From an uncultured Draconibacterium sp. (GTDB lineage Bacteria > Bacteroidota > Bacteroidia > Bacteroidales > Prolixibacteraceae): 64,000 nucleotides of DNA. Of the stretch, positions 1 through 64,000 are shown piece after piece. Within the stretch, counting starts at the first letter, position 1. Each line of letters begins with the position of its first letter. Both the position numbers and the translations under genes were made by a program. The DNA lies in the NCBI RefSeq assembly GCF_913063105.1, contig NZ_CAJXYQ010000014.1:62001-126000 (forward strand), read 5' to 3'. Under the pieces are notes generated by a model that saw nothing but the letters and a program-made list of their open reading frames with translations, was not told where the DNA came from and searched no databases.

Positions 1-791
1 CCGCTGTTGGAGTTATGAACAGTAATGGGAATATTATGTTGCTGGCATAATTCGTAAATGCCTGCTTCTTTTGAGGTGCCCATTAAAATAGGATCGGTTG
101 GTGAAAAACCGGCCGGTGCATACAGCTTGACTCCGGCAAACCGGCCGTTTTCATCAATTATTTTTTCTTTGAGTTTATCGGTAAGTTTTACGTTGCCTTT
201 ATATTCGCGGCGCGGATCGATACTAAAAAATGGCTTAATGGTTTCGTATTTATAGGCCAGGTATTCGAGGTCTGCAATTTGCTGGTCGTAGTTGGCATTG
301 TCAAAAATCTCCACTTCTTCATCTGATTTTTTATCAAAACTTTCCTCAAATTCTTTAACGCGGTTTTTTATCTTATCAAAGGCTTCGGCCAGTTCGGGGC
401 TTTTTAGTTTACGGTTTACGCGGGCTTTAATAAAAGGCAAAGCTACCGAAATGAGCCAGAATATTCTTTTTATCCGGCGTCGGTAACGTTTGTTTTGGTT
501 TTCATCATCATCGTTATCGTCGGCATAAGTAAGGTCGAACATCAGGGGGGTGGTGACCACATTTCCCTGGTATACCTGGTCAAGTGCCTCAAAAACATCT
601 TCACTTGTTTCCTGGGTTACATCTTCCAGCGTTCGGTTAATCCCGTCTATTTTAAACTTTAATTCTGCCGAAGTGGCTTCTTTCTCAAGCAGGTCTTTAA
701 TGGCAAGTAACGATTGAACCACATTAACCAGTTTGCGAATAATAACATCTTTGTTAAAAATGTGGCAGTGAATGTCGTAATAAGTAGTCAT
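1..791 (-). CDS. Amidohydrolase-like metal-dependent hydrolase (3' part cut by window edge)
   Basis: Reading the minus strand from the ATG at 789-791 gives an open frame of at least 263 codons that runs off the left edge of the window. The product begins MTTYYDIHCHIFN, and the HxH pair (His8, His10) right after a short strand is the N-terminal metal-binding signature of the amidohydrolase TIM-barrel superfamily. The last visible part (PITVHNSNS) looks like a later barrel strand bearing a further His ligand. The middle is charged and holds a basic patch (KRYRRRIKR) that may be an insertion between barrel strands. There is no signal peptide, so it is probably cytoplasmic. The substrate cannot be told. 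The start is supported by the motif position; the C-terminus is outside the window. Confidence 0.7.
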   Translation of the reverse strand, partial: MTTYYDIHCHIFNKDVIIRKLVNVVQSLLAIKDLLEKEATSAELKFKIDGINRTLEDVTQETSEDVFEALDQVYQGNVVTTPLMFDLTYADDNDDDENQNKRYRRRIKRIFWLISVALPFIKARVNRKLKSPELAEAFDKIKNRVKEFEESFDKKSDEEVEIFDNANYDQQIADLEYLAYKYETIKPFFSIDPRREYKGNVKLTDKLKEKIIDENGRFAGVKLYAPAGFSPTDPILMGTSKEAGIYELCQQHNIPITVHNSNS

Positions 792-1111
792 AATAATGAA
801 TTTATTGATGTGTTTTGTTTGTATTAAAATCAGAGGGAGAAGGCACTATTAATCTCTGCAGAAAGCCATGAGCTTTAAAAAAAATGCGTCCAGTAAAAAG
901 CAGCGTATACATCATAATTTGTGTTTGTATAATTATTCCGGGTCACAACTTACGGGCTTGTAAATTAATTGGATTTACAAGTTATGAAATGAAGCGATAA
1001 ATAACAACTAATTGGTATTAATTTATGCGTGGCCGTTAATGGGGATTAAAAAAAAGCCGCAACTAATTTTGTTAATTACGGCTTTTGGAGGCATTTGTTT
1101 CTGCTTTAGTA
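792..1111. other. Intergenic region with one terminator
   Basis: This 320-bp stretch has no convincing open frame. It holds the upstream region of the minus-strand amidohydrolase-like gene and, at its right end, the hairpin that probably terminates the CBM9-like gene. Otherwise I see only A/T-rich sequence. Confidence 0.5.
1052..1086 (-). terminator. Rho-independent terminator after the CBM9-like gene
   Basis: An 8-bp perfect stem (AAAAGCCG at 1052-1059 pairing with CGGCTTTT at 1079-1086), with a second short stem (TAATT/AATTA) inside the loop, is followed on the minus strand by a run of eight U. It lies 26 bp past the stop codon of the minus-strand gene ending at 1112. Confidence 0.7.
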
Positions 1112-1762
1112 CTACTCAAATATTATTTTCCCGAAGTATTCCGGACGGTGATAATCGGGGTTCTTAGTCTCTATCGGGTTCCAGGTAACAAAATGAGGAT
1201 CGGAAGTGGCGTCGCCGCATTTGTAAAAATTTGCTGTTGCCTGCAATCCATCCAGACTTGTTATTTTGTCAAAGGCAAAACATTGTATCGGTATACAAAT
1301 CATCATTTCCCACAAAAAATCACCCGATTTTTCTTTGAACGGCTGAGTTCCGAGGCTCGATTCAATTTTAATCTTTCGAATGGTTTCGGGCAAAATGAAA
1401 GTACGCTGGCCTCGCCCCAGACCATACGCAATGTGGGGTGTGCCAATACAGTTAAATTCAAAATTGTAATAGTTAAGGTTGTCAAACGAGATAAAAAATT
1501 CAACCGTACTATCTTTATAAACATCGCCGTTGATTTGAGTAGTCTCAGCCAGAATATTTTTCTCCCGTACATAAAATTTTAGCCAAATCTCATTCCCGGT
1601 ATGGGCCATCCTGAACTGAATCTTTGGCCGGTAAGGAAAAGTGTTTTTCCAGTTTAAAGTGGCAATATCTTCCAGGCTGGTGTATTTTTCAAGTAGCTTA
1701 GCTGCTTCGGCTATTGACAGTGTATTATTAGTTGCAATTTTTTTTACAATCAGATTTTTCAT
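1112..1762 (-). CDS. Carbohydrate-binding family 9-like (CBM9/DOMON-type) protein
   Basis: A 216-residue protein beginning MKNLIVKKI. The frame stays open up to an ATG at 1918, but the upstream 52 residues are Lys/Arg-rich and would run through the promoter region of the divergent gene, so the ATG at 1762 is preferred. The sequence resembles the CBM9-like family common in Bacteroidota: an early aromatic/Trp strand (LNWKNTFPY), a central DSTVEFFISFD segment, and the typical C-terminal ending (WNPIETKNPDYHRPEYFGKIIFE region). No signal peptide is visible, so it may be cytoplasmic, or the true start may differ. Its ligand is unknown; the family tends to bind sugars or be appended to carbohydrate enzymes. 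Divergent from the SNF2 helicase gene. Confidence 0.7.
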   Translation of the reverse strand: MKNLIVKKIATNNTLSIAEAAKLLEKYTSLEDIATLNWKNTFPYRPKIQFRMAHTGNEIWLKFYVREKNILAETTQINGDVYKDSTVEFFISFDNLNYYNFEFNCIGTPHIAYGLGRGQRTFILPETIRKIKIESSLGTQPFKEKSGDFLWEMMICIPIQCFAFDKITSLDGLQATANFYKCGDATSDPHFVTWNPIETKNPDYHRPEYFGKIIFE

Positions 1763-1843
1763 GCTCAAAATTTTCTTCAGTAAAGATGTTATTTTTCTCT
1801 GAATTTTGCGGCATAAGACTCTTATGCTAACCGGCAGCTTTTG

Positions 1844-1851
1844 TATATTTG
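1844..1851 (+). promoter_or_regulatory. Bacteroidota-type -7 element (TATATTTG) for the SNF2 helicase gene
   Basis: TATATTTG matches the Bacteroidota sigma-ABfr -7 consensus TAnnTTTG and lies about 70 bp before the helicase ATG, in the divergent intergenic region. A clear -33 element was not identified. Confidence 0.5.
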
Positions 1852-1922
1852 GGGTTCTTTTAACAGGTGTAGTGCAGTAAATTTTGTTCTGCAGTTTATG
1901 CCGCTTTTTGTGAATCAACCTA

Positions 1923-4865
1923 ATGGATCAGTTTGAGTTTGTAATAGCATTAACAGAACACCGTTATCTTGGAATGGTGTTTCAACCTTTTTTGATTGAA
2001 AAGCAAGAGCGGTTTTATGCTGTTGAGCGTTTGGTAAAACCACATGATTTAAGTGGTACGGATTACAATTTTAAGCCCTACGAAAAGGAATTGGTGCATT
2101 TAATAGAAAAATACAGCGACGAAGTATTAACCAAAAAATTCTCGCGGGCAGCAAGTGTTTCAGCCTTTTTTGCAACCTTAAAAAAGGGCTATTTCGAAAA
2201 ACAGGTAACTCCTTTTATCGAAAAATGTATGATGCAGGTGTGCAGCGTTTTAATGCTGAGTCCGGTTCGGCTTTTCAGAAAACAGGCAAAATACTCGAAT
2301 CTGTATGATGAGGATGAAATTGCCGTTCCTCCTCTTTTTGCGCGTCCGGAATTCGAGTTTGAACGTACAGCATCAGCTACCCGTTATAAACTGAGAATAT
2401 TTCTTGAAGAAAATGAAATAACGCTTTCAGCCCGTACCATACAGGTGGTAACTAACGACCCCTGTTTATTACTTTACCGCAATCAACTGGTAGCTTTCGA
2501 AAAATTAAATGCAAAAAAGCTACTACCATTCTTTGAAAAAGACTTTGTAACAGTTCCAAATACGATTGAAGACAAATACTACTCGGGCTTTGTGCTGAAT
2601 ACCGTTCGCGATTATCACGTAAAAGCCCGGGGATTTAAAATACTTGATGCGGAAACGGGAAAAAAGGCAGTTTTATCGCTTGAAAATAACTTGCAGTACC
2701 AACCCTGTTTGGTGCTTACTTTTGAATATGGCGATGAGAAATTTGTACCCGGATCGGGGAGAAGGATTGCCGTAAGCCTTAAAAAGGAAAAGGATACTTT
2801 TGTGTATTCAAAAACTACACGCGATTTTGAATGGGAGAAAGAAGTGCTGCAATGCATACACCAAACAGGACTAAAAGAAGATAACGGTTCGTATACCATA
2901 AACGGGGTTTCCTTGCTGGAGCCACAAAATGCGCTCTATTTTTTTGTAAACTGGCTAAACAACAAACGGCCGGAACTTGAAAAACAAGGCATTAGGGTTC
3001 AACAGCAACATTTAGAGAAAAAATATTTCACCGGCACCCAGCAGTTAGAGCTTAAAACACAAACAAAAGGCGATTGGTTTGATGTTTATGCGGTTGTAAA
3101 ATTCGGACAGTTTAGCATACCCTTTATTCAATTAAAAAAATATATCTTAAACGATATCAGGGAGTTTGAACTTCCTAATGGTGAAGTAGCAGTACTCCCG
3201 GAAGAGTGGTTTGCACGTTACAAGGGGCTTTTACCTTTTGGCAAACAACAAGGCGAGCATATTAAATTTGAAAAGCACCATTTTACACTTTTGCAAAATT
3301 CAATTCAGGAGGTAGATAAAGAGGTTAAACAGAAGTACCAGAAACTGGTTAATGCCGACATGGAACAGCCAGTTTTACCCACGAATTTAAAAGCCACACT
3401 GCGAAGCTACCAGGAAGAAGGTTTTAACTGGATGTATGGTTTGTATAAAAATGGCTTGGGCGGTTGTCTGGCTGATGATATGGGCCTGGGAAAAACCCTG
3501 CAAACGCTTACCCTTTTGTCGAAGTTAAAACGAATGAAACAGGGAATTGTGGTGCAGGATCCTTTTGATTCCAAGGGGCAGCACAATTTGTTTACCAGTG
3601 CATCTAAAACCGAATCAGTAGTGCAACCGGCAAGTTTAATTGTAGTACCAACGTCGCTGGTGCACAATTGGAGTAACGAAATTAAAAAGTTTACTCCGGC
3701 CTTAAAAATCTATCAGCATGTGGGAACACAACGTAAGAAAGCCGAGCAGCTCGATAAAATAACACCATACTACGATATTGTAATAACCACCTACGGAACG
3801 GTGCGCAATGATATTGACTTAATGCGTGCGACAGAGTTTTTCTACCTTATTTTAGACGAAAGCCAGTCGATAAAAAATTCTACCTCGAAAACCTACAAGG
3901 CGGTAATGGATTTAAAGGCCCGTTATAAGCTGGTTATTACCGGTACTCCCATCGAAAATTCGCTTTCCGATTTGTGGTCGCAAATGAATTTTTTGAATCC
4001 GGGCATGCTGGGCAACCTTTCGTTTTTTAAAAGAGCCTTTATTACGCCCATTGAAAAACATGCCAACGAAGAGCAAATGGATAAATTACAGCTCATGATC
4101 AGGCCATTTGTCTTACGCCGTAAAAAAGACGAGGTCGCCAAAGACCTGCCTCCCTTAATGGAGGAAATACGCATTTGTCCCATGGCCGGCGATCAACAAA
4201 AACTTTATGAACAGGAAAAATCGGTTATTCGTAACACCATCCTTTCAGCAATAGAAAAAGAAGGGGTTAAAAAATCGCAGTTTGTGGTTTTGCAGGGCTT
4301 AACAAAGCTGCGTCAGCTGGCAAATCACCCTACGCTGGCCGAAGCCACTGGCGATGCCCGGTCGGGTAAGTTCGACGAAATATTCAGGATGTTACGCAAC
4401 CTGGTAGCCGAAAAGCATAAAGTATTGGTATTTTCGTCGTTTGTAACGCACCTTGAATTGCTGGAGAAAAGAATCGCCGAAGAACAATGGAAATATAGTA
4501 AGCTAACGGGACAGACTACAAAACGTGAAAAAGTAATTAGTCGTTTTCAGGAAGAAGAGGATAACCGTATATTTTTAATTTCGCTAAAGGCGGGTGGGGT
4601 AGGACTCAACCTTACCGAGGCTGATTATGTTTTTATAATTGATCCGTGGTGGAATCCTGCAGCCGAAAACCAGGCCATAAACAGGGCGCACCGAATTGGA
4701 CAAAACAAGCACGTTTTTGTGTACCGTTTTATTACCGAAAACTCGATTGAGGAAAAAATACAAAAGCTGAAAGAGCGGAAAAGCTCGCTGGCTGATAAAT
4801 TTATAAACTCTAATAATCCTTTTGAGCAGATTACTCAGGAAGACATTGTAGAATTGTTTAAGTAA
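1923..4865 (+). CDS. SNF2-family DNA helicase/ATPase
   Basis: A 980-residue superfamily 2 helicase of the SNF2/Rad54 type. The first ~480 residues form a long N-terminal region without recognisable motifs, as in Bacteroidota homologues. The ATPase core follows: motif I DDMGLGKT at 518-525, motif II as DESQ near 645 (instead of the usual DEAH/DEGH), motif III VITGTPIENS, and the C-terminal helicase lobe with SLKAGGVGLNL, DPWWNPA and the HRIGQ motif VI near 922-926. Bacterial SNF2 proteins are thought to move along duplex DNA and remodel protein-DNA complexes, for example stalled RNA polymerase; the precise role of this one is unknown. Cytoplasmic. It stands alone, with its own promoter-like element upstream and a convergent neighbour downstream. 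Confidence 0.92.
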   Translation: MDQFEFVIALTEHRYLGMVFQPFLIEKQERFYAVERLVKPHDLSGTDYNFKPYEKELVHLIEKYSDEVLTKKFSRAASVSAFFATLKKGYFEKQVTPFIEKCMMQVCSVLMLSPVRLFRKQAKYSNLYDEDEIAVPPLFARPEFEFERTASATRYKLRIFLEENEITLSARTIQVVTNDPCLLLYRNQLVAFEKLNAKKLLPFFEKDFVTVPNTIEDKYYSGFVLNTVRDYHVKARGFKILDAETGKKAVLSLENNLQYQPCLVLTFEYGDEKFVPGSGRRIAVSLKKEKDTFVYSKTTRDFEWEKEVLQCIHQTGLKEDNGSYTINGVSLLEPQNALYFFVNWLNNKRPELEKQGIRVQQQHLEKKYFTGTQQLELKTQTKGDWFDVYAVVKFGQFSIPFIQLKKYILNDIREFELPNGEVAVLPEEWFARYKGLLPFGKQQGEHIKFEKHHFTLLQNSIQEVDKEVKQKYQKLVNADMEQPVLPTNLKATLRSYQEEGFNWMYGLYKNGLGGCLADDMGLGKTLQTLTLLSKLKRMKQGIVVQDPFDSKGQHNLFTSASKTESVVQPASLIVVPTSLVHNWSNEIKKFTPALKIYQHVGTQRKKAEQLDKITPYYDIVITTYGTVRNDIDLMRATEFFYLILDESQSIKNSTSKTYKAVMDLKARYKLVITGTPIENSLSDLWSQMNFLNPGMLGNLSFFKRAFITPIEKHANEEQMDKLQLMIRPFVLRRKKDEVAKDLPPLMEEIRICPMAGDQQKLYEQEKSVIRNTILSAIEKEGVKKSQFVVLQGLTKLRQLANHPTLAEATGDARSGKFDEIFRMLRNLVAEKHKVLVFSSFVTHLELLEKRIAEEQWKYSKLTGQTTKREKVISRFQEEEDNRIFLISLKAGGVGLNLTEADYVFIIDPWWNPAAENQAINRAHRIGQNKHVFVYRFITENSIEEKIQKLKERKSSLADKFINSNNPFEQITQEDIVELFK

Positions 4866-4932
4866 GGAATCCAAAACTGCAGTAAAACAAATAAGCCGGG
4901 TGCCAACTTTTTATTGAAAACCTTACCTTCCC

Positions 4933-5676
4933 TTATCGTTTTTTATTCCGTACGTAAATCAATTTAAATTTACCCTTGTAACTGTCGCGCTGGTCAATTT
5001 CAAATTTTCCAATCGAATCAATTAATGGGGTTAGTTTTTCAAAACCATAATTCCGCGAGTCGAAATTAGCTTGTTTCTTTTGCAGCAAACTGCCTACATC
5101 GCCTAAAAAAGCCCAGCCATCTTCATCGGCCAGGTCTGATATGGTTGTTGAGATAAGCCGTATAACTTTTGGTGTAATGTTGTCGAAGCTACCTTTTTTC
5201 TCGGTTTTGTCGGCTACTGTATTTTCAATTTCTTTCGACCTGCCTTTTAAAATTTCGAGATAAATAAAACGGTCGCAGGCAACAATAAACGGGTCGGGAG
5301 TTTTTTTCTCACCAATCCCGATTACATGCATGCCAGCTTCGCGCAAACGAGTTGCCAGGCGGGTAAAATCGCTGTCGCTTGATACCAAACAGAAACCATT
5401 CACTTTCTCGCTGTATAAAATATCCATGGCATCAATAATCATGGCCGAGTCGGTGGCATTTTTTCCCGTTGTGTAACCGTACTGCTGTATCGGAGTTATG
5501 GCATTTTCAAGCAACAGGTTTTTCCATTTTGATAAACCCGGCTTGGTCCAGTCGCCATATATTCTTTTAATGGTAGGATTACCGTATTTGGCAATTTCTT
5601 CCATCATCTCTTTCAGGTAAGCTGAAGGAATATTATCTCCGTCAATCAGCACTGCAAGCATCAAATCTTTTCCCAT
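4933..5676 (-). CDS. NYN-domain (LabA/DUF88-type) protein with C-terminal OST-HTH/LOTUS domain
   Basis: 247 residues. The N-terminal half is a NYN (PIN-like) nuclease fold: LIDGDNIP at about 10-17 gives the first acidic residues, NATDSAMIIDAMD the middle set, and LVSSDSDFTRLATRL the last, together forming the conserved Asp cluster that binds a divalent metal in this RNase-like family. From about residue 165 on, the sequence (PKVIRLISTTISDLADEDG and following) looks like an OST-HTH/LOTUS domain, a fold that binds RNA. The combination suggests an RNA-processing or RNA-binding role; the target is unknown. A cold-shock-domain protein lies 46 bp upstream on the same strand and may be co-transcribed, which also points to RNA. 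Confidence 0.85.
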   Translation of the reverse strand: MGKDLMLAVLIDGDNIPSAYLKEMMEEIAKYGNPTIKRIYGDWTKPGLSKWKNLLLENAITPIQQYGYTTGKNATDSAMIIDAMDILYSEKVNGFCLVSSDSDFTRLATRLREAGMHVIGIGEKKTPDPFIVACDRFIYLEILKGRSKEIENTVADKTEKKGSFDNITPKVIRLISTTISDLADEDGWAFLGDVGSLLQKKQANFDSRNYGFEKLTPLIDSIGKFEIDQRDSYKGKFKLIYVRNKKR

Positions 5677-5722
5677 AGCGGTAACTGTTTTGCTTTTTGC
5701 GAAGTTGCTTTCTTGTCAACTT

Positions 5723-6175
5723 TTAATCCGATAATTTTACATTCATCGCAATGGGGCCCTTATCGCCCTGACCCACTTCAAAGCTAACCCGGTTGCCTTC
5801 TTTTATGGTGCCTTCTACATTGTTGATGTGTACAAAAAGGTTTTGATTGTTTTGCAGGTTACGAATAAAACCATAACCTTTTTGTTCGTTAAAAAACGAT
5901 ACAATTCCTTTTTGTTCGCTCGGTTCTTCTTCTCCGTAACCTCCTTTTGGTACACTCACATCAATGTCTTCCGCTTTAATTTCTTCTTTGTCCGAAGGTT
6001 CAGGAGGCGTAGAGGTAATGTTTCCAAACTCATCAACATAGGCGATCATATCGTCCAGTCCCGAGTTGCTCTCACCTGCTTTGCGGGCTTGTCTTTTTGC
6101 TTCTTTTTCTTTTCGCTTTTTCTCTTGTTTTTTTCTTACTTCTTTTTTGTTAAATGATTCTTTTGATCTTGCCAT
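5723..6175 (-). CDS. Cold-shock-domain protein with basic N-terminal extension
   Basis: 150 residues. Residues 1-35 are almost all Lys, Arg, Glu and Ala (KKEVRKKQEKKRKEKEAKRQ), a charged helix-like tail, followed by an acidic linker. The last ~65 residues are a cold-shock/OB domain: KGIVSFFNEQKGYGFI carries the RNP-1 motif (KGYGFI) and LFVHINNV the RNP-2-like motif (FVHI). Such domains bind single-stranded RNA or DNA. At 150 residues it is about twice the length of a minimal CspA, in line with the longer CSD proteins of Bacteroidota. The NYN gene follows at 46 bp on the same strand. Confidence 0.9.
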   Translation of the reverse strand: MARSKESFNKKEVRKKQEKKRKEKEAKRQARKAGESNSGLDDMIAYVDEFGNITSTPPEPSDKEEIKAEDIDVSVPKGGYGEEEPSEQKGIVSFFNEQKGYGFIRNLQNNQNLFVHINNVEGTIKEGNRVSFEVGQGDKGPIAMNVKLSD

Positions 6176-6691
6176 GTAATAATTTGTATAATGATTTTAG
6201 CTAATTTGCCATAAAGATAAGAAATGCACAAATAGCTTATTAAAAAATTGCGTTGTTGTTTTAAGATAAGATTTAAAAAAAGAAGACAAAGTATCCAGAG
6301 CCGGGGGATTCGCAGATATGAGCTATTTTCCTAAACCTAAAACTAAAATCTGCCACAAAGGTACATTAATTTTAAAGATTTTAAAGCGCTTGCCCCTAAC
6401 AAATGTTTACACGATACATTGGCTGACAAAAGCCTAAAATTCTTAAACCTGTTCGCTTTTTTAGCTATCTTTTACAATCCGAAGATTTCGGAAATTTTAT
6501 CATACAGAGCTTAAGTTCAGTTAGCCTCAAGGCCTTCGTTTTTTGCATTAGAACACTCTTCCAATCTAACCTTAATGTTAAGTATCTGATATTTATGTTG
6601 TAAAGCAGGTTTGGGGATGAAGTTTCTTTTCATTCGTGTAATTGGTTAACTAATAATTCGTTGGGTAATAAAAAAGAATTATTTCTTTATT

Positions 6692-6741
6692 AAAACTTTC
6701 AAAATGAAAGAAAAAAGCTTTAAAAACTATCAAAACGAAAG
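6692..6741 (+). promoter_or_regulatory. Two direct repeats with dyad symmetry, candidate operator of the Oad operon
   Basis: Two 19-bp copies (6692-6710 and 6723-6741) match at 17 of 19 positions and start 31 bp apart, close to three helical turns. The first copy contains CTTTC-N5-GAAAG, and the second CTATC-N5-GAAAG. They sit 31 bp or more upstream of the TATATTTG element, a position fitting an activator or repressor site. The regulator is unknown. Confidence 0.4.
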
Positions 6742-6771
6742 TTAAAAATGGTTCTATGTGATTACGAAATT

Positions 6772-6779
6772 TATATTTG
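6772..6779 (+). promoter_or_regulatory. Bacteroidota-type -7 element (TATATTTG) for the Oad operon
   Basis: TATATTTG fits TAnnTTTG and lies 36 bp before the OadG start codon, giving a short leader. Confidence 0.5.
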
Positions 6780-6815
6780 CAGGCTTTAAAAAATCAATTT
6801 AAATAAAAACCAGAA

Positions 6816-7064
6816 ATGAACGAAGCTTTAAAATTAATGCTTACGGGCATGAGTACCGTGTTTTTTATCCTCATTATGGTAGTGGTTTTAGGTCGGCTCA
6901 TTATTCAAATTACCAACCGGTTTTGGGCTGTTCCTTCGAAAGTATCGGCAGTTCAAACCAGTACTGTGGCAGAAATTGAGGCCAACAAACTGGCCGCTAT
7001 TGTTTCGGCTGTTGAAATTACTACCCGCGGAAAAGGTAAAATAACATCGGTAGAAAAATTGTAA
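6816..7064 (+). CDS. oadG: Oxaloacetate decarboxylase gamma-chain family (OadG) small membrane subunit
   Basis: 82 residues. One hydrophobic segment spans about residues 8-32 (LMLTGMSTVFFILIMVVVLGRLII), followed by a cytoplasmic tail ending in a basic stretch. The G-M-S/T-V-F motif within the helix is typical of the sodium-pump decarboxylase gamma subunit, which anchors the alpha subunit to the membrane beta subunit and helps assembly. It is the first gene of an operon with the alpha and beta subunits, which strongly supports the call although the protein is too short for much internal evidence. Confidence 0.85.
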   Translation: MNEALKLMLTGMSTVFFILIMVVVLGRLIIQITNRFWAVPSKVSAVQTSTVAEIEANKLAAIVSAVEITTRGKGKITSVEKL

Positions 7065-7200
7065 GTAAAGTTAACAGGTGCTACTTTTTTAAGCAACTTC
7101 CGGAGAAGGGATCCACTTTGAGAATGTTAACGGGAGAAATAATTAAGGCTTAGAAGTAAATGGTGCCTCAAAATTTTCCATAAACCAAAAATAATCAGTA

Positions 7201-9087
7201 ATGAACAAGGAGATTAAATTTAGTTTGCTGTATAGAGACATGTGGCAATCATCGGGGAAGTATGTTCCCAAAGTAGAACAGTTAGAGAAAGTTGCACCAG
7301 CAATTATCGATATGGGGTGTTTCGACAGGGTTGAAACCAACGGTGGTGGATTTGAACAGATTAATTTACTTTTTGGCGAGAATCCGAATATTGCCAATCG
7401 CAGATGGACACAACCGTTTAACGATGCAGGTATTCAGACGCACATGTTGGAGCGTGCTTTAAACGGTATTCGTATGAGCCCGGTACCGGCTGATGTGCGT
7501 AAACTAATGTTTAAAGTAAAGAAATTGCAAGGCACCGATATTGCCCGTTCGTTTTGTGGATTGAACGATCCGCGCAACCTGGAGAACTCCATTAAGTTTG
7601 CCAAAGAAGGAGGAATGATTTCGCAGGCAGCTTTGAGTTTAACCATTTCGGAAGTGCATACGGTGGAATATTATACAAACCTGGCCCATACCTTAATTGA
7701 AATGGGTGCCGACGAAATTTGTGTAAAAGATATGGCCGGTATTGGTCGTCCGGCGTTTATCGGTAAAATCATAAAAAACATAAAATCAGCTCATCCAAAA
7801 ACTACGGTGCAGTACCATGGTCACTCAGGCCCGGGTTTCTCAATGGCAAGCATTTTAGAGGCTGCACGTGCCGGGGTTGATTATGTTGATGTAGCCATGG
7901 AACCACTATCGTGGGGTACAGGCCACGCCGATGTATTGGCTGTTCAGGGCATGTTAAAAGATGCCGGTTTTGCTGTTAAAGAAGTAAACATGAAAGCTTA
8001 CATGGAGGTACGCGCGATGACGCAGGAGTTTATCGACGATTTTCTGGGCTACTACATCAACCCGAAAAACCGCCATATGAACTCCCTGTTGATTGGCTCA
8101 GGACTACCCGGAGGAATGATGGGGAGTTTAATGGCCGACCTGGGTAATAACCTCGAGAGTTTAAATAAGTGGCTGACTAAACGTAATAAACCAACTTTAA
8201 GCCAGGACGACCTGCTAATTAAGTTGTTTGAAGAAGTAGAATATATCTGGCCAAAACTGGGCTATCCGCCTTTGGTAACTCCATTTAGCCAGTACGTTAA
8301 AAACCTGGCACTAATGAATGTGTTGCAGGTAATTAAAGGCCGCGAGCGCTGGAGTATGATTGCCGATAATATTTGGGATATGATTATCGGTAAATCAGGA
8401 AAGCTACCCGGAGAATTGGCTCCTGAAATTAAGGAGCTGGCCAAAGAAAAAGGAAAAGCATTTTTTACCGGCGTTCCGCAAGAGCAGTATCCTGATAACC
8501 TGGACGTGTTCAGAAAAGAAATGGACGACAATGGTTGGGATTATGGTCAGGACGACGAAGAATTGTTTGAATTAGCGATGCACCCCGAGCAGTATCGTGC
8601 TTACAAATCGGGTAAAGCAAAAGCCGATTTTGAGGCCGATCTGGCAGAAAAGAAAGCTGCAAAAGATCCAAAACTACAGAAAGTTGAGGTGCCGGCAGGT
8701 GCTTTCGAGCCAAAATCGATGGTAATTGATGTGAATGGCGAGAAATTTAAAGTTGGCGTTAGCTATAACGATATAGTGGCGGCAGGTTCAAATGGAAATG
8801 GAGCGGGCAACCAGGCAGCCAAAGTAGAAGCTGCGCCAGCTGCAAACAGAAATGTGGCTGCTGAAGTGATTGCCCCGCTTGAAGGAAAGTTTATGTTAAC
8901 AAAAGATACATCGGAAAAAGCATTAAAAGTTGGCGATACGGTTAAAGAAGGTGATTTGATTTGCTATATCGAATCGATGAAAACCTACAATGCTGTTGTG
9001 GCTGAAAACGATGGTACCGTGCTTGGTATTTTAAAGGCCAACGGCGACAATGTGGATGAAGACGATGTTTTGGTACAACTGGCATAA
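7201..9087 (+). CDS. oadA: Biotin-dependent carboxyltransferase, oxaloacetate decarboxylase alpha-type subunit
   Basis: 628 residues with two parts. The carboxyltransferase TIM-barrel domain (about 1-320) begins LLYRDMWQSS, the family's RD...QS active-site strand, and contains the YHGHSGPG metal-ligand segment and the VKDMAG strand. A conserved pyruvate-carboxylase-type domain follows, then an Ala-rich linker near 535-560 and a biotinyl domain whose attachment site reads ESMKT (Lys near 592) instead of the common AMKM. The enzyme moves CO2 from a carboxylated acid to biotin, and the partner beta subunit then releases it while exporting Na+. Oxaloacetate is the likely substrate, but related decarboxylases share this layout. 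Cytoplasmic face of the membrane. Lies between OadG and OadB in one operon. Confidence 0.88.
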   Translation: MNKEIKFSLLYRDMWQSSGKYVPKVEQLEKVAPAIIDMGCFDRVETNGGGFEQINLLFGENPNIANRRWTQPFNDAGIQTHMLERALNGIRMSPVPADVRKLMFKVKKLQGTDIARSFCGLNDPRNLENSIKFAKEGGMISQAALSLTISEVHTVEYYTNLAHTLIEMGADEICVKDMAGIGRPAFIGKIIKNIKSAHPKTTVQYHGHSGPGFSMASILEAARAGVDYVDVAMEPLSWGTGHADVLAVQGMLKDAGFAVKEVNMKAYMEVRAMTQEFIDDFLGYYINPKNRHMNSLLIGSGLPGGMMGSLMADLGNNLESLNKWLTKRNKPTLSQDDLLIKLFEEVEYIWPKLGYPPLVTPFSQYVKNLALMNVLQVIKGRERWSMIADNIWDMIIGKSGKLPGELAPEIKELAKEKGKAFFTGVPQEQYPDNLDVFRKEMDDNGWDYGQDDEELFELAMHPEQYRAYKSGKAKADFEADLAEKKAAKDPKLQKVEVPAGAFEPKSMVIDVNGEKFKVGVSYNDIVAAGSNGNGAGNQAAKVEAAPAANRNVAAEVIAPLEGKFMLTKDTSEKALKVGDTVKEGDLICYIESMKTYNAVVAENDGTVLGILKANGDNVDEDDVLVQLA

Positions 9088-9096
9088 AACTATTTT

Positions 9097-10302
9097 ATGG
9101 ATATTTTATCAGAACTGTTTAACATGACTGCGCTTGGCGAAATCACCTGGCAAACTTTAATAATGTGGGCGATTTCGTTTGTACTGCTTTACCTTGGAAT
9201 AAAAAAAGGCTACGAGCCGCTGTTGCTAATTCCTATTGCCTTTGGTGTGTTGCTGGCCAATTTTCCGGGCGGACAAATGGGGGTTGTAAACCCCGAACTG
9301 ATTGAGCTGGAAGGACACCGGTATATGAACCTGTTTGAAATTGCGCACGATTACGGGATTATGAATTACCTGTATTATTCGTTAATTAAAACCGGCTTGC
9401 TGCCTCCGGTAATTTTTATGGGGGTGGGCGTTTTAACCGATTTCGGTCCCATGCTGCGTAACCTGAAACTGGCCTTGTTTGGTGCCGCTGCACAGATCGG
9501 TATTTTTTCGATTTTGCTGGGGGCTATTGCTGTTGGTTTTACACCTCAGGAAGCTGCTTCGCTGGGTATTATTGGAGGTGCTGATGGCCCAACCGCTATT
9601 TACACTACCATTAAACTGGCTCCGCACTTGCTTGGTCCTATTGCTATTGCCGCGTATTCGTACATGGCACTGGTGCCTGTAATTATTCCGTTGGTTTCAA
9701 AGTTGTTTATCACGAAGAAGGAGTTTACCATCAACATGAAACAAATGGAAAAAAAGTACCCGGCAAAATACGAGATCAAGAATATGAAAGCTGCCAAGAT
9801 AATTTTCCCTATCGCTTTGGGAACACTGGCTGCTGTTTTGGTTCCGTCGTCGGTGCCGCTGTTGGGTATGCTGTTATTTGGTAACCTTATTAAAGAGGTA
9901 GGGGCGTCGACAAGCCGTTTGGCAGATGCCGCACAAGGACCGATTATGAACACTGCCACTATTTTTCTTGGATTAACCGTAGGGGCTACAATGACTGCCG
10001 AAGTTTTCCTTTCGGCTAAAACCCTGGGTATTGTGGTTGGTGGTTTTGTAGCCTTCGCAATTTCGATTGCCGGTGGTATTTTTGCGGTAAAATTGTACAA
10101 CCTGTTCAGTAAGAAAAAAATTAACCCGCTTATTGGTGCCACCGGATTAAGTGCTGTGCCTATGGCCTCGCGCGTGGCCAACGAGCTGGCACTGAGATAC
10201 GATAAAAAGAACCACATTTTGCAATACTGTATGGCCAGTAACATCTCGGGTGTAATTGGCTCGGCTGTTGCTGCAGGTGTGCTTATTTCGTTTTTAATGT
10301 AG
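9097..10302 (+). CDS. oadB: Sodium-pump decarboxylase beta subunit (OadB)
   Basis: 401 residues, highly hydrophobic with roughly ten membrane segments. It carries the family signature GGADGPTAIY near 160-169, with the conserved Asp that takes part in Na+ translocation, and the C-terminal SVAHSV-like conserved loop region (NISGVIGSAVAAG). The beta subunit decarboxylates carboxybiotin and couples this to pumping Na+ out of the cell. It starts 9 bp after the alpha subunit stop, which shows an operon. A terminator-like hairpin lies just downstream. Confidence 0.93.
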   Translation: MDILSELFNMTALGEITWQTLIMWAISFVLLYLGIKKGYEPLLLIPIAFGVLLANFPGGQMGVVNPELIELEGHRYMNLFEIAHDYGIMNYLYYSLIKTGLLPPVIFMGVGVLTDFGPMLRNLKLALFGAAAQIGIFSILLGAIAVGFTPQEAASLGIIGGADGPTAIYTTIKLAPHLLGPIAIAAYSYMALVPVIIPLVSKLFITKKEFTINMKQMEKKYPAKYEIKNMKAAKIIFPIALGTLAAVLVPSSVPLLGMLLFGNLIKEVGASTSRLADAAQGPIMNTATIFLGLTVGATMTAEVFLSAKTLGIVVGGFVAFAISIAGGIFAVKLYNLFSKKKINPLIGATGLSAVPMASRVANELALRYDKKNHILQYCMASNISGVIGSAVAAGVLISFLM

Positions 10303-10340
10303 AATACTTTAGTTATATTTTATATAGAATTTGATTTCGG

Positions 10341-10366
10341 GGAGGCCGCAAGGTTTCCCCTTTTTT
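10341..10366 (+). terminator. Probable terminator after the Oad operon
   Basis: GGGGA..CC pairs with GG..TCCCC around a GCAA tetraloop, with a 2-nt internal mismatch, followed by a run of T. It lies about 40 bp past the OadB stop. Confidence 0.5.
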
Positions 10367-10551
10367 AGTGTGGTACAGGTAGTGAAAAATGCAAAAAATG
10401 TTTGATTAACTAAGGCAGTACACTGGCTCATCTGACGATTTCTTTACCAAGATCAACCTGGAATTTTATAAAATAGATTTTCGGAATGTGATAAAAGACA
10501 ATAAATGATGGCAGAAATTAACGAACTTAATAGCCTGAAATTTCAACTAAA

Positions 10552-11826
10552 ATGAAAACTACATTCTTGTATGTGATAATGGGGTGCATGCTGGCAAGTG
10601 CCTTTGGCTGTGTACCCAAAACAAAACCTGAACCCAACCCATCGTTAAAAATAAAAGCCTATACTCCTAAATCATCGGATAAAATTATTAACCGGGCCGA
10701 TTATTATAAAAAATTGCAGGGTTTTTGGCTGGGTACCTGCATTGCCAACTGGACCGGGCTAGTTACCGAGATGGACAAGATTGGAAACATTGGCGAATTA
10801 AAAACCGGCGATTTCTACACCCGCCATCACTGGGGAAGACCCGATGAACCAAGTATTTGGGGAGCGGGCATTCCGAGTAACCTTTCGCCAACAATAAATT
10901 TTGTGTTTGCTGAACCTGACAGTATTTGGGGCGCCGATGATGATACAGACATTGAGTATATCTACCAGGAGTTGCTGCTAAAACACCAAAACTCGGTGCT
11001 AACGGGCAAACAAATTAGGCAAGGGTGGTTGGCACACATAAAGCACGACGAAGAAAATTTTTTGTGGGTAGCCAATCAAAAGGCTTTTGATTTAATGCAG
11101 GAAGGCTTTGTACCACCAGCTACCGGTAATCCTGAGAATAATCCGGAATATGAAATGATTGATGCACAATTAACAACCGAAATTTTTGGGCTGTTGGCAC
11201 CGGCCCGGCCCGATATTGCTTTAAAAATGGCGCTTCTGCCCATACAAACCACAGCCCGTGAAAACAGCCAGTGGATTGCAGAATTTTATGTAAAGATGTT
11301 TTCGTTGGCTTCTGCAGTTGATGAATCGTGGACAATGAAGGAAAAAATATTCTGGATGGCAGAACAAGCCAAAACCTGCCTGCCCGACACCTCGTATGCC
11401 CATGCCATGTATCATTATGTTTTGCAAAAATACAACGAGAATATCAGTTGGGAGCAAGCCCGCGATTCGGTTTATTACCGTTACCAGGTTGCTCAGCTCG
11501 ATGGCTATAACATGACCGCCCAAAACAAATACTGTAATGCCTGTTTTGCTGCGGGAATTAACTTTGCCGCCAGTTTAGTGAGCTTGTTTTATGGAGAAGG
11601 AGATTTACTTGAAACCATTAAAATAGGAACCCTTGCCGGTTGGGATTCAGATAATCCAACGGCCACGTGGGGTGGCCTAATCGGGTTTATGATGGGGAAA
11701 ACCGCAATTGAAGAGGCTTTTGACAGAAAGTTTTCTAACCAGTTTAATATCCATCGTACCAGGGTAGGCTTCAAAATAACGGAATTGATAATTTTGAAAA
11801 TATGGCGCGTAAAGGCATTTGGGTAA
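10552..11826 (+). CDS. ADP-ribosylglycohydrolase-family lipoprotein, C-terminus altered by a frameshift
   Basis: 424 residues as read. The N-terminus is a lipoprotein signal peptide with lipobox ASAFGC, so the protein is probably anchored in the periplasm or at the cell surface. The body has features of the DraG/ADP-ribosylglycohydrolase fold: an early FWLGTCIANW segment, DDDTDIEY as the first acidic metal-ligand cluster, and GWDSDNPTATWGGLIGFMMG as the second. The family removes ADP-ribose or acts on similar N- or O-glycosidic bonds; secreted lipoprotein versions in Bacteroidota have unknown substrates. The last ~20 residues look wrong for the family, and an in-register continuation is found in the next frame, up to 11906, so a 1-base deletion near 11773 is likely. 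It may still fold, because the ligand motifs lie before the break. Confidence 0.75.
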   Translation: MKTTFLYVIMGCMLASAFGCVPKTKPEPNPSLKIKAYTPKSSDKIINRADYYKKLQGFWLGTCIANWTGLVTEMDKIGNIGELKTGDFYTRHHWGRPDEPSIWGAGIPSNLSPTINFVFAEPDSIWGADDDTDIEYIYQELLLKHQNSVLTGKQIRQGWLAHIKHDEENFLWVANQKAFDLMQEGFVPPATGNPENNPEYEMIDAQLTTEIFGLLAPARPDIALKMALLPIQTTARENSQWIAEFYVKMFSLASAVDESWTMKEKIFWMAEQAKTCLPDTSYAHAMYHYVLQKYNENISWEQARDSVYYRYQVAQLDGYNMTAQNKYCNACFAAGINFAASLVSLFYGEGDLLETIKIGTLAGWDSDNPTATWGGLIGFMMGKTAIEEAFDRKFSNQFNIHRTRVGFKITELIILKIWRVKAFG

Positions 11827-11906
11827 TCGACAGAGTTGTTCAGGACGAAATGAATGGAGGTGTGGACTGTGAAAATAACCGTTGGTACATTCCGTCCGGC
11901 AGTTAG
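11770..11906 (+). pseudogene. Out-of-frame C-terminal remainder of the ADP-ribosylglycohydrolase-like gene
   Basis: Shifting frame near 11773 gives a continuation reading QNNGIDNFENMARKG, then WVIDRVVQDEMNGG, then ending NNRWYIPSGS and a TAG at 11904-11906. This is a coherent, protein-like ending, whereas the in-frame reading stops at 11826 with an ILKIW-type tail. Adding one C to make TTC CAA restores a single 450-residue frame. It could be a real mutation or a sequencing or assembly error. Confidence 0.7.
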
Positions 11907-11920
11907 CCTCTCTGTTTTGT

Positions 11921-14461
<2,541 letters not shown>

Positions 14462-14591
14462 GCTTTCTGTACTTTTAGCTATTACATCACTGTAACAGAT
14501 TTAATGGCTTGTAATTCAATGCCTAAAACTAAACAGAAAACCAATACTATGCAAGAAGGTAAATGTAAAATAAACAAATGATTTATTACAT

Positions 14592-16781
14592 TTATTTCAC
14601 CGCCATTTCAAAAACAAGCTTGCCGCCAGCCAATATTTGTTCGTGCGTGATATAAGGCTCAGTATGCAATTCTCCGTTTAATTTTATTGATTTTACCAAT
14701 ACATTCTCAGCACTATTATTTGTGGCCTGTATGGTAAATGTTTTTCCGTTGGGCAGATTAATGGTTGCATTTTGTACCGATGGACTCCCCAGGTAGTAAA
14801 TTCCGTTTGCCGGGTTTACCGGGTAAAAACCCATGGAGGCAAAAACATACCATGCCGACATTTGACCGCAATCTTCGTTGCCACAATAACCATCGGGTTT
14901 ATTGGAATATTGGGTGTCAATAATCTGGCGAATGTATTTTTGTCCTTTTTGCGGTTCATCGGTAAAATTATACAGAAAAGGTACATGGTGGCTGGGTTCG
15001 TTACCATGCGCGTATTGACCGATCATCCCTGTACTGAAAATGGGCAGCTTATCATCCGGCTCCGGATAGTAGGTAAACATGCTGTCAAGTAGGCTTGTAA
15101 AACGTTCGGTTCCCAATGTATCGCGAAAGCCTTCGATATCGTGTTGTGCAGCAAACAGGTAATGCCAGGCATTACTTTCGCAATAAACATTGGTGTAGGC
15201 TTTGGCGCTAAACGGTTCTAAGAATTTTCCGGCATAATCTTTTGCACGGAAAAAGTTTGTTTTTCCATCGTAAAGATTTTTCCAGTTGTCGGCTCTTTGC
15301 ATAAACAGTTGGTAATCTTTCTCCTTGCCTAGTGCTTTTGCAAATTGTGCAATACACCAATCGTCGTAGGCATACTCCAGGGTTTTTGAAACCGACCAGT
15401 TTTCTCCTTCTTCATTAAACGGGACATAACCAAGTTCACGGTATTGAATCATTTCTTCGGTATTGTTCATTCCCGAGGCAAGGCAGGCCTCAAAAGCTTT
15501 TTGAGCATTCATCGGAATGCCTTTGAAATAGGCATCAACAATAACGGGTACGGCATGGTAGCCAATCATCATATTTGTTTCGTTTCCGGCTAACGACCAA
15601 ACGGGGAGTAACCCGGTTTCGTCGTAGTGAGCAAGCATCGATTCTACCATGTTCGTTACCTCGTCGGGGCAAATAATAGTATACAGCGGGTGAGCAGCAC
15701 GGTAGGTGTCCCACAACGAAAAAGTATCGTAGCGCTTAAATTCGTTTGCTTTTTGTATTTTTTGATCAGCACCTTTGTATTCTCCGTCAATATCGCTTAA
15801 CAGGCTTGGTGTAAGAAATAAATGATAGAGATTGGTGTAGAACACTTCTTTCTGGTAATCGCTTCCATCAATTGTAATCGTTGCCAGTTTTTCTTCCCAT
15901 TTCTGATCGGCAGTTCTTCTTACGGCATCAAAATCCCAATGATTTAACTCGGCCTGCAGGTTTTTACGTGCACCTTCAACCGATGCCGATGACAGTGCCA
16001 CTTTTATTAAAACCTGTTCGCCCTCATTGTTGCTGAAAGTGGTCTCAAAACGTGCCCTTTTTCCATTTACGGTTTGTTCTTCAGCAGTAAGATCAGTTGC
16101 CGGAGAGAGTACTGCATTTTTGAATGGTTTTGAGAATTTGGCAACATAATAAACGTGTTGAACCGGCGCCCAACCCCTTGATTTACGAACGCCTGAAATG
16201 GTGCTGTCGTTTTCAATTGTTATTACAGTTTCTGTAGGTGCATCCCAGTTTAAAGCATAACCAAGGTCAAGAATAATTTTACTGGCGCTGTCCTTCGGGA
16301 AAGTGTACCGATGCATGCCAACACGCTCGGTTGTGGTCAGTTCCGCTTTAATGCCTGAACTTTCCAAAAGTACTTTGTAATAGCCGGGAGAGGCCTCTTC
16401 ATTTTCGTGACTGAATTTGGAGTAGGGGCGGTAAGCTTTTTGATCGGGCCACAAATCGTTGGTAAAACGCGAGTTGGTTGGAAACAAAAGCAGGTCGTAC
16501 ATGTCGCCGGCACCTGTTCCACTCAGGTGGGTATGCGAAAAGCCTGCAATGGTAGAGTCGGGCCAGAAATAGCCTGCAATACGATCCCAGCCCGGTAATC
16601 CGTTGTCGGGGCTTAGTTGTACCATTCCAAAAGGTACTACTGCTCCGGGGTAGGTGTTTCCCGGGCCATCGGTGCCAACAAAGGTGTTTACGTAATGGTT
16701 TCGTTTTTCAGTTTCCTGCGTTTCTCTTTTAGAACAGGCGAATACCGTTATTGCCAGAAATATGATTAATAGTTGTTTCAT
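14592..16781 (-). CDS. GH92 alpha-mannosidase, lipoprotein
   Basis: 729 residues from the ATG at 16781. The frame is open up to 16877, but the residues from 16781 on form a clear lipoprotein signal (MKQLLIIFLAITVFAC, lipobox VFAC), so this start is chosen. The mature protein begins with the GH92 signature (VNTFVGTDGPGNTYPGAVVPFG), contains SHTHLSGTG and the later GNEDCGQMSAWYVFASMGFYP block (near 630), which in this calcium-dependent, inverting family carries acid/base residues. GH92 enzymes cut alpha-1,2-, 1,3-, 1,4- or 1,6-linked mannose from N-glycans or yeast mannan; linkage cannot be told here. Probably at the outer membrane or in the periplasm. The second GH92 gene is 97 bp upstream in the same direction, so they are probably co-transcribed. 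Confidence 0.93.
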   Translation of the reverse strand: MKQLLIIFLAITVFACSKRETQETEKRNHYVNTFVGTDGPGNTYPGAVVPFGMVQLSPDNGLPGWDRIAGYFWPDSTIAGFSHTHLSGTGAGDMYDLLLFPTNSRFTNDLWPDQKAYRPYSKFSHENEEASPGYYKVLLESSGIKAELTTTERVGMHRYTFPKDSASKIILDLGYALNWDAPTETVITIENDSTISGVRKSRGWAPVQHVYYVAKFSKPFKNAVLSPATDLTAEEQTVNGKRARFETTFSNNEGEQVLIKVALSSASVEGARKNLQAELNHWDFDAVRRTADQKWEEKLATITIDGSDYQKEVFYTNLYHLFLTPSLLSDIDGEYKGADQKIQKANEFKRYDTFSLWDTYRAAHPLYTIICPDEVTNMVESMLAHYDETGLLPVWSLAGNETNMMIGYHAVPVIVDAYFKGIPMNAQKAFEACLASGMNNTEEMIQYRELGYVPFNEEGENWSVSKTLEYAYDDWCIAQFAKALGKEKDYQLFMQRADNWKNLYDGKTNFFRAKDYAGKFLEPFSAKAYTNVYCESNAWHYLFAAQHDIEGFRDTLGTERFTSLLDSMFTYYPEPDDKLPIFSTGMIGQYAHGNEPSHHVPFLYNFTDEPQKGQKYIRQIIDTQYSNKPDGYCGNEDCGQMSAWYVFASMGFYPVNPANGIYYLGSPSVQNATINLPNGKTFTIQATNNSAENVLVKSIKLNGELHTEPYITHEQILAGGKLVFEMAVK

Positions 16782-16878
16782 TGTTTCATTTTTTTGTTTA
16801 ATCCTTGGTTCGCGAACAAAATACTGTTTTTGCTTTAAATGATTTTCCTTCTTTTGTGGTGTAAGCAACATTTGCATT

Positions 16879-19131
16879 TTATTGCTTTATTTCCAAAACT
16901 CCACCTTTAACCAAATCGGCATGGTTGATAAAGAATGATTTTTGTTTTTTATTATTAAACACGATGTTTTTTATTGATTTGCCCGGGCCACTTTTTCGAA
17001 TGATAATTTCACTGCCCGGGTAAAAATCAGGATCAAGCTGAATCTTTACTTCCTCAAATACCGGAGAGGAAATGGCGTAATTCATATCGCCGGGTAAAAC
17101 CGGGTAAATACCCATCATGGCATAAACAATCCAGGTCGACATGGTTCCGGTGTCGTCGTTACCGGGCAATCCGTCAGGCGTATTTTTAAAGTAAGCGGCC
17201 ATTAACCGGTTCAGCTCTTTCTGGGTGCGCCACTCTTCGCCTTTTACAAAGTTAAACAACCAGGGATAATGAATGTCGGGCTCGTTTGCCATGTCAAAAT
17301 GCCCTTCATCAAAAATGGCTTGCAGTTTCTTTACAAATTCTTTTTCTCCACCGTTTAAGGCTATCATGCCATCTATATCGTGGTGTGCACAAAAGGTATA
17401 TTGGTAGGCATTTCCTTCGTGAAATCCGGGGCTTGGCTCAAAATTTTCTCCCTGGCGTGGATTAAAGTCGGGCAAAAAATCCCCGTTGTCAAGTTTTGGC
17501 CTGATCATTTCAAAATCGGGGCAAAAGTAATTTTTGTAACCTCGTGATTGGTTTAAAAAGCGCTTGTAATCTTCCTCTTTCCCAAGGTCTTTTGCCAGCT
17601 GGGCCAGGTTCCAGTCGGCAATATAATATTCCAGGGCGTGCGACACCGAATTGTCGTATTTTTCCTGTAAAGGCACATAGCCATGAGCGTGGTAATGATC
17701 AATATCGGGCCGTAATTTGTTCTCGGCACCAGTGGTTGTTGCCGATTTGTACATAGCCTCGTAAGCTTTCTCAATATCAAAATCACGAATTCCCCGAAAC
17801 CAGGTGTCAACAATAACCGGAATGGCGGGGTCGCCTTCCATAACATGTGTTTCGGTGCTGTTAAGTTCCCAGCGGGGAAGCCACCCACTTTCGTCGTACA
17901 TTTCAATCATCGATTGCACCACATTTAATTGCTGCTGCGGAAATGCCAGGCTTAAAAACGGGTGTAGATTACGGTAGGTATCCCAGAGCGAAAACACGGT
18001 GTAACGTTCTCCATTAGGATGAATGTGTGTTTCAAACGACTCCATAGCCGGATATTGCCCGTTTACGTCACTTAAAATATTTGGGTGTATTTGAATGTGG
18101 TACAGACCAGTGTAAAAAACTGTTTTCTGATCGTCGGTACCACCTTTTACCGTAATGGTTGAGAGGGCATTATTCCATTTTTCGCTTGCCTGTTTGCGAG
18201 TGGCCTCAAAATCAAAATTAGAGGTTTCGTGATTCAGGTTCAGCCGAGCATTTTCAATGCTAACGTATGAAATGCCAACTTCTACAAGTATCTCTTCATT
18301 GGCACTTGTAGTAAAGGTAAACCAGCTTCCAATGCTGTCGCCCGACATTTCTGCCCCGTAATTTTTATAATATTTTATTTTGTTGCTGGTAGCCGACCAG
18401 GCAGCCTCAGGGCCCATCTCTGGCATTTTTTTCCACACACCATAGGCTTGCGCAGGTTTGTTAAAACGGGCCACAAAATAAACCGGACGCTCGGTGCCGT
18501 CGTTGTAACAAAAAGTTCCGGTCATGCGCCACCCCTCTATTTCCTGGTTATTCACAATTTTTACCGAGGCCCCGCTTTCGTTGGTTAAGCCATTACCCAA
18601 ATCAATAAGAATATTTGATTGCCCGGCCGGGAAGGTAAAACGACTGATTCCGCTGCGTTCAGTTGCCGATACCTCGGTTTTTATATTGTATTTATTCAAG
18701 AAAGTTGAATAGTAGCCCGGATGTGCTTCTTGTTGGCTCATTTCAGAACCATATTCCCGGTGGTTACCATTTATCTCGCCAGTAGTTGGCATTAAAAGAA
18801 TCACTCCCAATTCAGGGCAACCAACTCCACTCAGGTTAACGTGCGAGTAGCCGGAAAAATATCGGTTATCCCACGAGTAGGGAGTCGACCACCATCCATC
18901 GTCTTTGTCGCGCTTGTTTAAAGGCGAGTTGCCACTTACGTTAAAGGGCACTACCGATACCATTCCGCGTGGTACTACCGCACCCGGATTAGTGGTTCCG
19001 TAGTTGGTTGTTCCGATAAAAGGATTTACCCATTCAACAGGCGACTGTGCAACACCTTGTTCAGCGTTTAGAAAAAAGATACAGGCAAAAAGGGCCAGCC
19101 AATGGTAGTTAATCTTTCTTAGAATATTCAT
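16879..19131 (-). CDS. GH92 alpha-mannosidase, secreted
   Basis: 750 residues. The N-terminus (basic start, hydrophobic LALFACIFFL stretch, AQS end) looks like an ordinary signal peptide, though the internal Cys leaves a lipoprotein possible. GH92 motifs: VNPFIGTTNYGTTNPGAVVP at the start, GYSHVNLSGVGCP, and the block LPGNDDTGTMSTWIVYAMMG near 660-690. It differs clearly from the neighbouring GH92 enzyme (NDDTGTMSTW against NEDCGQMSAW), so the pair may cut different mannose linkages. It is first in the two-gene unit and has a promoter-like element upstream, divergent from the GH18 gene. Together with GH18, this points to trimming of high-mannose N-glycans or mannan. Confidence 0.93.
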   Translation of the reverse strand: MNILRKINYHWLALFACIFFLNAEQGVAQSPVEWVNPFIGTTNYGTTNPGAVVPRGMVSVVPFNVSGNSPLNKRDKDDGWWSTPYSWDNRYFSGYSHVNLSGVGCPELGVILLMPTTGEINGNHREYGSEMSQQEAHPGYYSTFLNKYNIKTEVSATERSGISRFTFPAGQSNILIDLGNGLTNESGASVKIVNNQEIEGWRMTGTFCYNDGTERPVYFVARFNKPAQAYGVWKKMPEMGPEAAWSATSNKIKYYKNYGAEMSGDSIGSWFTFTTSANEEILVEVGISYVSIENARLNLNHETSNFDFEATRKQASEKWNNALSTITVKGGTDDQKTVFYTGLYHIQIHPNILSDVNGQYPAMESFETHIHPNGERYTVFSLWDTYRNLHPFLSLAFPQQQLNVVQSMIEMYDESGWLPRWELNSTETHVMEGDPAIPVIVDTWFRGIRDFDIEKAYEAMYKSATTTGAENKLRPDIDHYHAHGYVPLQEKYDNSVSHALEYYIADWNLAQLAKDLGKEEDYKRFLNQSRGYKNYFCPDFEMIRPKLDNGDFLPDFNPRQGENFEPSPGFHEGNAYQYTFCAHHDIDGMIALNGGEKEFVKKLQAIFDEGHFDMANEPDIHYPWLFNFVKGEEWRTQKELNRLMAAYFKNTPDGLPGNDDTGTMSTWIVYAMMGIYPVLPGDMNYAISSPVFEEVKIQLDPDFYPGSEIIIRKSGPGKSIKNIVFNNKKQKSFFINHADLVKGGVLEIKQ

Positions 19132-19166
19132 TTATCAACCTCAGTTTTTAAATATTTTATAAAGTG

Positions 19167-19174
19167 CAAATATA
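19167..19174 (-). promoter_or_regulatory. Bacteroidota-type -7 element for the GH92 pair
   Basis: CAAATATA on the plus strand reads TATATTTG on the minus strand, matching TAnnTTTG, 36 bp before the GH92 start codon in the divergent region shared with the GH18 gene. Confidence 0.5.
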
Positions 19175-19214
19175 AACATATCTTTATCCTAATAAATCAA
19201 TTAAACAAATAATC

Positions 19215-20414
19215 ATGTATAAGTTAATTACAATTATTACTGCGTTTGTACTAATTATCGCTTGTGTTCCTGATAAAACTTCAAGAAATGAGGCCGATGA
19301 GCCGGCAACAAACATTATGGCTTATTATATGCCGCGTGATGGTTACCAGCCTGCTGAATTACCGCTGGAGAAACTTACTCATATTATTTTTAGCTTTAGT
19401 AAGGTTATTGATGGCGAAATGAAGTTCAGGAATGAGGAGTCGGGGAAAATACTGGAACAATTGGTGGCGCAAAAGGCCGATCATCCGAATTTAAAAGTGA
19501 TGATTGCATGCGGAGGCTGGGGAGCTGATGGTTTTTCGGATGCGGTTTTTACACCCGAAAGCCAGGATAAGTTTATAACCAGCACCATTGCTTTTATTGA
19601 AAAATACCAGTTGGATGGCGTAGATATCGACTGGGAATACCCGGCAATTGCCGCAGCAGGAACTAAGGCCCGACCCGAAGACAAACAAAACTTTACCCTT
19701 TTAATGAAAGGCCTGCGCGAAGCTTTGGATAAGTTAGACCAACCTCAAACCTTAACTTTTGCTTCAGCCGGCTGGAAACGCTACTACAAAAATGTGGAGC
19801 TTAACGAGGTGATGAGATATGTTGATTATATGAATGTAATGACCTACGATCAGGCCGGAGGAGGAAATCGTTTTACCAATCATCACACGGCGCTCGGGCA
19901 TCGTAGTTTAAAAGATATCAGCCAAACACCGTTGGGCGAGGCCATGCAGCAGCGAAATAAAGAGTTGCCCGAAGATGCTGAGCTATGGGAGCCTCAATCG
20001 GCAGAAGAGATAATTCGATTTTGTATTCAGGAAGGAGTTAAACCGCAACAGATCGTGTTGGGAGCCGCTTTTTATGGTCGCGGATGGAAAGGTGTTCCGC
20101 CAGTAACCCATGGCTTGTACCAGCCTAATACCGGACCTGTCAGCGGAGGAACATCATACGCTACCCTGCTTACTGATTTTAGTCCGGAGCAAGGTTACGA
20201 AAAACATTGGGATTCCGTAGCACAAGCTCCTTTTCTATTTCATCCGGGAGATAGTGTTTTTGTAACATTCGACGACACTACATCGGTAAAGCTAAAAACA
20301 AAATATGTGCTTGAAAACAAACTGGGCGGTATTATGTTCTGGCAACTGAGCAGCGACAGCAAGGATGAAAACAGTTTATTGAAGGCCATTTTTGATGAGG
20401 CAACAGGAAACTAA
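19215..20414 (+). CDS. GH18 chitinase-like lipoprotein
   Basis: 399 residues. The N-terminus is a lipoprotein signal (lipobox LIIAC at about 14-18). The GH18 TIM barrel follows: FSFSKVIDG strand, then KVMIACGGWG (the SxGG-like motif), and LDGVDIDWEYP near 131-141, which has the DxxDxDxE catalytic motif with Glu as acid. Later come the MTYD segment (NVMTYDQAGG) and a C-terminal FWQLS strand with the family Trp. The substrate may be chitin-type GlcNAc chains or the chitobiose core of N-glycans; the adjacency of two GH92 mannosidases suggests glycan degradation, but the sequence alone looks more like a classical chitinase. Divergently arranged from the GH92 pair. Confidence 0.9.
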   Translation: MYKLITIITAFVLIIACVPDKTSRNEADEPATNIMAYYMPRDGYQPAELPLEKLTHIIFSFSKVIDGEMKFRNEESGKILEQLVAQKADHPNLKVMIACGGWGADGFSDAVFTPESQDKFITSTIAFIEKYQLDGVDIDWEYPAIAAAGTKARPEDKQNFTLLMKGLREALDKLDQPQTLTFASAGWKRYYKNVELNEVMRYVDYMNVMTYDQAGGGNRFTNHHTALGHRSLKDISQTPLGEAMQQRNKELPEDAELWEPQSAEEIIRFCIQEGVKPQQIVLGAAFYGRGWKGVPPVTHGLYQPNTGPVSGGTSYATLLTDFSPEQGYEKHWDSVAQAPFLFHPGDSVFVTFDDTTSVKLKTKYVLENKLGGIMFWQLSSDSKDENSLLKAIFDEATGN

Positions 20415-20474
20415 AAAGCTGTTTTAATTCTTCGTGTTTGATTATTAACTTAGCTGCGCAATACAATCAGACAA

Positions 20475-21050
20475 ATGGAAGATTACCAGGTTCTCTTTAA
20501 CTATTTTGAAAAAATTACCGGACGTGCGCTTGAAAACAGCGAGAAACAGGAGCTTGCTGCAGTTTTCAGAAAAGAACAGTTTAAGAAAAAAGAGCTCGTT
20601 ATGAGTGCCGGAGAATTGAATACCCGCCACTATTACATTGAAAACGGCTTGCTGCGCATGTATATCATCGACCAAAGTGGTAAAGAGTTTAACATTCTTT
20701 TTGCGAAAGAGCGACAGTGGTTAGGCGACCTGGGTACACCTTCTGCAACTTCGTATTTTATGGATGCCCTCGAAAAAACCAGCGTATTTTCCGTTGATGA
20801 GGAAGGATTTCAGTCACTGGTTGAAAAATATGTTGAACTGGCTTCAAATATTCGCAGATCATATGTTTTTCTGCAAAAGCGTTTTGTTTCCATTTTATCA
20901 AAAACTGCCGAAGAAAATTACGAGGAGCTGCTTCAAAACGATCCGGAACTGATTCAACGCTTACCACAATATCACATTTCCTCTTATTTAGGGGTAACTC
21001 CTGTTTTTTTAAGTAAGATTATTGCCCGTCGTGTTCGTAAAAAAGACTAA
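20475..21050 (+). CDS. Crp/Fnr-family transcriptional regulator
   Basis: 191 residues. An N-terminal cyclic-nucleotide-binding-type beta roll (KELVMSAGELNTRHYYIENGLLRMYII), a long dimer helix, and a C-terminal helix-turn-helix (HISSYLGVTPVFLSKI) give the Crp/Fnr layout in the short form common in Bacteroidota. There are no N-terminal cysteines for an iron-sulfur cluster, and the phosphate-binding Arg/Ser of true cAMP receptors is not evident, so the effector is unknown. It lies upstream of a YceI gene, then pirin and nitroreductase genes in the same direction; regulators of this type next to such genes suggest a redox- or electrophile-related response, which is inference. Confidence 0.85.
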   Translation: MEDYQVLFNYFEKITGRALENSEKQELAAVFRKEQFKKKELVMSAGELNTRHYYIENGLLRMYIIDQSGKEFNILFAKERQWLGDLGTPSATSYFMDALEKTSVFSVDEEGFQSLVEKYVELASNIRRSYVFLQKRFVSILSKTAEENYEELLQNDPELIQRLPQYHISSYLGVTPVFLSKIIARRVRKKD

Positions 21051-21098
21051 TAAGTGTTTTTCTTAAACTAGTTTATTTTTTTCGCTTTCAATACGCCG

Positions 21099-21106
21099 TA
21101 TGTTTG
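21099..21106 (+). promoter_or_regulatory. Bacteroidota-type -7 element (TATGTTTG) for yceI
   Basis: TATGTTTG matches TAnnTTTG and lies 33 bp before the yceI start codon, so yceI probably has its own promoter. Confidence 0.5.
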
Positions 21107-21139
21107 TACTGAAAATTAGTTGTAAACATTAAACAGAAA

Positions 21140-21748
21140 TTGAAAATGAAAAAATTAGTAACAGTATTCGCAATTATTATTGCAATAGGAACTTCGGCCT
21201 TTGCGGCCGATGCAAATGCCGACAAATCGGTTTATAAAGTTGATACCAATGCCAGTAAGGTGTATTGGACCGGTAAAAAAGTAACAGGCGAACATACCGG
21301 CTACCTGAATTTGAAAGGTGGCGAGGTACATGTTAAAGACGAAAAAGTTGTAGGTGCACAGATTAAAATTGATGTACAATCAATTGAAGTAACCGACCTG
21401 AGCGGCGAATGGAAAGACAAGCTGGTTGGCCACCTGAAATCAGACGATTTCTTTTCGGCAGAAAAACACCCGGTAGCAACATTTGCCATAAAAACCGTTG
21501 ACGCTACAGATAAAGGTTACCAGGTGGTTGGCGACCTCACCATTAAAGGAATTACCAAGCAGGTAGCTTTTCCGGCAGAAGTAAAAGTTGACGGAAGCTC
21601 GGTAAGTGCCACGGGTACAGCAACCATTGATCGTACCGAATATGACATCCGTTATGGTTCTGGTAAATTTTTCAGCGACCTGGGTGATAATATGATCAAT
21701 GATAATTTCGAGATTACGTTTGAACTGAAAGCTACGGCAGCCAATTAA
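21140..21748 (+). CDS. yceI: YceI-family periplasmic lipid/isoprenoid-binding protein
   Basis: 202 residues with an ordinary signal peptide (hydrophobic VTVFAIIIAIGTSAFA, cleavage before ADA). The mature part is an extended lipocalin-like barrel: YKVDTNASKVYWTGKK at the start, then VKSIEVTDL-type strands, LKSDDFFSAEKHPVATFA, the DLTIKGITKQVAFP strand (family hallmark) and the ending FEITFELKA. Family members bind polyisoprenoids or other amphiphiles in the periplasm. The GDLTIKG.T motif is strong evidence. Likely transcribed on its own, because a hairpin lies after it and before the pirin gene. Confidence 0.93.
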   Translation: MKMKKLVTVFAIIIAIGTSAFAADANADKSVYKVDTNASKVYWTGKKVTGEHTGYLNLKGGEVHVKDEKVVGAQIKIDVQSIEVTDLSGEWKDKLVGHLKSDDFFSAEKHPVATFAIKTVDATDKGYQVVGDLTIKGITKQVAFPAEVKVDGSSVSATGTATIDRTEYDIRYGSGKFFSDLGDNMINDNFEITFELKATAAN

Positions 21749-21839
21749 ACAGTTCAACAATATAAAGCCATAAAACAATAAGCAAGGTTTCGGAGAAGAA
21801 GGAGACGAAAGGGACAGACCTTTGGGGGAGGGAACCTTG

Positions 21840-21895
21840 GCCGGTGTCAGCAAACGTTTTTTAAGCCTTGCAAGGCACCGGTATTTTTTTACCCA
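21840..21895 (+). terminator. Probable terminator after yceI
   Basis: CCGGTG near 21841 pairs with CACCGG near 21880, with a long loop that contains a T-rich run, followed by a seven-T tract. It lies about 90 bp past the yceI stop. Confidence 0.45.
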
Positions 21896-21952
21896 AATTG
21901 CAACAACTTCCTCATTAAAAATTAGACCTTAAAAAATTAGAAAGAGAAAACG

Positions 21953-22669
21953 ATGAAAACAGTTTTATACCGAGCCGATAGCAGGGGCTATGCCAATCAC
22001 GGTTGGCTGGAGGCCCGGCATACTTTTAGTTTTGCGAATTATTTTAACCGCGAACGTATGAATTTTGGGGTACTTCGGGTGCTTAACGACGACAAAATTG
22101 ATGGCGGACAAGGCTTTGGAATGCATCCGCACGATAACATGGAAATTATTACCATTCCGCTTGAAGGTGACCTGGAGCATAAAGATAATATGGGCAACGA
22201 GGCAGTTATTCGTGAGGGCGATGTGCAGGTGATGAGTGCCGGAACCGGTGTTTACCACAGCGAGTACAATCATAATCCAGACAAAGCATTAAAGCTTTTC
22301 CAGATTTGGTTGTTCCCGAATAAGCAAAATGTACAACCGCGTTACGATCAGATTTCTATTCGCGATGTGGCAATACCTAACCGCCTTTACCAGATACTAT
22401 CGCCAAATCCCGATGACCAGGGGGTGTGGATTCATCAGGATGCCTGGTTTTACCTTGGGAATTTCGAGGCCGGAAAAACCGACAGCTATACCCTGAAGCG
22501 CGAAGTTAACGGACTGTTTGTTATGGTGATTGACGGGCAAGTAACCATTTCAGGAAATAAATTGTCGGCTCGCGATGCACTGGGGATTTGGGAAATGAAT
22601 AAAATTGAGGTGGAGGCTACTAGTGATGCACGGATTTTATTAATGGATCTGCCTATGCAAGTAAAATAA
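21953..22669 (+). CDS. Pirin family protein (bicupin, YhaK-like)
   Basis: 238 residues, with two cupin folds. The first has the metal site GMHPHDNMEIITIPLEG with the later TGVYHSEYN, giving the His-His-His-Glu set of pirins. The start (SRGYANHGWLEARHTFSFANYF) is the family's conserved entry region. The second cupin has lost the metal residues, as usual. Some members are quercetin dioxygenases or redox sensors; which applies here is not known. Cytoplasmic. It is 18 bp ahead of the nitroreductase gene, so the two form an operon. Confidence 0.93.
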   Translation: MKTVLYRADSRGYANHGWLEARHTFSFANYFNRERMNFGVLRVLNDDKIDGGQGFGMHPHDNMEIITIPLEGDLEHKDNMGNEAVIREGDVQVMSAGTGVYHSEYNHNPDKALKLFQIWLFPNKQNVQPRYDQISIRDVAIPNRLYQILSPNPDDQGVWIHQDAWFYLGNFEAGKTDSYTLKREVNGLFVMVIDGQVTISGNKLSARDALGIWEMNKIEVEATSDARILLMDLPMQVK

Positions 22670-22687
22670 ACCGGAAAGAACAGAAAT

Positions 22688-23251
22688 ATGGAAAATCAAA
22701 AGAAATATACTATTCATCCGCTTTTGGAGAAAAGATGGAGCCCCCGGTCCTTTTCAGCGGAGCCGGTATCAGCGGAGGATGTAAACAAAATTTTTGCCGG
22801 GGCATCGTGGGCGGCCAGTGCCATGAATGAACAGCCCTGGCAATATGTGTATGCCTTGCGCGGAACTCCGGGATTCGATACCTTATGGGCATGTTTACTG
22901 CCCGGAAATCAACCCTGGGCAAAAAAAGCAGCCGCACTTTTTGCTTCATTGCAACGAAATACCTACGAGAAAAATGATAAACCAAATAGGTTTGCCTTGC
23001 ACGATGTGGGTATGGCCAATGCCCAGCTTTTACTTCAGGCGGGTGCCAAAGGTATTTACGGACACCTGATGGGCGGTTTCGACAGCGAAAAGTTATCGAC
23101 GGTATTAAACCTGAAGGAGAATGTTAGTCCGGTATGTATGGGGGCGCTTGGCTATTTGGGCGAGCCCGACGATTTGGAAGAACCCTATCGTTCGAGAGAG
23201 TTAGCACCACGTACACGAAAAGCGCTTGAGGAGTTTGTTACTAAACTATAA
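22688..23251 (+). CDS. Nitroreductase-family flavoprotein
   Basis: 187 residues. The start (HPLLEKRWSPRSFSAEPVS) is the FMN-binding Arg-Ser-x-Arg-x-Phe motif of the nitroreductase fold; WAASAMNEQPWQYVYA is the second conserved flavin contact. GALGYLGEPDDL is the C-terminal segment. Such enzymes use NAD(P)H and FMN to reduce nitro compounds, quinones or other electrophiles. The physiological substrate is unknown. It is co-transcribed with the pirin gene. The length is normal for the smaller members of the family. Confidence 0.9.
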   Translation: MENQKKYTIHPLLEKRWSPRSFSAEPVSAEDVNKIFAGASWAASAMNEQPWQYVYALRGTPGFDTLWACLLPGNQPWAKKAAALFASLQRNTYEKNDKPNRFALHDVGMANAQLLLQAGAKGIYGHLMGGFDSEKLSTVLNLKENVSPVCMGALGYLGEPDDLEEPYRSRELAPRTRKALEEFVTKL

Positions 23252-23403
23252 GTTAAGCAAAACGAGATGGAGCTGAAAACAGTTGGCTTATGGCACGCTG
23301 AACTTGATTCAGTATCTTGTTTAGTTAAGAACAAAGACCCTGAAAACCGTTTGATTTGAAGTACTTTGGCTACTAACTCTCAACTCCGCCCCGTATAAGT
23401 GAA

Positions 23404-23568
23404 TTACGAGTGTCCCTTAACCACAATCATCATTATTTTCAGGTTCAGTCGAAAAAAATTATAAAGCTGAACGAGGAAACAAGTTCGCCAAAAACGTGTC
23501 CAGCGTGTAGGAACCGGCGGGTAAAATTCATCTTTATAAGCGGTAGTAATTCTATTTTGTTTTTCCAT
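23404..23568 (-). CDS. Small 54-residue protein, unknown function
   Basis: A short minus-strand frame in an otherwise empty gap. It codes for a 54-residue protein that begins MEKQNRITTAYKDEFYPP, continues with an aromatic, basic segment (TRWTRFWRTCFLVQLYNFFR) and ends LKIMMIVVKGHS. It has an amphipathic-to-hydrophobic central helix and could lie at the membrane surface. It lies 139 bp downstream of the SQR-like gene on the same strand, so it could be the third gene of the methyltransferase-SQR unit. I recall similar short proteins in other Bacteroidota but cannot name a family. The codon choice and protein-like composition favour a real gene. Confidence 0.6.
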   Translation of the reverse strand: MEKQNRITTAYKDEFYPPVPTRWTRFWRTCFLVQLYNFFRLNLKIMMIVVKGHS

Positions 23569-23707
23569 GATTTATTTTTTTGTTTCGGGTTGCCAGCTAC
23601 GAGCTGCGCGCCCTGCCTGTAAATAATTCTTTAACGGCAATTTTACATTTTATCAGTTTTTTAAGGTCAACTCAGTCCTTCAGTCCTCCAATCCCTGAGT
23701 TCTTCAA

Positions 23708-25162
23708 CTATTCCGGCAAAAGCCACCAAAACGGATAACCTTTGGCTTTATGCAAAAACATGTAATGCAGAAAGAGTTTTATCCAGTGGCCGGCAGTACC
23801 AATTTCGCCAACTGTTGAATTAATATCTCGACCCCATTCCGGGTATTTCTCCCAATCGGGAACTACCGGCGATACCGTCATTGTAGCACCGAGTCCTTTG
23901 GTCATGCTGTAACCGGCCGACACAATGCAGGCAGCCCCCATGCGTCCCATGTTAGCGGTATGTTTATGCTCAAACGTTCCTTTTTTAATTCCTTCGGCAA
24001 TATTTTGAGCCACAATTTTACCGATAACCCCCGATGGCATTCCGGTACGTGGTGGTGCCGGGAAAATGGCACGTCCGCCGGGGCTTTTCATGGGTTTAGA
24101 AATAGAGTGGGGTGGTGCAAAAGCAATACCCGTGGCGTACATATTGGGGTAAGCCGGACTCTGGTAGGTTTGTGGCCAATCGTTTATGCTCCACTCTTCA
24201 AATGGTTTCGGATTATAATCGGCATCCACTTTCATAAAACCGTTGGGCGCAAAAACCTTTTGGGTAATGTCTTCGCCCTGTTTGTCGAAGGCCTTAAAAG
24301 GTTGCCCCGAGAAACCGGGAATAAGCATGGCAAAATCAAATTCAATCGATTTTTCTTCACCGTCAAGTGTTTCATAAATGGCTTTTCCTGGCTCTACTTT
24401 AAACACTCCGGCGCGTTTTATCCATTTAATATTGTTTTCGGCAAACACCGATTCGGTAAATACTTTGGTAGAGGTAACATAGCCACCGCGTTTTACAAAG
24501 GCGCCTCCCATTCCAAAATCGCCCACTTCGTATTCGTTCGATATCCAGGTAATTTCGGCCAGGTGTAACAATTTTCTTCTTCCCAACTCAAAGGCAATAT
24601 TCAGGGCGTACTCAAAAGCTGCACCCTGGCAGGTCGCCATGGGATGTCCTGTGCCAATCAGAAAGCGCTGCTTTTCGCCCTTTTTCATTTTTTCGATGCT
24701 TTTGTCCAGTTCCTCCCAGGCATGTGCAGCATGGTCGTACGAGCACACCGAAACCGTATTTTTCCCCGGTCCGAGGCCTTCGGTAGCTTCAAAATTCAAT
24801 TTCGGTCCCGTGGCATTTACCAGGTAGTCGTACTCTATTTTTCCGCTTTGTCCCCTTTTGTCTTCCGAGGTATATTCAATGTCAACAAAGGCTGTATTTG
24901 ATGTTGCATCACCCTCAGGATGAATGGCTGTTGCTTTGGCCTGGTGAAAGTTGATGCCCCAGCGTTTATATACTTTTTGCAGTTTAAAACGTACCTGGTC
25001 GACACTCATTCGGCCAACCCCCACCCAAATGTTCGAGGGTATCCATTGGTAATACTGGCTGGGCGATACTACAATTACATCGTGTTTTTTACCCAGTTTT
25101 TTTTTGAGAAATGCTGCTGCGGTGTGTCCGGAGATTCCGGCACCGAGGACTACTACCTTCAT
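23708..25162 (-). CDS. sqr: Sulfide:quinone oxidoreductase-like flavoprotein
   Basis: 484 residues. The N-terminal Rossmann motif VVVLGAGISGHTAAAFL binds FAD. The layout follows sulfide:quinone oxidoreductases: three cysteines in the expected regions, Cys140 (SVCSYDHA), Cys178 (MATCQGAA) and Cys near 411 (AACIVSAG), of which the second and third usually form the redox pair. The C-terminal end (IKLFLHYMFLHKAKGYPFWWLL) is an amphipathic and aromatic membrane anchor that gives access to the quinone pool. The reaction is oxidation of sulfide to sulfur or polysulfide with electrons passed to quinone. Other related NDH-2-like flavoproteins cannot be excluded. The methyltransferase gene lies upstream on the same strand, 119 bp away. 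Confidence 0.85.
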   Translation of the reverse strand: MKVVVLGAGISGHTAAAFLKKKLGKKHDVIVVSPSQYYQWIPSNIWVGVGRMSVDQVRFKLQKVYKRWGINFHQAKATAIHPEGDATSNTAFVDIEYTSEDKRGQSGKIEYDYLVNATGPKLNFEATEGLGPGKNTVSVCSYDHAAHAWEELDKSIEKMKKGEKQRFLIGTGHPMATCQGAAFEYALNIAFELGRRKLLHLAEITWISNEYEVGDFGMGGAFVKRGGYVTSTKVFTESVFAENNIKWIKRAGVFKVEPGKAIYETLDGEEKSIEFDFAMLIPGFSGQPFKAFDKQGEDITQKVFAPNGFMKVDADYNPKPFEEWSINDWPQTYQSPAYPNMYATGIAFAPPHSISKPMKSPGGRAIFPAPPRTGMPSGVIGKIVAQNIAEGIKKGTFEHKHTANMGRMGAACIVSAGYSMTKGLGATMTVSPVVPDWEKYPEWGRDINSTVGEIGTAGHWIKLFLHYMFLHKAKGYPFWWLLPE

Positions 25163-25281
25163 AAGATCAGAATTTTTGAGTTTTGCTAGTTAAACAAAAA
25201 GTTATCTATGAAAGTTTCAAAATTAGCACTGCTAATTTCATGTTGTTGAGCACTTTATGTGATAAGGGTTACAGGGTGCCT

Positions 25282-25884
25282 TTATACCGGTGGCAAACAT
25301 TTGGTCTCTTTAAAACGGCAAATAATGTGATGTTTGTTTTGGCGGCATACGGAAAACAACCCCGAGTAATGAATTTTGTCGAGCGTTTTGGCTCGTGGCT
25401 GATGCCCGTCTTCAATAATAAGATAGCCCTGAAATTTTAGCATACGTGCAAATTCTGCAAGTAATTCGTCGGGTTTTTCCACCATATGAAACATGTCGAG
25501 GGCATAAATTACATCAACCGAATTGTTGGGAATTGCGCAAGCGTACCCTTTTGCCTGGAACACTTCTACATTTTGCAGTTGGTGTTGTTCAATTTTTTCG
25601 TGAGCCATTTTTACGGCCATAGGGTGAATATCAACCGCAAGCACTTTGCCGTTGGGGCCAACCGTTTCGGAGGCCTTTTTTATGTAACGTGCCGGTCCGC
25701 AACCGTAATCAACAACAACTTGTCCGGCTTTTATGGGCAGGCGTTTAAAGTTTCGTTCCGACTGTTTTCCCAATACATCCGAAATACGCATTAAAAAGGT
25801 CATGAGTTGAAAAAAGAAATTGGGCATTTGCTCGCGGCGGCTGCCGTAACGGGCAGTTTTGGTTGTTTTTTCCTGTGTTTTCAT
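25282..25884 (-). CDS. Class I SAM-dependent methyltransferase
   Basis: 200 residues. Motif I is VVDYGCGPARY at 57-67, followed by an acidic end of strand 2 (VLAVDIHPMAV) and the Asp of ALDMFHMV; this is the Methyltransf_11/25-type Rossmann core. The start (ARYGSRREQMPNFFFQLM) is basic and aromatic and resembles methyltransferases acting on small or lipid-like substrates. Substrate unknown. It leads a minus-strand unit with the SQR-like gene, and its upstream DNA holds an elaborate regulatory region: -7 element, a perfect 14-bp inverted repeat, and two copies of a motif also found before crtI. Confidence 0.85.
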   Translation of the reverse strand: MKTQEKTTKTARYGSRREQMPNFFFQLMTFLMRISDVLGKQSERNFKRLPIKAGQVVVDYGCGPARYIKKASETVGPNGKVLAVDIHPMAVKMAHEKIEQHQLQNVEVFQAKGYACAIPNNSVDVIYALDMFHMVEKPDELLAEFARMLKFQGYLIIEDGHQPRAKTLDKIHYSGLFSVCRQNKHHIICRFKETKCLPPV

Positions 25885-25923
25885 CTGTTAATAATTAGTT
25901 TTTCAATTGCCAGATGCAACTCA

Positions 25924-25931
25924 CAAAACTA
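25924..25931 (-). promoter_or_regulatory. Bacteroidota-type -7 element for the methyltransferase/SQR unit
   Basis: CAAAACTA reads TAGTTTTG on the minus strand, matching TAnnTTTG, 40 bp before the methyltransferase start. Confidence 0.5.
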
Positions 25932-25970
25932 ATTTTATCATGGTCGTTTTTGGCTAATGATAAAATTAGT
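25928..25970 (-). promoter_or_regulatory. Perfect 14-bp inverted repeat overlapping the methyltransferase promoter
   Basis: ACTAATTTTATCAT (25928-25941) and ATGATAAAATTAGT (25957-25970) are exact reverse complements with a 15-bp spacer. The left arm overlaps the -7 element, so a bound dimer would cover the promoter: a likely operator. Confidence 0.6.
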
Positions 25971-26077
25971 CATGTTCGTTTCATACTATTAAAATTGTTT
26001 ATTTTCAAAGGTATAGTATGGAACTCGCTTGTTTTAATTATGTTTTTGGGTGTAATAATTTTACATGCTCGTTTCAT
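25971..26077 (-). promoter_or_regulatory. Two copies of the ATGAAACGARCATG motif
   Basis: On the minus strand ATGAAACGAACATG (25971-25984) and ATGAAACGAGCATG (26064-26077) lie 93 bp apart. The first abuts the 14-bp inverted repeat and lies about 40 bp upstream of the -7 element, which suits an activator. The same 14-mer is found before crtI. Confidence 0.55.
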
Positions 26078-26232
26078 TTTTTGTTAATTGTTTTTGGCTG
26101 AAACAAAGGTAGATAAGTTGGTGGAAATGAAATTATTTTTTTGCTGAACAGGGGAGATTTGTCGGTGAAAGGGGAGCGTTGGGCTGTTTGTTCGGAGTTA
26201 TTTGAACAGCGTCTTTCCTCAGTTTGGCAAAG

Positions 26233-26484
26233 CTATCCCCAGGGGGCACGAAATTCGCCCCCATTTTCACAAGACCATCCCCCGAGGGCACGAAACCATC
26301 CCCGAGGGGCAAGAAGCAATCCCCCATTTTCACAAGACCATCCCCTGGGGGAACGGGAAGAACCCCAGGGGGCGCAAAACAATCCCCTGTTTTCGCAAAG
26401 CTATCCCCAAGGGGCGCAGACCAATCCCCAAGGTGCGCAAAGTAAAAAAACAGGGGCACAAGCCATGCCCCAGGTTCGATTTTC
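26233..26484. repeat. Tandem array of about twelve degenerate 21-bp units
   Basis: Units start every 21 bp from 26233 (26233, 26254, 26275 and so on to 26464); an extra degenerate unit may precede at 26212. Each has a core CCCC followed by GGGG or TTTT and then GCRMAA, so many units contain a small CCCC/GGGG palindrome. Read on the minus strand, they give a heptapeptide repeat of the form xGDxFxx, but the frames lack a start context and other frames are equally open, so coding is not favoured. Confidence 0.8.
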
Positions 26485-26489
26485 TTCGT

Positions 26490-26594
26490 CCCCCTTGGCG
26501 AAGGGGGAATAAAAGGGGGATTGACTGATTTTACACGTTTTTACAATCTCAATCCTCCGACTCCTGCGGAGCCACCTCCTTTTAATAAAGGAGG
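26490..26594. repeat. Cluster of GC-rich palindromes, possible interspersed repeat
   Basis: Three hairpins lie close together: CCCCCTT-GGCG-AAGGGGG (26490-26507), CTCCG-N7-CGGAG (26555-26571), and CCTCCTTT-TAAT-AAAGGAGG (26575-26594). Their look resembles short interspersed palindromic elements common in Bacteroidota genomes, from memory and not checked. Confidence 0.5.
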
Positions 26595-26740
26595 ACGAGC
26601 AACAAAAGACTGAAACAAACCACTTTCCGGGTTTCGCGCTGCCTTGCTTTTTAAACATAAGATGTTTACATTTAAAGCACCAAAAACAAACAAGCATTGT
26701 ATACCGGCCCTAAAATAAAGCGAAAAAGCAATTGTAATAT

Positions 26741-26765
26741 AATAGGTGTGTTTTCCACACCTATT
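26741..26765. other. Perfect 10-bp hairpin
   Basis: AATAGGTGTG (26741-26750) pairs exactly with CACACCTATT (26756-26765) around a TTTTC loop. No U-tract follows, so it is not a typical terminator. It sits at the left boundary of the A/T-rich accessory block, next to a weak attC-like stretch (GTATAAC at 26771, GTTAGCC at 26831). Confidence 0.45.
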
Positions 26766-26917
26766 TGGGTGTATAACAACAATAAGAAATTACGCTATAA
26801 GCGATATAACAACAATGATGATACACAGTAGTTAGCCACAAGCATGAAAACCTTTGATGAAAGTTTATTCAAATAGTATGAAAGAGAATAATTCAATCAT
26901 TTCAAACGAAAAAAATT

Positions 26918-27619
26918 ATGAAAAAAAAGATGAAAAAGCTTAAGGATTCTATTAAAATAAAACAGAAGGATAAGATTTATTATTTGCTGGATGAGAATAG
27001 AAAAATCAGAAAGTATAAACCTTGGCTTGGTGATATGTTTTCGTTCTTGTACGACAGAATAATGAGCAAGTCTATTTTTCCTAAAAAATTTAATGGCTCT
27101 ATTCAAAAGCATTTTGAGATTTTAAAGAGTGAGTTACGAAACATTCACAATAAAAACATATTAGAAATTGCAACAGGAAGTGGGAATGCAATTAAATTTC
27201 TGAACAATGATAATTTGTACACTGGTACTGATATTAGCTCCGGGCTTCTTAGAATTGCAGTAAAAAAATTCAACCAGAATAAATTTCAAGATGCCGAATT
27301 TTATGTTACAGATGCTAATAATATGCCATTCAACAATGACTTTTTTGATTTAGCCTTGTGTAATTTATCATTAAACTTCTTTGATGGTATCAGCAATTTT
27401 ATTAAAGAATTAAACAGAGTATTAAAGCCAGGTGGAATATTCTTTTGTAGCGTACCAATATCTGAAAAGAAAAAACCAAATGTAGAAATTCGCGGCACGC
27501 TATATTCTGAAGATGAGCTAAAACAAGTATTTGAAAAGAATAACTTCAGGTTTGAAAAGATACCTCAAGAAAATGGGGCATTGTTGTATTTTAAAGCACA
27601 GTTAATAGTGAATAAATAA
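26918..27619 (+). CDS. SAM-dependent methyltransferase in the A/T-rich accessory block
   Basis: 233 residues (an ATG four codons later is also possible). The Methyltransf_11-type core has motif I ILEIATGSGNA near 80-90, LYTGTDISSG as strand 2, DANNMPFNNDFFDLALCNLSLNF as motifs II-III, and LNRVLKPGGIFFCSVP as the post-motif strand. The first 60 residues are Lys-rich and without a known domain. Substrate unknown. Base composition and codon use are much more A/T-rich than in the flanking genes, which fits recent transfer. It is followed closely by a CPBP protease gene and a membrane-protein gene. Confidence 0.82.
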   Translation: MKKKMKKLKDSIKIKQKDKIYYLLDENRKIRKYKPWLGDMFSFLYDRIMSKSIFPKKFNGSIQKHFEILKSELRNIHNKNILEIATGSGNAIKFLNNDNLYTGTDISSGLLRIAVKKFNQNKFQDAEFYVTDANNMPFNNDFFDLALCNLSLNFFDGISNFIKELNRVLKPGGIFFCSVPISEKKKPNVEIRGTLYSEDELKQVFEKNNFRFEKIPQENGALLYFKAQLIVNK

Positions 27620-27652
27620 ACCCCTGATATTTCTTGAACCCAATGTTAATAG

Positions 27653-28372
27653 ATGATGAAAACAAGAAATAAAACGTTAAGAATTTACGGGATACTAGCA
27701 TCGTTGTTTTTTACACTTGCTTATCCGCAAATGGGATGTGTTTTGGCTAACTCTTATGTGCAAGGTTTCGGCATTGGCTGGCTATACATTCACCATTTTG
27801 TTCAATTGATATTGGCTATTGTTACCATTCTGTTCATCACCTTTTTATCAAAGAAAAAAATGTACGATTGGGGTTTAAACTTAAACAATTGGCAATGGTC
27901 TTTAAAAACTGCATCATCCTTTGCAATAGTTTGGTTTTTCATTTCACTGTCACTAAACCTAATATTTAACTTTCAATCGCAACTGAACTATGAACCAACT
28001 ACATCCAACATAATTTTCGATTTGTTTTTCGACTTTATTTTAACAGGTTTCTCCGAAGAAATTTTATTTCGTGGTTTAATCATGGGTGTTTTATTGCATT
28101 CATGTAAAGGGAACCTTAATATCGGTAATTTCCAAATTTCACCAGCCGGGATAATTACTACATTTTTATTTACCCTGGCTCATATCGGTATTGATTACGA
28201 AAGTTTTACCATAAGTAGTATATCTCCATTGCAATTAATTTTTACTATGGGACTTGGATTGTTTTATGCAATAATGAGAGACAAAACTAAAAGCCTTTTA
28301 GGACCTATTATAGCGCATGGAGCATCTGATGGTTTAATTACTGTAATTCAAATGTTTATTATTTCAAGATAA
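27653..28372 (+). CDS. CPBP-family intramembrane metalloprotease
   Basis: 239 residues with about seven hydrophobic segments. The ABI/CAAX-protease motifs are present: SEEILFRG near 135-141 (the EExxxR motif), FTLAHIGIDY with the His of motif 2, and IIAHGASDGLI with the His of motif 4. This family includes prenyl-protein proteases and bacteriocin self-immunity proteins. Whether it protects against a peptide or processes a partner is unknown; no bacteriocin gene is seen beside it. A/T-rich and part of the accessory block. Confidence 0.85.
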   Translation: MMKTRNKTLRIYGILASLFFTLAYPQMGCVLANSYVQGFGIGWLYIHHFVQLILAIVTILFITFLSKKKMYDWGLNLNNWQWSLKTASSFAIVWFFISLSLNLIFNFQSQLNYEPTTSNIIFDLFFDFILTGFSEEILFRGLIMGVLLHSCKGNLNIGNFQISPAGIITTFLFTLAHIGIDYESFTISSISPLQLIFTMGLGLFYAIMRDKTKSLLGPIIAHGASDGLITVIQMFIISR

Positions 28373-28413
28373 TTATTTGTAAAAATTCATGGACAGATTC
28401 AAATAAAAACAAA

Positions 28414-29535
28414 ATGAGAAAATTGTGTATTATTTTAATCACTCTACATGGATTAATTCATTTAATTGGATTTATCCAGACTTTTAAAATTACAGATTTT
28501 AAAATGTTAAATCACCCAATTTCAAAAGTTATAGGAATTATGTGGTTGCTTGGTGTTTTATTATTTATTCTGGTAAGTGTAATGTATATATTAAAAAGTG
28601 AGTTTTGGTGGCTAGCTGGTTTTATAGCAATATTTATTTCCCAAATATTAATCATATTATTTTGGCAAGAGGCTAAATTGGGTATCATTCCAAACATAAT
28701 TATCCTATTAGCATGTATTGTTGCATGTTCGAACTTTTATTTTAACCAAAAAGTTAATGAAGAACTATCGCAATTATTTATTGAAGCTAAATATGCGGCT
28801 TCACCTTCCAGAAATATTCAAGAATTACCACTCCCTGTTCAAAGATGGTATAATTCCAGTGGATTTTTATCTTCAGAAAATGAAATAATTAAAAATGTTT
28901 ACTTGAAACAGGAAGTCTTAATGAAGACGAAACCCCAACAAGAAATATGGTACAAAGGACATGCAGTTCAATATTTCAACATACAACAACCTGCATTCAA
29001 TTGGTCTGTTGCTTTGGACATGAATCCATTAATAAAAGTTGTTGGTAGAGACAAATTCGAAAATGGTAAAGGTGAAATGTTAATTAAATTGTATTCGATT
29101 TTCCCTGTTGTAAACGTAAAAGATAATGACAAAATTAATCAAGCAGCGCTTCAAAGATACTTGGCAGAGATTGTTTGGTTTCCTGCTGCCGCATTAAGCC
29201 GATATATTACATGGGAAAGTATTGACAACTACTCAGCACGTGCTACCATGACTTTTAATGGCACAACCGGTTCCGGAATTTTTTATTTTAATGAAAATTG
29301 GGAGTTTGTAAGGTTCAGTGCAATGAGATATAAAGACACAGATGAAAATGCTCAACTTAAAGAGTGGATAGCTGAAGTTATCGAAAGTAAAGTTATAAAT
29401 GGTATAAAAATCCCGGTTGAAATGAAAGTTACATGGAAATTAAAAGATACTGAATGGACTTGGTTGAAATTAAAAATATCTGAAATTCAATACAATGTAG
29501 AAGAAATGCCAGTGGCTAACATTTTGTATAAGTAA
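28414..29535 (+). CDS. Membrane protein with soluble C-terminal domain (DUF6544/DUF6920-like)
   Basis: 373 residues. Four hydrophobic segments occupy about residues 1-110, and a soluble ~250-residue domain follows, starting near LPLPVQRWYNSSGFL. That stretch, together with WFPAAALSRYITWESID and ATMTFNGTTGSGIFYFNE, resembles an uncharacterised family whose members often carry such an N-terminal membrane part; the family number is from memory. No catalytic motif is evident. A/T-rich like its two upstream neighbours, with 41 bp spacing, so the three form a likely transcription unit. Function unknown. Confidence 0.7.
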   Translation: MRKLCIILITLHGLIHLIGFIQTFKITDFKMLNHPISKVIGIMWLLGVLLFILVSVMYILKSEFWWLAGFIAIFISQILIILFWQEAKLGIIPNIIILLACIVACSNFYFNQKVNEELSQLFIEAKYAASPSRNIQELPLPVQRWYNSSGFLSSENEIIKNVYLKQEVLMKTKPQQEIWYKGHAVQYFNIQQPAFNWSVALDMNPLIKVVGRDKFENGKGEMLIKLYSIFPVVNVKDNDKINQAALQRYLAEIVWFPAAALSRYITWESIDNYSARATMTFNGTTGSGIFYFNENWEFVRFSAMRYKDTDENAQLKEWIAEVIESKVINGIKIPVEMKVTWKLKDTEWTWLKLKISEIQYNVEEMPVANILYK

Positions 29536-29539
29536 TGGC

Positions 29540-29655
29540 AGGCAAAGTGCTAAATATCAAGGATTGTAGCTCGCTCAAACTGCGTATCGGTTTGACAGGA
29601 AAGAAGCCCGCAATCTGCCACTACTCATACAATTTACCGTTATGCCGCATGTTAA
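29540..29655. repeat. attC-like imperfect palindrome, site 1
   Basis: Ends with ACCGTTATGC, whose reverse complement GCATAAC is the left-end sequence of site 2. The middle folds around TCAAAC-N9-GTTTGA with flanking GATTG.../...CAATC arms. It separates two gene groups in the A/T-rich block. The 5' core is poor, so the call is tentative. Confidence 0.4.
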
Positions 29656-29699
29656 AAAAGAAAGAATTTAAATACTTGTAAAATATACTAAAATGATAT

Positions 29700-29719
29700 A
29701 CTTTTGAAATACTAAAAGT
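29700..29719 (+). promoter_or_regulatory. Promoter and inverted repeat of the toxin-antitoxin operon
   Basis: TACTTTTG (29699-29706) fits the -7 consensus, and ACTTTT-N8-AAAAGT overlaps it, 7 bp before the antitoxin start codon. A site here would suit the autoregulation usual for RHH antitoxins. Confidence 0.4.
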
Positions 29720-29726
29720 GTAAATT

Positions 29727-29957
29727 ATGAAAACAGTATCATTAAAGATTGACGATTCTATTTTTGGAGAAACCGAAAAGATTCTTTCAAAAATTAAGAA
29801 ACCAAGAAACAGGTATATTAATGAGGCAATTGAATATTACAATAGATTGCAACGACGCGCTCTGTTGGAGGAAAAACTAAAAAAAGAATCTGATTTGGTA
29901 AAAAAAGATTCAATGACTGTACTTAAAGATTTTGAGGAGATTGATTATGTCGATTAA
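29727..29957 (+). CDS. Ribbon-helix-helix-type antitoxin of a MazEF-like pair
   Basis: 76 residues. The start KTVSLKIDDSIFGETEKIL has the short beta strand and helix of ribbon-helix-helix DNA-binding proteins; RNRYINEAIEYYNRLQRRALLEEKL is the second helix and the toxin-binding tail is charged. The gene overlaps the start of the MazF-like toxin gene by 11 bp, the standard antitoxin-first order. It probably neutralises the toxin and represses its own promoter. A/T-rich. Confidence 0.82.
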   Translation: MKTVSLKIDDSIFGETEKILSKIKKPRNRYINEAIEYYNRLQRRALLEEKLKKESDLVKKDSMTVLKDFEEIDYVD

Positions 29958-30294
29958 ACAATACGAAATCTGGATTGCAGATTTAAATCCGCAAATAGGG
30001 ACAGAACCTGGCAAAACTAGACCAGTTCTTACAATCCAAACAAATCTATTAAATCAAATTCCACATCCATCAACAATTGTTTGCCCTTTGACAACAAATG
30101 TTAAAAAAGACTCGGAAATCTTGAGAGTCCATATAAAAAAAGGAGAGGCAAATTTACATCAAAATTGCGATGTAATGATTGACCAAATTAGGGCAATTGA
30201 TAATAAACGACTTGTTAAGAAAGTTGGAAATTTACCACAAAACCTAATTGAAAAGGTGAAAGAAAATTTAATGATAATAATTGATTTGGTATAA
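29947..30294 (+). CDS. mazF: MazF/PemK-type endoribonuclease toxin
   Basis: 115 residues from the ATG at 29947 (an upstream in-frame ATG at 29932 is less likely, because it overlaps the antitoxin further and adds only five residues). The sequence has the full MazF pattern: YEIWIADLNPQIGTEPGKTRPVL, with the Arg-Pro pair, then STIVCPLTT, and MIDQIRAID near the end with the conserved Asp/Gln/Arg. MazF toxins cut mRNA at short sequence motifs. The antitoxin gene overlaps it by 11 bp. Its place between attC-like sites suits the known enrichment of toxin-antitoxin pairs in integron cassettes. Confidence 0.92.
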   Translation: MSIKQYEIWIADLNPQIGTEPGKTRPVLTIQTNLLNQIPHPSTIVCPLTTNVKKDSEILRVHIKKGEANLHQNCDVMIDQIRAIDNKRLVKKVGNLPQNLIEKVKENLMIIIDLV

Positions 30295-30309
30295 AAATTA
30301 ATTTTCAAA

Positions 30310-30573
30310 ATGGATGAAAAACAAATTGAGGAAGTAAAACAAATATTAACTGACTGGAATCCACTTGGAGCAAGAGCTAATCAGGTTTCGGATTTAGCCA
30401 ACTATGAGACAGAAGCAATTGACATTTTGTTTCATCTTGATAAAAAATCTTCGGTAAATTATGTGAATAAAATTATGACTGAAGTTTTATATCAAGCTTT
30501 TGATATTCATCTTCAATTGGAAGAAACAAAGAAATATGCAACAATGATTAGAAAAACTTTTAATCAAAATTAA
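30310..30573 (+). CDS. DUF1871-family protein (YugE-like)
   Basis: 87 residues. DWNPLGA..., the YETEAIDILFHLD segment, and the VLYQAFDIHLQLEETKKYA helix match the small helical DUF1871 family, which has no known function. It lies 15 bp after the MazF-like gene, so it is probably carried on the same unit. A/T-rich. Confidence 0.7.
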   Translation: MDEKQIEEVKQILTDWNPLGARANQVSDLANYETEAIDILFHLDKKSSVNYVNKIMTEVLYQAFDIHLQLEETKKYATMIRKTFNQN

Positions 30574-30574
30574 A

Positions 30575-30710
30575 ACACGACGGCATAACAAAGTACATAT
30601 TTCAGAGCGGGGTTGGTGCGGTTAGCAACTGCGGCTCTCACATCGTCGTTCCGTGCCGGACAGGAAGACACTCCGAAATCCGCAATGATTATATGTGCCA
30701 ACCGTTAAAT
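30575..30710. repeat. attC-like imperfect palindrome, site 2
   Basis: GCATAACAAAG at the left and CAACCGTTAAAT at the right end face each other (GTTAAAT fits GTTRRRY). Inside, ACATATTTCAGAG pairs imperfectly with the GACACTCCGAAAT...ATATGT arm. Length about 135 bp, in the range of integron attC sites. No integron integrase gene lies in the window. Confidence 0.5.
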
Positions 30711-30808
30711 TCAAAAAACAAGCAAGGATATAAAGAATACATTATAAACTCCAACACGGGTAACAGACCGGGGTTCAAAAAGGTAACAGCAAATAAAAAA
30801 CAGATAAA

Positions 30809-31894
30809 ATGAATAGATTTAAGTTCCTGTTCTTACTTCGTACTATTGCTCTGCTACTGGTATTTTTTTCGTGCAGTAAAACAAAAACTACCGACGATGA
30901 ACTACTGGTTAACGTACCTCAATCAGCGCTGTATGTTCGTGTACGCGGAAACCCTGAAAAACCTTTGCTGGTTAATTTGCACGGCGGTCCGGGTGGTTAC
31001 TCGGGTATCGACATAAAATTAATGGGACCCGGATTGGAAGATAAGTTTCTGGTGGCGTATTTAGACCAGCGCGGATGTGGTAAATCGTGGAACTGTTCAG
31101 ATACCTCATTGCTTACCGTCGAACAATATCTTGAAGATTTGGATGTGGTGATTGATACCTTGCGCAGCAGGTACCGGAAAGATAAAGTAAATCTTATGGG
31201 AACCTCATGGGGCGGGATGTACGGTTTTTTGTACCTGTTAAACCAACAAGATAAGGTACAGGCTTATGCTTGTATTGATGGAAAAGTGAATAGCCGTTAT
31301 CAAAACCACTCGCTAATTAACTTCGAACTAAAAAGAGCGAAAGAATTGCTTCTAAGCAGTAACTCTGAAGAACAAAAACCAGAGTTGAAACTTATTATGG
31401 CAGAATTGGAACGTATAAAAAACAGTAACTTTTCGCGCTTTCATACCGATGTAAACTGGATGAAACATGAGGTGCCGCCAAAACTTGGCTTTAATGCTTA
31501 TTTCGCCGATACTTCGCGGATTATCTCCTACCAGGATGTTGTTGAGGATACTGCCTTAATGCGCCTGATGAACTATTCGGAAGAAGAATACGCCCGGCTT
31601 GCAGAAAAGGCCGAAATTGTAAATGCTGCGTTCCGAAATACGCCATCTTACAATACTATGAATATCGAGCCGGAGCTGAAGCAGATAAAAACACCCACCA
31701 TTGTGGTTCAGGGAGAATTTGATTACGTGGTTGGTACCGGGCATGCAGCATTAATCTACAATGCCCTTACGGGATTACCAAATAACAAAAAGGAGTTGCA
31801 CATTATTCCCGGAGTTGGCCATTGTCCTGCCATTGAAAGTCCGCAGAAATTGACCGGTATTTTGGCTGTGTTTTTTGAAAAACATAACTTGTAA
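30809..31894 (+). CDS. Alpha/beta hydrolase lipoprotein, proline iminopeptidase-like
   Basis: 361 residues. The N-terminus is a lipoprotein signal (LLLVFFSC lipobox, Cys near 22). The fold's markers follow: oxyanion loop HGGPGGYSG near 58-66, DQRGCGKSW, the nucleophile elbow GTSWGG with Ser near 133, an acid in QGEFDYVVG, and the catalytic His in GVGHCPAIES. This is the S33/proline iminopeptidase-like arrangement, though the substrate might be a small ester or peptide. It would act in the periplasm or at the surface. The sialidase gene follows by 48 bp, so they may be co-transcribed. Confidence 0.88.
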   Translation: MNRFKFLFLLRTIALLLVFFSCSKTKTTDDELLVNVPQSALYVRVRGNPEKPLLVNLHGGPGGYSGIDIKLMGPGLEDKFLVAYLDQRGCGKSWNCSDTSLLTVEQYLEDLDVVIDTLRSRYRKDKVNLMGTSWGGMYGFLYLLNQQDKVQAYACIDGKVNSRYQNHSLINFELKRAKELLLSSNSEEQKPELKLIMAELERIKNSNFSRFHTDVNWMKHEVPPKLGFNAYFADTSRIISYQDVVEDTALMRLMNYSEEEYARLAEKAEIVNAAFRNTPSYNTMNIEPELKQIKTPTIVVQGEFDYVVGTGHAALIYNALTGLPNNKKELHIIPGVGHCPAIESPQKLTGILAVFFEKHNL

Positions 31895-31942
31895 AATCAA
31901 ATTACAGGCACGAAACTCGCCTTTTACCTAAAAACAACTACC

Positions 31943-33064
31943 ATGAAACTATACTTCTCTATTCTTTTCGGCTTTTTATGGGCATTAGGCTACGGACAAA
32001 CTGCCCAAGAAACAACGGTAGAAAAAGGCCTGCATTTTACCCGATTGTTTCGTGCAGACCCGCACGAAGGTGTTTCGTGCTACCGGATACCGGCACTGGC
32101 AACAGCTCCCAATGGCGATGTAATTGCAGCTATTGATGAGCGCGTGCCATCGTGTGGCGATTTAAAATGGAGCAAGGATATTAATATTGTCATCAGGCGC
32201 AGTACCGATAATGGAAACACCTGGTTGGCCACTGAAAGGGTGGTTGATTATCCGTTTGGACAATCGGCTTCCGACCCTTCTTTGCTTGTAGATAAGAGCA
32301 CCGGTGAAATCTTTTTGTTTTTTAATTACATGGATTTGGCTCATGAAAAAGATGTGTATTATTTAAAAGTAACACGGAGTACCGATAACGGAAAAACATG
32401 GAGTGAACCTGAGGACATTACTTCGCAAATAACAAAACCAGGTTGGCATACCGATTTTAAGTTTATAACATCGGGGCGTGGTTTTCAAACCCGTTCAGGT
32501 AAATTATTGCACACCCTGGTGAATTTGCAAAAAGGCTTGTTTGTTTTCGAAAGTAATAACCATGGTAAAAGCTGGCAGCTGATTGAAACACCGTTAAAAC
32601 CTGCCGACGAATCGAAAATAGTAGAATTAAGTGATGGTAGCTGGATGGTAAACAGTAGGGTAAATGAGGCCGGTATGCGGTTTATTCACCGATCTGGTGA
32701 TGAAGGAAAAACCTGGATAAGCACGGCTGACTCTTCGTTAATCGACCCCGGCTGCAATGCTAGCCTTATTCGATACAACGCTGAAATAGATGGAGATAGC
32801 ACTGAGATACTTTTGTTTGCCCATGCCAACCATAAAACCGAACGAAAGAACCTGACCGTAAGAATAAGCTATGATGAAGGAGTTAGCTGGTCGGAAGGTA
32901 AAACAATTTACGAGGGAAGTGCGGCTTATTCGTCGATGACCGTTCTTGCCAATGGAGACATTGGGCTATTTTTTGAAAAGGATGACTACAGCGACAATGT
33001 GTTTGTACGTGTGTCGTTAAACTGGCTTCGCGGCAAAAAAACTTCAGTTGAAAAAAGAGACTGA
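31943..33064 (+). CDS. GH33 exo-sialidase (neuraminidase)
   Basis: 373 residues with a short signal peptide (LYFSILFGFLWALGYGQT). The sialidase signature YRIP at 47-50 supplies the first catalytic Arg. Five Asp-box repeats (SxDxGxTW-type) are visible: STDNGNTW, STDNGKTW, SNNHGKSW, SGDEGKTW and SYDEGVSW, one per propeller blade. The enzyme should release terminal sialic acid from glycans; together with GH92 and GH18 enzymes elsewhere in the window, this suggests use of host or environmental glycoproteins. It ends at a strong bidirectional terminator shared with the citrate synthase gene. Confidence 0.92.
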   Translation: MKLYFSILFGFLWALGYGQTAQETTVEKGLHFTRLFRADPHEGVSCYRIPALATAPNGDVIAAIDERVPSCGDLKWSKDINIVIRRSTDNGNTWLATERVVDYPFGQSASDPSLLVDKSTGEIFLFFNYMDLAHEKDVYYLKVTRSTDNGKTWSEPEDITSQITKPGWHTDFKFITSGRGFQTRSGKLLHTLVNLQKGLFVFESNNHGKSWQLIETPLKPADESKIVELSDGSWMVNSRVNEAGMRFIHRSGDEGKTWISTADSSLIDPGCNASLIRYNAEIDGDSTEILLFAHANHKTERKNLTVRISYDEGVSWSEGKTIYEGSAAYSSMTVLANGDIGLFFEKDDYSDNVFVRVSLNWLRGKKTSVEKRD

Positions 33065-33159
33065 TAGTATCGGGTGGGCTGTAAAAGAGCTGATTTGCTG
33101 TACGTTTACAACAAAAGGTGTACATTCGAAAAAATATTTAATACCAAAACTGCATAAAA

Positions 33160-33181
33160 AAAGCCGGGTTTTCCCGGCTTT
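33160..33181. terminator. Bidirectional terminator between sialidase and citrate synthase genes
   Basis: A perfect 9-bp stem AAAGCCGGG-TTTT-CCCGGCTTT. On the minus strand, it is followed by seven T, so it ends the citrate synthase transcript; on the plus strand, it is followed by TTTCTTC. Confidence 0.85.
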
Positions 33182-33204
33182 CTTCATTATCTCGTTGCAA
33201 TTTA

Positions 33205-34524
33205 TCAGCAATCTGTTCCTTTTCCTTCAGCTTGTTCTTTAAACCAGCTTAAAGGGTGCGAGGTTGGCCGCTCAATCGGCATTCCGTAAATGCGGTCGTT
33301 AATTAACGAGGCTAAAACGCCCAGTGCACGCGATACGCCAAACAATACGGTATAGAAAGTATATTCTTTAATTCCGTAGTGGTAGAGCAACGATCCGCTG
33401 TAGGCATCAACGTTTGGCCATGGATTTTTAATTTTTCCTACCGAGCCTAAAATTGGTGGAACCACGCGGTACAACTGGTTAGCCAGGTTAACCATCTTAT
33501 CTTCTTTGATGTACTTGTTGGCAAATTCTTGCTGAGCGGTAAAACGTGGGTCGGTTTTGCGTAAAACAGCATGTCCGTACCCCGGTATTACCCGACCTTC
33601 TTCCAGCGTTTTTTTACAGTAAGCGGCTACCTGCTCGTCGGTTGGCGTATCGGTATCCAGGTCTTCAATCATCTGGAACATCCAGAAAATTACATCCTGG
33701 TTGGCAAAACCGTGTAAGGGACCTGCCAACCCGTTCATTGCAGCGGAATAGGCGTAGTACGGATTACTTAAAGCCGAGCCTACCAGGTGTGCTGTATGTG
33801 CCGATACGTTTCCTCCCTCGTGGTCGGCGTGAATAATCATATACAAACGGAATAAGCGACGAATATCTTCCGAGTCAAAACCCATCATGTGCGCCAGGTT
33901 ACCGGCCCAGTCTAAACGCGGATTTGGTTCAATATGATGACCGTTGTGGAACTGACGGCGATAAATGTATGCCGCAATACGTGGTAAACGGGCAATCAGG
34001 TTCATTACATCTTCGTAAGTAGCATCCCAGTAGAATTTTTTACCAACTCCTGCGCGGTAAGCTTTCTGAAAGATTGATTCGGTTGCCATTGATACAATAG
34101 CCGCACTAAACTGAGTCATTGGTTTTGATGTTTTTGGCATTGCATCAATTACATCAAAAACATGCTGAGGTACGTGCGAACGTGTCGACCAGTCTTTCGA
34201 CAAGTTAATGGCATCATCCTGCGATGGTATTTCGCCAATCAGCATCAGGTAAAACAAGCCTTCGGGAAGTGGTTCTCCATCCGGATTGATTTTTGGCAGT
34301 TTTTCCTGTAATTCAGGAATTGAATAACCTTTAAAACGTATGCCCTCTTCCGGGTCGAGTTTCGAGGTATCGGTTACCAGCAAAGGTATACCTTTCATTC
34401 CGGTTAATACTTGTCCGAGTGTTACTTCACCCAAAACCACATCAGCATGCTCACTTTTGAGCCTTTGGAACTCCTTAGCGCACTTATTCGCTTTCTGATA
34501 AAATCTGTACTTAATGTATTCCAT
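33205..34524 (-). CDS. gltA: Citrate synthase, eukaryotic (mitochondrial)-like type
   Basis: 439 residues. It combines oxaloacetate and acetyl-CoA into citrate. The body matches the mitochondrial-type enzyme rather than the E. coli GltA type: the core stretch LFRLYMIIHADHEGGNVSAHTAHLVG with its catalytic His, followed by NPYYAYSAAMNGLAGPLHG, the GYGHAVLRKTDPR segment and the DAYSG region with its catalytic Asp. Cytoplasmic. Last gene in a minus-strand series with two isocitrate dehydrogenases and aconitase, 25 bp from the IDH gene upstream. Confidence 0.95.
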   Translation of the reverse strand: MEYIKYRFYQKANKCAKEFQRLKSEHADVVLGEVTLGQVLTGMKGIPLLVTDTSKLDPEEGIRFKGYSIPELQEKLPKINPDGEPLPEGLFYLMLIGEIPSQDDAINLSKDWSTRSHVPQHVFDVIDAMPKTSKPMTQFSAAIVSMATESIFQKAYRAGVGKKFYWDATYEDVMNLIARLPRIAAYIYRRQFHNGHHIEPNPRLDWAGNLAHMMGFDSEDIRRLFRLYMIIHADHEGGNVSAHTAHLVGSALSNPYYAYSAAMNGLAGPLHGFANQDVIFWMFQMIEDLDTDTPTDEQVAAYCKKTLEEGRVIPGYGHAVLRKTDPRFTAQQEFANKYIKEDKMVNLANQLYRVVPPILGSVGKIKNPWPNVDAYSGSLLYHYGIKEYTFYTVLFGVSRALGVLASLINDRIYGMPIERPTSHPLSWFKEQAEGKGTDC

Positions 34525-34549
34525 TTGTTATAGTTATTGATTTATTTTA

Positions 34550-35815
34550 TTAATGCATATTTTTAATTATGGCGTCGGCAAATTCCGAAGTACTCAGCAG
34601 GGTAGCTCCCTCCATCTGCGCATGCAGGTCGCTGGTTACTTTCCGTTTGGCAAACACGTGCTCCATGGCATCGTAAACATGTTCTGCTGCGTCTTGCCAG
34701 CCCATATATTCCAGCATCATAACCGCCGAAAGGATAAGCGAGCCGGGGTTTGCTTTACCTGTTCCGGCAATGTTTGGAGCTGTTCCGTGGGTAGCTTCAA
34801 AAATGGCATAACCACTTTGGTAATTAATGTTGGCTCCCGGCGAAATACCAATACCGCCAACCATTGCTGCCAATTGGTCGGACACGTAATCGCCGTTCAG
34901 GTTCATGGTTGCAATAACCGAATGATCCCATGGGTGTAATAGCGACTCCTGAAGAAATGCATCAGTAATACAGTCTTTAACAATTACCTTTCCGGCCTTT
35001 TTGGCTTCGTCCAAAGCTTTGTTGGCATCCAGTTCTCCCTTATCTTTTTTCAGGGCTTCATACTGACGCCAGGTAAAAGTTTGTTCGGCAAATTCACTTT
35101 CTGCCAAATCATAACTCCAGTTTTTAAATGCTCCTTCGGTAAATTTCATAATATTTCCTTTATGAACAATGGTAACCGATGGCAACTGGCGATCAATAGC
35201 ATATTCGATAGCCGCTTTGGTTAAGCGTTCCGATCCGTCTTTTGATATGGGTTTTACGCCAAACGACGATGATTCAGGGAAACGCACCTGGTCTACACCC
35301 ATTTCATTAATCAGAAAATCGCGGAATTTTTTGGTCTGCTCGTCACCTACCATGTATTCAATACCGGCATAAATATCTTCGGTATTCTCACGGAAAATGT
35401 GCATGTCAACCATCGACGGGTAACGGATAGGCGAGGGTACGCCTTTAAACCAGCGTACGGGGCGCACACAAACATACAGGTCGAGCGTTTGACGTAAAGC
35501 TACATTCAGCGAACGTATACCTCCGCCAACCGGTGTTTGTAACGGACCTTTTATTCCTATAAGGTATTCTTTAAAAGCCTCAATTGTTTCGTCGGGAAGG
35601 TAACTTCCAACTTGGTGGTAGGCTTTTTCTCCGGCCAGCACTTCTTTCCAGGTAATTTTTTTCGAATCGCCATAGGCTTTTGCTACAGCAGCATCAATTA
35701 CCCGTTGCGATGGACCGGTGATATCCTTTCCAATTCCGTCTCCTTCAATAAAAGGTATGGTGGGATAATCCGGTACAACCAGCTTCCCGTTGATTATTTT
35801 GGTTTTTTGTGTCAT
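34550..35815 (-). CDS. icd: NADP-dependent isocitrate dehydrogenase, prokaryotic (Icd) type
   Basis: 421 residues. It oxidatively decarboxylates isocitrate to 2-oxoglutarate. The Icd-type marks are clear: [24 protein letters not shown] at the N-terminus, the substrate Arg/Ser segment around [53 protein letters not shown], and the [19 protein letters not shown] segment near the end. It is the second, non-orthologous IDH in this operon and sits directly before citrate synthase. The intergenic space upstream is filled by the repeat-flanked GxxExxY gene. Confidence 0.94.
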
Positions 35816-35838
35816 ATACTTATTTTTTCTCGCAGATT

Positions 35839-35894
35839 TCGCGGATTATCGCAGAAATAATATTTGCGTTATCTGCGCAATCAGCCAGTAATTT
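35839..35894. repeat. Left 56-bp direct repeat flanking the GxxExxY gene
   Basis: Matches 36329-36384 at 53 of 56 positions (45 of the first 46). Preceded by an extra TCGCAGATT, so that CGCAGAT...ATCTGCG arms can fold into an imperfect hairpin. It lies between the GxxExxY stop codon and the icd start codon. Confidence 0.85.
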
Positions 35895-35908
35895 TTTTAT
35901 CAGCTACT

Positions 35909-36292
35909 TTATAAGTTGTTTACTATCCTTTTAATATTGTTTGAAATGTGATCCGAATTGAAATTTACCAAGATTCCAAGTTTTTTATCAGATAACTTCA
36001 GATAAGTCAGAACTTGTTTGTAATGAACATCTGTCAAAGCCTCAACTGATTTTAACTCGATAATAACTTTATCTTCTACCAAAATGTCAATTCTGAATCC
36101 CTGCTCAAACTTTATTTCTTCGTACACAAATGGCAGTGCCACTTGTCGTTTTACATTGTATCCAAATTTTTCAATTTCATAACTTAAAGCTGTTTCGTAC
36201 ACCGACTCAAAAAGTCCCGGTCCCAATGAATTGTACACTTTGAAAATCGCTTGTCTTACATCATAAGAAATTTGATTTTCAATTTTTTCCAT
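35909..36292 (-). CDS. GxxExxY protein, PD-(D/E)XK nuclease-like fold
   Basis: 127 residues. It carries the name-giving motif GPGLFESVY (near 29-37) and the stretch FRIDILVEDKVIIELKSV, in which Asp and Glu-x-Lys have the spacing of the PD-(D/E)XK nuclease core. The family is widespread in Bacteroidota and other environmental bacteria, has no firm function, and by its fold may bind or cut nucleic acid. This copy interrupts a tricarboxylic acid operon and is bracketed by near-identical direct repeats. In frame, intact and of usual length for the family. Confidence 0.9.
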   Translation of the reverse strand: MEKIENQISYDVRQAIFKVYNSLGPGLFESVYETALSYEIEKFGYNVKRQVALPFVYEEIKFEQGFRIDILVEDKVIIELKSVEALTDVHYKQVLTYLKLSDKKLGILVNFNSDHISNNIKRIVNNL

Positions 36293-36328
36293 TCTGCTTT
36301 TAGTTATTTTGTCCCTCGTATCTTTTTT

Positions 36329-36384
36329 TCGCGGATTATCGCAGAGATAATATTTGCGTTATCTGCGCAATCAGCGAGCAATTT
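36329..36384. repeat. Right 56-bp direct repeat flanking the GxxExxY gene
   Basis: Second copy, offset by 490 bp from the left one. It begins after a poly-T run and ends at the stop codon of the upstream IDH gene (36386). Contains TCGCGGATTATCGCAGA and ATCTGCGCAATCAG, as in the left copy. Confidence 0.85.
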
Positions 36385-36385
36385 C

Positions 36386-37612
36386 CTAATTCAGCTTGGC
36401 TTGTAAATTTTCATCCAAAGCTTCCAAAAACTGTTCTGTTGTTAGAAAATGTTCTTCTTTTAAAGCTTTTCCATGAATAATCAGCGCCAGGTCTTTTGTC
36501 ATTTTTCCCGATTCTACCGTTTCAATACACACCTTCTCCAGTGCATGAGAGAAATCGATTAAGGGCTGGTTCCCATCCAGTTTCCCGCGGAAGGCCAAAC
36601 CTCGTGTCCAGGCAAAAATTGATGCAATTGGATTTGTTGAGGTTGGTTTACCTTGCTGGTGCTGGCGGAAATGGCGTGTCACCGTTCCGTGTGCCGCTTC
36701 AGCTTCCATGGTGTTACCATCGGGCGTAACCAGGGTTGAGGTCATTAATCCCAATGATCCAAAACCTTGTGCTACGGTGTCGCTTTGCACATCGCCATCG
36801 TAGTTTTTACAGGCCCAAACAAATCCACCTTCCCACTTCAGGGCAGCAGCTACCATGTCGTCTATCAATCGGTGTTCGTACCAAATGTTTTTGGCTTCAA
36901 ATTTTTCTCTGAATTCATTTTCGTACACCATTTGAAACAGGTCTTTAAAACGGCCGTCGTAAGCTTTTAAAATCGTGTTTTTTGTCGACATGTAAAGCGG
37001 CCAACCCTTGTCAAGCGCCTGATTCATACACGAGCGGGCGAAACCAATAATCGATTCGTCGGTGTTGTACATGGCCATTGCCAAACCGTTTCCTTCAAAA
37101 TCGTAAACATCGTGCGAAATGGGTTCACTGCCATCTTCTGGTGTGAAGGTGATGGTAAGTTTCCCTTTTCCTTTTGTCAGAAAATCAGTAGCACGATACT
37201 GATCACCAAAAGCATGTCGACCAATACAAATGGGTTGTTTCCAACCGGGCACCAAACGTGGTATGTTCGAAATCATAATGGGTTCGCGAAAAACTGTTCC
37301 GCCCAAAATGTTTCGTATGGTTCCGTTTGGCGATTTCCACATTTTTTTCAAACCAAATTCTTCCACCCGGGCTTCGTCCGGAGTAATAGTAGCACATTTT
37401 ACACCTACGCCATATTTTCTTATCGCATTGGCTGCGTCAATGGTAATTTGATCGTCGGTGGCATCGCGGCTTTCCATTCCCAAATCGTAATATTTTAAAT
37501 CAATATCAAGATAAGGCAGAATAAGTTTTTGTTTGATAAAATCCCAGATTACCCGGGTCATTTCATCGCCGTCGAGTTCCACTACAGGATTTTGAACTTT
37601 GATTTTTTGCAT
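36386..37612 (-). CDS. NADP-dependent isocitrate dehydrogenase, eukaryotic-type (subfamily II)
   Basis: 408 residues. The start ([29 protein letters not shown]) is the hallmark of the eukaryotic homodimeric NADP-IDH group, distinct from Icd. Other marks include [19 protein letters not shown] (substrate loop), [20 protein letters not shown], and [36 protein letters not shown]-type metal-site Asp residues, with [15 protein letters not shown] near the coenzyme site. It catalyses the same reaction as the Icd-type enzyme next to it. It is 87 bp downstream of aconitase. Confidence 0.94.
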
Positions 37613-37699
37613 GGTCGAATTAAATTAATTTACTGGTTATAATTAAATTATGAATGGGCAAAGCAGTTTTACTGCCTTGCCCAGACCTAAATTTATTGT

Positions 37700-39961
37700 T
37701 TATTGATTTTGTTCTTTGATTAGATTTAAGGCCGAACCGGCTTTAAACCACTCAATTTGTTGCTGATTATAAGTGTGATTCAGCTTTATTACATCTGATG
37801 AACCATCGGTATGTACTACCTCAAGGGTGAGCTGTTTGCCCGGAGCAAAATCAACTAAATCAACAAAGTTAAACGTATCATCTTCTTTAATCAGGTCGTA
37901 ATCGTTCTCGTTATCGAAAGTTAAACCCAGCATTCCCTGCTTTTTCAGGTTCGTTTCATGAATTCGCGCAAATGATTTTACAATTACTGCTTTAACTCCC
38001 AGATGACGGGGTTCCATTGCAGCATGTTCGCGCGATGATCCTTCGCCATAATTTTGGTCGCCAACCACAACAGTAGGAATACCTTCTGCTTTGTATTGGC
38101 GTTGAACGGCCGGTACCGCATCGTATTCACCGGTAAGCTGGTTTTTTACCTTGTTGGTTTCGCCGTTAAAAGCGTTAACAGCTCCAATCAGCATATTATT
38201 CGAAATGTTATCGAGGTGACCACGGAAACGTAACCACGGTCCGGCCATCGAAATGTGGTCGGTAGTGCATTTCCCCTGTGCTTTTATTAAAAGTTTGGCT
38301 CCAGCTATATTTTCTCCGTTCCAGGCTTCAAAAGGCGACAGCAGTTGCAAACGCTTTGATTCGGGCGAAACATTAACAACTACACCTGCGCCATCGGCTG
38401 CCGGTGCCTGGTAGCCCGGGTCTTCCACGTCAAAACCTTTTGAAGGTAATTCTTCGCCTGTAGGCAGGTCGAGTTTAACTTCAACTCCGTCTTTATTGGT
38501 AAGCGTATCGCTTGCCGGATTAAAATCCAAACGTCCGGCAATAGCCAGTGCAGTTACCAGTTCGGGTGATGTTACAAAGGCGTGGGTATTCGGGTTACCG
38601 TCTGCCCGTTTCGAGAAGTTACGGTTAAACGAATGTACAATTGTATTTTTTTCTCCTTTCTCAGCTCCGGGGCGTGCCCATTGGCCGATACACGGACCGC
38701 ACGCATTGGCAAATACCTTTCCGCCAATTTTCTCGAAGGTGTCGATAAACCCATCACGCTCGATGGTGTAACGCACCTGTTCCGATCCGGGAGTAACAGT
38801 AAATTCGGCTTTTGTTACCAAGCCTTTTTCTTCAGCTTGTTTGGCAATTGATGCAGCACGCGAAATGTCTTCGTAAGAAGAGTTGGTGCAGCTACCAATT
38901 AATCCAACCGATACTTCCATTGGCCAACCATTCGCTTCTGCTTCTGCTTTCATTTTTGAAACAGGCGTGGCACGGTCGGGAGTGAAAGGCCCGTTAATGT
39001 GTGGCTCCAGTTCCGAGAGGTTAATCTCAATAATTTCATCGTAGTATTTTTCAGGGTTGGCATACACCTCCTGGTCAGCATCAAGGTGTTCTTTTACACC
39101 ATTGGCCAGTTCAGCAACTTCAGCACGTCCGGTAGCCCGCAGGTAACGTTCCATACTTTCGTCGTAGGCAAAAATACTGGTGGTAGCACCAACTTCAGCG
39201 CCCATGTTACAAATGGTTCCTTTTCCTGTTGCCGAAAGCGATTTTGCGCCTTCACCAAAATATTCGATAATGGCCCCGGTACCACCTTTAACGGTAAGAA
39301 TTCCGGCCACTTTCAGAATCACATCTTTGGGTGCTGCCCAGCCACTTAATTTGCCGGTAAGTTTTACTCCGATCATTTTGGGCATTTTCAACTCCCAGGC
39401 CATTCCTGCCATAACATCAACGGCGTCGGCACCTCCTACACCAATGGCAACCATTCCAAGGCCACCCGCGTTAACGGTGTGCGAGTCGGTTCCAATCATC
39501 ATTCCACCGGGGAATGCATAGTTTTCCAAAACCACTTGGTGTATAATTCCTGCTCCGGGTTTCCAAAAACCTATTCCGTATTTATTAGAAACGGATTCCA
39601 GGAAATCAAAAACTTCCTTATTGGCATTTTTTGAAACTGACAGGTCGGTTTTTCCTTCCACCTGCGCCTGAATGAGGTGGTCGCAGTGTACCGTTGATGG
39701 TACTGCAGTTCGTTTTTTCCCGGAGTTAATAAATTGAAGCAAGGCCATTTGTGCAGTTGCATCCTGCATGGCTACCCGGTCGGGAGCAAAATCTACATAA
39801 TCTGCTCCTCGGTTAAAAGCAGCTAATTCCTGCGCTGCAAACAGGTGAGAATAAAGAATTTTTTCTGCGTAAGTCATTGGCTTATTCAGAACAGCTTTTG
39901 CTTTGCTAACCCTTTCAGGGAGTTCTGAATATACTTTTTTTACTAAGTCTAAATCAAACAT
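37700..39961 (-). CDS. acnA: Aconitate hydratase (mitochondrial-like type)
   Basis: 753 residues. It interconverts citrate and isocitrate through cis-aconitate, with a [4Fe-4S] cluster. Its three cluster cysteines are seen in [13 protein letters not shown] (near 358) and [10 protein letters not shown] (near 421 and 424). Also present are [14 protein letters not shown] and the swivel-domain motif [22 protein letters not shown], with the substrate-binding Arg/Ser. The length and order fit the mitochondrial-type enzyme rather than AcnB. First gene of the tricarboxylic block. Confidence 0.95.
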
Positions 39962-40260
39962 AAGAAATTTAGTTTTTTTGAAAATTGTCGGCGTATTATT
40001 ATGTCGCTTTTACTAACAATAAATATCGTGAAAAGTTGCATGAATTCCTATAGAAAATTACTATAGTGTTTCACTGAAATCGATATTCTGTTGCATTAAA
40101 TAAAAGATTTTATCTCCTGTGAGTTGGTAATAAATATCACATTGGCAAGCCATTTTTTACTGTTTAATAGAATGCTTTTTGAAAAGGTTAAATCCAGAAA
40201 CTGCATTTTAAAATTGTGCAAAACTTGTATATTTCACTTAGCCAGTGTGTTGATGGTGTT
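39962..40260. other. Intergenic region between the aconitase and crtI genes
   Basis: This 299-bp stretch holds the upstream region of aconitase and the end of the carotenoid transcript. I see no clear terminator or open frame. Confidence 0.4.
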
Positions 40261-41736
40261 TTATTTGTTGTTGGTTACAATTCGTTGATAGGCTAATTTA
40301 GAACTGATAATGGCCATTGGAATACCTGCTCCGGGAACAGTAGAGGCGCCCACATAAAAAACATTTTTAAATTTTTCATCGATATTACGGGGACGCATAA
40401 TGCCAATTTGGTTCATGCTGTGCGACAGGCCCAATCCGCTTCCCCGATGTAAGTTAAATTGTTGTTGCCATTCATATGGTGTATAAATGGTTCTGGAAAT
40501 AACATGTTTCTCAATGTTTTTGTCAATTCGTTTAGAAAAATCCTGTAGTATACTGTCTACAATTTCATCTTTATCAGACCAGTTTTGTTTAAAATATAAG
40601 TTGGGTACGGGGCAAACAAAAAACAGGCTCTCGCAACCCTGGGGAGCGCACTCCTCGTTGTGTTTTGATAAAACGTTTACATAATAGTAAGGTTTTTGCA
40701 GTGTACCCGGATTTTTCATCACATTTTCAGCGTAATCTTTATAATTGGTGCCGAGGTAATAGTTGTGGTGATTAACTTGTGGGAGCTTGCAATTTAACCC
40801 GATGTAAAAGGTAAGGTAACCCATTGTCCAGCTCATTTTATCGAGCTTTTCGGGTGCATATTTTCTGCGTTTAAAAATATTTCCTCTAAACCAGGCAGCA
40901 TCCGAGTTAATAACATAATAATCGGCTGTCCACGATTTGCCATTTTGGTCGGTTAATGCTTTCAAAGTGTCGTTTGACTTTTTAAAGTCTTTAATTTCAG
41001 TATTAAAATGGATGTGTACATTATCGTTTTTAAGTACTTCAACAAAACCTTCAATAATTTTATACATTCCCCCCTTTACGTTGAAATATCCATCGTGTTG
41101 AAATTCGGTGTATGATAGCAAGCTATAAATTCCCATGGTATCAAAGGGGGTGCGCCCAAGGAAAAATGCAACAAGAGATATGATTTGTTGGGCTTGTGCA
41201 GAGGAGAAGTAGTTGGTTACGTGCTTCCAGAAACTTTTGAACAACACTGGGATATGCACCGGGTTTACGCGCATTAAAGCCCATACATATCCGGCCAGCG
41301 AATCGAAATTTTGTTTGATAACGATGTCAACGGTATCGTGAAAAAGTGCTCCTGATTTTTTAATGTAACGCTCGAATTTTTCTTTAAAATCGGGTTCAAT
41401 GTCTGCAAATTGTTCAGCCAGTTTGTCAATATCTTTATACAAAAAATAGGTTTTATCGTCGCCTCTGAAATTTACCGTGTATAACGGATCGAGTTCTACG
41501 TACTCAAATGGCAGTTGAATACCACAATCCTGTGCAAATTCTTTAAACTCGTACGACATGCTAAAAAAACTGGGGCCGGTATCAAAAGTAAACCCGTCTT
41601 TTTTAATTTGGTTGAGCCTTCCGCCTGGCTGATTGTTTTTTTCCAGGATCTCAACCTGATAACCTGCTTTTACCAACCTGATTGCTGTGGCCAGCCCTCC
41701 GATGCCTGCACCAACTACCAAAACCTTCTTTTTCAT
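40261..41736 (-). CDS. crtI: Phytoene desaturase (CrtI family)
   Basis: 491 residues. The N-terminal FAD-binding dinucleotide fold is KVLVVGAGIGGLATAIRL with KNNQPGGRL following, and TFDTGPSFF marks the CrtI family. The C-terminal flavin motif (NVFYVGASTVPGAGIPMAIISSKLA) is the bacterial-type phytoene desaturase signature. It introduces double bonds in phytoene to form lycopene or similar. CrtD-type or ketolase relatives have the same fold; the cluster lacks another desaturase, so the main phytoene desaturase is favoured. It lies 74 bp after the TPR gene, behind a paired motif that may be its own operator. Confidence 0.92.
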   Translation of the reverse strand: MKKKVLVVGAGIGGLATAIRLVKAGYQVEILEKNNQPGGRLNQIKKDGFTFDTGPSFFSMSYEFKEFAQDCGIQLPFEYVELDPLYTVNFRGDDKTYFLYKDIDKLAEQFADIEPDFKEKFERYIKKSGALFHDTVDIVIKQNFDSLAGYVWALMRVNPVHIPVLFKSFWKHVTNYFSSAQAQQIISLVAFFLGRTPFDTMGIYSLLSYTEFQHDGYFNVKGGMYKIIEGFVEVLKNDNVHIHFNTEIKDFKKSNDTLKALTDQNGKSWTADYYVINSDAAWFRGNIFKRRKYAPEKLDKMSWTMGYLTFYIGLNCKLPQVNHHNYYLGTNYKDYAENVMKNPGTLQKPYYYVNVLSKHNEECAPQGCESLFFVCPVPNLYFKQNWSDKDEIVDSILQDFSKRIDKNIEKHVISRTIYTPYEWQQQFNLHRGSGLGLSHSMNQIGIMRPRNIDEKFKNVFYVGASTVPGAGIPMAIISSKLAYQRIVTNNK

Positions 41737-41768
41737 TTCGTTAAAATTGTTTTCTTCAGTTGCATTAG

Positions 41769-41814
41769 ATGAAACGCGCGATGAATTTTAATATGCCTTT
41801 CATGCTCGTTTCAT
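41769..41814 (-). promoter_or_regulatory. Inverted pair of the ATGAAACG motif upstream of crtI
   Basis: On the minus strand ATGAAACGAGCATGAA (41799-41814) faces TTCATCGCGCGTTTCAT (41769-41785), making a near-perfect inverted repeat with a 13-bp spacer. The 14-mer ATGAAACGAGCATG is identical to one upstream of the methyltransferase gene. It overlaps the stop codon of the TPR gene and ends 32 bp before crtI. Confidence 0.6.
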
Positions 41815-42554
41815 TTTTCTGCCAGTTTTGTTTTTATATTCGGATATAGTTCGTCTTTCACCCATTGAAAATCCGGGGCAATTTTTAATACCTTTTCATA
41901 AATAGCTTTTGCTTTTTCGTATTCTTCCATCTCTTCATACGATTGCCCTGTTGTACTAAGTAAACTCAAATAATTCCAATCGTTTTTTAGTGAATCAGGT
42001 TCTTTTTCCATCAGTTTTATAGCCATTAAAAAATGCTCGATGGCTACTTTTTTCGACCCGCCAAATACTGCCGGCATATAAAAATAGGTATTTCCGTATT
42101 GTATGTGTGCAAAAGGCAGCTTGTTATTTAGTTGTAATGCCTGGTTTACATGTTTTACACACTGCCGACCCAATACCGGTGCTTTAAATGGATGAATGCC
42201 AATTTTAAATCCGTAAAAAGCAGCCTTGTAGGCATGGATAACAGCAGGGGGAAAACTTTGTTCTTCCAATACGGCGAGGTTGTTTTGAGCCAGATCAAGA
42301 TACGTTTTGGCGGCTTGTTTGTTTCGCATACCGAGACAATAGCCAATGTAACCGTATTGGTAGTTAACCAGTTCGATAAGATAGGTTGTGTCGCGGCTTT
42401 TATTTAACTCCATACTGTCCATTACGGTTTTCCAGTTATCCATGCGGTTGCTTGTATAAGCCCGGTATATTTTATCTTTATTTGTTGCCCTCGAAAAACC
42501 AGACATTGCAACAATAAGGAGCAGAATTACTATGAAATGTTTCGTCCTTTCCAT
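41811..42554 (-). CDS. TPR-repeat periplasmic or secreted protein within the carotenoid cluster
   Basis: 247 residues with a signal peptide (HFIVILLLIVAMSGFSRA). TPR-like helix pairs are seen at residues ~150-235, most clearly QSYEEMEEYEKAKAIYEKVLKIAPDF. It has no catalytic motif. The gene starts inside the 3' end of the glycosyltransferase gene (25-bp overlap), so it is translationally linked with it, but a direct role in pigment synthesis is not known. It may help assemble or locate the enzymes at the membrane, which is inference. Confidence 0.75.
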   Translation of the reverse strand: MERTKHFIVILLLIVAMSGFSRATNKDKIYRAYTSNRMDNWKTVMDSMELNKSRDTTYLIELVNYQYGYIGYCLGMRNKQAAKTYLDLAQNNLAVLEEQSFPPAVIHAYKAAFYGFKIGIHPFKAPVLGRQCVKHVNQALQLNNKLPFAHIQYGNTYFYMPAVFGGSKKVAIEHFLMAIKLMEKEPDSLKNDWNYLSLLSTTGQSYEEMEEYEKAKAIYEKVLKIAPDFQWVKDELYPNIKTKLAEK

Positions 42555-43621
42555 GTAAACGACTTATTTGTTTTATTTCGAAATGCTGTTGCAATGAATA
42601 TACCCAGGCTTATTTGTTGCGGAATTATTAGCAGTACGTTCTTTGCTGCATTTTGCCGGCTCGTTAAACTTACCAAAATACGAATGGATAGAAAAATAAT
42701 AAAATAGGTAAGCATCAAAGATTTGGGCATGGCAAGCACTACCGGAATAAATCCGAAGGTGGTAATAAGCCAGAATAAAACAGCGAGAACTGCTGAGTTG
42801 CCAAAAAACATGATAACATTTTTTGAGAACCCGTTCACCGCCTCAGAAAAAGAACCGTACATGTGGCAAGCAATGTTGTTGTTTCCCTGTAAACAGGCAA
42901 TTTTAATTTTGTTCTGTTTTAAATACTGAGCAATGGCAATATCTTCAACCTTGTTATTACAAAAAGTAGCATGCGGTTGGTGCTTCCGATAGGTTTGGGC
43001 GTTAAAAAGCATAAACTGGCCATTTGCCGCTGCCATTGAAACAAAAGGAAGTACCCGAACAAAAATTAGCGGTAAAAGAGACAGCAGAATGAAGGTCATA
43101 TTAGGAACAGTTATGTATTCGCCCCAGGTGCGCATTTTTTGTTTTGGGAAAATTGATAGGAGCCCTAATTTGTACCTCTGCATTTTTTGTAGTGTTGAAG
43201 TGAGAATATTGCCAGCTATGCGCACATCGGCATCAAGAAAAAGCAGATAGTCTCCTTTTGCTTTTTGTGCCAAACTATAACATCCATAATTTTTACCCAG
43301 CCATCCATCGGGCAGTCCTGAAGAATTCACGAGATGAATTCTTTTGTCATTCTGTGCAGCATTTTTTACCTGTTCGGCCGTCCTGTCAACCGACTGGTCA
43401 TTAAAAACCAAAATTTCAAAATTTTGATAATTCTGCTGCAGGATATCATTTAACAAAAGGCCAATATTTTCTTCTTCGTTGCGGGCCGGAATTAAAATAG
43501 AAACCAAAGGATAGTTTTGTTCGGATTGGGCCCTTAACGGCTGGCTGAAAAAGGTATTAATTAAGACAACCCAAAGTTGTAATGCGGTAAAAATTAATAT
43601 GATCCAGGCTGCTATAATCAT
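42530..43621 (-). CDS. cruG: Family 2 glycosyltransferase, CruG-like
   Basis: 363 residues. An N-terminal membrane segment, then a GT-A domain: SILIPARNEEENI, LVFNDQSVDRT, LGKNYGCYSLAQKAKGDYLLFLDADVR with the DxD motif at 130-132, and the EDIAIAQYLK acidic motif. Three or so C-terminal membrane segments follow. Because it lies close to cruF, it is probably the carotenoid glycosyltransferase CruG, which adds sugar to the hydroxyl made by CruF; staphyloxanthin CrtQ is the other option in the same superfamily. Four base pairs separate it from the acyltransferase. Confidence 0.75.
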   Translation of the reverse strand: MIIAAWIILIFTALQLWVVLINTFFSQPLRAQSEQNYPLVSILIPARNEEENIGLLLNDILQQNYQNFEILVFNDQSVDRTAEQVKNAAQNDKRIHLVNSSGLPDGWLGKNYGCYSLAQKAKGDYLLFLDADVRIAGNILTSTLQKMQRYKLGLLSIFPKQKMRTWGEYITVPNMTFILLSLLPLIFVRVLPFVSMAAANGQFMLFNAQTYRKHQPHATFCNNKVEDIAIAQYLKQNKIKIACLQGNNNIACHMYGSFSEAVNGFSKNVIMFFGNSAVLAVLFWLITTFGFIPVVLAMPKSLMLTYFIIFLSIRILVSLTSRQNAAKNVLLIIPQQISLGIFIATAFRNKTNKSFTWKGRNIS

Positions 43622-43625
43622 TTAG

Positions 43626-44246
43626 CTATTCGGATTTTTGCGCCTGCGTATTCAGGCATTGTTGATAAAATTGGTTGTAGGATTTTTCGATTAATTCTAC
43701 CTTTTTCGTGCCCAAATAAGTGCCGACATAAAAATAAGCCTGAGGCCTGGCAGTAGATAAGTAATCGACAAAGTTGGCCTGAAATATTATCTGAATTTCA
43801 TTTTTTGTTCGTTCCAATATTTTTTGAATACCTTTTTCGAAAACAAAGCTGTTTTTGTGCATGCTGTTTATTTTTCCTTGTGGAAACATAAGCACCAGGT
43901 TGTTTGTATTGCCCAATAATTCGGCCGTGTAATCAAGTGTTTCAATAATTGTCCTCGATTGCTTTTTTACAGAAAAACCACCGGTATACTGAAAAAACCA
44001 GTTTTTTCGAAGCTCTTCTTCCAGCATCATAAAATGGTATTTTCTTTTAAATAATTGTTGATTGGTGTATAAGGTCCATATGCCATCCCACCAGCTAATA
44101 TGGTTGCAAATTAGCAGAACAGGCAGCCCGTTGTCGTGCACCTTTCCAACGACAGAAAAGGACTGAAAACTTCGTTTCATTTTCCAAAGTACATAATACC
44201 TGAAAAACGGATCGAGGAAAAAATGATGTTTTGCCTTGATAATCAA
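43626..44246 (-). CDS. PlsC-family acyltransferase in the carotenoid cluster
   Basis: 206 residues. NHISWWD (His49, Asp54) is the HX4D catalytic motif of glycerol-3-phosphate acyltransferase-like enzymes, with MFPQGKINS as the second conserved motif (FPxG). It lies between cruF and the glycosyltransferase with 4-bp spacers on both sides, so an acyl transfer to the carotenoid sugar is plausible, by analogy with the acyltransferase step in staphyloxanthin or thermozeaxanthin synthesis. It could instead be an ordinary lysophosphatidate acyltransferase. Confidence 0.75.
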   Translation of the reverse strand: MIIKAKHHFFLDPFFRYYVLWKMKRSFQSFSVVGKVHDNGLPVLLICNHISWWDGIWTLYTNQQLFKRKYHFMMLEEELRKNWFFQYTGGFSVKKQSRTIIETLDYTAELLGNTNNLVLMFPQGKINSMHKNSFVFEKGIQKILERTKNEIQIIFQANFVDYLSTARPQAYFYVGTYLGTKKVELIEKSYNQFYQQCLNTQAQKSE

Positions 44247-44250
44247 AATT

Positions 44251-44913
44251 TTAATTTAAAGTTAGTAGTAGCAGTAAAAAAAATACCGCCTGAATTACAA
44301 ATACATATGGTGCTATTTTATTTTTTGTGTTTATTCTAAACAGGTGTAAAAGAGCGGAAAAAGAAAGTCCTAATAAGAACCATACGAGGTAATTCTGTAG
44401 TGGAATATTTGCTGTTGAAAAACTCCACATTGCTATTTTGGGCGCCACCTGTTCTAATAAGATGTCGTAAAGTAACAGAAGAGATGCCGCCCCTGTAACT
44501 TTTATTAGCGGATGGCAATTGATTTGTTGCATAATTGCGTTTGATGTATAAACCAGCAACAACCAGTTTAGCCCAATAATCAGCGGGGTATTGGCTACCT
44601 TTATACCAAGGCCGTGTCCGTATTTGTATTCTCCAAAGATGATTCCGGTTTGTACACCTATTAATTCAATAAAAAAACTGAGCACATAAATGAGAAGGAA
44701 AATTAATACCGTTGTTTTTGAAAAAGTAGCATGAAAAAACGCTACAAAAAAGCTGCTTAATAACAAGGCGAACGGGGTTAAACGAATAAAAAAGGACTGG
44801 CTAGCAGAAAGGGACAAGCCAAGCACGCCAACGGTATAAAATACAACTAAAAAGAATACCACATAGTTAAAATGTGATTGTATTGTTGCTGCTATTTTTT
44901 TTGGGTTAATCAT
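44251..44913 (-). CDS. cruF: CruF-type carotenoid 1',2'-hydratase (DUF422)
   Basis: 220 residues, strongly hydrophobic with about seven membrane segments. The middle, GVQTGIIFGEYKYGHGLGIKVANTPLIIGLNWLLLVYT, matches the DUF422/CruF carotenoid hydratase family, and LLLYDILLEQVAPKIAMWSF carries its second conserved block. The enzyme hydrates the psi-end to give a 1'-hydroxyl group. It overlaps the lycopene cyclase gene by 8 bp, so the two are made together, and stands next to a glycosyltransferase, the cyanobacterial-type CruF-CruG arrangement. Confidence 0.88.
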   Translation of the reverse strand: MINPKKIAATIQSHFNYVVFFLVVFYTVGVLGLSLSASQSFFIRLTPFALLLSSFFVAFFHATFSKTTVLIFLLIYVLSFFIELIGVQTGIIFGEYKYGHGLGIKVANTPLIIGLNWLLLVYTSNAIMQQINCHPLIKVTGAASLLLLYDILLEQVAPKIAMWSFSTANIPLQNYLVWFLLGLSFSALLHLFRINTKNKIAPYVFVIQAVFFLLLLLTLN

Positions 44914-45598
44914 TCCGCTTTTCTATTTTAGAAAATTGTTCAATTAGTAGCAAGTTGCACAAAATCATGCTAAAAGCATAGGCAAAATCTTCAATCGGAA
45001 TGGTAAAAAAGCGCCATCCCATATTTTCATTGTCATTATACCAAACCACTTCTTCAGCAATAAAAGAACCTGTTAGAATTCCATTCACCAGCAGAAATGG
45101 CACCAGGATTACGAGAAATGTAATAAAAAATGAACGGGGTATTTCGCTCTTACTTATTAGCGCCAATATGAGCACAACGGCCAGTTTTAAAGCAATATAA
45201 AAGGTATAGGTTTTATCGGTATTAATAATGGCAATTGCAAGGCAAAAAAGAAGAAAGGCCACCATCAGGGTTTTAGTTAAATACGAATTTAACCTGAGTT
45301 TTGGAAAGTATTCGAGAATTGATTCGTGCAAAAATAGGCTTGCGTATGGAACTACAATAAAAAACAAAATCTCTTCAAGTGGCAACGAGAATAAATTTGA
45401 GCCGGATAAATACCTTGGATTGAAGCCCCAGACTTGTTGTTTGGTAAAACGTATATCAAAAGCAATATACAGCCCAGCCACAAGCAGAATTGCCGGCAAA
45501 ACCTTGTTCCAACGTTTGTAAAACTGAAGTCGTTTATCAAAACTCAGTGCAATTGGAAAAATACCTGTAGCTGTAAGTAGTATAAAATATAGTGACAT
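44906..45598 (-). CDS. crtY: CrtYcd-type lycopene cyclase (fused)
   Basis: 230 residues, with about seven hydrophobic segments. It has two related halves: PLEEILFF (with the acidic pair at 75-76) in the first and IPIEDFAYAF near the C-terminus in the second. This is the fused form of the heterodimeric (CrtYc/CrtYd) cyclase found in Bacteroidota and fungi/archaea, unlike the flavoprotein CrtY of proteobacteria. It forms a beta-ionone ring on lycopene or gamma-carotene. It starts directly after the crtZ stop. Confidence 0.92.
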   Translation of the reverse strand: MSLYFILLTATGIFPIALSFDKRLQFYKRWNKVLPAILLVAGLYIAFDIRFTKQQVWGFNPRYLSGSNLFSLPLEEILFFIVVPYASLFLHESILEYFPKLRLNSYLTKTLMVAFLLFCLAIAIINTDKTYTFYIALKLAVVLILALISKSEIPRSFFITFLVILVPFLLVNGILTGSFIAEEVVWYNDNENMGWRFFTIPIEDFAYAFSMILCNLLLIEQFSKIEKRND

Positions 45599-46072
45599 TT
45601 ATTTTTTTAAGAATCGGAATTGAAAGAGCAATAATCCATAATTATCAAAATCATGTATGTTTTTTCCCCTGTGGTGAGCAAGGTGTGCCTTTTGGACTGC
45701 TTTTAAATAGCGGTTTGTGGTGTGAATAAGAAACGGAATATGCAGCCGTTGATGTATCATTACATCGTGCAACAGAAAGTAGGTGAGGCCATAGGCGCTA
45801 ATCCCAATTCCCAAAGCAATTAAGGCCTGCAGGTTAAATAAAAAGCCGATAAGCAAAACAATAATTGCAGGAAGCGCATAAACCAGGAAGAAGTAGTCGT
45901 TTTTCTCGAAACCCGGTTTATAAAGTTCGGTTTGCGATGCATTTTTTTTATGATCGTTTATATGGTGATCGCGGTGCCATTTCCATAAAAAACCATGCAT
46001 AACATATTTATGGTTCGACCAGGCCACAAATTCCATAAAACAAAAAGCAATAATGGCAATTACGATATTCAC
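45599..46072 (-). CDS. crtZ: Beta-carotene hydroxylase (CrtZ)
   Basis: 157 residues. The eight or more His ligands of the non-haem di-iron hydroxylase family lie in four motifs: HKYVMHG at 21-27, HRDHH at 33-37, HDVMIHQR near 101-108 and HLAHH near 129-133. About three to four membrane segments lie between them. It places a 3-hydroxyl on the beta-ionone ring. Spacing to idi is 2 bp and to crtYcd 0 bp. Confidence 0.93.
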   Translation of the reverse strand: MNIVIAIIAFCFMEFVAWSNHKYVMHGFLWKWHRDHHINDHKKNASQTELYKPGFEKNDYFFLVYALPAIIVLLIGFLFNLQALIALGIGISAYGLTYFLLHDVMIHQRLHIPFLIHTTNRYLKAVQKAHLAHHRGKNIHDFDNYGLLLFQFRFLKK

Positions 46073-46074
46073 TG

Positions 46075-46605
46075 CTACTGATTTAAATATTCATTTACAC
46101 GTTTATATATTTTTCTGAACCACACGGTGTAATTATCCGGATTTTGAATTATTTCCTTATCCAGTTGATCGAAATCAATGTATTTCCACGCAAAAACCTC
46201 GTCGGCATCAGGTGTTGGAGTTTCATCGCTTTGCCCAATAAATACATGATCCAATTCGTGTTCCGTTAGTTCATTCTCCAGTACTTCCTTATAGGTAAAA
46301 TCAAATATCTTCTTTAGGCCGGTTGCCATTCCCATTTCTTCCCTTAGGCGGCGGTTGGCTGCCTCTATTGAATCTTCCGAGGGAAAAGGGTGACTGCAAC
46401 AAGTGTTGCTCCAAAGTCCGCTTGAGTGGTATTTATTGAAGGCACGTTGTTGCAAAAGCCATTGGCCTTTTGTGTTAACGATAAAAACAGAGATAGCCCG
46501 GTGAAGCTCCCCTTTTACATGTGCTTCCATTTTTCCCATCTCGCCAAGCACCTGGTCGTTTTTGTCAACCAGAATAACCTTTTCCATTTTGTTTTTATTC
46601 GTCAT
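46075..46605 (-). CDS. idi: Isopentenyl-diphosphate delta-isomerase, type 1
   Basis: 176 residues. It interconverts isopentenyl and dimethylallyl diphosphate. The metal and catalytic region SGLWSNTCCSHPFPSED (Cys69/Cys70 with His) and the Nudix helix AANRRLREEMG are intact, and the YKEVLENELTEHELDHVF segment carries the second Glu. The start overlaps the crtB stop in an ATGA, which supports this ATG over an in-frame ATG six codons later. It feeds precursors into the pigment pathway. Confidence 0.94.
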   Translation of the reverse strand: MTNKNKMEKVILVDKNDQVLGEMGKMEAHVKGELHRAISVFIVNTKGQWLLQQRAFNKYHSSGLWSNTCCSHPFPSEDSIEAANRRLREEMGMATGLKKIFDFTYKEVLENELTEHELDHVFIGQSDETPTPDADEVFAWKYIDFDQLDKEIIQNPDNYTVWFRKIYKRVNEYLNQ

Positions 46606-47438
46606 ACAAGTCGAAGATTATAAAGTGTTTGTGCTTTTAGCATAATCAGAAGTTTTTTATAATTCGGAATTCGAACCCTGCTTTGCATAATTGTTGCGGC
46701 AGGCGTTTTTCGTAGTTTGTTGAGCAATAAACGGTAATAATAATAAGCTAACAGAACAGCCAGTTTCGATTTCCCGGGCAATTCTCTAATACCCTTGTAA
46801 GCGGTTGCAAAGTCTGCTTCAATATCTTTAACAATTCTATTCTTTTGTTCTTCGCAAAATTCTCTGTTGCTCAACTCCGAAAAATAATGTCGTCCCAAAG
46901 TTTCAGTGTCTTCGCGCAGGTCTCTCAGAAAATTTACTTTCTGAAAGGCAGAGCCGAGTTTCATTGCAGGAAGCAATAATTCATTGTATTTTTTATTATT
47001 CCCGTTGCAAAATACCTTTAAACACATCAGCCCAACAACATCAGCCGAACCATAAATATATTGTTCCGCCTCCAGTTTTGTTTTGTATTCTTTTTTTTCC
47101 AGATCATAACGCATACTTGTAATAAAAGCATCAATATATGCCTGCGGAATATGATACTTTTTTACTGTTAACTGAAATGATTGAAGAATGGGGTTTAAAC
47201 TTATTCCCCGTTGAATGGCTTCTTTAAAATCTGCTTCAAATCGGTCTAAGAGATAAGACTTGTTGTATTCGTGAAAGGTATCAACTATTTCATCGGCAAA
47301 CCGCACAAATCCATAAATGCTGTATATGGCATCGCGCTGCTCTTTTTGTAACAGATTTGTTGCGAATGAAAAAGAAGTACTGTAGGAAGTTGTAACAACT
47401 TTTGAGATATTAAATGCACATTTATTGTAGAACCTCAT
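46602..47438 (-). CDS. crtB: Phytoene synthase (CrtB)
   Basis: 278 residues. It joins two geranylgeranyl diphosphates. The two Asp-rich motifs are DEIVD at 49-53 and the later NFLRDLREDTETLGRHYF block near 170, both needed for Mg2+ and diphosphate binding. The start is close to an elaborate palindromic region upstream. No geranylgeranyl diphosphate synthase is in the window. First gene of the carotenoid operon. Confidence 0.93.
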   Translation of the reverse strand: MRFYNKCAFNISKVVTTSYSTSFSFATNLLQKEQRDAIYSIYGFVRFADEIVDTFHEYNKSYLLDRFEADFKEAIQRGISLNPILQSFQLTVKKYHIPQAYIDAFITSMRYDLEKKEYKTKLEAEQYIYGSADVVGLMCLKVFCNGNNKKYNELLLPAMKLGSAFQKVNFLRDLREDTETLGRHYFSELSNREFCEEQKNRIVKDIEADFATAYKGIRELPGKSKLAVLLAYYYYRLLLNKLRKTPAATIMQSRVRIPNYKKLLIMLKAQTLYNLRLV

Positions 47439-47440
47439 AC

Positions 47441-47478
47441 ATTAAACGGTTAAGTGTTTAATGTTGTTAATATAACAA
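47441..47478 (-). promoter_or_regulatory. Palindromes directly upstream of crtB
   Basis: ATTAAAC (47441-47447) faces GTTTAAT (47456-47462) with TTAA at the centre, 18 of 22 positions symmetric. Adjacent, TTGTTA-ATA-TAACAA (47464-47478) is a perfect 6-3-6 palindrome. They lie within 40 bp of the start codon, likely operator or leader elements of the crt operon. Confidence 0.45.
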
Positions 47479-47613
47479 TATTAATCCAATCCAAAAAGTT
47501 GAAAAATGAAACCGGATTTACCAGAGCCTGTCTCGCTGCTGTAAAACAGAGGATTACCACTTTTGTTAAAGAAAAAATCCTGTCATTTGGACTTAAAGTA
47601 GGTCTTGAGCGTT

Positions 47614-48369
47614 TTAAATCCGCACAATACAAGAGTCAGGAAGCCAGCCCTGGTTCCCATCGGCCAATTTTATTTCCGTCCAGCTATTCAGCTGGTCAGT
47701 TACTTCCAGCTTCAGTCCTTCGTAAATCAGGAATAAATCGGTTCCGGTTTCGCTGGGCGAACTTTTTACTGTTACCCTTGGGCAAAATACAATGGCATGG
47801 TTGCGCTTGTTTATTTTGTTTTTTTGTTGTGCGGCATGCGAAAAGGCAAAGCCTGACAGCAGAACAGAAAAAATACCAATCCAGAAGGAGATGCGTTTTA
47901 AAGCAACCCGTTTACTAAATAGAAAGGCGCCCAAAAGCAATAAAAATAGCACAAAAGATACAATGCTTATGAAGGCCCAGGTGTCGGTTGGATATTTATT
48001 TATTACCGATTCTTTCCAACGCAGAAAAAATGGTTTTGGCAGCTCTTCAACCTTAGTTACAACGTATTGGTTGGCAATTTGCAGGTTAAAAGCCACATCT
48101 TCGTCGTGCGGAGCCAGTACCTTTGCCCGTTCGTAATTTAATATGGCGTTGTTTATGTCACCGGTTTTAAAATAGGCATTTCCTAGGTTAAAATATAATT
48201 TAGCTGATTCTTCACCGGTGGCCAGTATCTGCTCGTACGATGAAACGGCTTGCTGATATTCTTCGGTGGTGTAAAATGCATTGGCTTTTTCCCAAAGTTG
48301 CTCGTTTGTTTCCTGTGCGAAAACAAAAAACGGAACTATAATTAACAGAAATATTATAATTTTTTTCAT
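47614..48369 (-). CDS. batE: BatE: TPR protein with C-terminal SH3-like domain
   Basis: 251 residues. A signal peptide (IIIFLLIIVPFFVFA) is followed by TPR helices (YQQAVSSYEQILATGEESAKLYF; AKLYFNLGNAYFKTGD...NYERAKVLAPHD), two membrane segments near 125-170 and an SH3-like end (VKSSPSETGTDLFLIYEGLKLEV). This is the layout of BatE, the last Bat gene. Part of the aerotolerance-linked operon; how it protects cells is not known. Spacing to BatD is 6 bp. Confidence 0.88.
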   Translation of the reverse strand: MKKIIIFLLIIVPFFVFAQETNEQLWEKANAFYTTEEYQQAVSSYEQILATGEESAKLYFNLGNAYFKTGDINNAILNYERAKVLAPHDEDVAFNLQIANQYVVTKVEELPKPFFLRWKESVINKYPTDTWAFISIVSFVLFLLLLGAFLFSKRVALKRISFWIGIFSVLLSGFAFSHAAQQKNKINKRNHAIVFCPRVTVKSSPSETGTDLFLIYEGLKLEVTDQLNSWTEIKLADGNQGWLPDSCIVRI

Positions 48370-48375
48370 TGTTTT

Positions 48376-50199
48376 CTAGCGTTTAATTTGTTTTTCAAAA
48401 CGGCTCATGGTGGTTTCGGCCTTCTTATACAAATCGTGTCGTGCTTCGGCGCCTCCTACCGGGGCGTAACGTGCAAATTCGCATTGTTCTACCACTTCTT
48501 CAAAATCTTGTATCACTTCGTCCGAAACATTTTTGTCTTTAAGTTTTGATACGGCATTTTCGCGGTTAAGGTCGGCAATAGGTATGCTGAGTTTATCGCT
48601 TAAGTACCCCCAGAAAGCTTTTAATATGGCATCGTGAAATGCTTCATTATTATTCTGTTTCATGAATGTGGCAGCCGCTTTTAAACGTTTTGTTGCTACG
48701 CGGTTGGCTTTTTTGTTACGTACCAGTGCAATGTTCGCGTTCTCGCGGGCCTTTTTACGGTACACGAAATACAGCACAACAAAAAGAACGGCACTAATCA
48801 GATAGATTAAATAAAAGATGGTGCTTCCGTAAAAAGTATATCCTTTTACCTGCAACATCGCTTTGCCTGATTTAATATAGCGGATATCTTGTCCGATGAG
48901 CTGAAGATCTTCTTTTCGTAGCGAACTAACCACGGTTGTATTTTGCTCTTCGGTACCTTTTTCAACATGCAGGGTATAAGACTCGGTAGCCTTGGTGTCG
49001 TATTTCCCGGTTGCCGGGTTAAAATAGGCAAAACGGATTGGAGGAATAGTGTAGTCGCCCTCGAAACGTGGTTGAAATAAGTATTCGATGGTTTTTGTGC
49101 CGGTAGCACCATTGTTTGTTGCCGAAACATTATCGGTTGTTCGCGGGTCGTAAACTTCAAAATCGCTTGGTAATTCAAGCTTTGGCGAACGAACAAGACG
49201 AATGTTGCCGTTACCCGAGATTCTAACTTTTAGTGTTACCGCATCGTTGGTTGAAACATTGGTGCTGCTTATTTCTGAGCTTAACTGGAAGTTCCCCACA
49301 CCACCCATAAAATGAGCTGGTGCTGTTGGCAGGTCTTTAACATTAACGGCAACTGCATCGCTGGTTACGCGGGCTTTAACTGTACGGTAGTTATCAAAAA
49401 AATCATCAAAAAAGCTTCGGGCTTTTACCCGTTGGCGTACCAACAGCGCCATGCTAAAAGGCTCAATAGTTAAACGTCCGTTTTGTTGCGGGAACAGGAT
49501 GGTTTTTTTCAGAATTCCAACCTGGTAAATCTTGTCGTTATATACCTCGCGTGTAAAATTGATTTGTTGCGGAATTTCAATGTCCTGGGTATAAAAACCT
49601 TCATAAGTAGGCAGGTTTACATCATCAAAACCATGTATGGGTACGTTAGGATTGACATACAATTTAACTGTGGCAATAATTTGCTCGCCCCGATAAACAT
49701 TACGCTTACTCAAATCAACACGTACAAAAAGGTTGTCTTTGTCCAGGTCAATGTTTTGAGTTGTTCCTTGTTCTGCCTGGCTGGTTCCACTTTGTGCCGG
49801 GGTTGAAGCTTGTGCTTTTACCACCTGAATAGTTAGCGAGTTTGATTCAAATACCTTTCCGTTTACTTCCACAGAGGCCGGTCTGACTTCGAATTTACCT
49901 TCGGCCCTGGCACGAAGGATATAGGTGTACGAATAGGTAATTTCGGTGGTGGTTTTACCGTTAATAGTTTGTATACTGGTTGATTGGCCGGTGCTTGGCC
50001 CCATCAGAATCTGGAAATTGTCGCTCAATCCGGGCGGAAGTTGCAGGTTGCTTCCGCGGTCGTTAAGCTGAAAACTTAATCGGAATTGCTGGCCCATTTC
50101 AACCGCATTGGGCGCCGACATGGTAAAGCGGGTTTGTTCAGCCCGGGCAGCTATCGCCACACAAACAAAAAATATATATGTTATCAGTTTTTTCATCAT
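48376..50199 (-). CDS. batD: BatD: large periplasmic/membrane protein of the Bat operon
   Basis: 607 residues. After the signal peptide, several beta-rich Ig-like repeats are seen (for example APNAVEMGQQFRLSFQLND; DLSKRNVYRGEQIIATVKLY; SSTNVSTNDAVTLKVRISGNG). A membrane segment lies near 455-475 and the C-terminal tail is Lys-rich and cytoplasmic. The layout matches BatD family proteins ('oxygen tolerance'). It lies between BatC and BatE. Confidence 0.9.
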   Translation of the reverse strand: MMKKLITYIFFVCVAIAARAEQTRFTMSAPNAVEMGQQFRLSFQLNDRGSNLQLPPGLSDNFQILMGPSTGQSTSIQTINGKTTTEITYSYTYILRARAEGKFEVRPASVEVNGKVFESNSLTIQVVKAQASTPAQSGTSQAEQGTTQNIDLDKDNLFVRVDLSKRNVYRGEQIIATVKLYVNPNVPIHGFDDVNLPTYEGFYTQDIEIPQQINFTREVYNDKIYQVGILKKTILFPQQNGRLTIEPFSMALLVRQRVKARSFFDDFFDNYRTVKARVTSDAVAVNVKDLPTAPAHFMGGVGNFQLSSEISSTNVSTNDAVTLKVRISGNGNIRLVRSPKLELPSDFEVYDPRTTDNVSATNNGATGTKTIEYLFQPRFEGDYTIPPIRFAYFNPATGKYDTKATESYTLHVEKGTEEQNTTVVSSLRKEDLQLIGQDIRYIKSGKAMLQVKGYTFYGSTIFYLIYLISAVLFVVLYFVYRKKARENANIALVRNKKANRVATKRLKAAATFMKQNNNEAFHDAILKAFWGYLSDKLSIPIADLNRENAVSKLKDKNVSDEVIQDFEEVVEQCEFARYAPVGGAEARHDLYKKAETTMSRFEKQIKR

Positions 50200-50294
50200 C
50201 CTTTCAAAGCCTACAAAATTATTGTTTTTGTTTAATTGCTTCTGTCCGTATTCTTTTAATCAACAATCCTTAAATTAAATATCATCCTGTTTAG

Positions 50295-51122
50295 CTACCA
50301 CTCTTTTTCCGATCGCGAACGTTTGGCTTTTGCTGCCTTGGCTTTTTTTACTTTGTCCTGAATATCGCGTTCGTCGTTTTGCAAAGCCTGTAACAACTGC
50401 TCGGCATCTTGTTTGGATATTTTATTTTGCTGTGGTTGCTGTTGTTGCTGCTGGTCTTTATTTTGGTCTTTATTTTTGTTTTGATCCTGATTTTGCTTAT
50501 CCTGGTTTTTGTTCTGGTCTTGCTGATCCTTATTTTGATCCTTGTTCTGGTCTTTGTTTTGGTCCTGGTTATCTTTATTCTGATCGTTTTGATCTTGATC
50601 CTGGTCCTTATTCTGGTCTTTATTCTGATCCTTGTTTTGATCCTGGTTTTGTTGTTGCTGTTCTTGTTTCTTTTTCAGCATTTGTGCATAGGCCAGATTG
50701 TATTTGGTTTCAATGTCTTCAGGGTTTTCACGCAAGGCCTTTTTGTAGGATTCAATACTTTCGTCGAGTTTTTCCTGCATTAACTGTGTGTTACCCAGGT
50801 TGTGGTTTGCCCGTGCCCGTTCCAGCGGATCTTCCATTTTTTCGGCCAGTTCCGAGAATTTTCCTTCCGCATCTTCAAATTTTTGTTGTTTATACAAGGC
50901 ATCGGCCAGGTTGTAATTCCATTTTAAGTCCTCAGGTCTTTTTTCCAGTGCTTTGCGGTATTCGGTTTCTGCATTACTGAATTTTACCGAATCAATACGC
51001 ATGGTATCGCGCACGGCTTCCATAAAAAGTTTGTTTCCACTGCGTACATGCTTTCGTTCGTTTTGTCCGAAAACAATTCCTGAAATTGTTAGCAGAAATA
51101 GTATGAAATATATTTTTCTCAT
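50295..51122 (-). CDS. batC: BatC: TPR protein with a Gln/Asn/Asp/Lys low-complexity tract
   Basis: 275 residues. A signal peptide (IYFILFLLTISGIVFG) and TPR units (ETEYRKALEKRPEDLKWNYNLADAL; DAEGKFSELAEKM; LDESIESYKKALRENPEDIE) cover the first ~155 residues. Then come about 80 residues made almost only of Gln, Asn, Asp and Lys (repeats of the type DQNKDQN), followed by a short charged ending. The tract is made of 12-base-type repeat units at the DNA level. BatC homologues in Bacteroidota often have such a tract but its length varies. It is probably periplasmic and flexible. Confidence 0.88.
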   Translation of the reverse strand: MRKIYFILFLLTISGIVFGQNERKHVRSGNKLFMEAVRDTMRIDSVKFSNAETEYRKALEKRPEDLKWNYNLADALYKQQKFEDAEGKFSELAEKMEDPLERARANHNLGNTQLMQEKLDESIESYKKALRENPEDIETKYNLAYAQMLKKKQEQQQQNQDQNKDQNKDQNKDQDQDQNDQNKDNQDQNKDQNKDQNKDQQDQNKNQDKQNQDQNKNKDQNKDQQQQQQPQQNKISKQDAEQLLQALQNDERDIQDKVKKAKAAKAKRSRSEKEW

Positions 51123-51193
51123 TGTACCTGTACTTTTTTACTCGTAATTGGTTGTTTTGCTCTTCTGTTTGTCGGCTTCCGGCTCTCCTTTTT

Positions 51194-52231
51194 TTATCCA
51201 AACAACTTAATATGTTTCAAATACTTGTTTTTACGTTCAAGAATTACAAATTCAAGCAACAATAAAAACAACCCCAGTGCAAAGAAATACTGAAACTGAT
51301 CGTCGTACTCGGAGTAGCTACGTGTTTCCATTTCTTGTTTTTCCATTTTGTTTATTTCGTCGAACAAGGCATTTAGCCCCACCTGGGCATTGTTTGCCCG
51401 CACATAAATACCACCGCCGGCTGCTGCAATTTGTTCCAGCATCTGTTCGTTTAGCTTGGTAACAACAACATTGCCGTCCCTGTCTTTCAGGTAATCGGTT
51501 TGGCCGTTTCTGAAAACCGGTATTGGCGAGCCCGATGGCAGGCCCATTCCAATGGTGTGCACAATGGCACCTTCATCCAAGGCAGCCTGTGCCGATGCCA
51601 AAGCATCGTCTTCGTGGTTTTCTCCGTCGGTAATAATTACAATGGCCTTATTGGCTTCGCCGTTTGGCGTAAACGATCGACGCGCCAATTCAATAGCTGC
51701 TCCAATGGCTGTACCTTGTTTAGGCACTATCTGGGTGTTTACCGAGTTTAAAAAAAGCTTGGCTGAGTTATAGTCGCTGGTAATAGGCAATTGCGTGTAA
51801 GCATCGCCGGCAAAAACAATCAAACCAATTTTGTCATCTTTTAAGCGGTCAACCAATCGCGAAATGGCTCTTTTGGCACGCTCCAGCCTGTTGGGTTGAA
51901 TATCTTCGGCCATCATACTGTTCGAAACATCAAGGGCAATCATTAATTCCACCCCTTCGCGTTTTTCTGTTTTTAACTTCGAACCAAATTGCGGACGTGC
52001 AATTCCAACAATAAAAAACGCCAAAGCCAGCATCAGAATAATAAATTTAACAACTGGCCTGTTGCTTGAACTGTAGGGCATTAACTGTTGCAGGATTTCT
52101 TGCTGCCCAAACTTTTTAAGTGCCCGTTTTCGCGCAATACGCGACCATGCAAAAAACAGTGCAAACAGTGGAATTATTAGCAACCCCCATAAATATTCGA
52201 TATTTCCAAACCTAAACATTTCCATACTCAC
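51194..52231 (-). CDS. batB: BatB: von Willebrand factor A-domain membrane protein
   Basis: 345 residues. Membrane segments at the N-terminus (IPLFALFFAW and IILMLALAFFIVGIA) and C-terminus (FFALGLFLLLLEFVIL) enclose a VWA domain with the metal-ion-dependent adhesion site ALDVSNSMMAED and TDGENHEDD. It is in the order BatA-BatB and 7 bp from BatA. VWA domains in this family probably mediate protein contacts with the MoxR ATPase system. Confidence 0.92.
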   Translation of the reverse strand: MSMEMFRFGNIEYLWGLLIIPLFALFFAWSRIARKRALKKFGQQEILQQLMPYSSSNRPVVKFIILMLALAFFIVGIARPQFGSKLKTEKREGVELMIALDVSNSMMAEDIQPNRLERAKRAISRLVDRLKDDKIGLIVFAGDAYTQLPITSDYNSAKLFLNSVNTQIVPKQGTAIGAAIELARRSFTPNGEANKAIVIITDGENHEDDALASAQAALDEGAIVHTIGMGLPSGSPIPVFRNGQTDYLKDRDGNVVVTKLNEQMLEQIAAAGGGIYVRANNAQVGLNALFDEINKMEKQEMETRSYSEYDDQFQYFFALGLFLLLLEFVILERKNKYLKHIKLFG

Positions 52232-52238
52232 TCCATTC

Positions 52239-53234
52239 TTATGGGATACTTCTAAAAATTGTTAATCGCAGAAACAAACTTATTATCAAAAACAGTGCCC
52301 CTATCAAGGCAAATGGCATAAATTCTTCCGATTTACGGCTAAACTCGCGCACTTCTATTTTTGATTTTTCCAAAGCGTCTATTTCTTTATAAATCTCTTC
52401 GAGCTTGGTGTTGCTGGTTGCCCTGAAATATTTTCCATCGGTTAACGATGAAATCTCCTGCAGTGTTTCTTCATCAATTTTAACGGGCATATCGCGCAGC
52501 TGCACGCCAAACTGTGTTTGAACCGGGTACGGGGCAGTTCCGATGCTTCCCACCCCCACGGTGTATACTCTTATTCCAAATGTTTTAGCAATTTCGGCTG
52601 CAGTAACCGGGGCTACTTCTCCGCGGTTATTTTCGCCATCGGTTAGTAGAATTACTACCCGGCTAATAGCTTCACTGTCTTTTAAGCGGGCAACCGATGT
52701 GGCCAGTCCGTTACCAATAGCCGTTCCATCTTCGATCATGCCGCTTTCAATATCTTTAAACAGGTTTAACAATACTGCGCGGTCGGTGGTTAGCGGGCAC
52801 TGTGTAAATGCCTCGCCGGCGAAAACTACCAGTCCCATGCGGTCGTATTCGCGTCCCGAAATAAATTCCATTGCCACATTTTTAGCTGCTTCCAGCCGGT
52901 TGGGCTGAAAATCCTGTGCCAGCATCGAGCTGGAGATATCAAGGGCAATAACAATGTCAATTCCTTCGGTTTCGCTTTTTTCCCAGTTTTTCGACGACTG
53001 CGGACGCGCCAACACCACCACAAAAAATGTAATGGCTATTAACAGGCAGATAAATACCAAATGGCGTAAGTAGTGCCTGATAGTTTTTGGGGCCTTTAAT
53101 ACCGAAGCAGTGGATGAAACCTGGATGCTTGCGGTAAATCTTTTCTGCCTGAAAAGATACCATGCCACCATGGGTATAAGCACCCATAAAATATGGAACA
53201 GTTCAGGGTTTTTAAATGTTAATCCTTCAAACAT
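52239..53234 (-). CDS. batA: BatA: von Willebrand factor A-domain membrane protein
   Basis: 331 residues. Same layout as BatB: two N-terminal membrane segments, a VWA domain with ALDISSSMLAQD (MIDAS) and TDGENNRGEV, and a C-terminal membrane segment (PFALIGALFLIISLFLRL). The two proteins are paralogues by duplication. Located 6 bp after the preceding gene in the operon. Confidence 0.92.
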   Translation of the reverse strand: MFEGLTFKNPELFHILWVLIPMVAWYLFRQKRFTASIQVSSTASVLKAPKTIRHYLRHLVFICLLIAITFFVVVLARPQSSKNWEKSETEGIDIVIALDISSSMLAQDFQPNRLEAAKNVAMEFISGREYDRMGLVVFAGEAFTQCPLTTDRAVLLNLFKDIESGMIEDGTAIGNGLATSVARLKDSEAISRVVILLTDGENNRGEVAPVTAAEIAKTFGIRVYTVGVGSIGTAPYPVQTQFGVQLRDMPVKIDEETLQEISSLTDGKYFRATSNTKLEEIYKEIDALEKSKIEVREFSRKSEEFMPFALIGALFLIISLFLRLTIFRSIP

Positions 53235-53240
53235 CTTTCT

Positions 53241-54248
53241 CTATTTTATCTCAACTTCTTCAATATTCTCATCATTCTCCGAATTGTCTTTCCCTTTGGC
53301 CTCCACTTTCTTCTGCTCTTCCTTTTTGGTGTCGTTAACAAAAAAGTAGGCATTCATTAACGAAACATTGTCGTCGTCGGGTAGTGGCTGGAATTTGGCA
53401 AATTTAACCAGGTCGGCCAGTTGCAACAGCTGGGTGAGGTTGCCAAAGTTTTTGTCGCTAACCAATCCTTTTTGCACACGGAAACTTTCAATCGTTTCAT
53501 CGGAGGTTTGTTCAAGGGCCCTAATGCCAAACCGGTCTTCGATGTACTCGCGAAGTGTATCAGTAAGTTCGCTGTAATATTGTTTTGTTTTGCCCTTTTG
53601 CCATATTTTTTCCGCTTTTATCCGGTCGAGTTCGCGCAGGGCAACAATATGTGCCGGCTCTTTGGGCTTAACCGGCCGTGCAAATATTGGTTTATTATTT
53701 TTCTTCCGTTTTATCGAATAGAGCAGGAAGAAAATAATAGCCCCAATAAGAATAACCCCCAGTATGTAGGGTGTAACTTCTTTTAATGTTAAAGGTGCAC
53801 CATAAGGCATTTTTATATCGGTTGGGCCTTTGGTGGTATCAATTTCCATGGTGTAAACATTAAGCGTAACGCCGTTGCTTGGTATGGAATCGATAGTGCC
53901 GTTAAGGTCTATTTTAAACCAGTAGGGGGGAATTCGGTAACTGCCGCTGTCGAAGCTGGTTATGGTGTACGACTGAATTTGTTTAATGAATTTTTCATCG
54001 TCCAGTTCAAAAGTGTCAACTCCCGAGCGACTAATTACTTCAATTAAATCAACAATTGTATCGGGAACCACCGGGAACTGTACGTTCACATCTTTGGGGT
54101 GGTTTACCTCGATAAATAATTTAACCTGGTCGCCAATAAGAATGTTTGCAGAATCGAGCCTGGCTTCAGCTTTTATGCGCTGCGCCTGCACGTTCGTGGC
54201 AAACAAAAACAGGGTAAAAACAAATAATATTTTTAATTTCAATTTCAT
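53241..54248 (-). CDS. Conserved Bat-operon membrane protein with beta-rich periplasmic domain
   Basis: 335 residues. A signal peptide (ILFVFTLFLFATNVQA), a periplasmic Ig-like beta domain (about 25-155, for example SGVDTFELDDEKFIKQIQSYTITSFDSG), one membrane segment near 165-185 and a cytoplasmic helical tail (about 190-335) with ELTDTLREYIEDRFGIRALEQTSDET. This matches the extra gene seen between DUF58 and BatA in many Bacteroidota Bat operons. Function unknown; the tail resembles the C-terminal end of BatD. Confidence 0.8.
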   Translation of the reverse strand: MKLKLKILFVFTLFLFATNVQAQRIKAEARLDSANILIGDQVKLFIEVNHPKDVNVQFPVVPDTIVDLIEVISRSGVDTFELDDEKFIKQIQSYTITSFDSGSYRIPPYWFKIDLNGTIDSIPSNGVTLNVYTMEIDTTKGPTDIKMPYGAPLTLKEVTPYILGVILIGAIIFFLLYSIKRKKNNKPIFARPVKPKEPAHIVALRELDRIKAEKIWQKGKTKQYYSELTDTLREYIEDRFGIRALEQTSDETIESFRVQKGLVSDKNFGNLTQLLQLADLVKFAKFQPLPDDDNVSLMNAYFFVNDTKKEEQKKVEAKGKDNSENDENIEEVEIK

Positions 54249-54254
54249 TTCAAT

Positions 54255-55133
54255 CTATTTTAATGCCCGTTTCCTGAACAAGGTCATTAATGATTTTACA
54301 TAGTCTTCGTTGGTGTTAATCGATACATAATCAACTCCACTTTTCTTAAACATTACATCCAGCTTTCCTGTGTGTTTAATCCACCAGTCGGCATAAAGTT
54401 TTCGTGTTTTTCGCGAGCTGCTGTCTACCCATACATAATTTCCACGTTCGGCATCTTTTAGTTTTATCATCCCAATAGCGGGAAGCTCTGTTTCTCGCTC
54501 GTCGTAGATGTTTAGAGCTACCATGTCGTGTTTGTTATTGGCAATAGACAGGGCCATTTCCAGCTCCTTGTTGTCGTCCATAAAGTCGGAAATTACAAAG
54601 GCTGTACAACGTTTTTTTATGGCATTGGTAAGGTAACGTACTGCTTCGGTAATATTGGTTCCGTTACTTTCCGGGTGGAAGTCGATTAATTCGCGAATAA
54701 TACGCAGAATGTGGCTTTTCCCTTTTTTCGGTGGAATAAATTTTTCGATTTTATCGGAAAAAAAGATTACCCCGATTTTATCGTTGTTTTGAATGGCAGA
54801 AAACGAGAGAATTGCAGACAGTTCGGTGATCACATTTTTTTTGAGTTTTTCGAAAGAGCCAAACTCGCGCGAGCCACTTACATCGATAAGCAGCATAACG
54901 GTAAGTTCTCGTTCTTCTTCAAATATTTTAACATAAGGATGACTGTATCGTGCGGTAACATTCCAGTCAATGTTCCTGATATCGTCGCCAAACTGGTATT
55001 CGCGCACTTCAGAAAATGCCATACCTCGTCCCTTAAAAGCACTGTGGTATTCACCCGCAAAAATATTGCGCGATAAACCACGTGTTTTTATCTCAATCTT
55101 CCTTACTTTTTTTAGTAAATCACTTGTTTCCAT
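54255..55133 (-). CDS. DUF58-domain protein of the MoxR/Bat operon
   Basis: 292 residues. The DUF58 core VREYQFGDDIRNIDWNVTAR is present, followed by HPYVKIFEEERELTVMLLIDVSGS, a VWA-like strand with MIDAS-type residues. No membrane segment, so it is cytoplasmic. In MoxR operons a DUF58 protein commonly follows the ATPase and is thought to be its partner. Spacing to the next gene is 6 bp. Confidence 0.92.
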   Translation of the reverse strand: METSDLLKKVRKIEIKTRGLSRNIFAGEYHSAFKGRGMAFSEVREYQFGDDIRNIDWNVTARYSHPYVKIFEEERELTVMLLIDVSGSREFGSFEKLKKNVITELSAILSFSAIQNNDKIGVIFFSDKIEKFIPPKKGKSHILRIIRELIDFHPESNGTNITEAVRYLTNAIKKRCTAFVISDFMDDNKELEMALSIANNKHDMVALNIYDERETELPAIGMIKLKDAERGNYVWVDSSSRKTRKLYADWWIKHTGKLDVMFKKSGVDYVSINTNEDYVKSLMTLFRKRALK

Positions 55134-55254
55134 CCGGATCGTTTAATATTCAGCGTTTAAATTTCAGTGCCATCCGTATGCTTTGCTTGATTTTTAAATC
55201 GGCAATACCTGGCTGGCAACTGTTATTCGTTTTAACTAATTTCTGACTCGCTGA

Positions 55255-56256
55255 TTATGGTACCTCTACTTCGTTTAAAATATCGGTAATTATATCTTCC
55301 TGGGTAATGTTATTTGCTTCAGCTTCATAACTCAAGCCAATACGGTGGCGCAATACATCGGGGCAAACCGCACGTACATCCTCCGGAATAACATATCCGC
55401 GACGTTTAATAAAGGCAAAGGCTTTAGCCGCTTGCGCCAGACTAATTCCGGCCCTTGGTGAGGCTCCGTAAGCTATCATGTCGGCATATTTCTCGAGCTT
55501 GTATTCGGCAGGTTCGCGGGTGGCAAAAACAATGTCAACAATGTACTTCTGAATTTTTTCATCCATATACACATCTTTTACCACATTGCGTGCTTTTATA
55601 ATATCTTCCGGCGAAAGTATTGTAGTTGTTTCAGGGAACTGAGCCAGCAGGTTTTGATTGATAATCTGGCGTTCCTCCTCTTTTTTCGGGTAGTTGATAA
55701 CAACTTTAAGCATAAAACGGTCAACCTGTGCTTCGGGCAGCGGATAGGTACCTTCCTGTTCAATGGGGTTTTGAGTGGCCATAACCAGGAATGGTTCGTC
55801 GAGCTTAAATGTTTCGTCGCCAATAGTTATCTGGCGTTCCTGCATGGCTTCAAGCAGGGCCGATTGCACTTTTGCCGGAGCACGGTTAATCTCGTCGGCC
55901 AGTACAAAATTGGCAAATATTGGTCCCTTTTTAATGCTGAATTCTTCTTTCTTCTGGCTGTAAATCATGGTTCCTAAAACATCGGCCGGAAGCAAATCAG
56001 GTGTGAACTGAATACGCGAAAACCTGGCACTAATGGTTTGCGACAAGGATTTAATGGCCAGTGTTTTTGCCAGCCCCGGAACACCTTCTAAAAGAATGTG
56101 GCCATTGGAAAGTAAGCCTATCAGCAAACTTTCAACCAGGTGTTTTTGCCCAACAATTACCTTGTTCATTTCCATCGAAATCATATCAACGAACGAACTC
56201 TCTTTCTGAATTCTTTCGTTTAGTTCTTTAATATCAACTGCTTGATTCATTTCCAT
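55255..56256 (-). CDS. MoxR-family AAA+ ATPase
   Basis: 333 residues. Walker A GVPGLAKT at 58-65, Walker B LADEINRAPAK, sensor-1 ATQNP and arginine finger region EAQVDRFMLK are all visible. MoxR ATPases act as chaperone-like machines for activating or inserting other proteins, here together with the DUF58 and Bat VWA proteins. First gene of the operon. A candidate -7 element lies about 215 bp before the start. Confidence 0.94.
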   Translation of the reverse strand: MEMNQAVDIKELNERIQKESSFVDMISMEMNKVIVGQKHLVESLLIGLLSNGHILLEGVPGLAKTLAIKSLSQTISARFSRIQFTPDLLPADVLGTMIYSQKKEEFSIKKGPIFANFVLADEINRAPAKVQSALLEAMQERQITIGDETFKLDEPFLVMATQNPIEQEGTYPLPEAQVDRFMLKVVINYPKKEEERQIINQNLLAQFPETTTILSPEDIIKARNVVKDVYMDEKIQKYIVDIVFATREPAEYKLEKYADMIAYGASPRAGISLAQAAKAFAFIKRRGYVIPEDVRAVCPDVLRHRIGLSYEAEANNITQEDIITDILNEVEVP

Positions 56257-56834
56257 CTGTATTTCTTATAATTTTAATCTTTCAATGCTGTTATCTGTTT
56301 CATTGGTTGTTATAGTACCCGGAAGCCTGAAGACCCAAGACGTGAGAGGTTTTCTGTGTCCGAATAAAGTATAACCCGAATGAAATCTTGTTACTTGCCT
56401 GTCGTTAAAAAGGCTTGTTTCTAAAAAACCAATCGTCTAATTTTTCGAAAGCACGAAATTAAACGATTGCAAATATAAAAAGGCTTTAAAATTGTTAAAA
56501 AATTTTAAGTCCATAATTAGAATAAATCCTGATGTATAAGCTTTTTTAAAAAAAAACTCATTTCTACTTTGATTTTTAAAAAAGGAACAGTGTTGTTATC
56601 AACAGCAATAGTAAGTTTTGATTTTAAAAAGTGGTGTGTTATTGTATTTGCTGTACACAAATAGAGTTATCTGATTAAGAAGTAGGTTGATTAAATTTTA
56701 AAAAGTTTTGACTGAAACTAACACTGTTTTGTTAGCAAGAAGCAATTACAAAAGTGGCCGCGCTTTGAGTTTTACTTAATTTTAGCATCTGAATTTTACA
56801 AACTCTATACTCTAATTAATACAGTCTGGTTAAC
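56257..56834. other. 578-bp intergenic region
   Basis: Divergent promoter region between the Bat operon (minus) and a small plus-strand gene. CAAATATA at 56470-56477 gives TATATTTG on the minus strand and could be the Bat operon promoter with a leader of about 210 bases. The rest is A/T-rich without an identifiable gene. Confidence 0.4.
56470..56477 (-). promoter_or_regulatory. Bacteroidota-type -7 element, candidate Bat operon promoter
   Basis: TATATTTG on the minus strand fits TAnnTTTG. The long leader implied before moxR (about 200 nt) is unusual but possible. Confidence 0.4.
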
Positions 56835-57209
56835 ATGGAAGAAAGATCTCAACTTCGTTTTGATCTTCAAACACGTATTTTGTACAAAACTTATTCCGGA
56901 GAACTAAATGCACAGGTTGTAATAAATGCCTGGGAGGAAGATTTTGAAAGGAATGAGGTGCCTGACGTTTTTGTCGGATTAATTGTTGATTACAGAAAGG
57001 CCACGATTAAGGCCGATTTAAAAGAACATGCTTTGGTTGTGGAATACTACCGGAAACACTCAGGTGTTTTTGGTGGGAGACGCATAGCTATCGTCGTTCA
57101 AGATCCAAAAGATATTGTTTTCACTATTCTTTTCGAAAAAAAATCGAAAGGATTAATGGTGCGGAATTTTAACACAATTGAAGCTGCTGAGCATTGGATT
57201 TTGAGTTAA
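56835..57209 (+). CDS. Uncharacterised 124-residue protein, STAS/SpoIIAA-like fold suspected
   Basis: 124 residues, cytoplasmic, no signal. The pattern of strands and helices (LRFDLQTRILYKTYSGEL, VFVGLIVDYRKATI, HALVVEYYRKHSG, RRIAIVVQDPKDIVFTILFEKK, VRNFNTIEAAEHWILS) resembles the STAS/SpoIIAA-like group in Bacteroidota, where the end reads like '...T.EAAEHWIL'. No catalytic motif. Function unknown. It stands alone and ends at a very strong terminator. Confidence 0.65.
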   Translation: MEERSQLRFDLQTRILYKTYSGELNAQVVINAWEEDFERNEVPDVFVGLIVDYRKATIKADLKEHALVVEYYRKHSGVFGGRRIAIVVQDPKDIVFTILFEKKSKGLMVRNFNTIEAAEHWILS

Positions 57210-57248
57210 AAAAAGCTGCTGTTCTTTCAAATTGAACAGCAGCTTTTT
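57210..57248. terminator. Strong bidirectional terminator
   Basis: A perfect 15-bp stem AAAAAGCTGCTGTTC with GAACAGCAGCTTTTT and a 9-base loop, flanked by A and T runs on both strands, placed exactly between the converging 124-residue gene and hsp20. Confidence 0.92.
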
Positions 57249-57249
57249 G

Positions 57250-57690
57250 TTAGGCAATTTTAATTTCCCTCTCGGGTTGCGGTTTTACCTCTTCGCGCTT
57301 CGGCAAAATTATTTTTAAAATACCGTTGTTGTATTTTGCCGAAATTTTTTCGCCAAGCACTGCATTTTCGGCAACCGTAAACGAGCGTTGAAATGATTGA
57401 TAGCTAAACTCGCGGCGGGTATACCTGTCTTTCTTTTCTTCACTTTCGTTTTTCTTTTCCGATGAAATGGTAAGCACATTGTTTTTAAAATTTACTTTAA
57501 AATCGTTCTTTTCCATTCCCGGAGCAGCTACCTCGATAATAAAATCATCATCTGTTTCTTTTACATTAACTGCAGGCAACGAAGTGTTGGTGCTCGAGAA
57601 ATTGTTGTAATCCCAATCCATCAATTCATTGTTAAAAAACCGGTCAAAGAATGATGGAAAATTTGGTTCGTTTCTTCTTGCTAATTTCAT
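57250..57690 (-). CDS. Hsp20/alpha-crystallin small heat-shock protein
   Basis: 146 residues. An alpha-crystallin domain spans about 40-135: VNVKETDDDFIIEVAAPGMEKNDFKVNF at its start, REFSYQSFQRSF, and the NGILKIILPK end with the family's G-x-L motif; a short C-terminal extension with an I-x-I-like end (EREIKIA) follows. It holds unfolding proteins soluble. The start is marked by an unusually full Shine-Dalgarno (AAAGGAGGAAA) upstream. Confidence 0.94.
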   Translation of the reverse strand: MKLARRNEPNFPSFFDRFFNNELMDWDYNNFSSTNTSLPAVNVKETDDDFIIEVAAPGMEKNDFKVNFKNNVLTISSEKKNESEEKKDRYTRREFSYQSFQRSFTVAENAVLGEKISAKYNNGILKIILPKREEVKPQPEREIKIA

Positions 57691-58247
57691 GGCAATTTCC
57701 TCCTTTAACTTTTTGGTTAAACAATAAATGAACGTTTCTGAAAGACCTTTTGCAAATGGCGTTCCGAGTTAAAAATTCTGAAAAAATTGCAGGCTTATGT
57801 GTCTGAATGACATGGTGTTTGAGGTGTTTTGGCTTGTGTTGCTGATTTTCAGAAAAGTAGGGTCTGTCAAATTTTCACCAGAAAAACCTTTATTGTTCAG
57901 CAACAACTTTTTTCTATTGTTTTTAGAAACTTAAACCTGTAATTTTAACGAACAAATGGTTGTACTGTCGATTATTTACAGGCGGCCGTAAAATAAAAAC
58001 AGGGCTGAATGGAAAAATGGCCTTATGGTTCGTACAGAAAGTATTAAAAGGTAATCAAAGCATCGAGAGGGGTAGTTGTTGTAAATGGTGATGAAACGTA
58101 AGAGATTTTTAGAGGACTTTGTTAGGAAGTCCGGCGAATTTAACGCTCAGTAAAACCGTTCTTCAAATCAGAAGAGCGGTTTTTACGTTTTAAGTTGTGA
58201 CTGTGCTCTTAACTTTTTCTATAGTTTTGCAATTTAAATATACTAAA
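57691..58247. other. 557-bp gap with a strong RBS and an orphan hairpin
   Basis: AAAGGAGG on the minus strand at about 57698-57705 is the hsp20 ribosome-binding site, unusual for a phylum in which such sites are weak. The rest has no gene-like frame. A terminator-like hairpin stands at 58152-58183, with no plus-strand gene before it. Confidence 0.45.
58152..58183 (+). terminator. Orphan terminator-like hairpin upstream of truA
   Basis: AAAACCGTTCTTC pairs with GAAGAGCGGTTTT (one mismatch) around a 6-base loop and is followed by T. Because no plus-strand gene is known between 57250 and here, it may end a small RNA, or act as an attenuator for truA. Confidence 0.55.
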
Positions 58248-59012
58248 ATGTCGCAACGTTATTTTTTACAGCTTAGTTACAAGGGAACTTCCTACCACGG
58301 ATGGCAAATTCAACCTAATGCAATTTCAGTGCAGGAAGTAATTGAAGATGCCTTGTCAAAAATTTTACGTGAAAAAGTAGCTGTTGTAGGTGCAGGGCGC
58401 ACTGATACTGGTGTGCACGCTTCGTATTTTATTTTGCATTTTGATGCCAGCAAGCCCATTTCGCCAGAGCTGGATTTGGTATATAAATTAAACAGTTTTT
58501 TACCATCGGATTTTGCTATTCAGCAGTTTTGGCCTGTTAGCTCGGAAGCACACGCCCGCTTTGATGCCCGCTCGCGCACGTATCATTATTTTATTAGCAC
58601 CGAAAAAAATCCGTTTGCAACAGAAACCAGTTATAAGTACCTGAAACCACTGGATGTGGACCAAATGAACCAGGCAGCCCAAACGCTGTTTGAGTACACT
58701 GATTTTACCAGCTTTAGCCGCTTGCATACTGATGTAAAGACCAATAACTGCAAAATAATGCAAGCCGAATGGATGATAGAGGAGCAGCAACTTAAATTTG
58801 TTATAAAAGCCGATCGCTTTTTACGAAATATGGTGCGTGCAGTTGTGGGTACTTTACTCGAGGTAGGGCAAGGAAAAATTAGTGTACAGCAGTTTCGCGA
58901 AATAATTGAAAAAAAGAATCGTGGCGAGGCCGGGGCATCAGCTCCTGCGCAAGGCTTGTTTTTGGTTGATATTGAATACCCGGACGAATACGGAATAAAA
59001 AGCAATGCCTGA
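58248..59012 (+). CDS. truA: tRNA pseudouridine synthase A (TruA)
   Basis: 254 residues from the ATG at 58248 (a GTG at 58197 is in frame but would add 17 unlikely hydrophobic residues). The catalytic Asp is in GAGRTDTGVHA (Asp53), with RFDARSRTYHYFI and FLRNMVRAVVGTLLEVGQGK as further family marks. It changes uridines 38-40 of tRNA anticodon stems to pseudouridine. Length and motifs normal. A TAtagTTTTG-like element is just upstream. Confidence 0.96.
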   Translation: MSQRYFLQLSYKGTSYHGWQIQPNAISVQEVIEDALSKILREKVAVVGAGRTDTGVHASYFILHFDASKPISPELDLVYKLNSFLPSDFAIQQFWPVSSEAHARFDARSRTYHYFISTEKNPFATETSYKYLKPLDVDQMNQAAQTLFEYTDFTSFSRLHTDVKTNNCKIMQAEWMIEEQQLKFVIKADRFLRNMVRAVVGTLLEVGQGKISVQQFREIIEKKNRGEAGASAPAQGLFLVDIEYPDEYGIKSNA

Positions 59013-59074
59013 ACTTTTTTTTTCGGTTTTGAAATAAATTATCGTAGCCCCAACCATCGCTTTTAACTTTTGTC

Positions 59075-59082
59075 TATCTTTG
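59075..59082 (+). promoter_or_regulatory. -7 element (TATCTTTG) of the B12 uptake operon
   Basis: Matches TAnnTTTG and lies a few bases before the riboswitch, so transcription would begin at its 5' end. Confidence 0.5.
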
Positions 59083-59084
59083 CA

Positions 59085-59260
59085 TCCTATTGGTTGCGCA
59101 ATAACGCGCTTAGGGAATCCGGTGAGAGTCCGGAACTGTGCCCGCAGCTGTAAATCCTGGTACGGATTGTTTCTTACGCCACTGTCGGTTTGGCCATTGA
59201 CGGGAAGGCAACAATCTAAAGGGATGAGTCAGAAGACCTGCCAAAAAGATTTTGATGAAC
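59085..59260 (+). ncRNA. Cobalamin (B12) riboswitch, first copy
   Basis: The cobalamin aptamer's conserved parts are in order: GGGAATCCGGTGAGAGTCCG, CGGAACTGTGCCCGCAGCTG, TAAATCC, a GCCACTG stretch near 59178, GGGAAGGC near 59202, and the closing GATGAGTCAGAAGACCTGCC at 59223-59242. It lies before the BtuF-like gene and should lower expression of the uptake operon when B12 is plentiful. Confidence 0.93.
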
Positions 59261-59334
59261 GAACTTCGGGGATAAAGTTTCGGGAATCATACATTTGATT
59301 TCTGCAGTTTCATTTCCAGCAAATTTTAAAACAG

Positions 59335-60141
59335 ATGAGATATAAATTAATCTTGTTATTGTTGTTGGTGCAGTTAACGGTTGTTGCACAAGACCATACT
59401 CGTGTAATATCGCTGGCACCATCGATAACCGAAAACGTGTACCTGGTTGGCGGTAAAAACAAGCTGGTTGGCTGCACCAGTTATTGCACAAAGGCTGTTA
59501 ACGATGGAGTTAATCGAATCGGTTCAACCATTGATGTAAATGTGGAGAAGATTTTAGCCTTACAGCCAGACGTGGTGTTAACCATGAAACTGACAAAAGC
59601 CCAGGATATTGCGGCAATGCGCAAGCTTGGATTAAACGTTGTAGTAATGGAAACGCCCATATCATTTGACGAAATTTGTGAGCAAAACCAGCAAATTGCT
59701 CAATTAATAGGCTGCAAAGATGGTGGCGAGCAGGTAGTAGCCAGTGCCCGGAAAAAAGTTGACGAAATTCGGGAAATGGCAAAAAAACTACCGTCCCGTA
59801 AAATCTTTTTCCAAATTGGCGCTAACCCCATTTTTAGTGTGCTTGATGGTACTTATATGAATGACTTTATTACTTTTTGTAACGGCAAAAACATTGCCTC
59901 GGGTTTAAAACACGGCACACTCACCCGCGAGAGTGTGGTGTTAAAAAATCCGGACTTGATTATTATTGCCGAAATGGGCGGTTTTGGTCAGCAGGAACTG
60001 GACGTTTGGAATAGTTTTAAAGGGGTGTCGGCGGTTAAACAAAACAAGGTTTTTTTAATTTCTTCAGAAACATCGTGCAGTCCTACTCCGGCTAATTTTG
60101 TACAGGCACTTGAAGATGTTTTCTATTTTATAAGCGAGTAA
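59335..60141 (+). CDS. btuF: B12 (BtuF-like) ABC transporter substrate-binding protein
   Basis: 268 residues with a signal peptide (LILLLLLVQLTVVAQ). It has the Fe-siderophore/B12 class III fold: VISLAPSITENVYLVGG at the start, then ALQPDVVL and the long helix, and the second lobe with FQIGANPIFSVLDG. B12 specificity is inferred from the riboswitch directly upstream and from the CobO-like gene in the same operon. Periplasmic. Confidence 0.88.
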   Translation: MRYKLILLLLLVQLTVVAQDHTRVISLAPSITENVYLVGGKNKLVGCTSYCTKAVNDGVNRIGSTIDVNVEKILALQPDVVLTMKLTKAQDIAAMRKLGLNVVVMETPISFDEICEQNQQIAQLIGCKDGGEQVVASARKKVDEIREMAKKLPSRKIFFQIGANPIFSVLDGTYMNDFITFCNGKNIASGLKHGTLTRESVVLKNPDLIIIAEMGGFGQQELDVWNSFKGVSAVKQNKVFLISSETSCSPTPANFVQALEDVFYFISE

Positions 60142-60142
60142 A

Positions 60143-60670
60143 ATGCGAAAAGGACTGATTCATATCTACACCGGCGAAGGGAAAGGAAAAACAACAGCTG
60201 CAGTAGGATTAGCTATCCGTGCCTTGGGGCATGGTTTTTCCGTTGTTTATGCTTCGTTTTTTAAAAAGCCCGATTTGTGTGGTTATAATGAATTAAAGGT
60301 TTTAAAAACACAGGGGGCAGCGGTCTTTACTTTTTCGGAAGGAATGCCTTTGGTTAACCCGCAAATTACACCGGGGGAGTATCATGCCTCAACCACCGAT
60401 GGTTTACAAAAACTACTCGATTTTATAGCTGCCAGAGCGGTAAAACTAGTGGTGCTCGACGAAATTTTAATAGCCATTAAATACGGCTATATCTCGGAAG
60501 ACGAACTCTTAAGTTTTATTAAACAGAAACCCGCAGAAACGGAATTGGTTTTAACCGGCAGAGGAGCCAGCAAACGCATTAAAGATGTGGCAGATTATGT
60601 ATCGGTTTTGGCAAAAGAAAAGCATCCGTTTGATGCGGGAGTAATGGCTCGCGAAGGAATAGAATATTAA
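60143..60670 (+). CDS. cobO: Cob(I)alamin/cob(I)yrinate adenosyltransferase (CobO/BtuR family)
   Basis: 175 residues. The P-loop GEGKGKTTAAVGLAIRALGHG at 11-31 and the VYASFFKK, VVLDEILIAIKYGYIS and LTGRGASK segments match the CobA/CobO/BtuR family. It puts adenosyl on reduced cobalt, to trap imported corrinoids as coenzyme. It begins one base after the BtuF-like stop. Cytoplasmic. Confidence 0.92.
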   Translation: MRKGLIHIYTGEGKGKTTAAVGLAIRALGHGFSVVYASFFKKPDLCGYNELKVLKTQGAAVFTFSEGMPLVNPQITPGEYHASTTDGLQKLLDFIAARAVKLVVLDEILIAIKYGYISEDELLSFIKQKPAETELVLTGRGASKRIKDVADYVSVLAKEKHPFDAGVMAREGIEY

Positions 60671-60725
60671 CGATTGCGGCTAATGAACTACCTTTTTTAT
60701 TTACTTTGGATTAGAATTGCAGAAG

Positions 60726-61736
60726 ATGAACATTAAATATATAAAGTGGGGGGTTTTTATCGTTCTGTTGCTGGTGTTGTTGTTGGCAGCCGTCGTTATT
60801 TCGCTGTCGTCGGGCGAGATTAAAGTTGTACTTTGGCAGTTGCCCCGGATTTTGGCTGAGAAAAACAGCATTGAATTTACTGTCTTAACCAAAATTCGTA
60901 TCCCCCGAATTATGCTGGCCGTTGGGGTAGGTGGGGCGTTGAGTTTGTCCGGAGCCCTTTTGCAGGGGATTTACCGTAACCCACTGGTTGAACCTTACAC
61001 TTTGGGAATTTCAGGAGGTGCTGCACTGGGGGTGGCCATTGCTATTGTGTTGGGAATCGGCACCGCCAGCTATCTTTCGTTACCTGCTTTTGGCTTTTTA
61101 GGGGCCCTTGTTACCTTGTTTTTGGTTTATTTTTTAAGCATAAAGCGTGGAGGATTAAGTATTAACAGTATGCTGCTGATTGGCGTTATGGTAAGCTTTG
61201 TATCCTCTTCTGCTATGATGTTTTTAATGTCAGTCTCAACCGCCGAAAATTTACATAATATCGTATTCTGGGTGATGGGGTCGTTAGATGAGTCGAATGC
61301 AGCGCTTATAAAAATTGCGTTTTATGCTTCGCTTTCAGGCTTGCTAATTTCGTATTTGTTTGCACAAACCTTAAATGCACTTCGCCTTGGCGAGGTTAAA
61401 GCCCGCCACCTGGGAATAAATACCGGCGTGGCCATTAAATTGTTGTTTTTTGTTGCTTCTCTGCTTACCGGAATTGCCGTTTCGGTTGCGGGAGTTATTG
61501 GCTTTGTGGGATTGGTAATTCCACACCTTGTTCGTTTAATAATTGGCAACGATTACCGCGTTTTACTGGCCGGCTCGTTTTTGGGTGGTGCAATTTTTCT
61601 GATTCTTTCCGATACGCTTGCCCGTACAATAATATCGCCCAACGAATTGCCCATTGGGGTTATTACCGGTTTTGTTGGCGGACTGGTGTTTATTGTTGTG
61701 TTGAGTCGCTCAAAATCGCATTTTAAACTGAATTAG
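60726..61736 (+). CDS. btuC: BtuC-like ABC transporter permease (FecCD family)
   Basis: 336 residues from the ATG at 60726 (a TTG at 60717 is also in frame). About ten membrane segments. Conserved FecCD/BtuC marks: RIPRIMLAVGVGGALSLSGALLQGIYRNPLVEP, GISGGAALGVA, and VIGFVGLVIPHLVRLIIGNDYR, which contains the EAA-like coupling helix for the ATPase. Member of the B12 operon. Confidence 0.93.
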   Translation: MNIKYIKWGVFIVLLLVLLLAAVVISLSSGEIKVVLWQLPRILAEKNSIEFTVLTKIRIPRIMLAVGVGGALSLSGALLQGIYRNPLVEPYTLGISGGAALGVAIAIVLGIGTASYLSLPAFGFLGALVTLFLVYFLSIKRGGLSINSMLLIGVMVSFVSSSAMMFLMSVSTAENLHNIVFWVMGSLDESNAALIKIAFYASLSGLLISYLFAQTLNALRLGEVKARHLGINTGVAIKLLFFVASLLTGIAVSVAGVIGFVGLVIPHLVRLIIGNDYRVLLAGSFLGGAIFLILSDTLARTIISPNELPIGVITGFVGGLVFIVVLSRSKSHFKLN

Positions 61737-61737
61737 T

Positions 61738-62538
61738 ATGGAACACTTTTTTCAACTTAATAATTTTTCGTGCGGTTATCCAGGTAAGTTCGTGGTGAGC
61801 GATGTTAGTTTTTCGATTAACAAGGGCGATTTTGTTGGTATTATTGGTCCAAACGGATCAGGTAAAACAACACTGTTTCGTGGGGTTGCCGGCGAACTCG
61901 ATCCCTTACACGGCAATATGGTTTTGCAAAATTCTGATATGCAAAACATGAATTTGAAACAACGTGCACAACACATTGCAATTGTTACCCAAAATATTGA
62001 AATCGGAAGTATGACCGTTGAAGAATATGTGTTAATGGGGCGTATTCCTTATCACAAACAGTTCCAGTTTTTCGAAACCAAAGATGATTTTGCTATCGCC
62101 GAGAAATACATGAAACTAACTGGCGTAGACAAACTAAAAGGAAAATATATGAACGCCCTGAGTGGTGGCGAGCAACAGTTGGCAGGCATTGCCCGTGCGC
62201 TAACCCAGGAGCCACAATTACTTTTGCTCGACGAACCAACATCGCATTTGGATATTACCCACCAGGTACAAATATTAAACCTCATTCGCCGCTTAAGTCG
62301 GGAGCTTGGCTTATCGGTGCTAATGATAATTCATGATTTAAACCTGGCAGGCGAGTATTGCGATTCGTTAATTATGATGCAAAATGGCCGGATACGTAAA
62401 AAAGGAGCTCCAACCGAAGTGTTAAACTATAAAGATATTGAAGCAGTTTACGAAACGGTTGTGGTAACCCGCACTAATCCGATATCAAATAAACCGGTGG
62501 TGTTTTTGGTGTCAGAAGAGGTAATCGAAAAAAAGTGA
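61738..62538 (+). CDS. btuD: BtuD-like ABC transporter ATP-binding protein
   Basis: 266 residues. Walker A GPNGSGKTT (37-45), signature LSGGEQQLAGIARAL near 141, Walker B LLLLDEPTSHLD near 160, and an H-loop IIHDLNLA. It powers BtuC. Starts one base after the BtuC stop. Confidence 0.93.
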   Translation: MEHFFQLNNFSCGYPGKFVVSDVSFSINKGDFVGIIGPNGSGKTTLFRGVAGELDPLHGNMVLQNSDMQNMNLKQRAQHIAIVTQNIEIGSMTVEEYVLMGRIPYHKQFQFFETKDDFAIAEKYMKLTGVDKLKGKYMNALSGGEQQLAGIARALTQEPQLLLLDEPTSHLDITHQVQILNLIRRLSRELGLSVLMIIHDLNLAGEYCDSLIMMQNGRIRKKGAPTEVLNYKDIEAVYETVVVTRTNPISNKPVVFLVSEEVIEKK

Positions 62539-62559
62539 AAAAGGAGTACTCGCCTAAAA

Positions 62560-62724
62560 TTATTTTATAATTACCGGTTGGTAAACCAACATTGTTTCAC
62601 GGATAGCTCCTTCAAGTGGTTCTTCGCGTTCAATTTCCCGAATAAACCTATTCATTAAATTATTCCTGTTTATTTTAACTCTAAAATCTCTGCGTTTTCT
62701 TTTTGTGCTTACTCTTGTTTTCAT
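62560..62724 (-). CDS. Possible 54-residue basic protein
   Basis: A minus-strand ATG frame of 54 codons plus TAA. The protein begins MKTRVSTKRKRRDFRVKI and is Lys/Arg-rich, followed by an acidic-hydrophobic end (FIREIEREEPLEGAIRETM...). An AGGGG stands 3 bp ahead of the start. No family is known to me. It converges with the BtuD gene and lies opposite to both neighbours, so it may be a short regulator, a ribosome-associated protein, or a chance frame. Confidence 0.4.
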   Translation of the reverse strand: MKTRVSTKRKRRDFRVKINRNNLMNRFIREIEREEPLEGAIRETMLVYQPVIIK

Positions 62725-62986
62725 TGCCCCTGTTTTTTAAAAAAAAGAGCCCTCGCAAGTTTTGTGCAGTATTCTTACTTATTTTACTTTTTTTATAATT
62801 TTTCATAATCGTTTACACTTTATGTAAGCTTCAATTTCATCCTTAATTTAATATTATGGGGTGTTTTTTCTGATTCCTTATAAATGTAAGTAACAGGATG
62901 TGAGATGATTGTGAGTTGTGTTAATAACTGTCGTTAATAGTTGAAATAACTTTTCCTCAAAAAACAGTCTTGTTAAAAATTGTGAT

Positions 62987-62994
62987 TATCTTTG
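62987..62994 (+). promoter_or_regulatory. -7 element (TATCTTTG) of the TonB receptor gene
   Basis: Identical to the -7 element before the first riboswitch, with a TTG about 15 bp upstream. Confidence 0.5.
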
Positions 62995-63007
62995 CTAACG
63001 AATTTAG

Positions 63008-63205
63008 GTTCTTATAATTTCTTAATCAGAAATAAGATGAAAAGGGAATCCGGTGTGAATCCGGAGCTGTACCCGCAGCTGTAAGTCCCAATTGCAAATT
63101 GCAATTAGTGTTATTGAACCACAAAAGCCACTTCCTGATGGAATCAGGAGGGAAGGCATCAATAACCGGGATGAGCCAGAAGACCTGCCATAAATTCAAT
63201 AATTT
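63008..63205 (+). ncRNA. Cobalamin (B12) riboswitch, second copy
   Basis: Conserved parts in order: GGGAATCCGGTGTGAATCCG near 63043, GGAGCTGTACCCGCAGCTG, TAAGTCCC, AAAGCCACTTCCTGATGG, AGGGAAGGC near 63149 and GATGAGCCAGAAGACCTGCC at 63170-63189. It lies in the leader of the TonB-dependent receptor gene. Confidence 0.93.
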
Positions 63206-63289
63206 ATAATTAAGCTTCGGGATAAAAGCTTGAGAAATATTCAAAAAGTATTTTTCACTGATTTATCCAAAGCTCCTTAAAATTTGATA

Positions 63290-64000
63290 ATGAGGAGGTT
63301 TGTTGTTTTTGGGGTACTCTTATTGGCTTGGGCACAAAATGTTTCTGCACAAGAATTATTTTCAGTGTTTGACACGGTACATGTTGACGAAGTGGTTAGC
63401 TATGGTAAGCTTCGGAAGTACCAATCGGGGGCAAAAATAGAAAGCATAAGTGCCAGCCAGTTTTCGTTGGCGCAGGATGGTAACTTAGAGCAATTGCTTT
63501 CGCGAACGCTACCCGTAGCTTTTAAAACCAATGCCGGAGGGCTTGCAACCATCCGTATCAGGGGGTCGGCACCCGACCATACCAGCTTAAATTTTGGTGG
63601 AATAAATATTAATTCGCTAACCCTTGGCCACTCAAACGTAAGCAACGTGCCGGTTTATTTGTTTGATAATGTGGGAGTGCAGTTTGGGAGTGCCAGCTCG
63701 GTAAATGGATCGGGAAGTATTGGTGGTGCCATTCATTTGGGCTTGCAAAACAACTGGACAAAAGGTGTAAAAGCCGAAGCGAGAATTGCAAATGGTTCGT
63801 TTGGCGAACAATTGTATGGAACAAAAATATCTCTCGGTAACGGAAAATTCGAATCGGTAACGCGCGCTTATTACTATACCAAAACAAACAATTTCCCGTT
63901 TCTTAATCCTCAGAAAGACTTTGAAACACAGCAGATAGGCATTCAAGACACCCAGCAGAACGCGGCCATTGAAAATAGGGGGCTGTTGCAAGAATTTAAT
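63290..64000 (+). CDS. btuB: TonB-dependent outer-membrane receptor, probably B12 (BtuB-like), 5' part
   Basis: 237 residues are seen, and the gene continues past the window. A signal peptide (RFVVFGVLLLAWAQNVSA) is followed by the plug domain: ISASQFSLAQDGNLEQLLSRT, then TIRIRGSAPDHTSLNFGGININ, and GGAIHLGL, the standard TonB-receptor plug pattern; the barrel begins near AEARIANGSFGEQLYG. B12 as ligand is inferred from the riboswitch. A SusC-type CNA_B domain is not present at the N-terminus. Confidence 0.88.
   Translation, partial: MRRFVVFGVLLLAWAQNVSAQELFSVFDTVHVDEVVSYGKLRKYQSGAKIESISASQFSLAQDGNLEQLLSRTLPVAFKTNAGGLATIRIRGSAPDHTSLNFGGININSLTLGHSNVSNVPVYLFDNVGVQFGSASSVNGSGSIGGAIHLGLQNNWTKGVKAEARIANGSFGEQLYGTKISLGNGKFESVTRAYYYTKTNNFPFLNPQKDFETQQIGIQDTQQNAAIENRGLLQEFN

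Follow-up and report, generated by a model that had tools for sequence, protein, structure and literature searches.

The carotenoid operon described here comprises nine genes, all on the minus strand between the CrtB start at 47438 and the CrtI end at 40261 of the window (the whole 64,000-nucleotide stretch of DNA analysed), and judging from the protein families encoded, its product is best explained as, and is likely to be, an acylated monocyclic carotenoid glycoside. The genes follow one another in the order CrtB, Idi, CrtZ, CrtYcd, CruF, a PlsC-type acyltransferase, a GT2 glycosyltransferase, a 247-aa exported TPR-like protein and CrtI, with successive intergenic gaps of -4, 2, 0, -8, 4, 4, -25 and 74 bp. 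An earlier note on this DNA had given the same coordinates and strand, but its count of eight genes separated by 0-4 bp, with CrtI placed directly after the glycosyltransferase, requires correction, since the gene for the 247-aa protein (42554..41811) had been missed; the missed gene shares 25 bp with the GT2 gene and stops 74 bp short of CrtI, so that the real range of the gaps is -25 to 74 bp. The same nine-gene operon is present in the named type strain Draconibacterium orientale FH5T.

The family assignments proposed earlier for CrtB, Idi, CrtYcd, CruF, the PlsC-type acyltransferase and CrtI are backed by HMM matches. The first gene, CrtB (46602..47438), encodes a phytoene synthase (PF00494, 6.4e-46) with 77-79% identity to its counterparts in four Draconibacterium loci (L113-L116), and Idi (46075..46605) encodes a type 1 isopentenyl diphosphate isomerase scoring above the cut-offs of NF002995 (PRK03759; 153.7 bits, cut-off 127) and TIGR02150 (121.1 bits, cut-off 105.8). 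CrtYcd (44906..45598) is a fused heterodimer-type lycopene cyclase (PF18916, 2.4e-35; TIGR03462, 92 bits, cut-off 39) and the last gene, CrtI (40261..41736), encodes a phytoene desaturase (TIGR02734, 351.6 bits, cut-off 238; CrtD models, at most 214 bits, cut-offs of at least 500). CruF, a carotenoid 1',2'-hydratase (44251..44913), matches PF04240 above its cut-off (2.8e-24); the NCBIfam CruF models are matched at 5e-16 to 9e-8, all below cut-off, the best, an equivalog model, at 59 bits against 155. The CrtZ-type beta-ring 3-hydroxylase (45599..46072, GTG start) gave no Pfam or NCBIfam match at an E-value of 1e-3, and only chance-level Pfam matches at E-values up to 10. Its identity as CrtZ, claimed in the earlier note, stands instead on the four His boxes H21x4H, H33x2HH, H102x4H and H130x2HH, which we take to be the CrtZ signature, and on homologues found at the same place in the loci of relatives.

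The early stages of the predicted pathway can be assigned with high confidence from these families. Idi and CrtB would form phytoene with the supply of polyprenyl synthases, of which the genome encodes three (PF00348) outside the operon, and CrtI would turn phytoene into lycopene; CrtYcd would close one ring to give gamma-carotene, CruF would hydrate C-1' and CrtZ would hydroxylate the ring. No 2'-hydroxylase gene was recognised in the operon. The GT2 enzyme would add a sugar to the 1'-hydroxyl, the task of CruC in green sulfur bacteria, and the PlsC-fold enzyme would acylate that sugar in the manner of CruD, two steps that are jointly considered probable. With a monocyclic core, hydration at C-1', a ring hydroxyl and the subsequent addition of sugar and acyl groups, the acylated glycoside suggested in the earlier note is still the best prediction of the product. 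Green sulfur bacteria form glucoside laurates by means of CruC and CruD (PMC6166724), and CruF expressed together with a glycosyltransferase from Planococcus in E. coli gave a glycosylated carotenoid (PMC8502411). A search of mostly open-access literature, by title and start of abstract, found nothing on point on carotenoids in Draconibacterium.

The central block of the operon is widely conserved. The named loci compared were the 80 best among 579 confirmed relatives and represent close kin, no random sample; 73 of them have the genes for CruF, PlsC and GT2 in the same order and strand, an arrangement far beyond chance. The same holds for 31 of the 34 loci sampled from the order, Bacteroidales (38 genomes with a PlsC match, from which the window itself, G338, G366 and G435 were left out), some of the named loci (e.g. 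L125, L053) being from the same genomes as in this set. In other orders of the class the arrangement is PlsC-GT2-CruF in 10 of 16 loci (from 16 genomes with a match, 15 of them, excluding G088, taken whole and G080 contributing two loci). Further afield in the phylum, 20 loci from other classes were sampled from 220 genomes with a PlsC-profile match; the three genes occur together in 10 of them, and L253 and L254 also contain the TPR gene and CrtI, ordered as in the window. An acyltransferase between CruF and GT2, which had been described as uncommon, is thus the norm among the loci examined, a fusion of CruF with an acyltransferase has also been published, and the pigment gene set is ordinary for the order.

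Among the best 80 of the 579 relatives, CruF lies near PlsC in 75 loci and GT2 in 78, whereas a CrtZ homologue is found within only 21. The 1'-hydroxyl is the likelier constant acceptor because CrtZ is rarer in these loci than CruF or GT2. The same counts make it highly doubtful that the sugar, with or without the acyl group, is placed on the ring 3-hydroxyl, in the manner of zeaxanthin glucoside esters, leaving the 1'-hydroxyl free, even though a 3-hydroxyl is to be expected from the presence of CrtZ.

The GT2 gene (42530..43621; PF00535, 4.1e-21; DAD at residue 130 and ED at 226) encodes a probable carotenoid 1'-O-glycosyltransferase. Its earlier description as CruG-like is too specific, as it reaches 104.3 bits on the NCBIfam CruG model (NF045692) against a cut-off of 600 and scores higher, although again below cut-off, on the HpnB model (124 bits, cut-off 379). 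This best match to a hopanoid-linked model, together with the many lipid substrates of the GT2 and PlsC families, would suit a product that is a non-glycosylated xanthophyll, the two enzymes making or remodelling some other envelope glycolipid and merely travelling with the crt genes. Half of the 20 sampled phylum PlsC loci have no CruF nearby, and four of these ten have a GT2 gene about 1.1 kb away with no other crt gene recognised, which also favours such a role. The GT2-PlsC pair nevertheless keeps its place by CruF both within the order and beyond it, in further orders and further classes of the phylum, and the published fusion (PMC2615216) provides a precedent for the association; a non-glycosylated product is accordingly judged quite improbable and a glycoside ester is preferred.

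The acyltransferase (43626..44246, TTG start; PF01553, 3.2e-12), a probable CruD-like carotenoid-glycoside acyltransferase of the PlsC/GPAT fold, carries the motifs H49ISWWD54 and FPQG. On TIGR00530 (1-acylglycerol-3-phosphate acyltransferase) it scores 29.4 bits, far under the cut-off of 102.95, while the genome's LPA-acyltransferase-like PlsC protein, at 91.1 bits, falls just under it. A tree of a chosen subset of loci (57 rows, L099 having been dropped for lacking the searched motif) places the operon enzyme in a 40-row clade with support of 100/100, in which 36 rows are CruF-linked or from named loci and four have no CruF seen; five CruF-linked rows (L258, L259, L261, L271, L272) lie outside it. 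The genome encodes five further PF01553 proteins, four of which were dropped from the tree because the searched motif was absent, and its LPA-acyltransferase-like protein lies far from the operon enzyme. In all five FMO-bearing (green sulfur) genomes among the nine checked, the PlsC profile (A1) detected one protein per genome; these candidate CruD proteins fall outside the clade of the operon enzyme and group with the CruF-linked L271 and L272. Carotenoid clusters do not account for the whole family, since 220 of 395 phylum genomes match the profile in addition to the sampled loci without CruF mentioned above. A PDB sequence search gave one chance match with the single sequence and none with profile A3, and the AF2 model (pLDDT 92) resembles PlsC (5kym, Z 15.6) and GPAT (8e4y, Z 15.8). 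A weaker likeness to PatA (Z 9-11) could have hinted at sugar acylation, but this hint was rejected, as PlsC and GPAT score higher and the fold does not choose the substrate.

The absence of CrtD and of a ketolase, noted previously for the cluster, extends to the entire assembly, which is 91% complete, in searches with PF01593 and PF00487. PF01593 matched four proteins, namely CrtI, a protoporphyrinogen oxidase, a small subunit of glutamate synthase and a protein resembling this subunit, so that neither CrtD, or any second CrtI-family desaturase, nor a CrtO-type ketolase is among them, and no CrtW was found, the sole PF00487 protein being a desaturase-Rieske-reductase fusion. Saproxanthin and myxol both carry a 3',4'-double bond, which is made by CrtD. 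The saproxanthin- or myxol-like product suggested in the earlier note is therefore unsupported, because the required 3',4'-desaturase was not found in the genome. CrtI might itself introduce this bond and give a saproxanthin glycoside ester: its score on the NCBIfam bifunctional CrtID model (337.5 bits) is near the 351.6 bits of the general CrtI model, and in related loci of the other type a distinct CrtD-like gene is retained, so that this activity may have passed to CrtI here. The CrtID score is, however, far under the cut-off of 640, and CrtI proteins 52-59% identical to that of the window occur in loci that do keep a CrtD-like gene (L072, L074-L076, L079, L080, L083, L084), making a bifunctional CrtI unlikely.

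The predicted acylated glycoside invites comparison with the CruF/CruC/CruD pathway of green sulfur bacteria, Chloroflexus, Salinibacter and Rhodothermus, which has the same C-1' hydration, glycosylation, sugar acylation and monocyclic core; in the operon, GT2 and PlsC-type acyltransferase genes are likewise linked to crt genes. The present operon differs from those systems in uniting the late genes with CrtZ and a HusA-like gene. In Rhodothermus cruC is at a separate site, and neither CruF nor CrtC was found; salinixanthin has a 4-keto group, for which there is no ketolase here. PF01036, the rhodopsin partner as for salinixanthin, had 0 matches in the genome, yet 0 in the control genomes as well. 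Green sulfur bacteria hydrate by CrtC (PMC6166724), unlike the operon with its CruF. In the Thermomicrobium roseum cluster, the acyltransferase is likewise tied to a 1,1'-hydratase and next to a GT2, but as a fusion protein acting with an acyclic oscillol core, in contrast to the separate genes and cyclic core of the operon (PMC2615216). The flexixanthin genes of Algoriphagus, also of the Bacteroidota, have crtB, crtI, crtYcd, crtZ and cruF in common with the operon and include crtD and crtW, neither of which was found here; the available text of that report names no glycosyltransferase or acyltransferase, and the pigments it names are without sugar (PMC10784355).

The previously missed gene (41811..42554) encodes an exported TPR-like protein with a signal-peptide-like start, a remote HusA homologue proposed as a pigment carrier. 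It neighbours GT2 (or PlsC) in 71 of the best 80 of the 579 relatives, a count that takes in L167, which lacks a GT2 ORF and was judged by its PlsC, as well as loci where a photolyase gene intervenes; of the nine in which it was not seen by GT2, L160, L165, L175 and L184 end too soon and L185 has it on the opposite strand. It was not seen by GT2 in 10 of the 34 order loci. The overlap with GT2 measures 22-28 bp in 56 of 70 loci, and dN/dS is 0.14-0.21 in three Draconibacterium pairs. A simple rule, not a trained predictor, found a hydrophobic N-terminal core in 47 of 47 members, an AxA-like site in 36 and a lipobox in 3. Over 149 order genomes, the TPR profile matched 31 of the 38 genomes with PlsC against 10 of the 111 without at an E-value of 1e-50 (32 and 28, respectively, at 1e-5), an association that lends support but is uncorrected for kinship and partly circular, the profile having been built from PlsC-linked loci. 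In the 16 loci of other orders blastp detected no such gene and the profile gave two weak matches (20 and 15 bits), so that glycoside-ester synthesis in those orders would do without the protein.

The best natural PDB sequence match of the protein is HusA, even without the C-terminal TPR motif: a profile of residues 55-185 alone matched 6bqs at an E-value of 1e-6 (single domain, 31.5 bits), although this profile still picks up designed TPR repeats over part of its length, so that TPR-likeness is not wholly removed. HusA, the haemophore of Porphyromonas gingivalis (6bqs, 6crl), is exported, and shares a homologous middle region with the Y-x-P-A-x-FGG motif and a similar fold; it binds haem, its identity to the TPR-like protein is low (14%), and we know of no carotenoid operon associated with it. 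The predicted fold resembles HusA (Z 17.0), TatT and BstC, but helical repeats already give Z 13-14 with unrelated chains; these matches thus exceed the background by only a few units, and equally high values were obtained for TTC0263 and an APC subunit. BstC/TatT (Tp0956; PF16811) has an exported TPR-like fold as well; 3 of 47 members match PF16811 at an E-value of 0.01 or below (best 0.0011), and this family is absent from the Pfam matches of the window's protein at E-values up to 10. BstC is a TatT-like putative sterol carrier that binds sterols and whose operon serves the synthesis and transport of sterols (PMC10942540); no counterparts of its partners BstA and BstB were recognised in the carotenoid operon.

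A protein of this kind would bind the finished glycolipid in the periplasm and help place it in the outer membrane. That the TPR-like protein carries the pigment towards the outer membrane is the weaker of our proposals and is put forward tentatively. The broader reading, in which the operon couples synthesis to delivery by a dedicated HusA-like carrier of carotenoid glycolipid from inner to outer membrane, a Bacteroidales counterpart of BstC, with the lipocalin lipoprotein of some relatives' clusters as a second carrier, is rather speculative. There is an even chance that the protein instead has a general function in the envelope, or acts as a scaffold, and binds no pigment. Proteins are the usual partners of TPR folds, and family paralogues exist outside the carotenoid clusters, five adjoining prmA. 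The match to HusA speaks against this role, and an exported protein should be unable to scaffold enzymes with cytosolic cofactors. Of the 59 rows within the length range, 46 related ones entered alignment A4 of the TPR family, and 32 rows entered A5. In the tree of the family the prmA-linked copies are nested inside, there is no single clean carotenoid-only clade and most deep forks are weak. A search on carotenoid with tetratricopeptide, lipocalin or Bacteroidales, mostly of open-access literature by title and start of abstract, found nothing on point. To our knowledge, the movement of carotenoids and isoprenoid lipids across the bacterial periplasm is poorly understood; if the carrier role is true, a conserved gene overlapping a late-biosynthesis gene offers a direct handle on it, and named type strains carry the whole operon.

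Upstream of the operon, CrtB lies 175 bp downstream of the gene closing a run of Bat-type genes.

The host genome (Bacteroidota, 41 contigs totalling 4.93 Mb, 91% completeness) carries a carotenoid operon of nine genes on the minus strand of the window, running from 47438 to 40261 in the order CrtB, Idi, CrtZ, CrtYcd, CruF, a PlsC-type acyltransferase, a putative glycosyltransferase (GT2), a TPR-like gene and CrtI. An earlier note had recognised eight of these genes and overlooked the TPR-like gene (42554..41811, minus strand, between GT2 and CrtI). The spacings, described there as gaps of 0-4 bp, are -4, 2, 0, -8, 4, 4, -25 and 74 bp in gene order; some fall within that range, while those of -4, -8, -25 and 74 bp do not. 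All family names except CrtZ are backed by HMM searches; the CrtZ protein has the four His boxes, yet gives no HMM match. The cluster is a clear but, for its order, ordinary glycoside-ester carotenoid operon.

The acyltransferase accompanying a CruF-GT pair had been thought uncommon, but this arrangement is the norm in this order, as the locus counts from the order, the named relatives, the other orders and the other classes demonstrate. A single-sequence search detected the acyltransferase in 38 of 149 order genomes and 18 of 295 class genomes. Among the matches listed, its closest named relatives belong to four Draconibacterium genomes (69-71% identity), followed by Maribellus maritimus (59%) and a MAG titled Draconibacterium (57%); the remaining named loci, within the best 80 of 579 relatives, are mostly titled Bacteroidales or Bacteroidetes. 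CruF precedes and GT2 follows the acyltransferase in 31 of the 34 loci fetched from the order and in 73 of these 80 nearest named loci. Four of the seven exceptions (L133, L155, L187, L191) are loci that start at the acyltransferase and one (L160) stops inside it; in L165 no CruF was recognised in the 2 kb ahead of the acyltransferase, and L167 lacks a GT2 ORF.

In the 16 loci from other orders, PlsC, GT2 and CruF occur together in eight by the automatic rule and in ten by the map, the ten sharing the gene order PlsC-GT2-CruF and three having tandem acyltransferases. The tandem loci (L086:9043-10290, L088:9148-10397 and L091:8964-10204), from three genomes belonging to a single family in another order, carry two different acyltransferases of the family followed by GT2 and CruF, and these perhaps serve two acyl groups. 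Twenty loci were retrieved from the phylum's other classes: 10 contain all three genes, and in the remaining 10 CruF was not seen. Two of the former, from genomes outside the class (L253, L254), have the order CrtB-CruF-PlsC-GT2-TPR-CrtI, as in the window, with GT2 identities of 49% and 46%, a hint that the module was transferred as a whole. The module was also observed in records titled Patescibacteria, Ignavibacteria, Fibrobacteria, Fibrobacter and Ignavibacteriales (L137, L162, L163, L178, L188), reflecting either transfer or mislabelled or mixed bins. Passages of published accounts describe for Thermomicrobium roseum a fusion of an acyltransferase domain with a 1,1'-hydroxylase, the enzyme called CruF in Salinibacter, located next to CruC (PMC2615216), list cruF, cruC and cruD in a Chloroflexus genome (PMC4155588) and mention a clustered CruD homologue in Rhodothermus (PMC5822342).

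The operon acyltransferase retains H49-x4-D54 and FPQG, and the eight invariant columns across 31 diverse rows include N48, H49, D54, P122 and G124. By predicted structure (pLDDT 92) the enzyme resembles GPAT and PlsC, with Z scores of 15.8 and 15.6, more than PatA, whose best Z is 10.6. A tree built from 57 selected rows places it inside a 40-row clade (support 100/100) comprising 36 CruF-linked or named-locus rows and four without CruF seen; five CruF-linked rows lie outside. The host's own LPA-acyltransferase-like protein has a branch length >4 in this tree, which is rooted by midpoint only, and scores 91 bits with the LPA acyltransferase model versus 29 bits for the operon protein. The acyltransferase profile has matches in 220 of 395 genomes of the phylum. 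Nine profile-matching genomes were checked for the FMO protein, and the five carriers (green sulfur bacteria) each hold one profile match; since glucoside laurates are made by CruC and CruD in C. tepidum, according to part of one account (PMC6166724), this lends support to a putative CruD-like role for the operon acyltransferase.

Searches of the host genome with PF01593 and PF00487 bore out the reported absence of CrtD and of a ketolase: the four PF01593 matches in this 91% complete assembly are CrtI, protoporphyrinogen oxidase and two glutamate-synthase-type proteins, and the sole PF00487 protein is not CrtW-like. The 3',4'-step requires CrtD. It is possible that CrtI is bifunctional, as the CrtID model matches it with 337.5 bits, although this score is under the model cut-off of 640. 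Related loci of a second type retain a CrtD-like gene immediately before CruF and some related loci have a CrtW-like gene (PF00487) between CruF and PlsC; the locus type of the window has neither. The glycoside-ester operon of the earlier note stands, and its suggested saproxanthin- or myxol-like product is corrected. CrtZ occurs in 21 and CruF in 75 of the 80 named loci (best 80 of 579), and the 1'-OH is therefore the likelier acceptor.

The TPR-like gene lies beside GT2 (beside PlsC in L167) in 71 of the 80 named loci, the best 80 of 579, and beside GT2 in 24 of the 34 order loci; among the 16 loci from other orders it was not found by blastp, and the profile yielded just two weak matches. 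Its ATG overlaps the end of GT2 by 22, 25 or 28 bp in 56 of the 70 scored named loci. Three Draconibacterium pairs give dN/dS values of 0.14-0.21, which shows purifying selection on the gene in this genus. By a simple rule, a hydrophobic N-terminal core is present in all 47 aligned family members, an AxA-like site in 36 and a lipobox in three. Five genomes from the order (L273, L274, L276, L278, L279) carry a paralogue of the exported TPR protein immediately next to prmA, whose 281-aa product was identified by eye from its sequence.

The TPR protein model is all-helical (pLDDT 94.5). Its best fold matches include HusA (Z 17.0), PTPIP51 (16.4), TatT (16.2), a transporter of the TPAT family (16.1) and, at 14.9, a bacterial sterol transporter. 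The fold alone proves little, because TTC0263 (Z 17.1) and an APC subunit (16.8) score equally high and other TPR chains occupy Z 13-15. The evidence from sequence for the HusA link is sharper. With the full profile, HusA is the top natural match in PDB (E 4e-7), beneath eight designed TPR repeats; with a second profile of residues 55-185 only, leaving out the C-terminal TPR motif, HusA gives the highest-scoring single domain (E 1e-6, 31.5 bits), in an alignment that spans profile positions 14-122 and takes in the conserved Y-x-P-x-x-FGG-x-K motif. Part of this profile (positions 75-126) is still matched by designed TPR repeats, so its TPR-likeness is only partly removed. The TatT family is touched by three of the 47 members (best E 0.0011).

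The likeness to HusA and TatT, the gene linkage, the export features and the precedent of BstC, described in part of one account as a TatT-like sterol binder whose operon serves sterol synthesis and transport (PMC10942540), suggest by analogy that the exported HusA-like protein may be a carrier of the finished pigment. This reading is weakened by the family copies that occur away from carotenoid clusters, by the prmA-side copies nested among carotenoid-linked copies in the TPR tree and by some loci with the pigment enzymes and no TPR gene nearby. Among the 149 order genomes (E 1e-50), 31 of the 38 that have the acyltransferase also have the gene, versus 10 of the 111 that lack the acyltransferase, as counted with a profile made from linked copies and uncorrected for kinship. 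The exported HusA-like gene makes the operon a variant worth testing.

Related loci carry other genes in or near the carotenoid operon. A lipocalin-type protein (PF08212, 6e-39 in L125), not found in the window, is encoded inside or just before the operon in six of the 80 named loci (best 80 of 579) and three of the 34 order loci, with at least one genome common to both (L125:6174-6707, L141:8094-8627, L177:8792-9316, L062:6276-6806), and is a possible second carrier of a hydrophobic ligand. A DNA photolyase homologue occurs somewhere in 18 of the same 80 named loci (for instance L173:11699-13012, L186:11682-13010, L142:2373-3713), and in four of them (L173, L174, L186, L187) it separates GT2 from the TPR gene. 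Two Paludibacter MAGs have a TspO/MBR gene (L140:7687-8160, L154:5073; PF03073, 2e-50 in L140) within their carotenoid gene clusters.

Upstream of the window's operon, on the same strand, are Bat-type genes encoding BatD and two VWA/BatA proteins, and downstream are aconitase and isocitrate dehydrogenase (the aconitase and a 408-aa isocitrate dehydrogenase named by eye from sequence). The latter belong to a cluster at 33205-39961 of citrate synthase, two isocitrate dehydrogenase-type genes (34550-35815 and 36386-37612) and aconitase. The lowest G+C of the 2-kb steps, 0.31 versus mostly 0.36-0.47 elsewhere, is at 28001-30000, and this DNA was possibly acquired.
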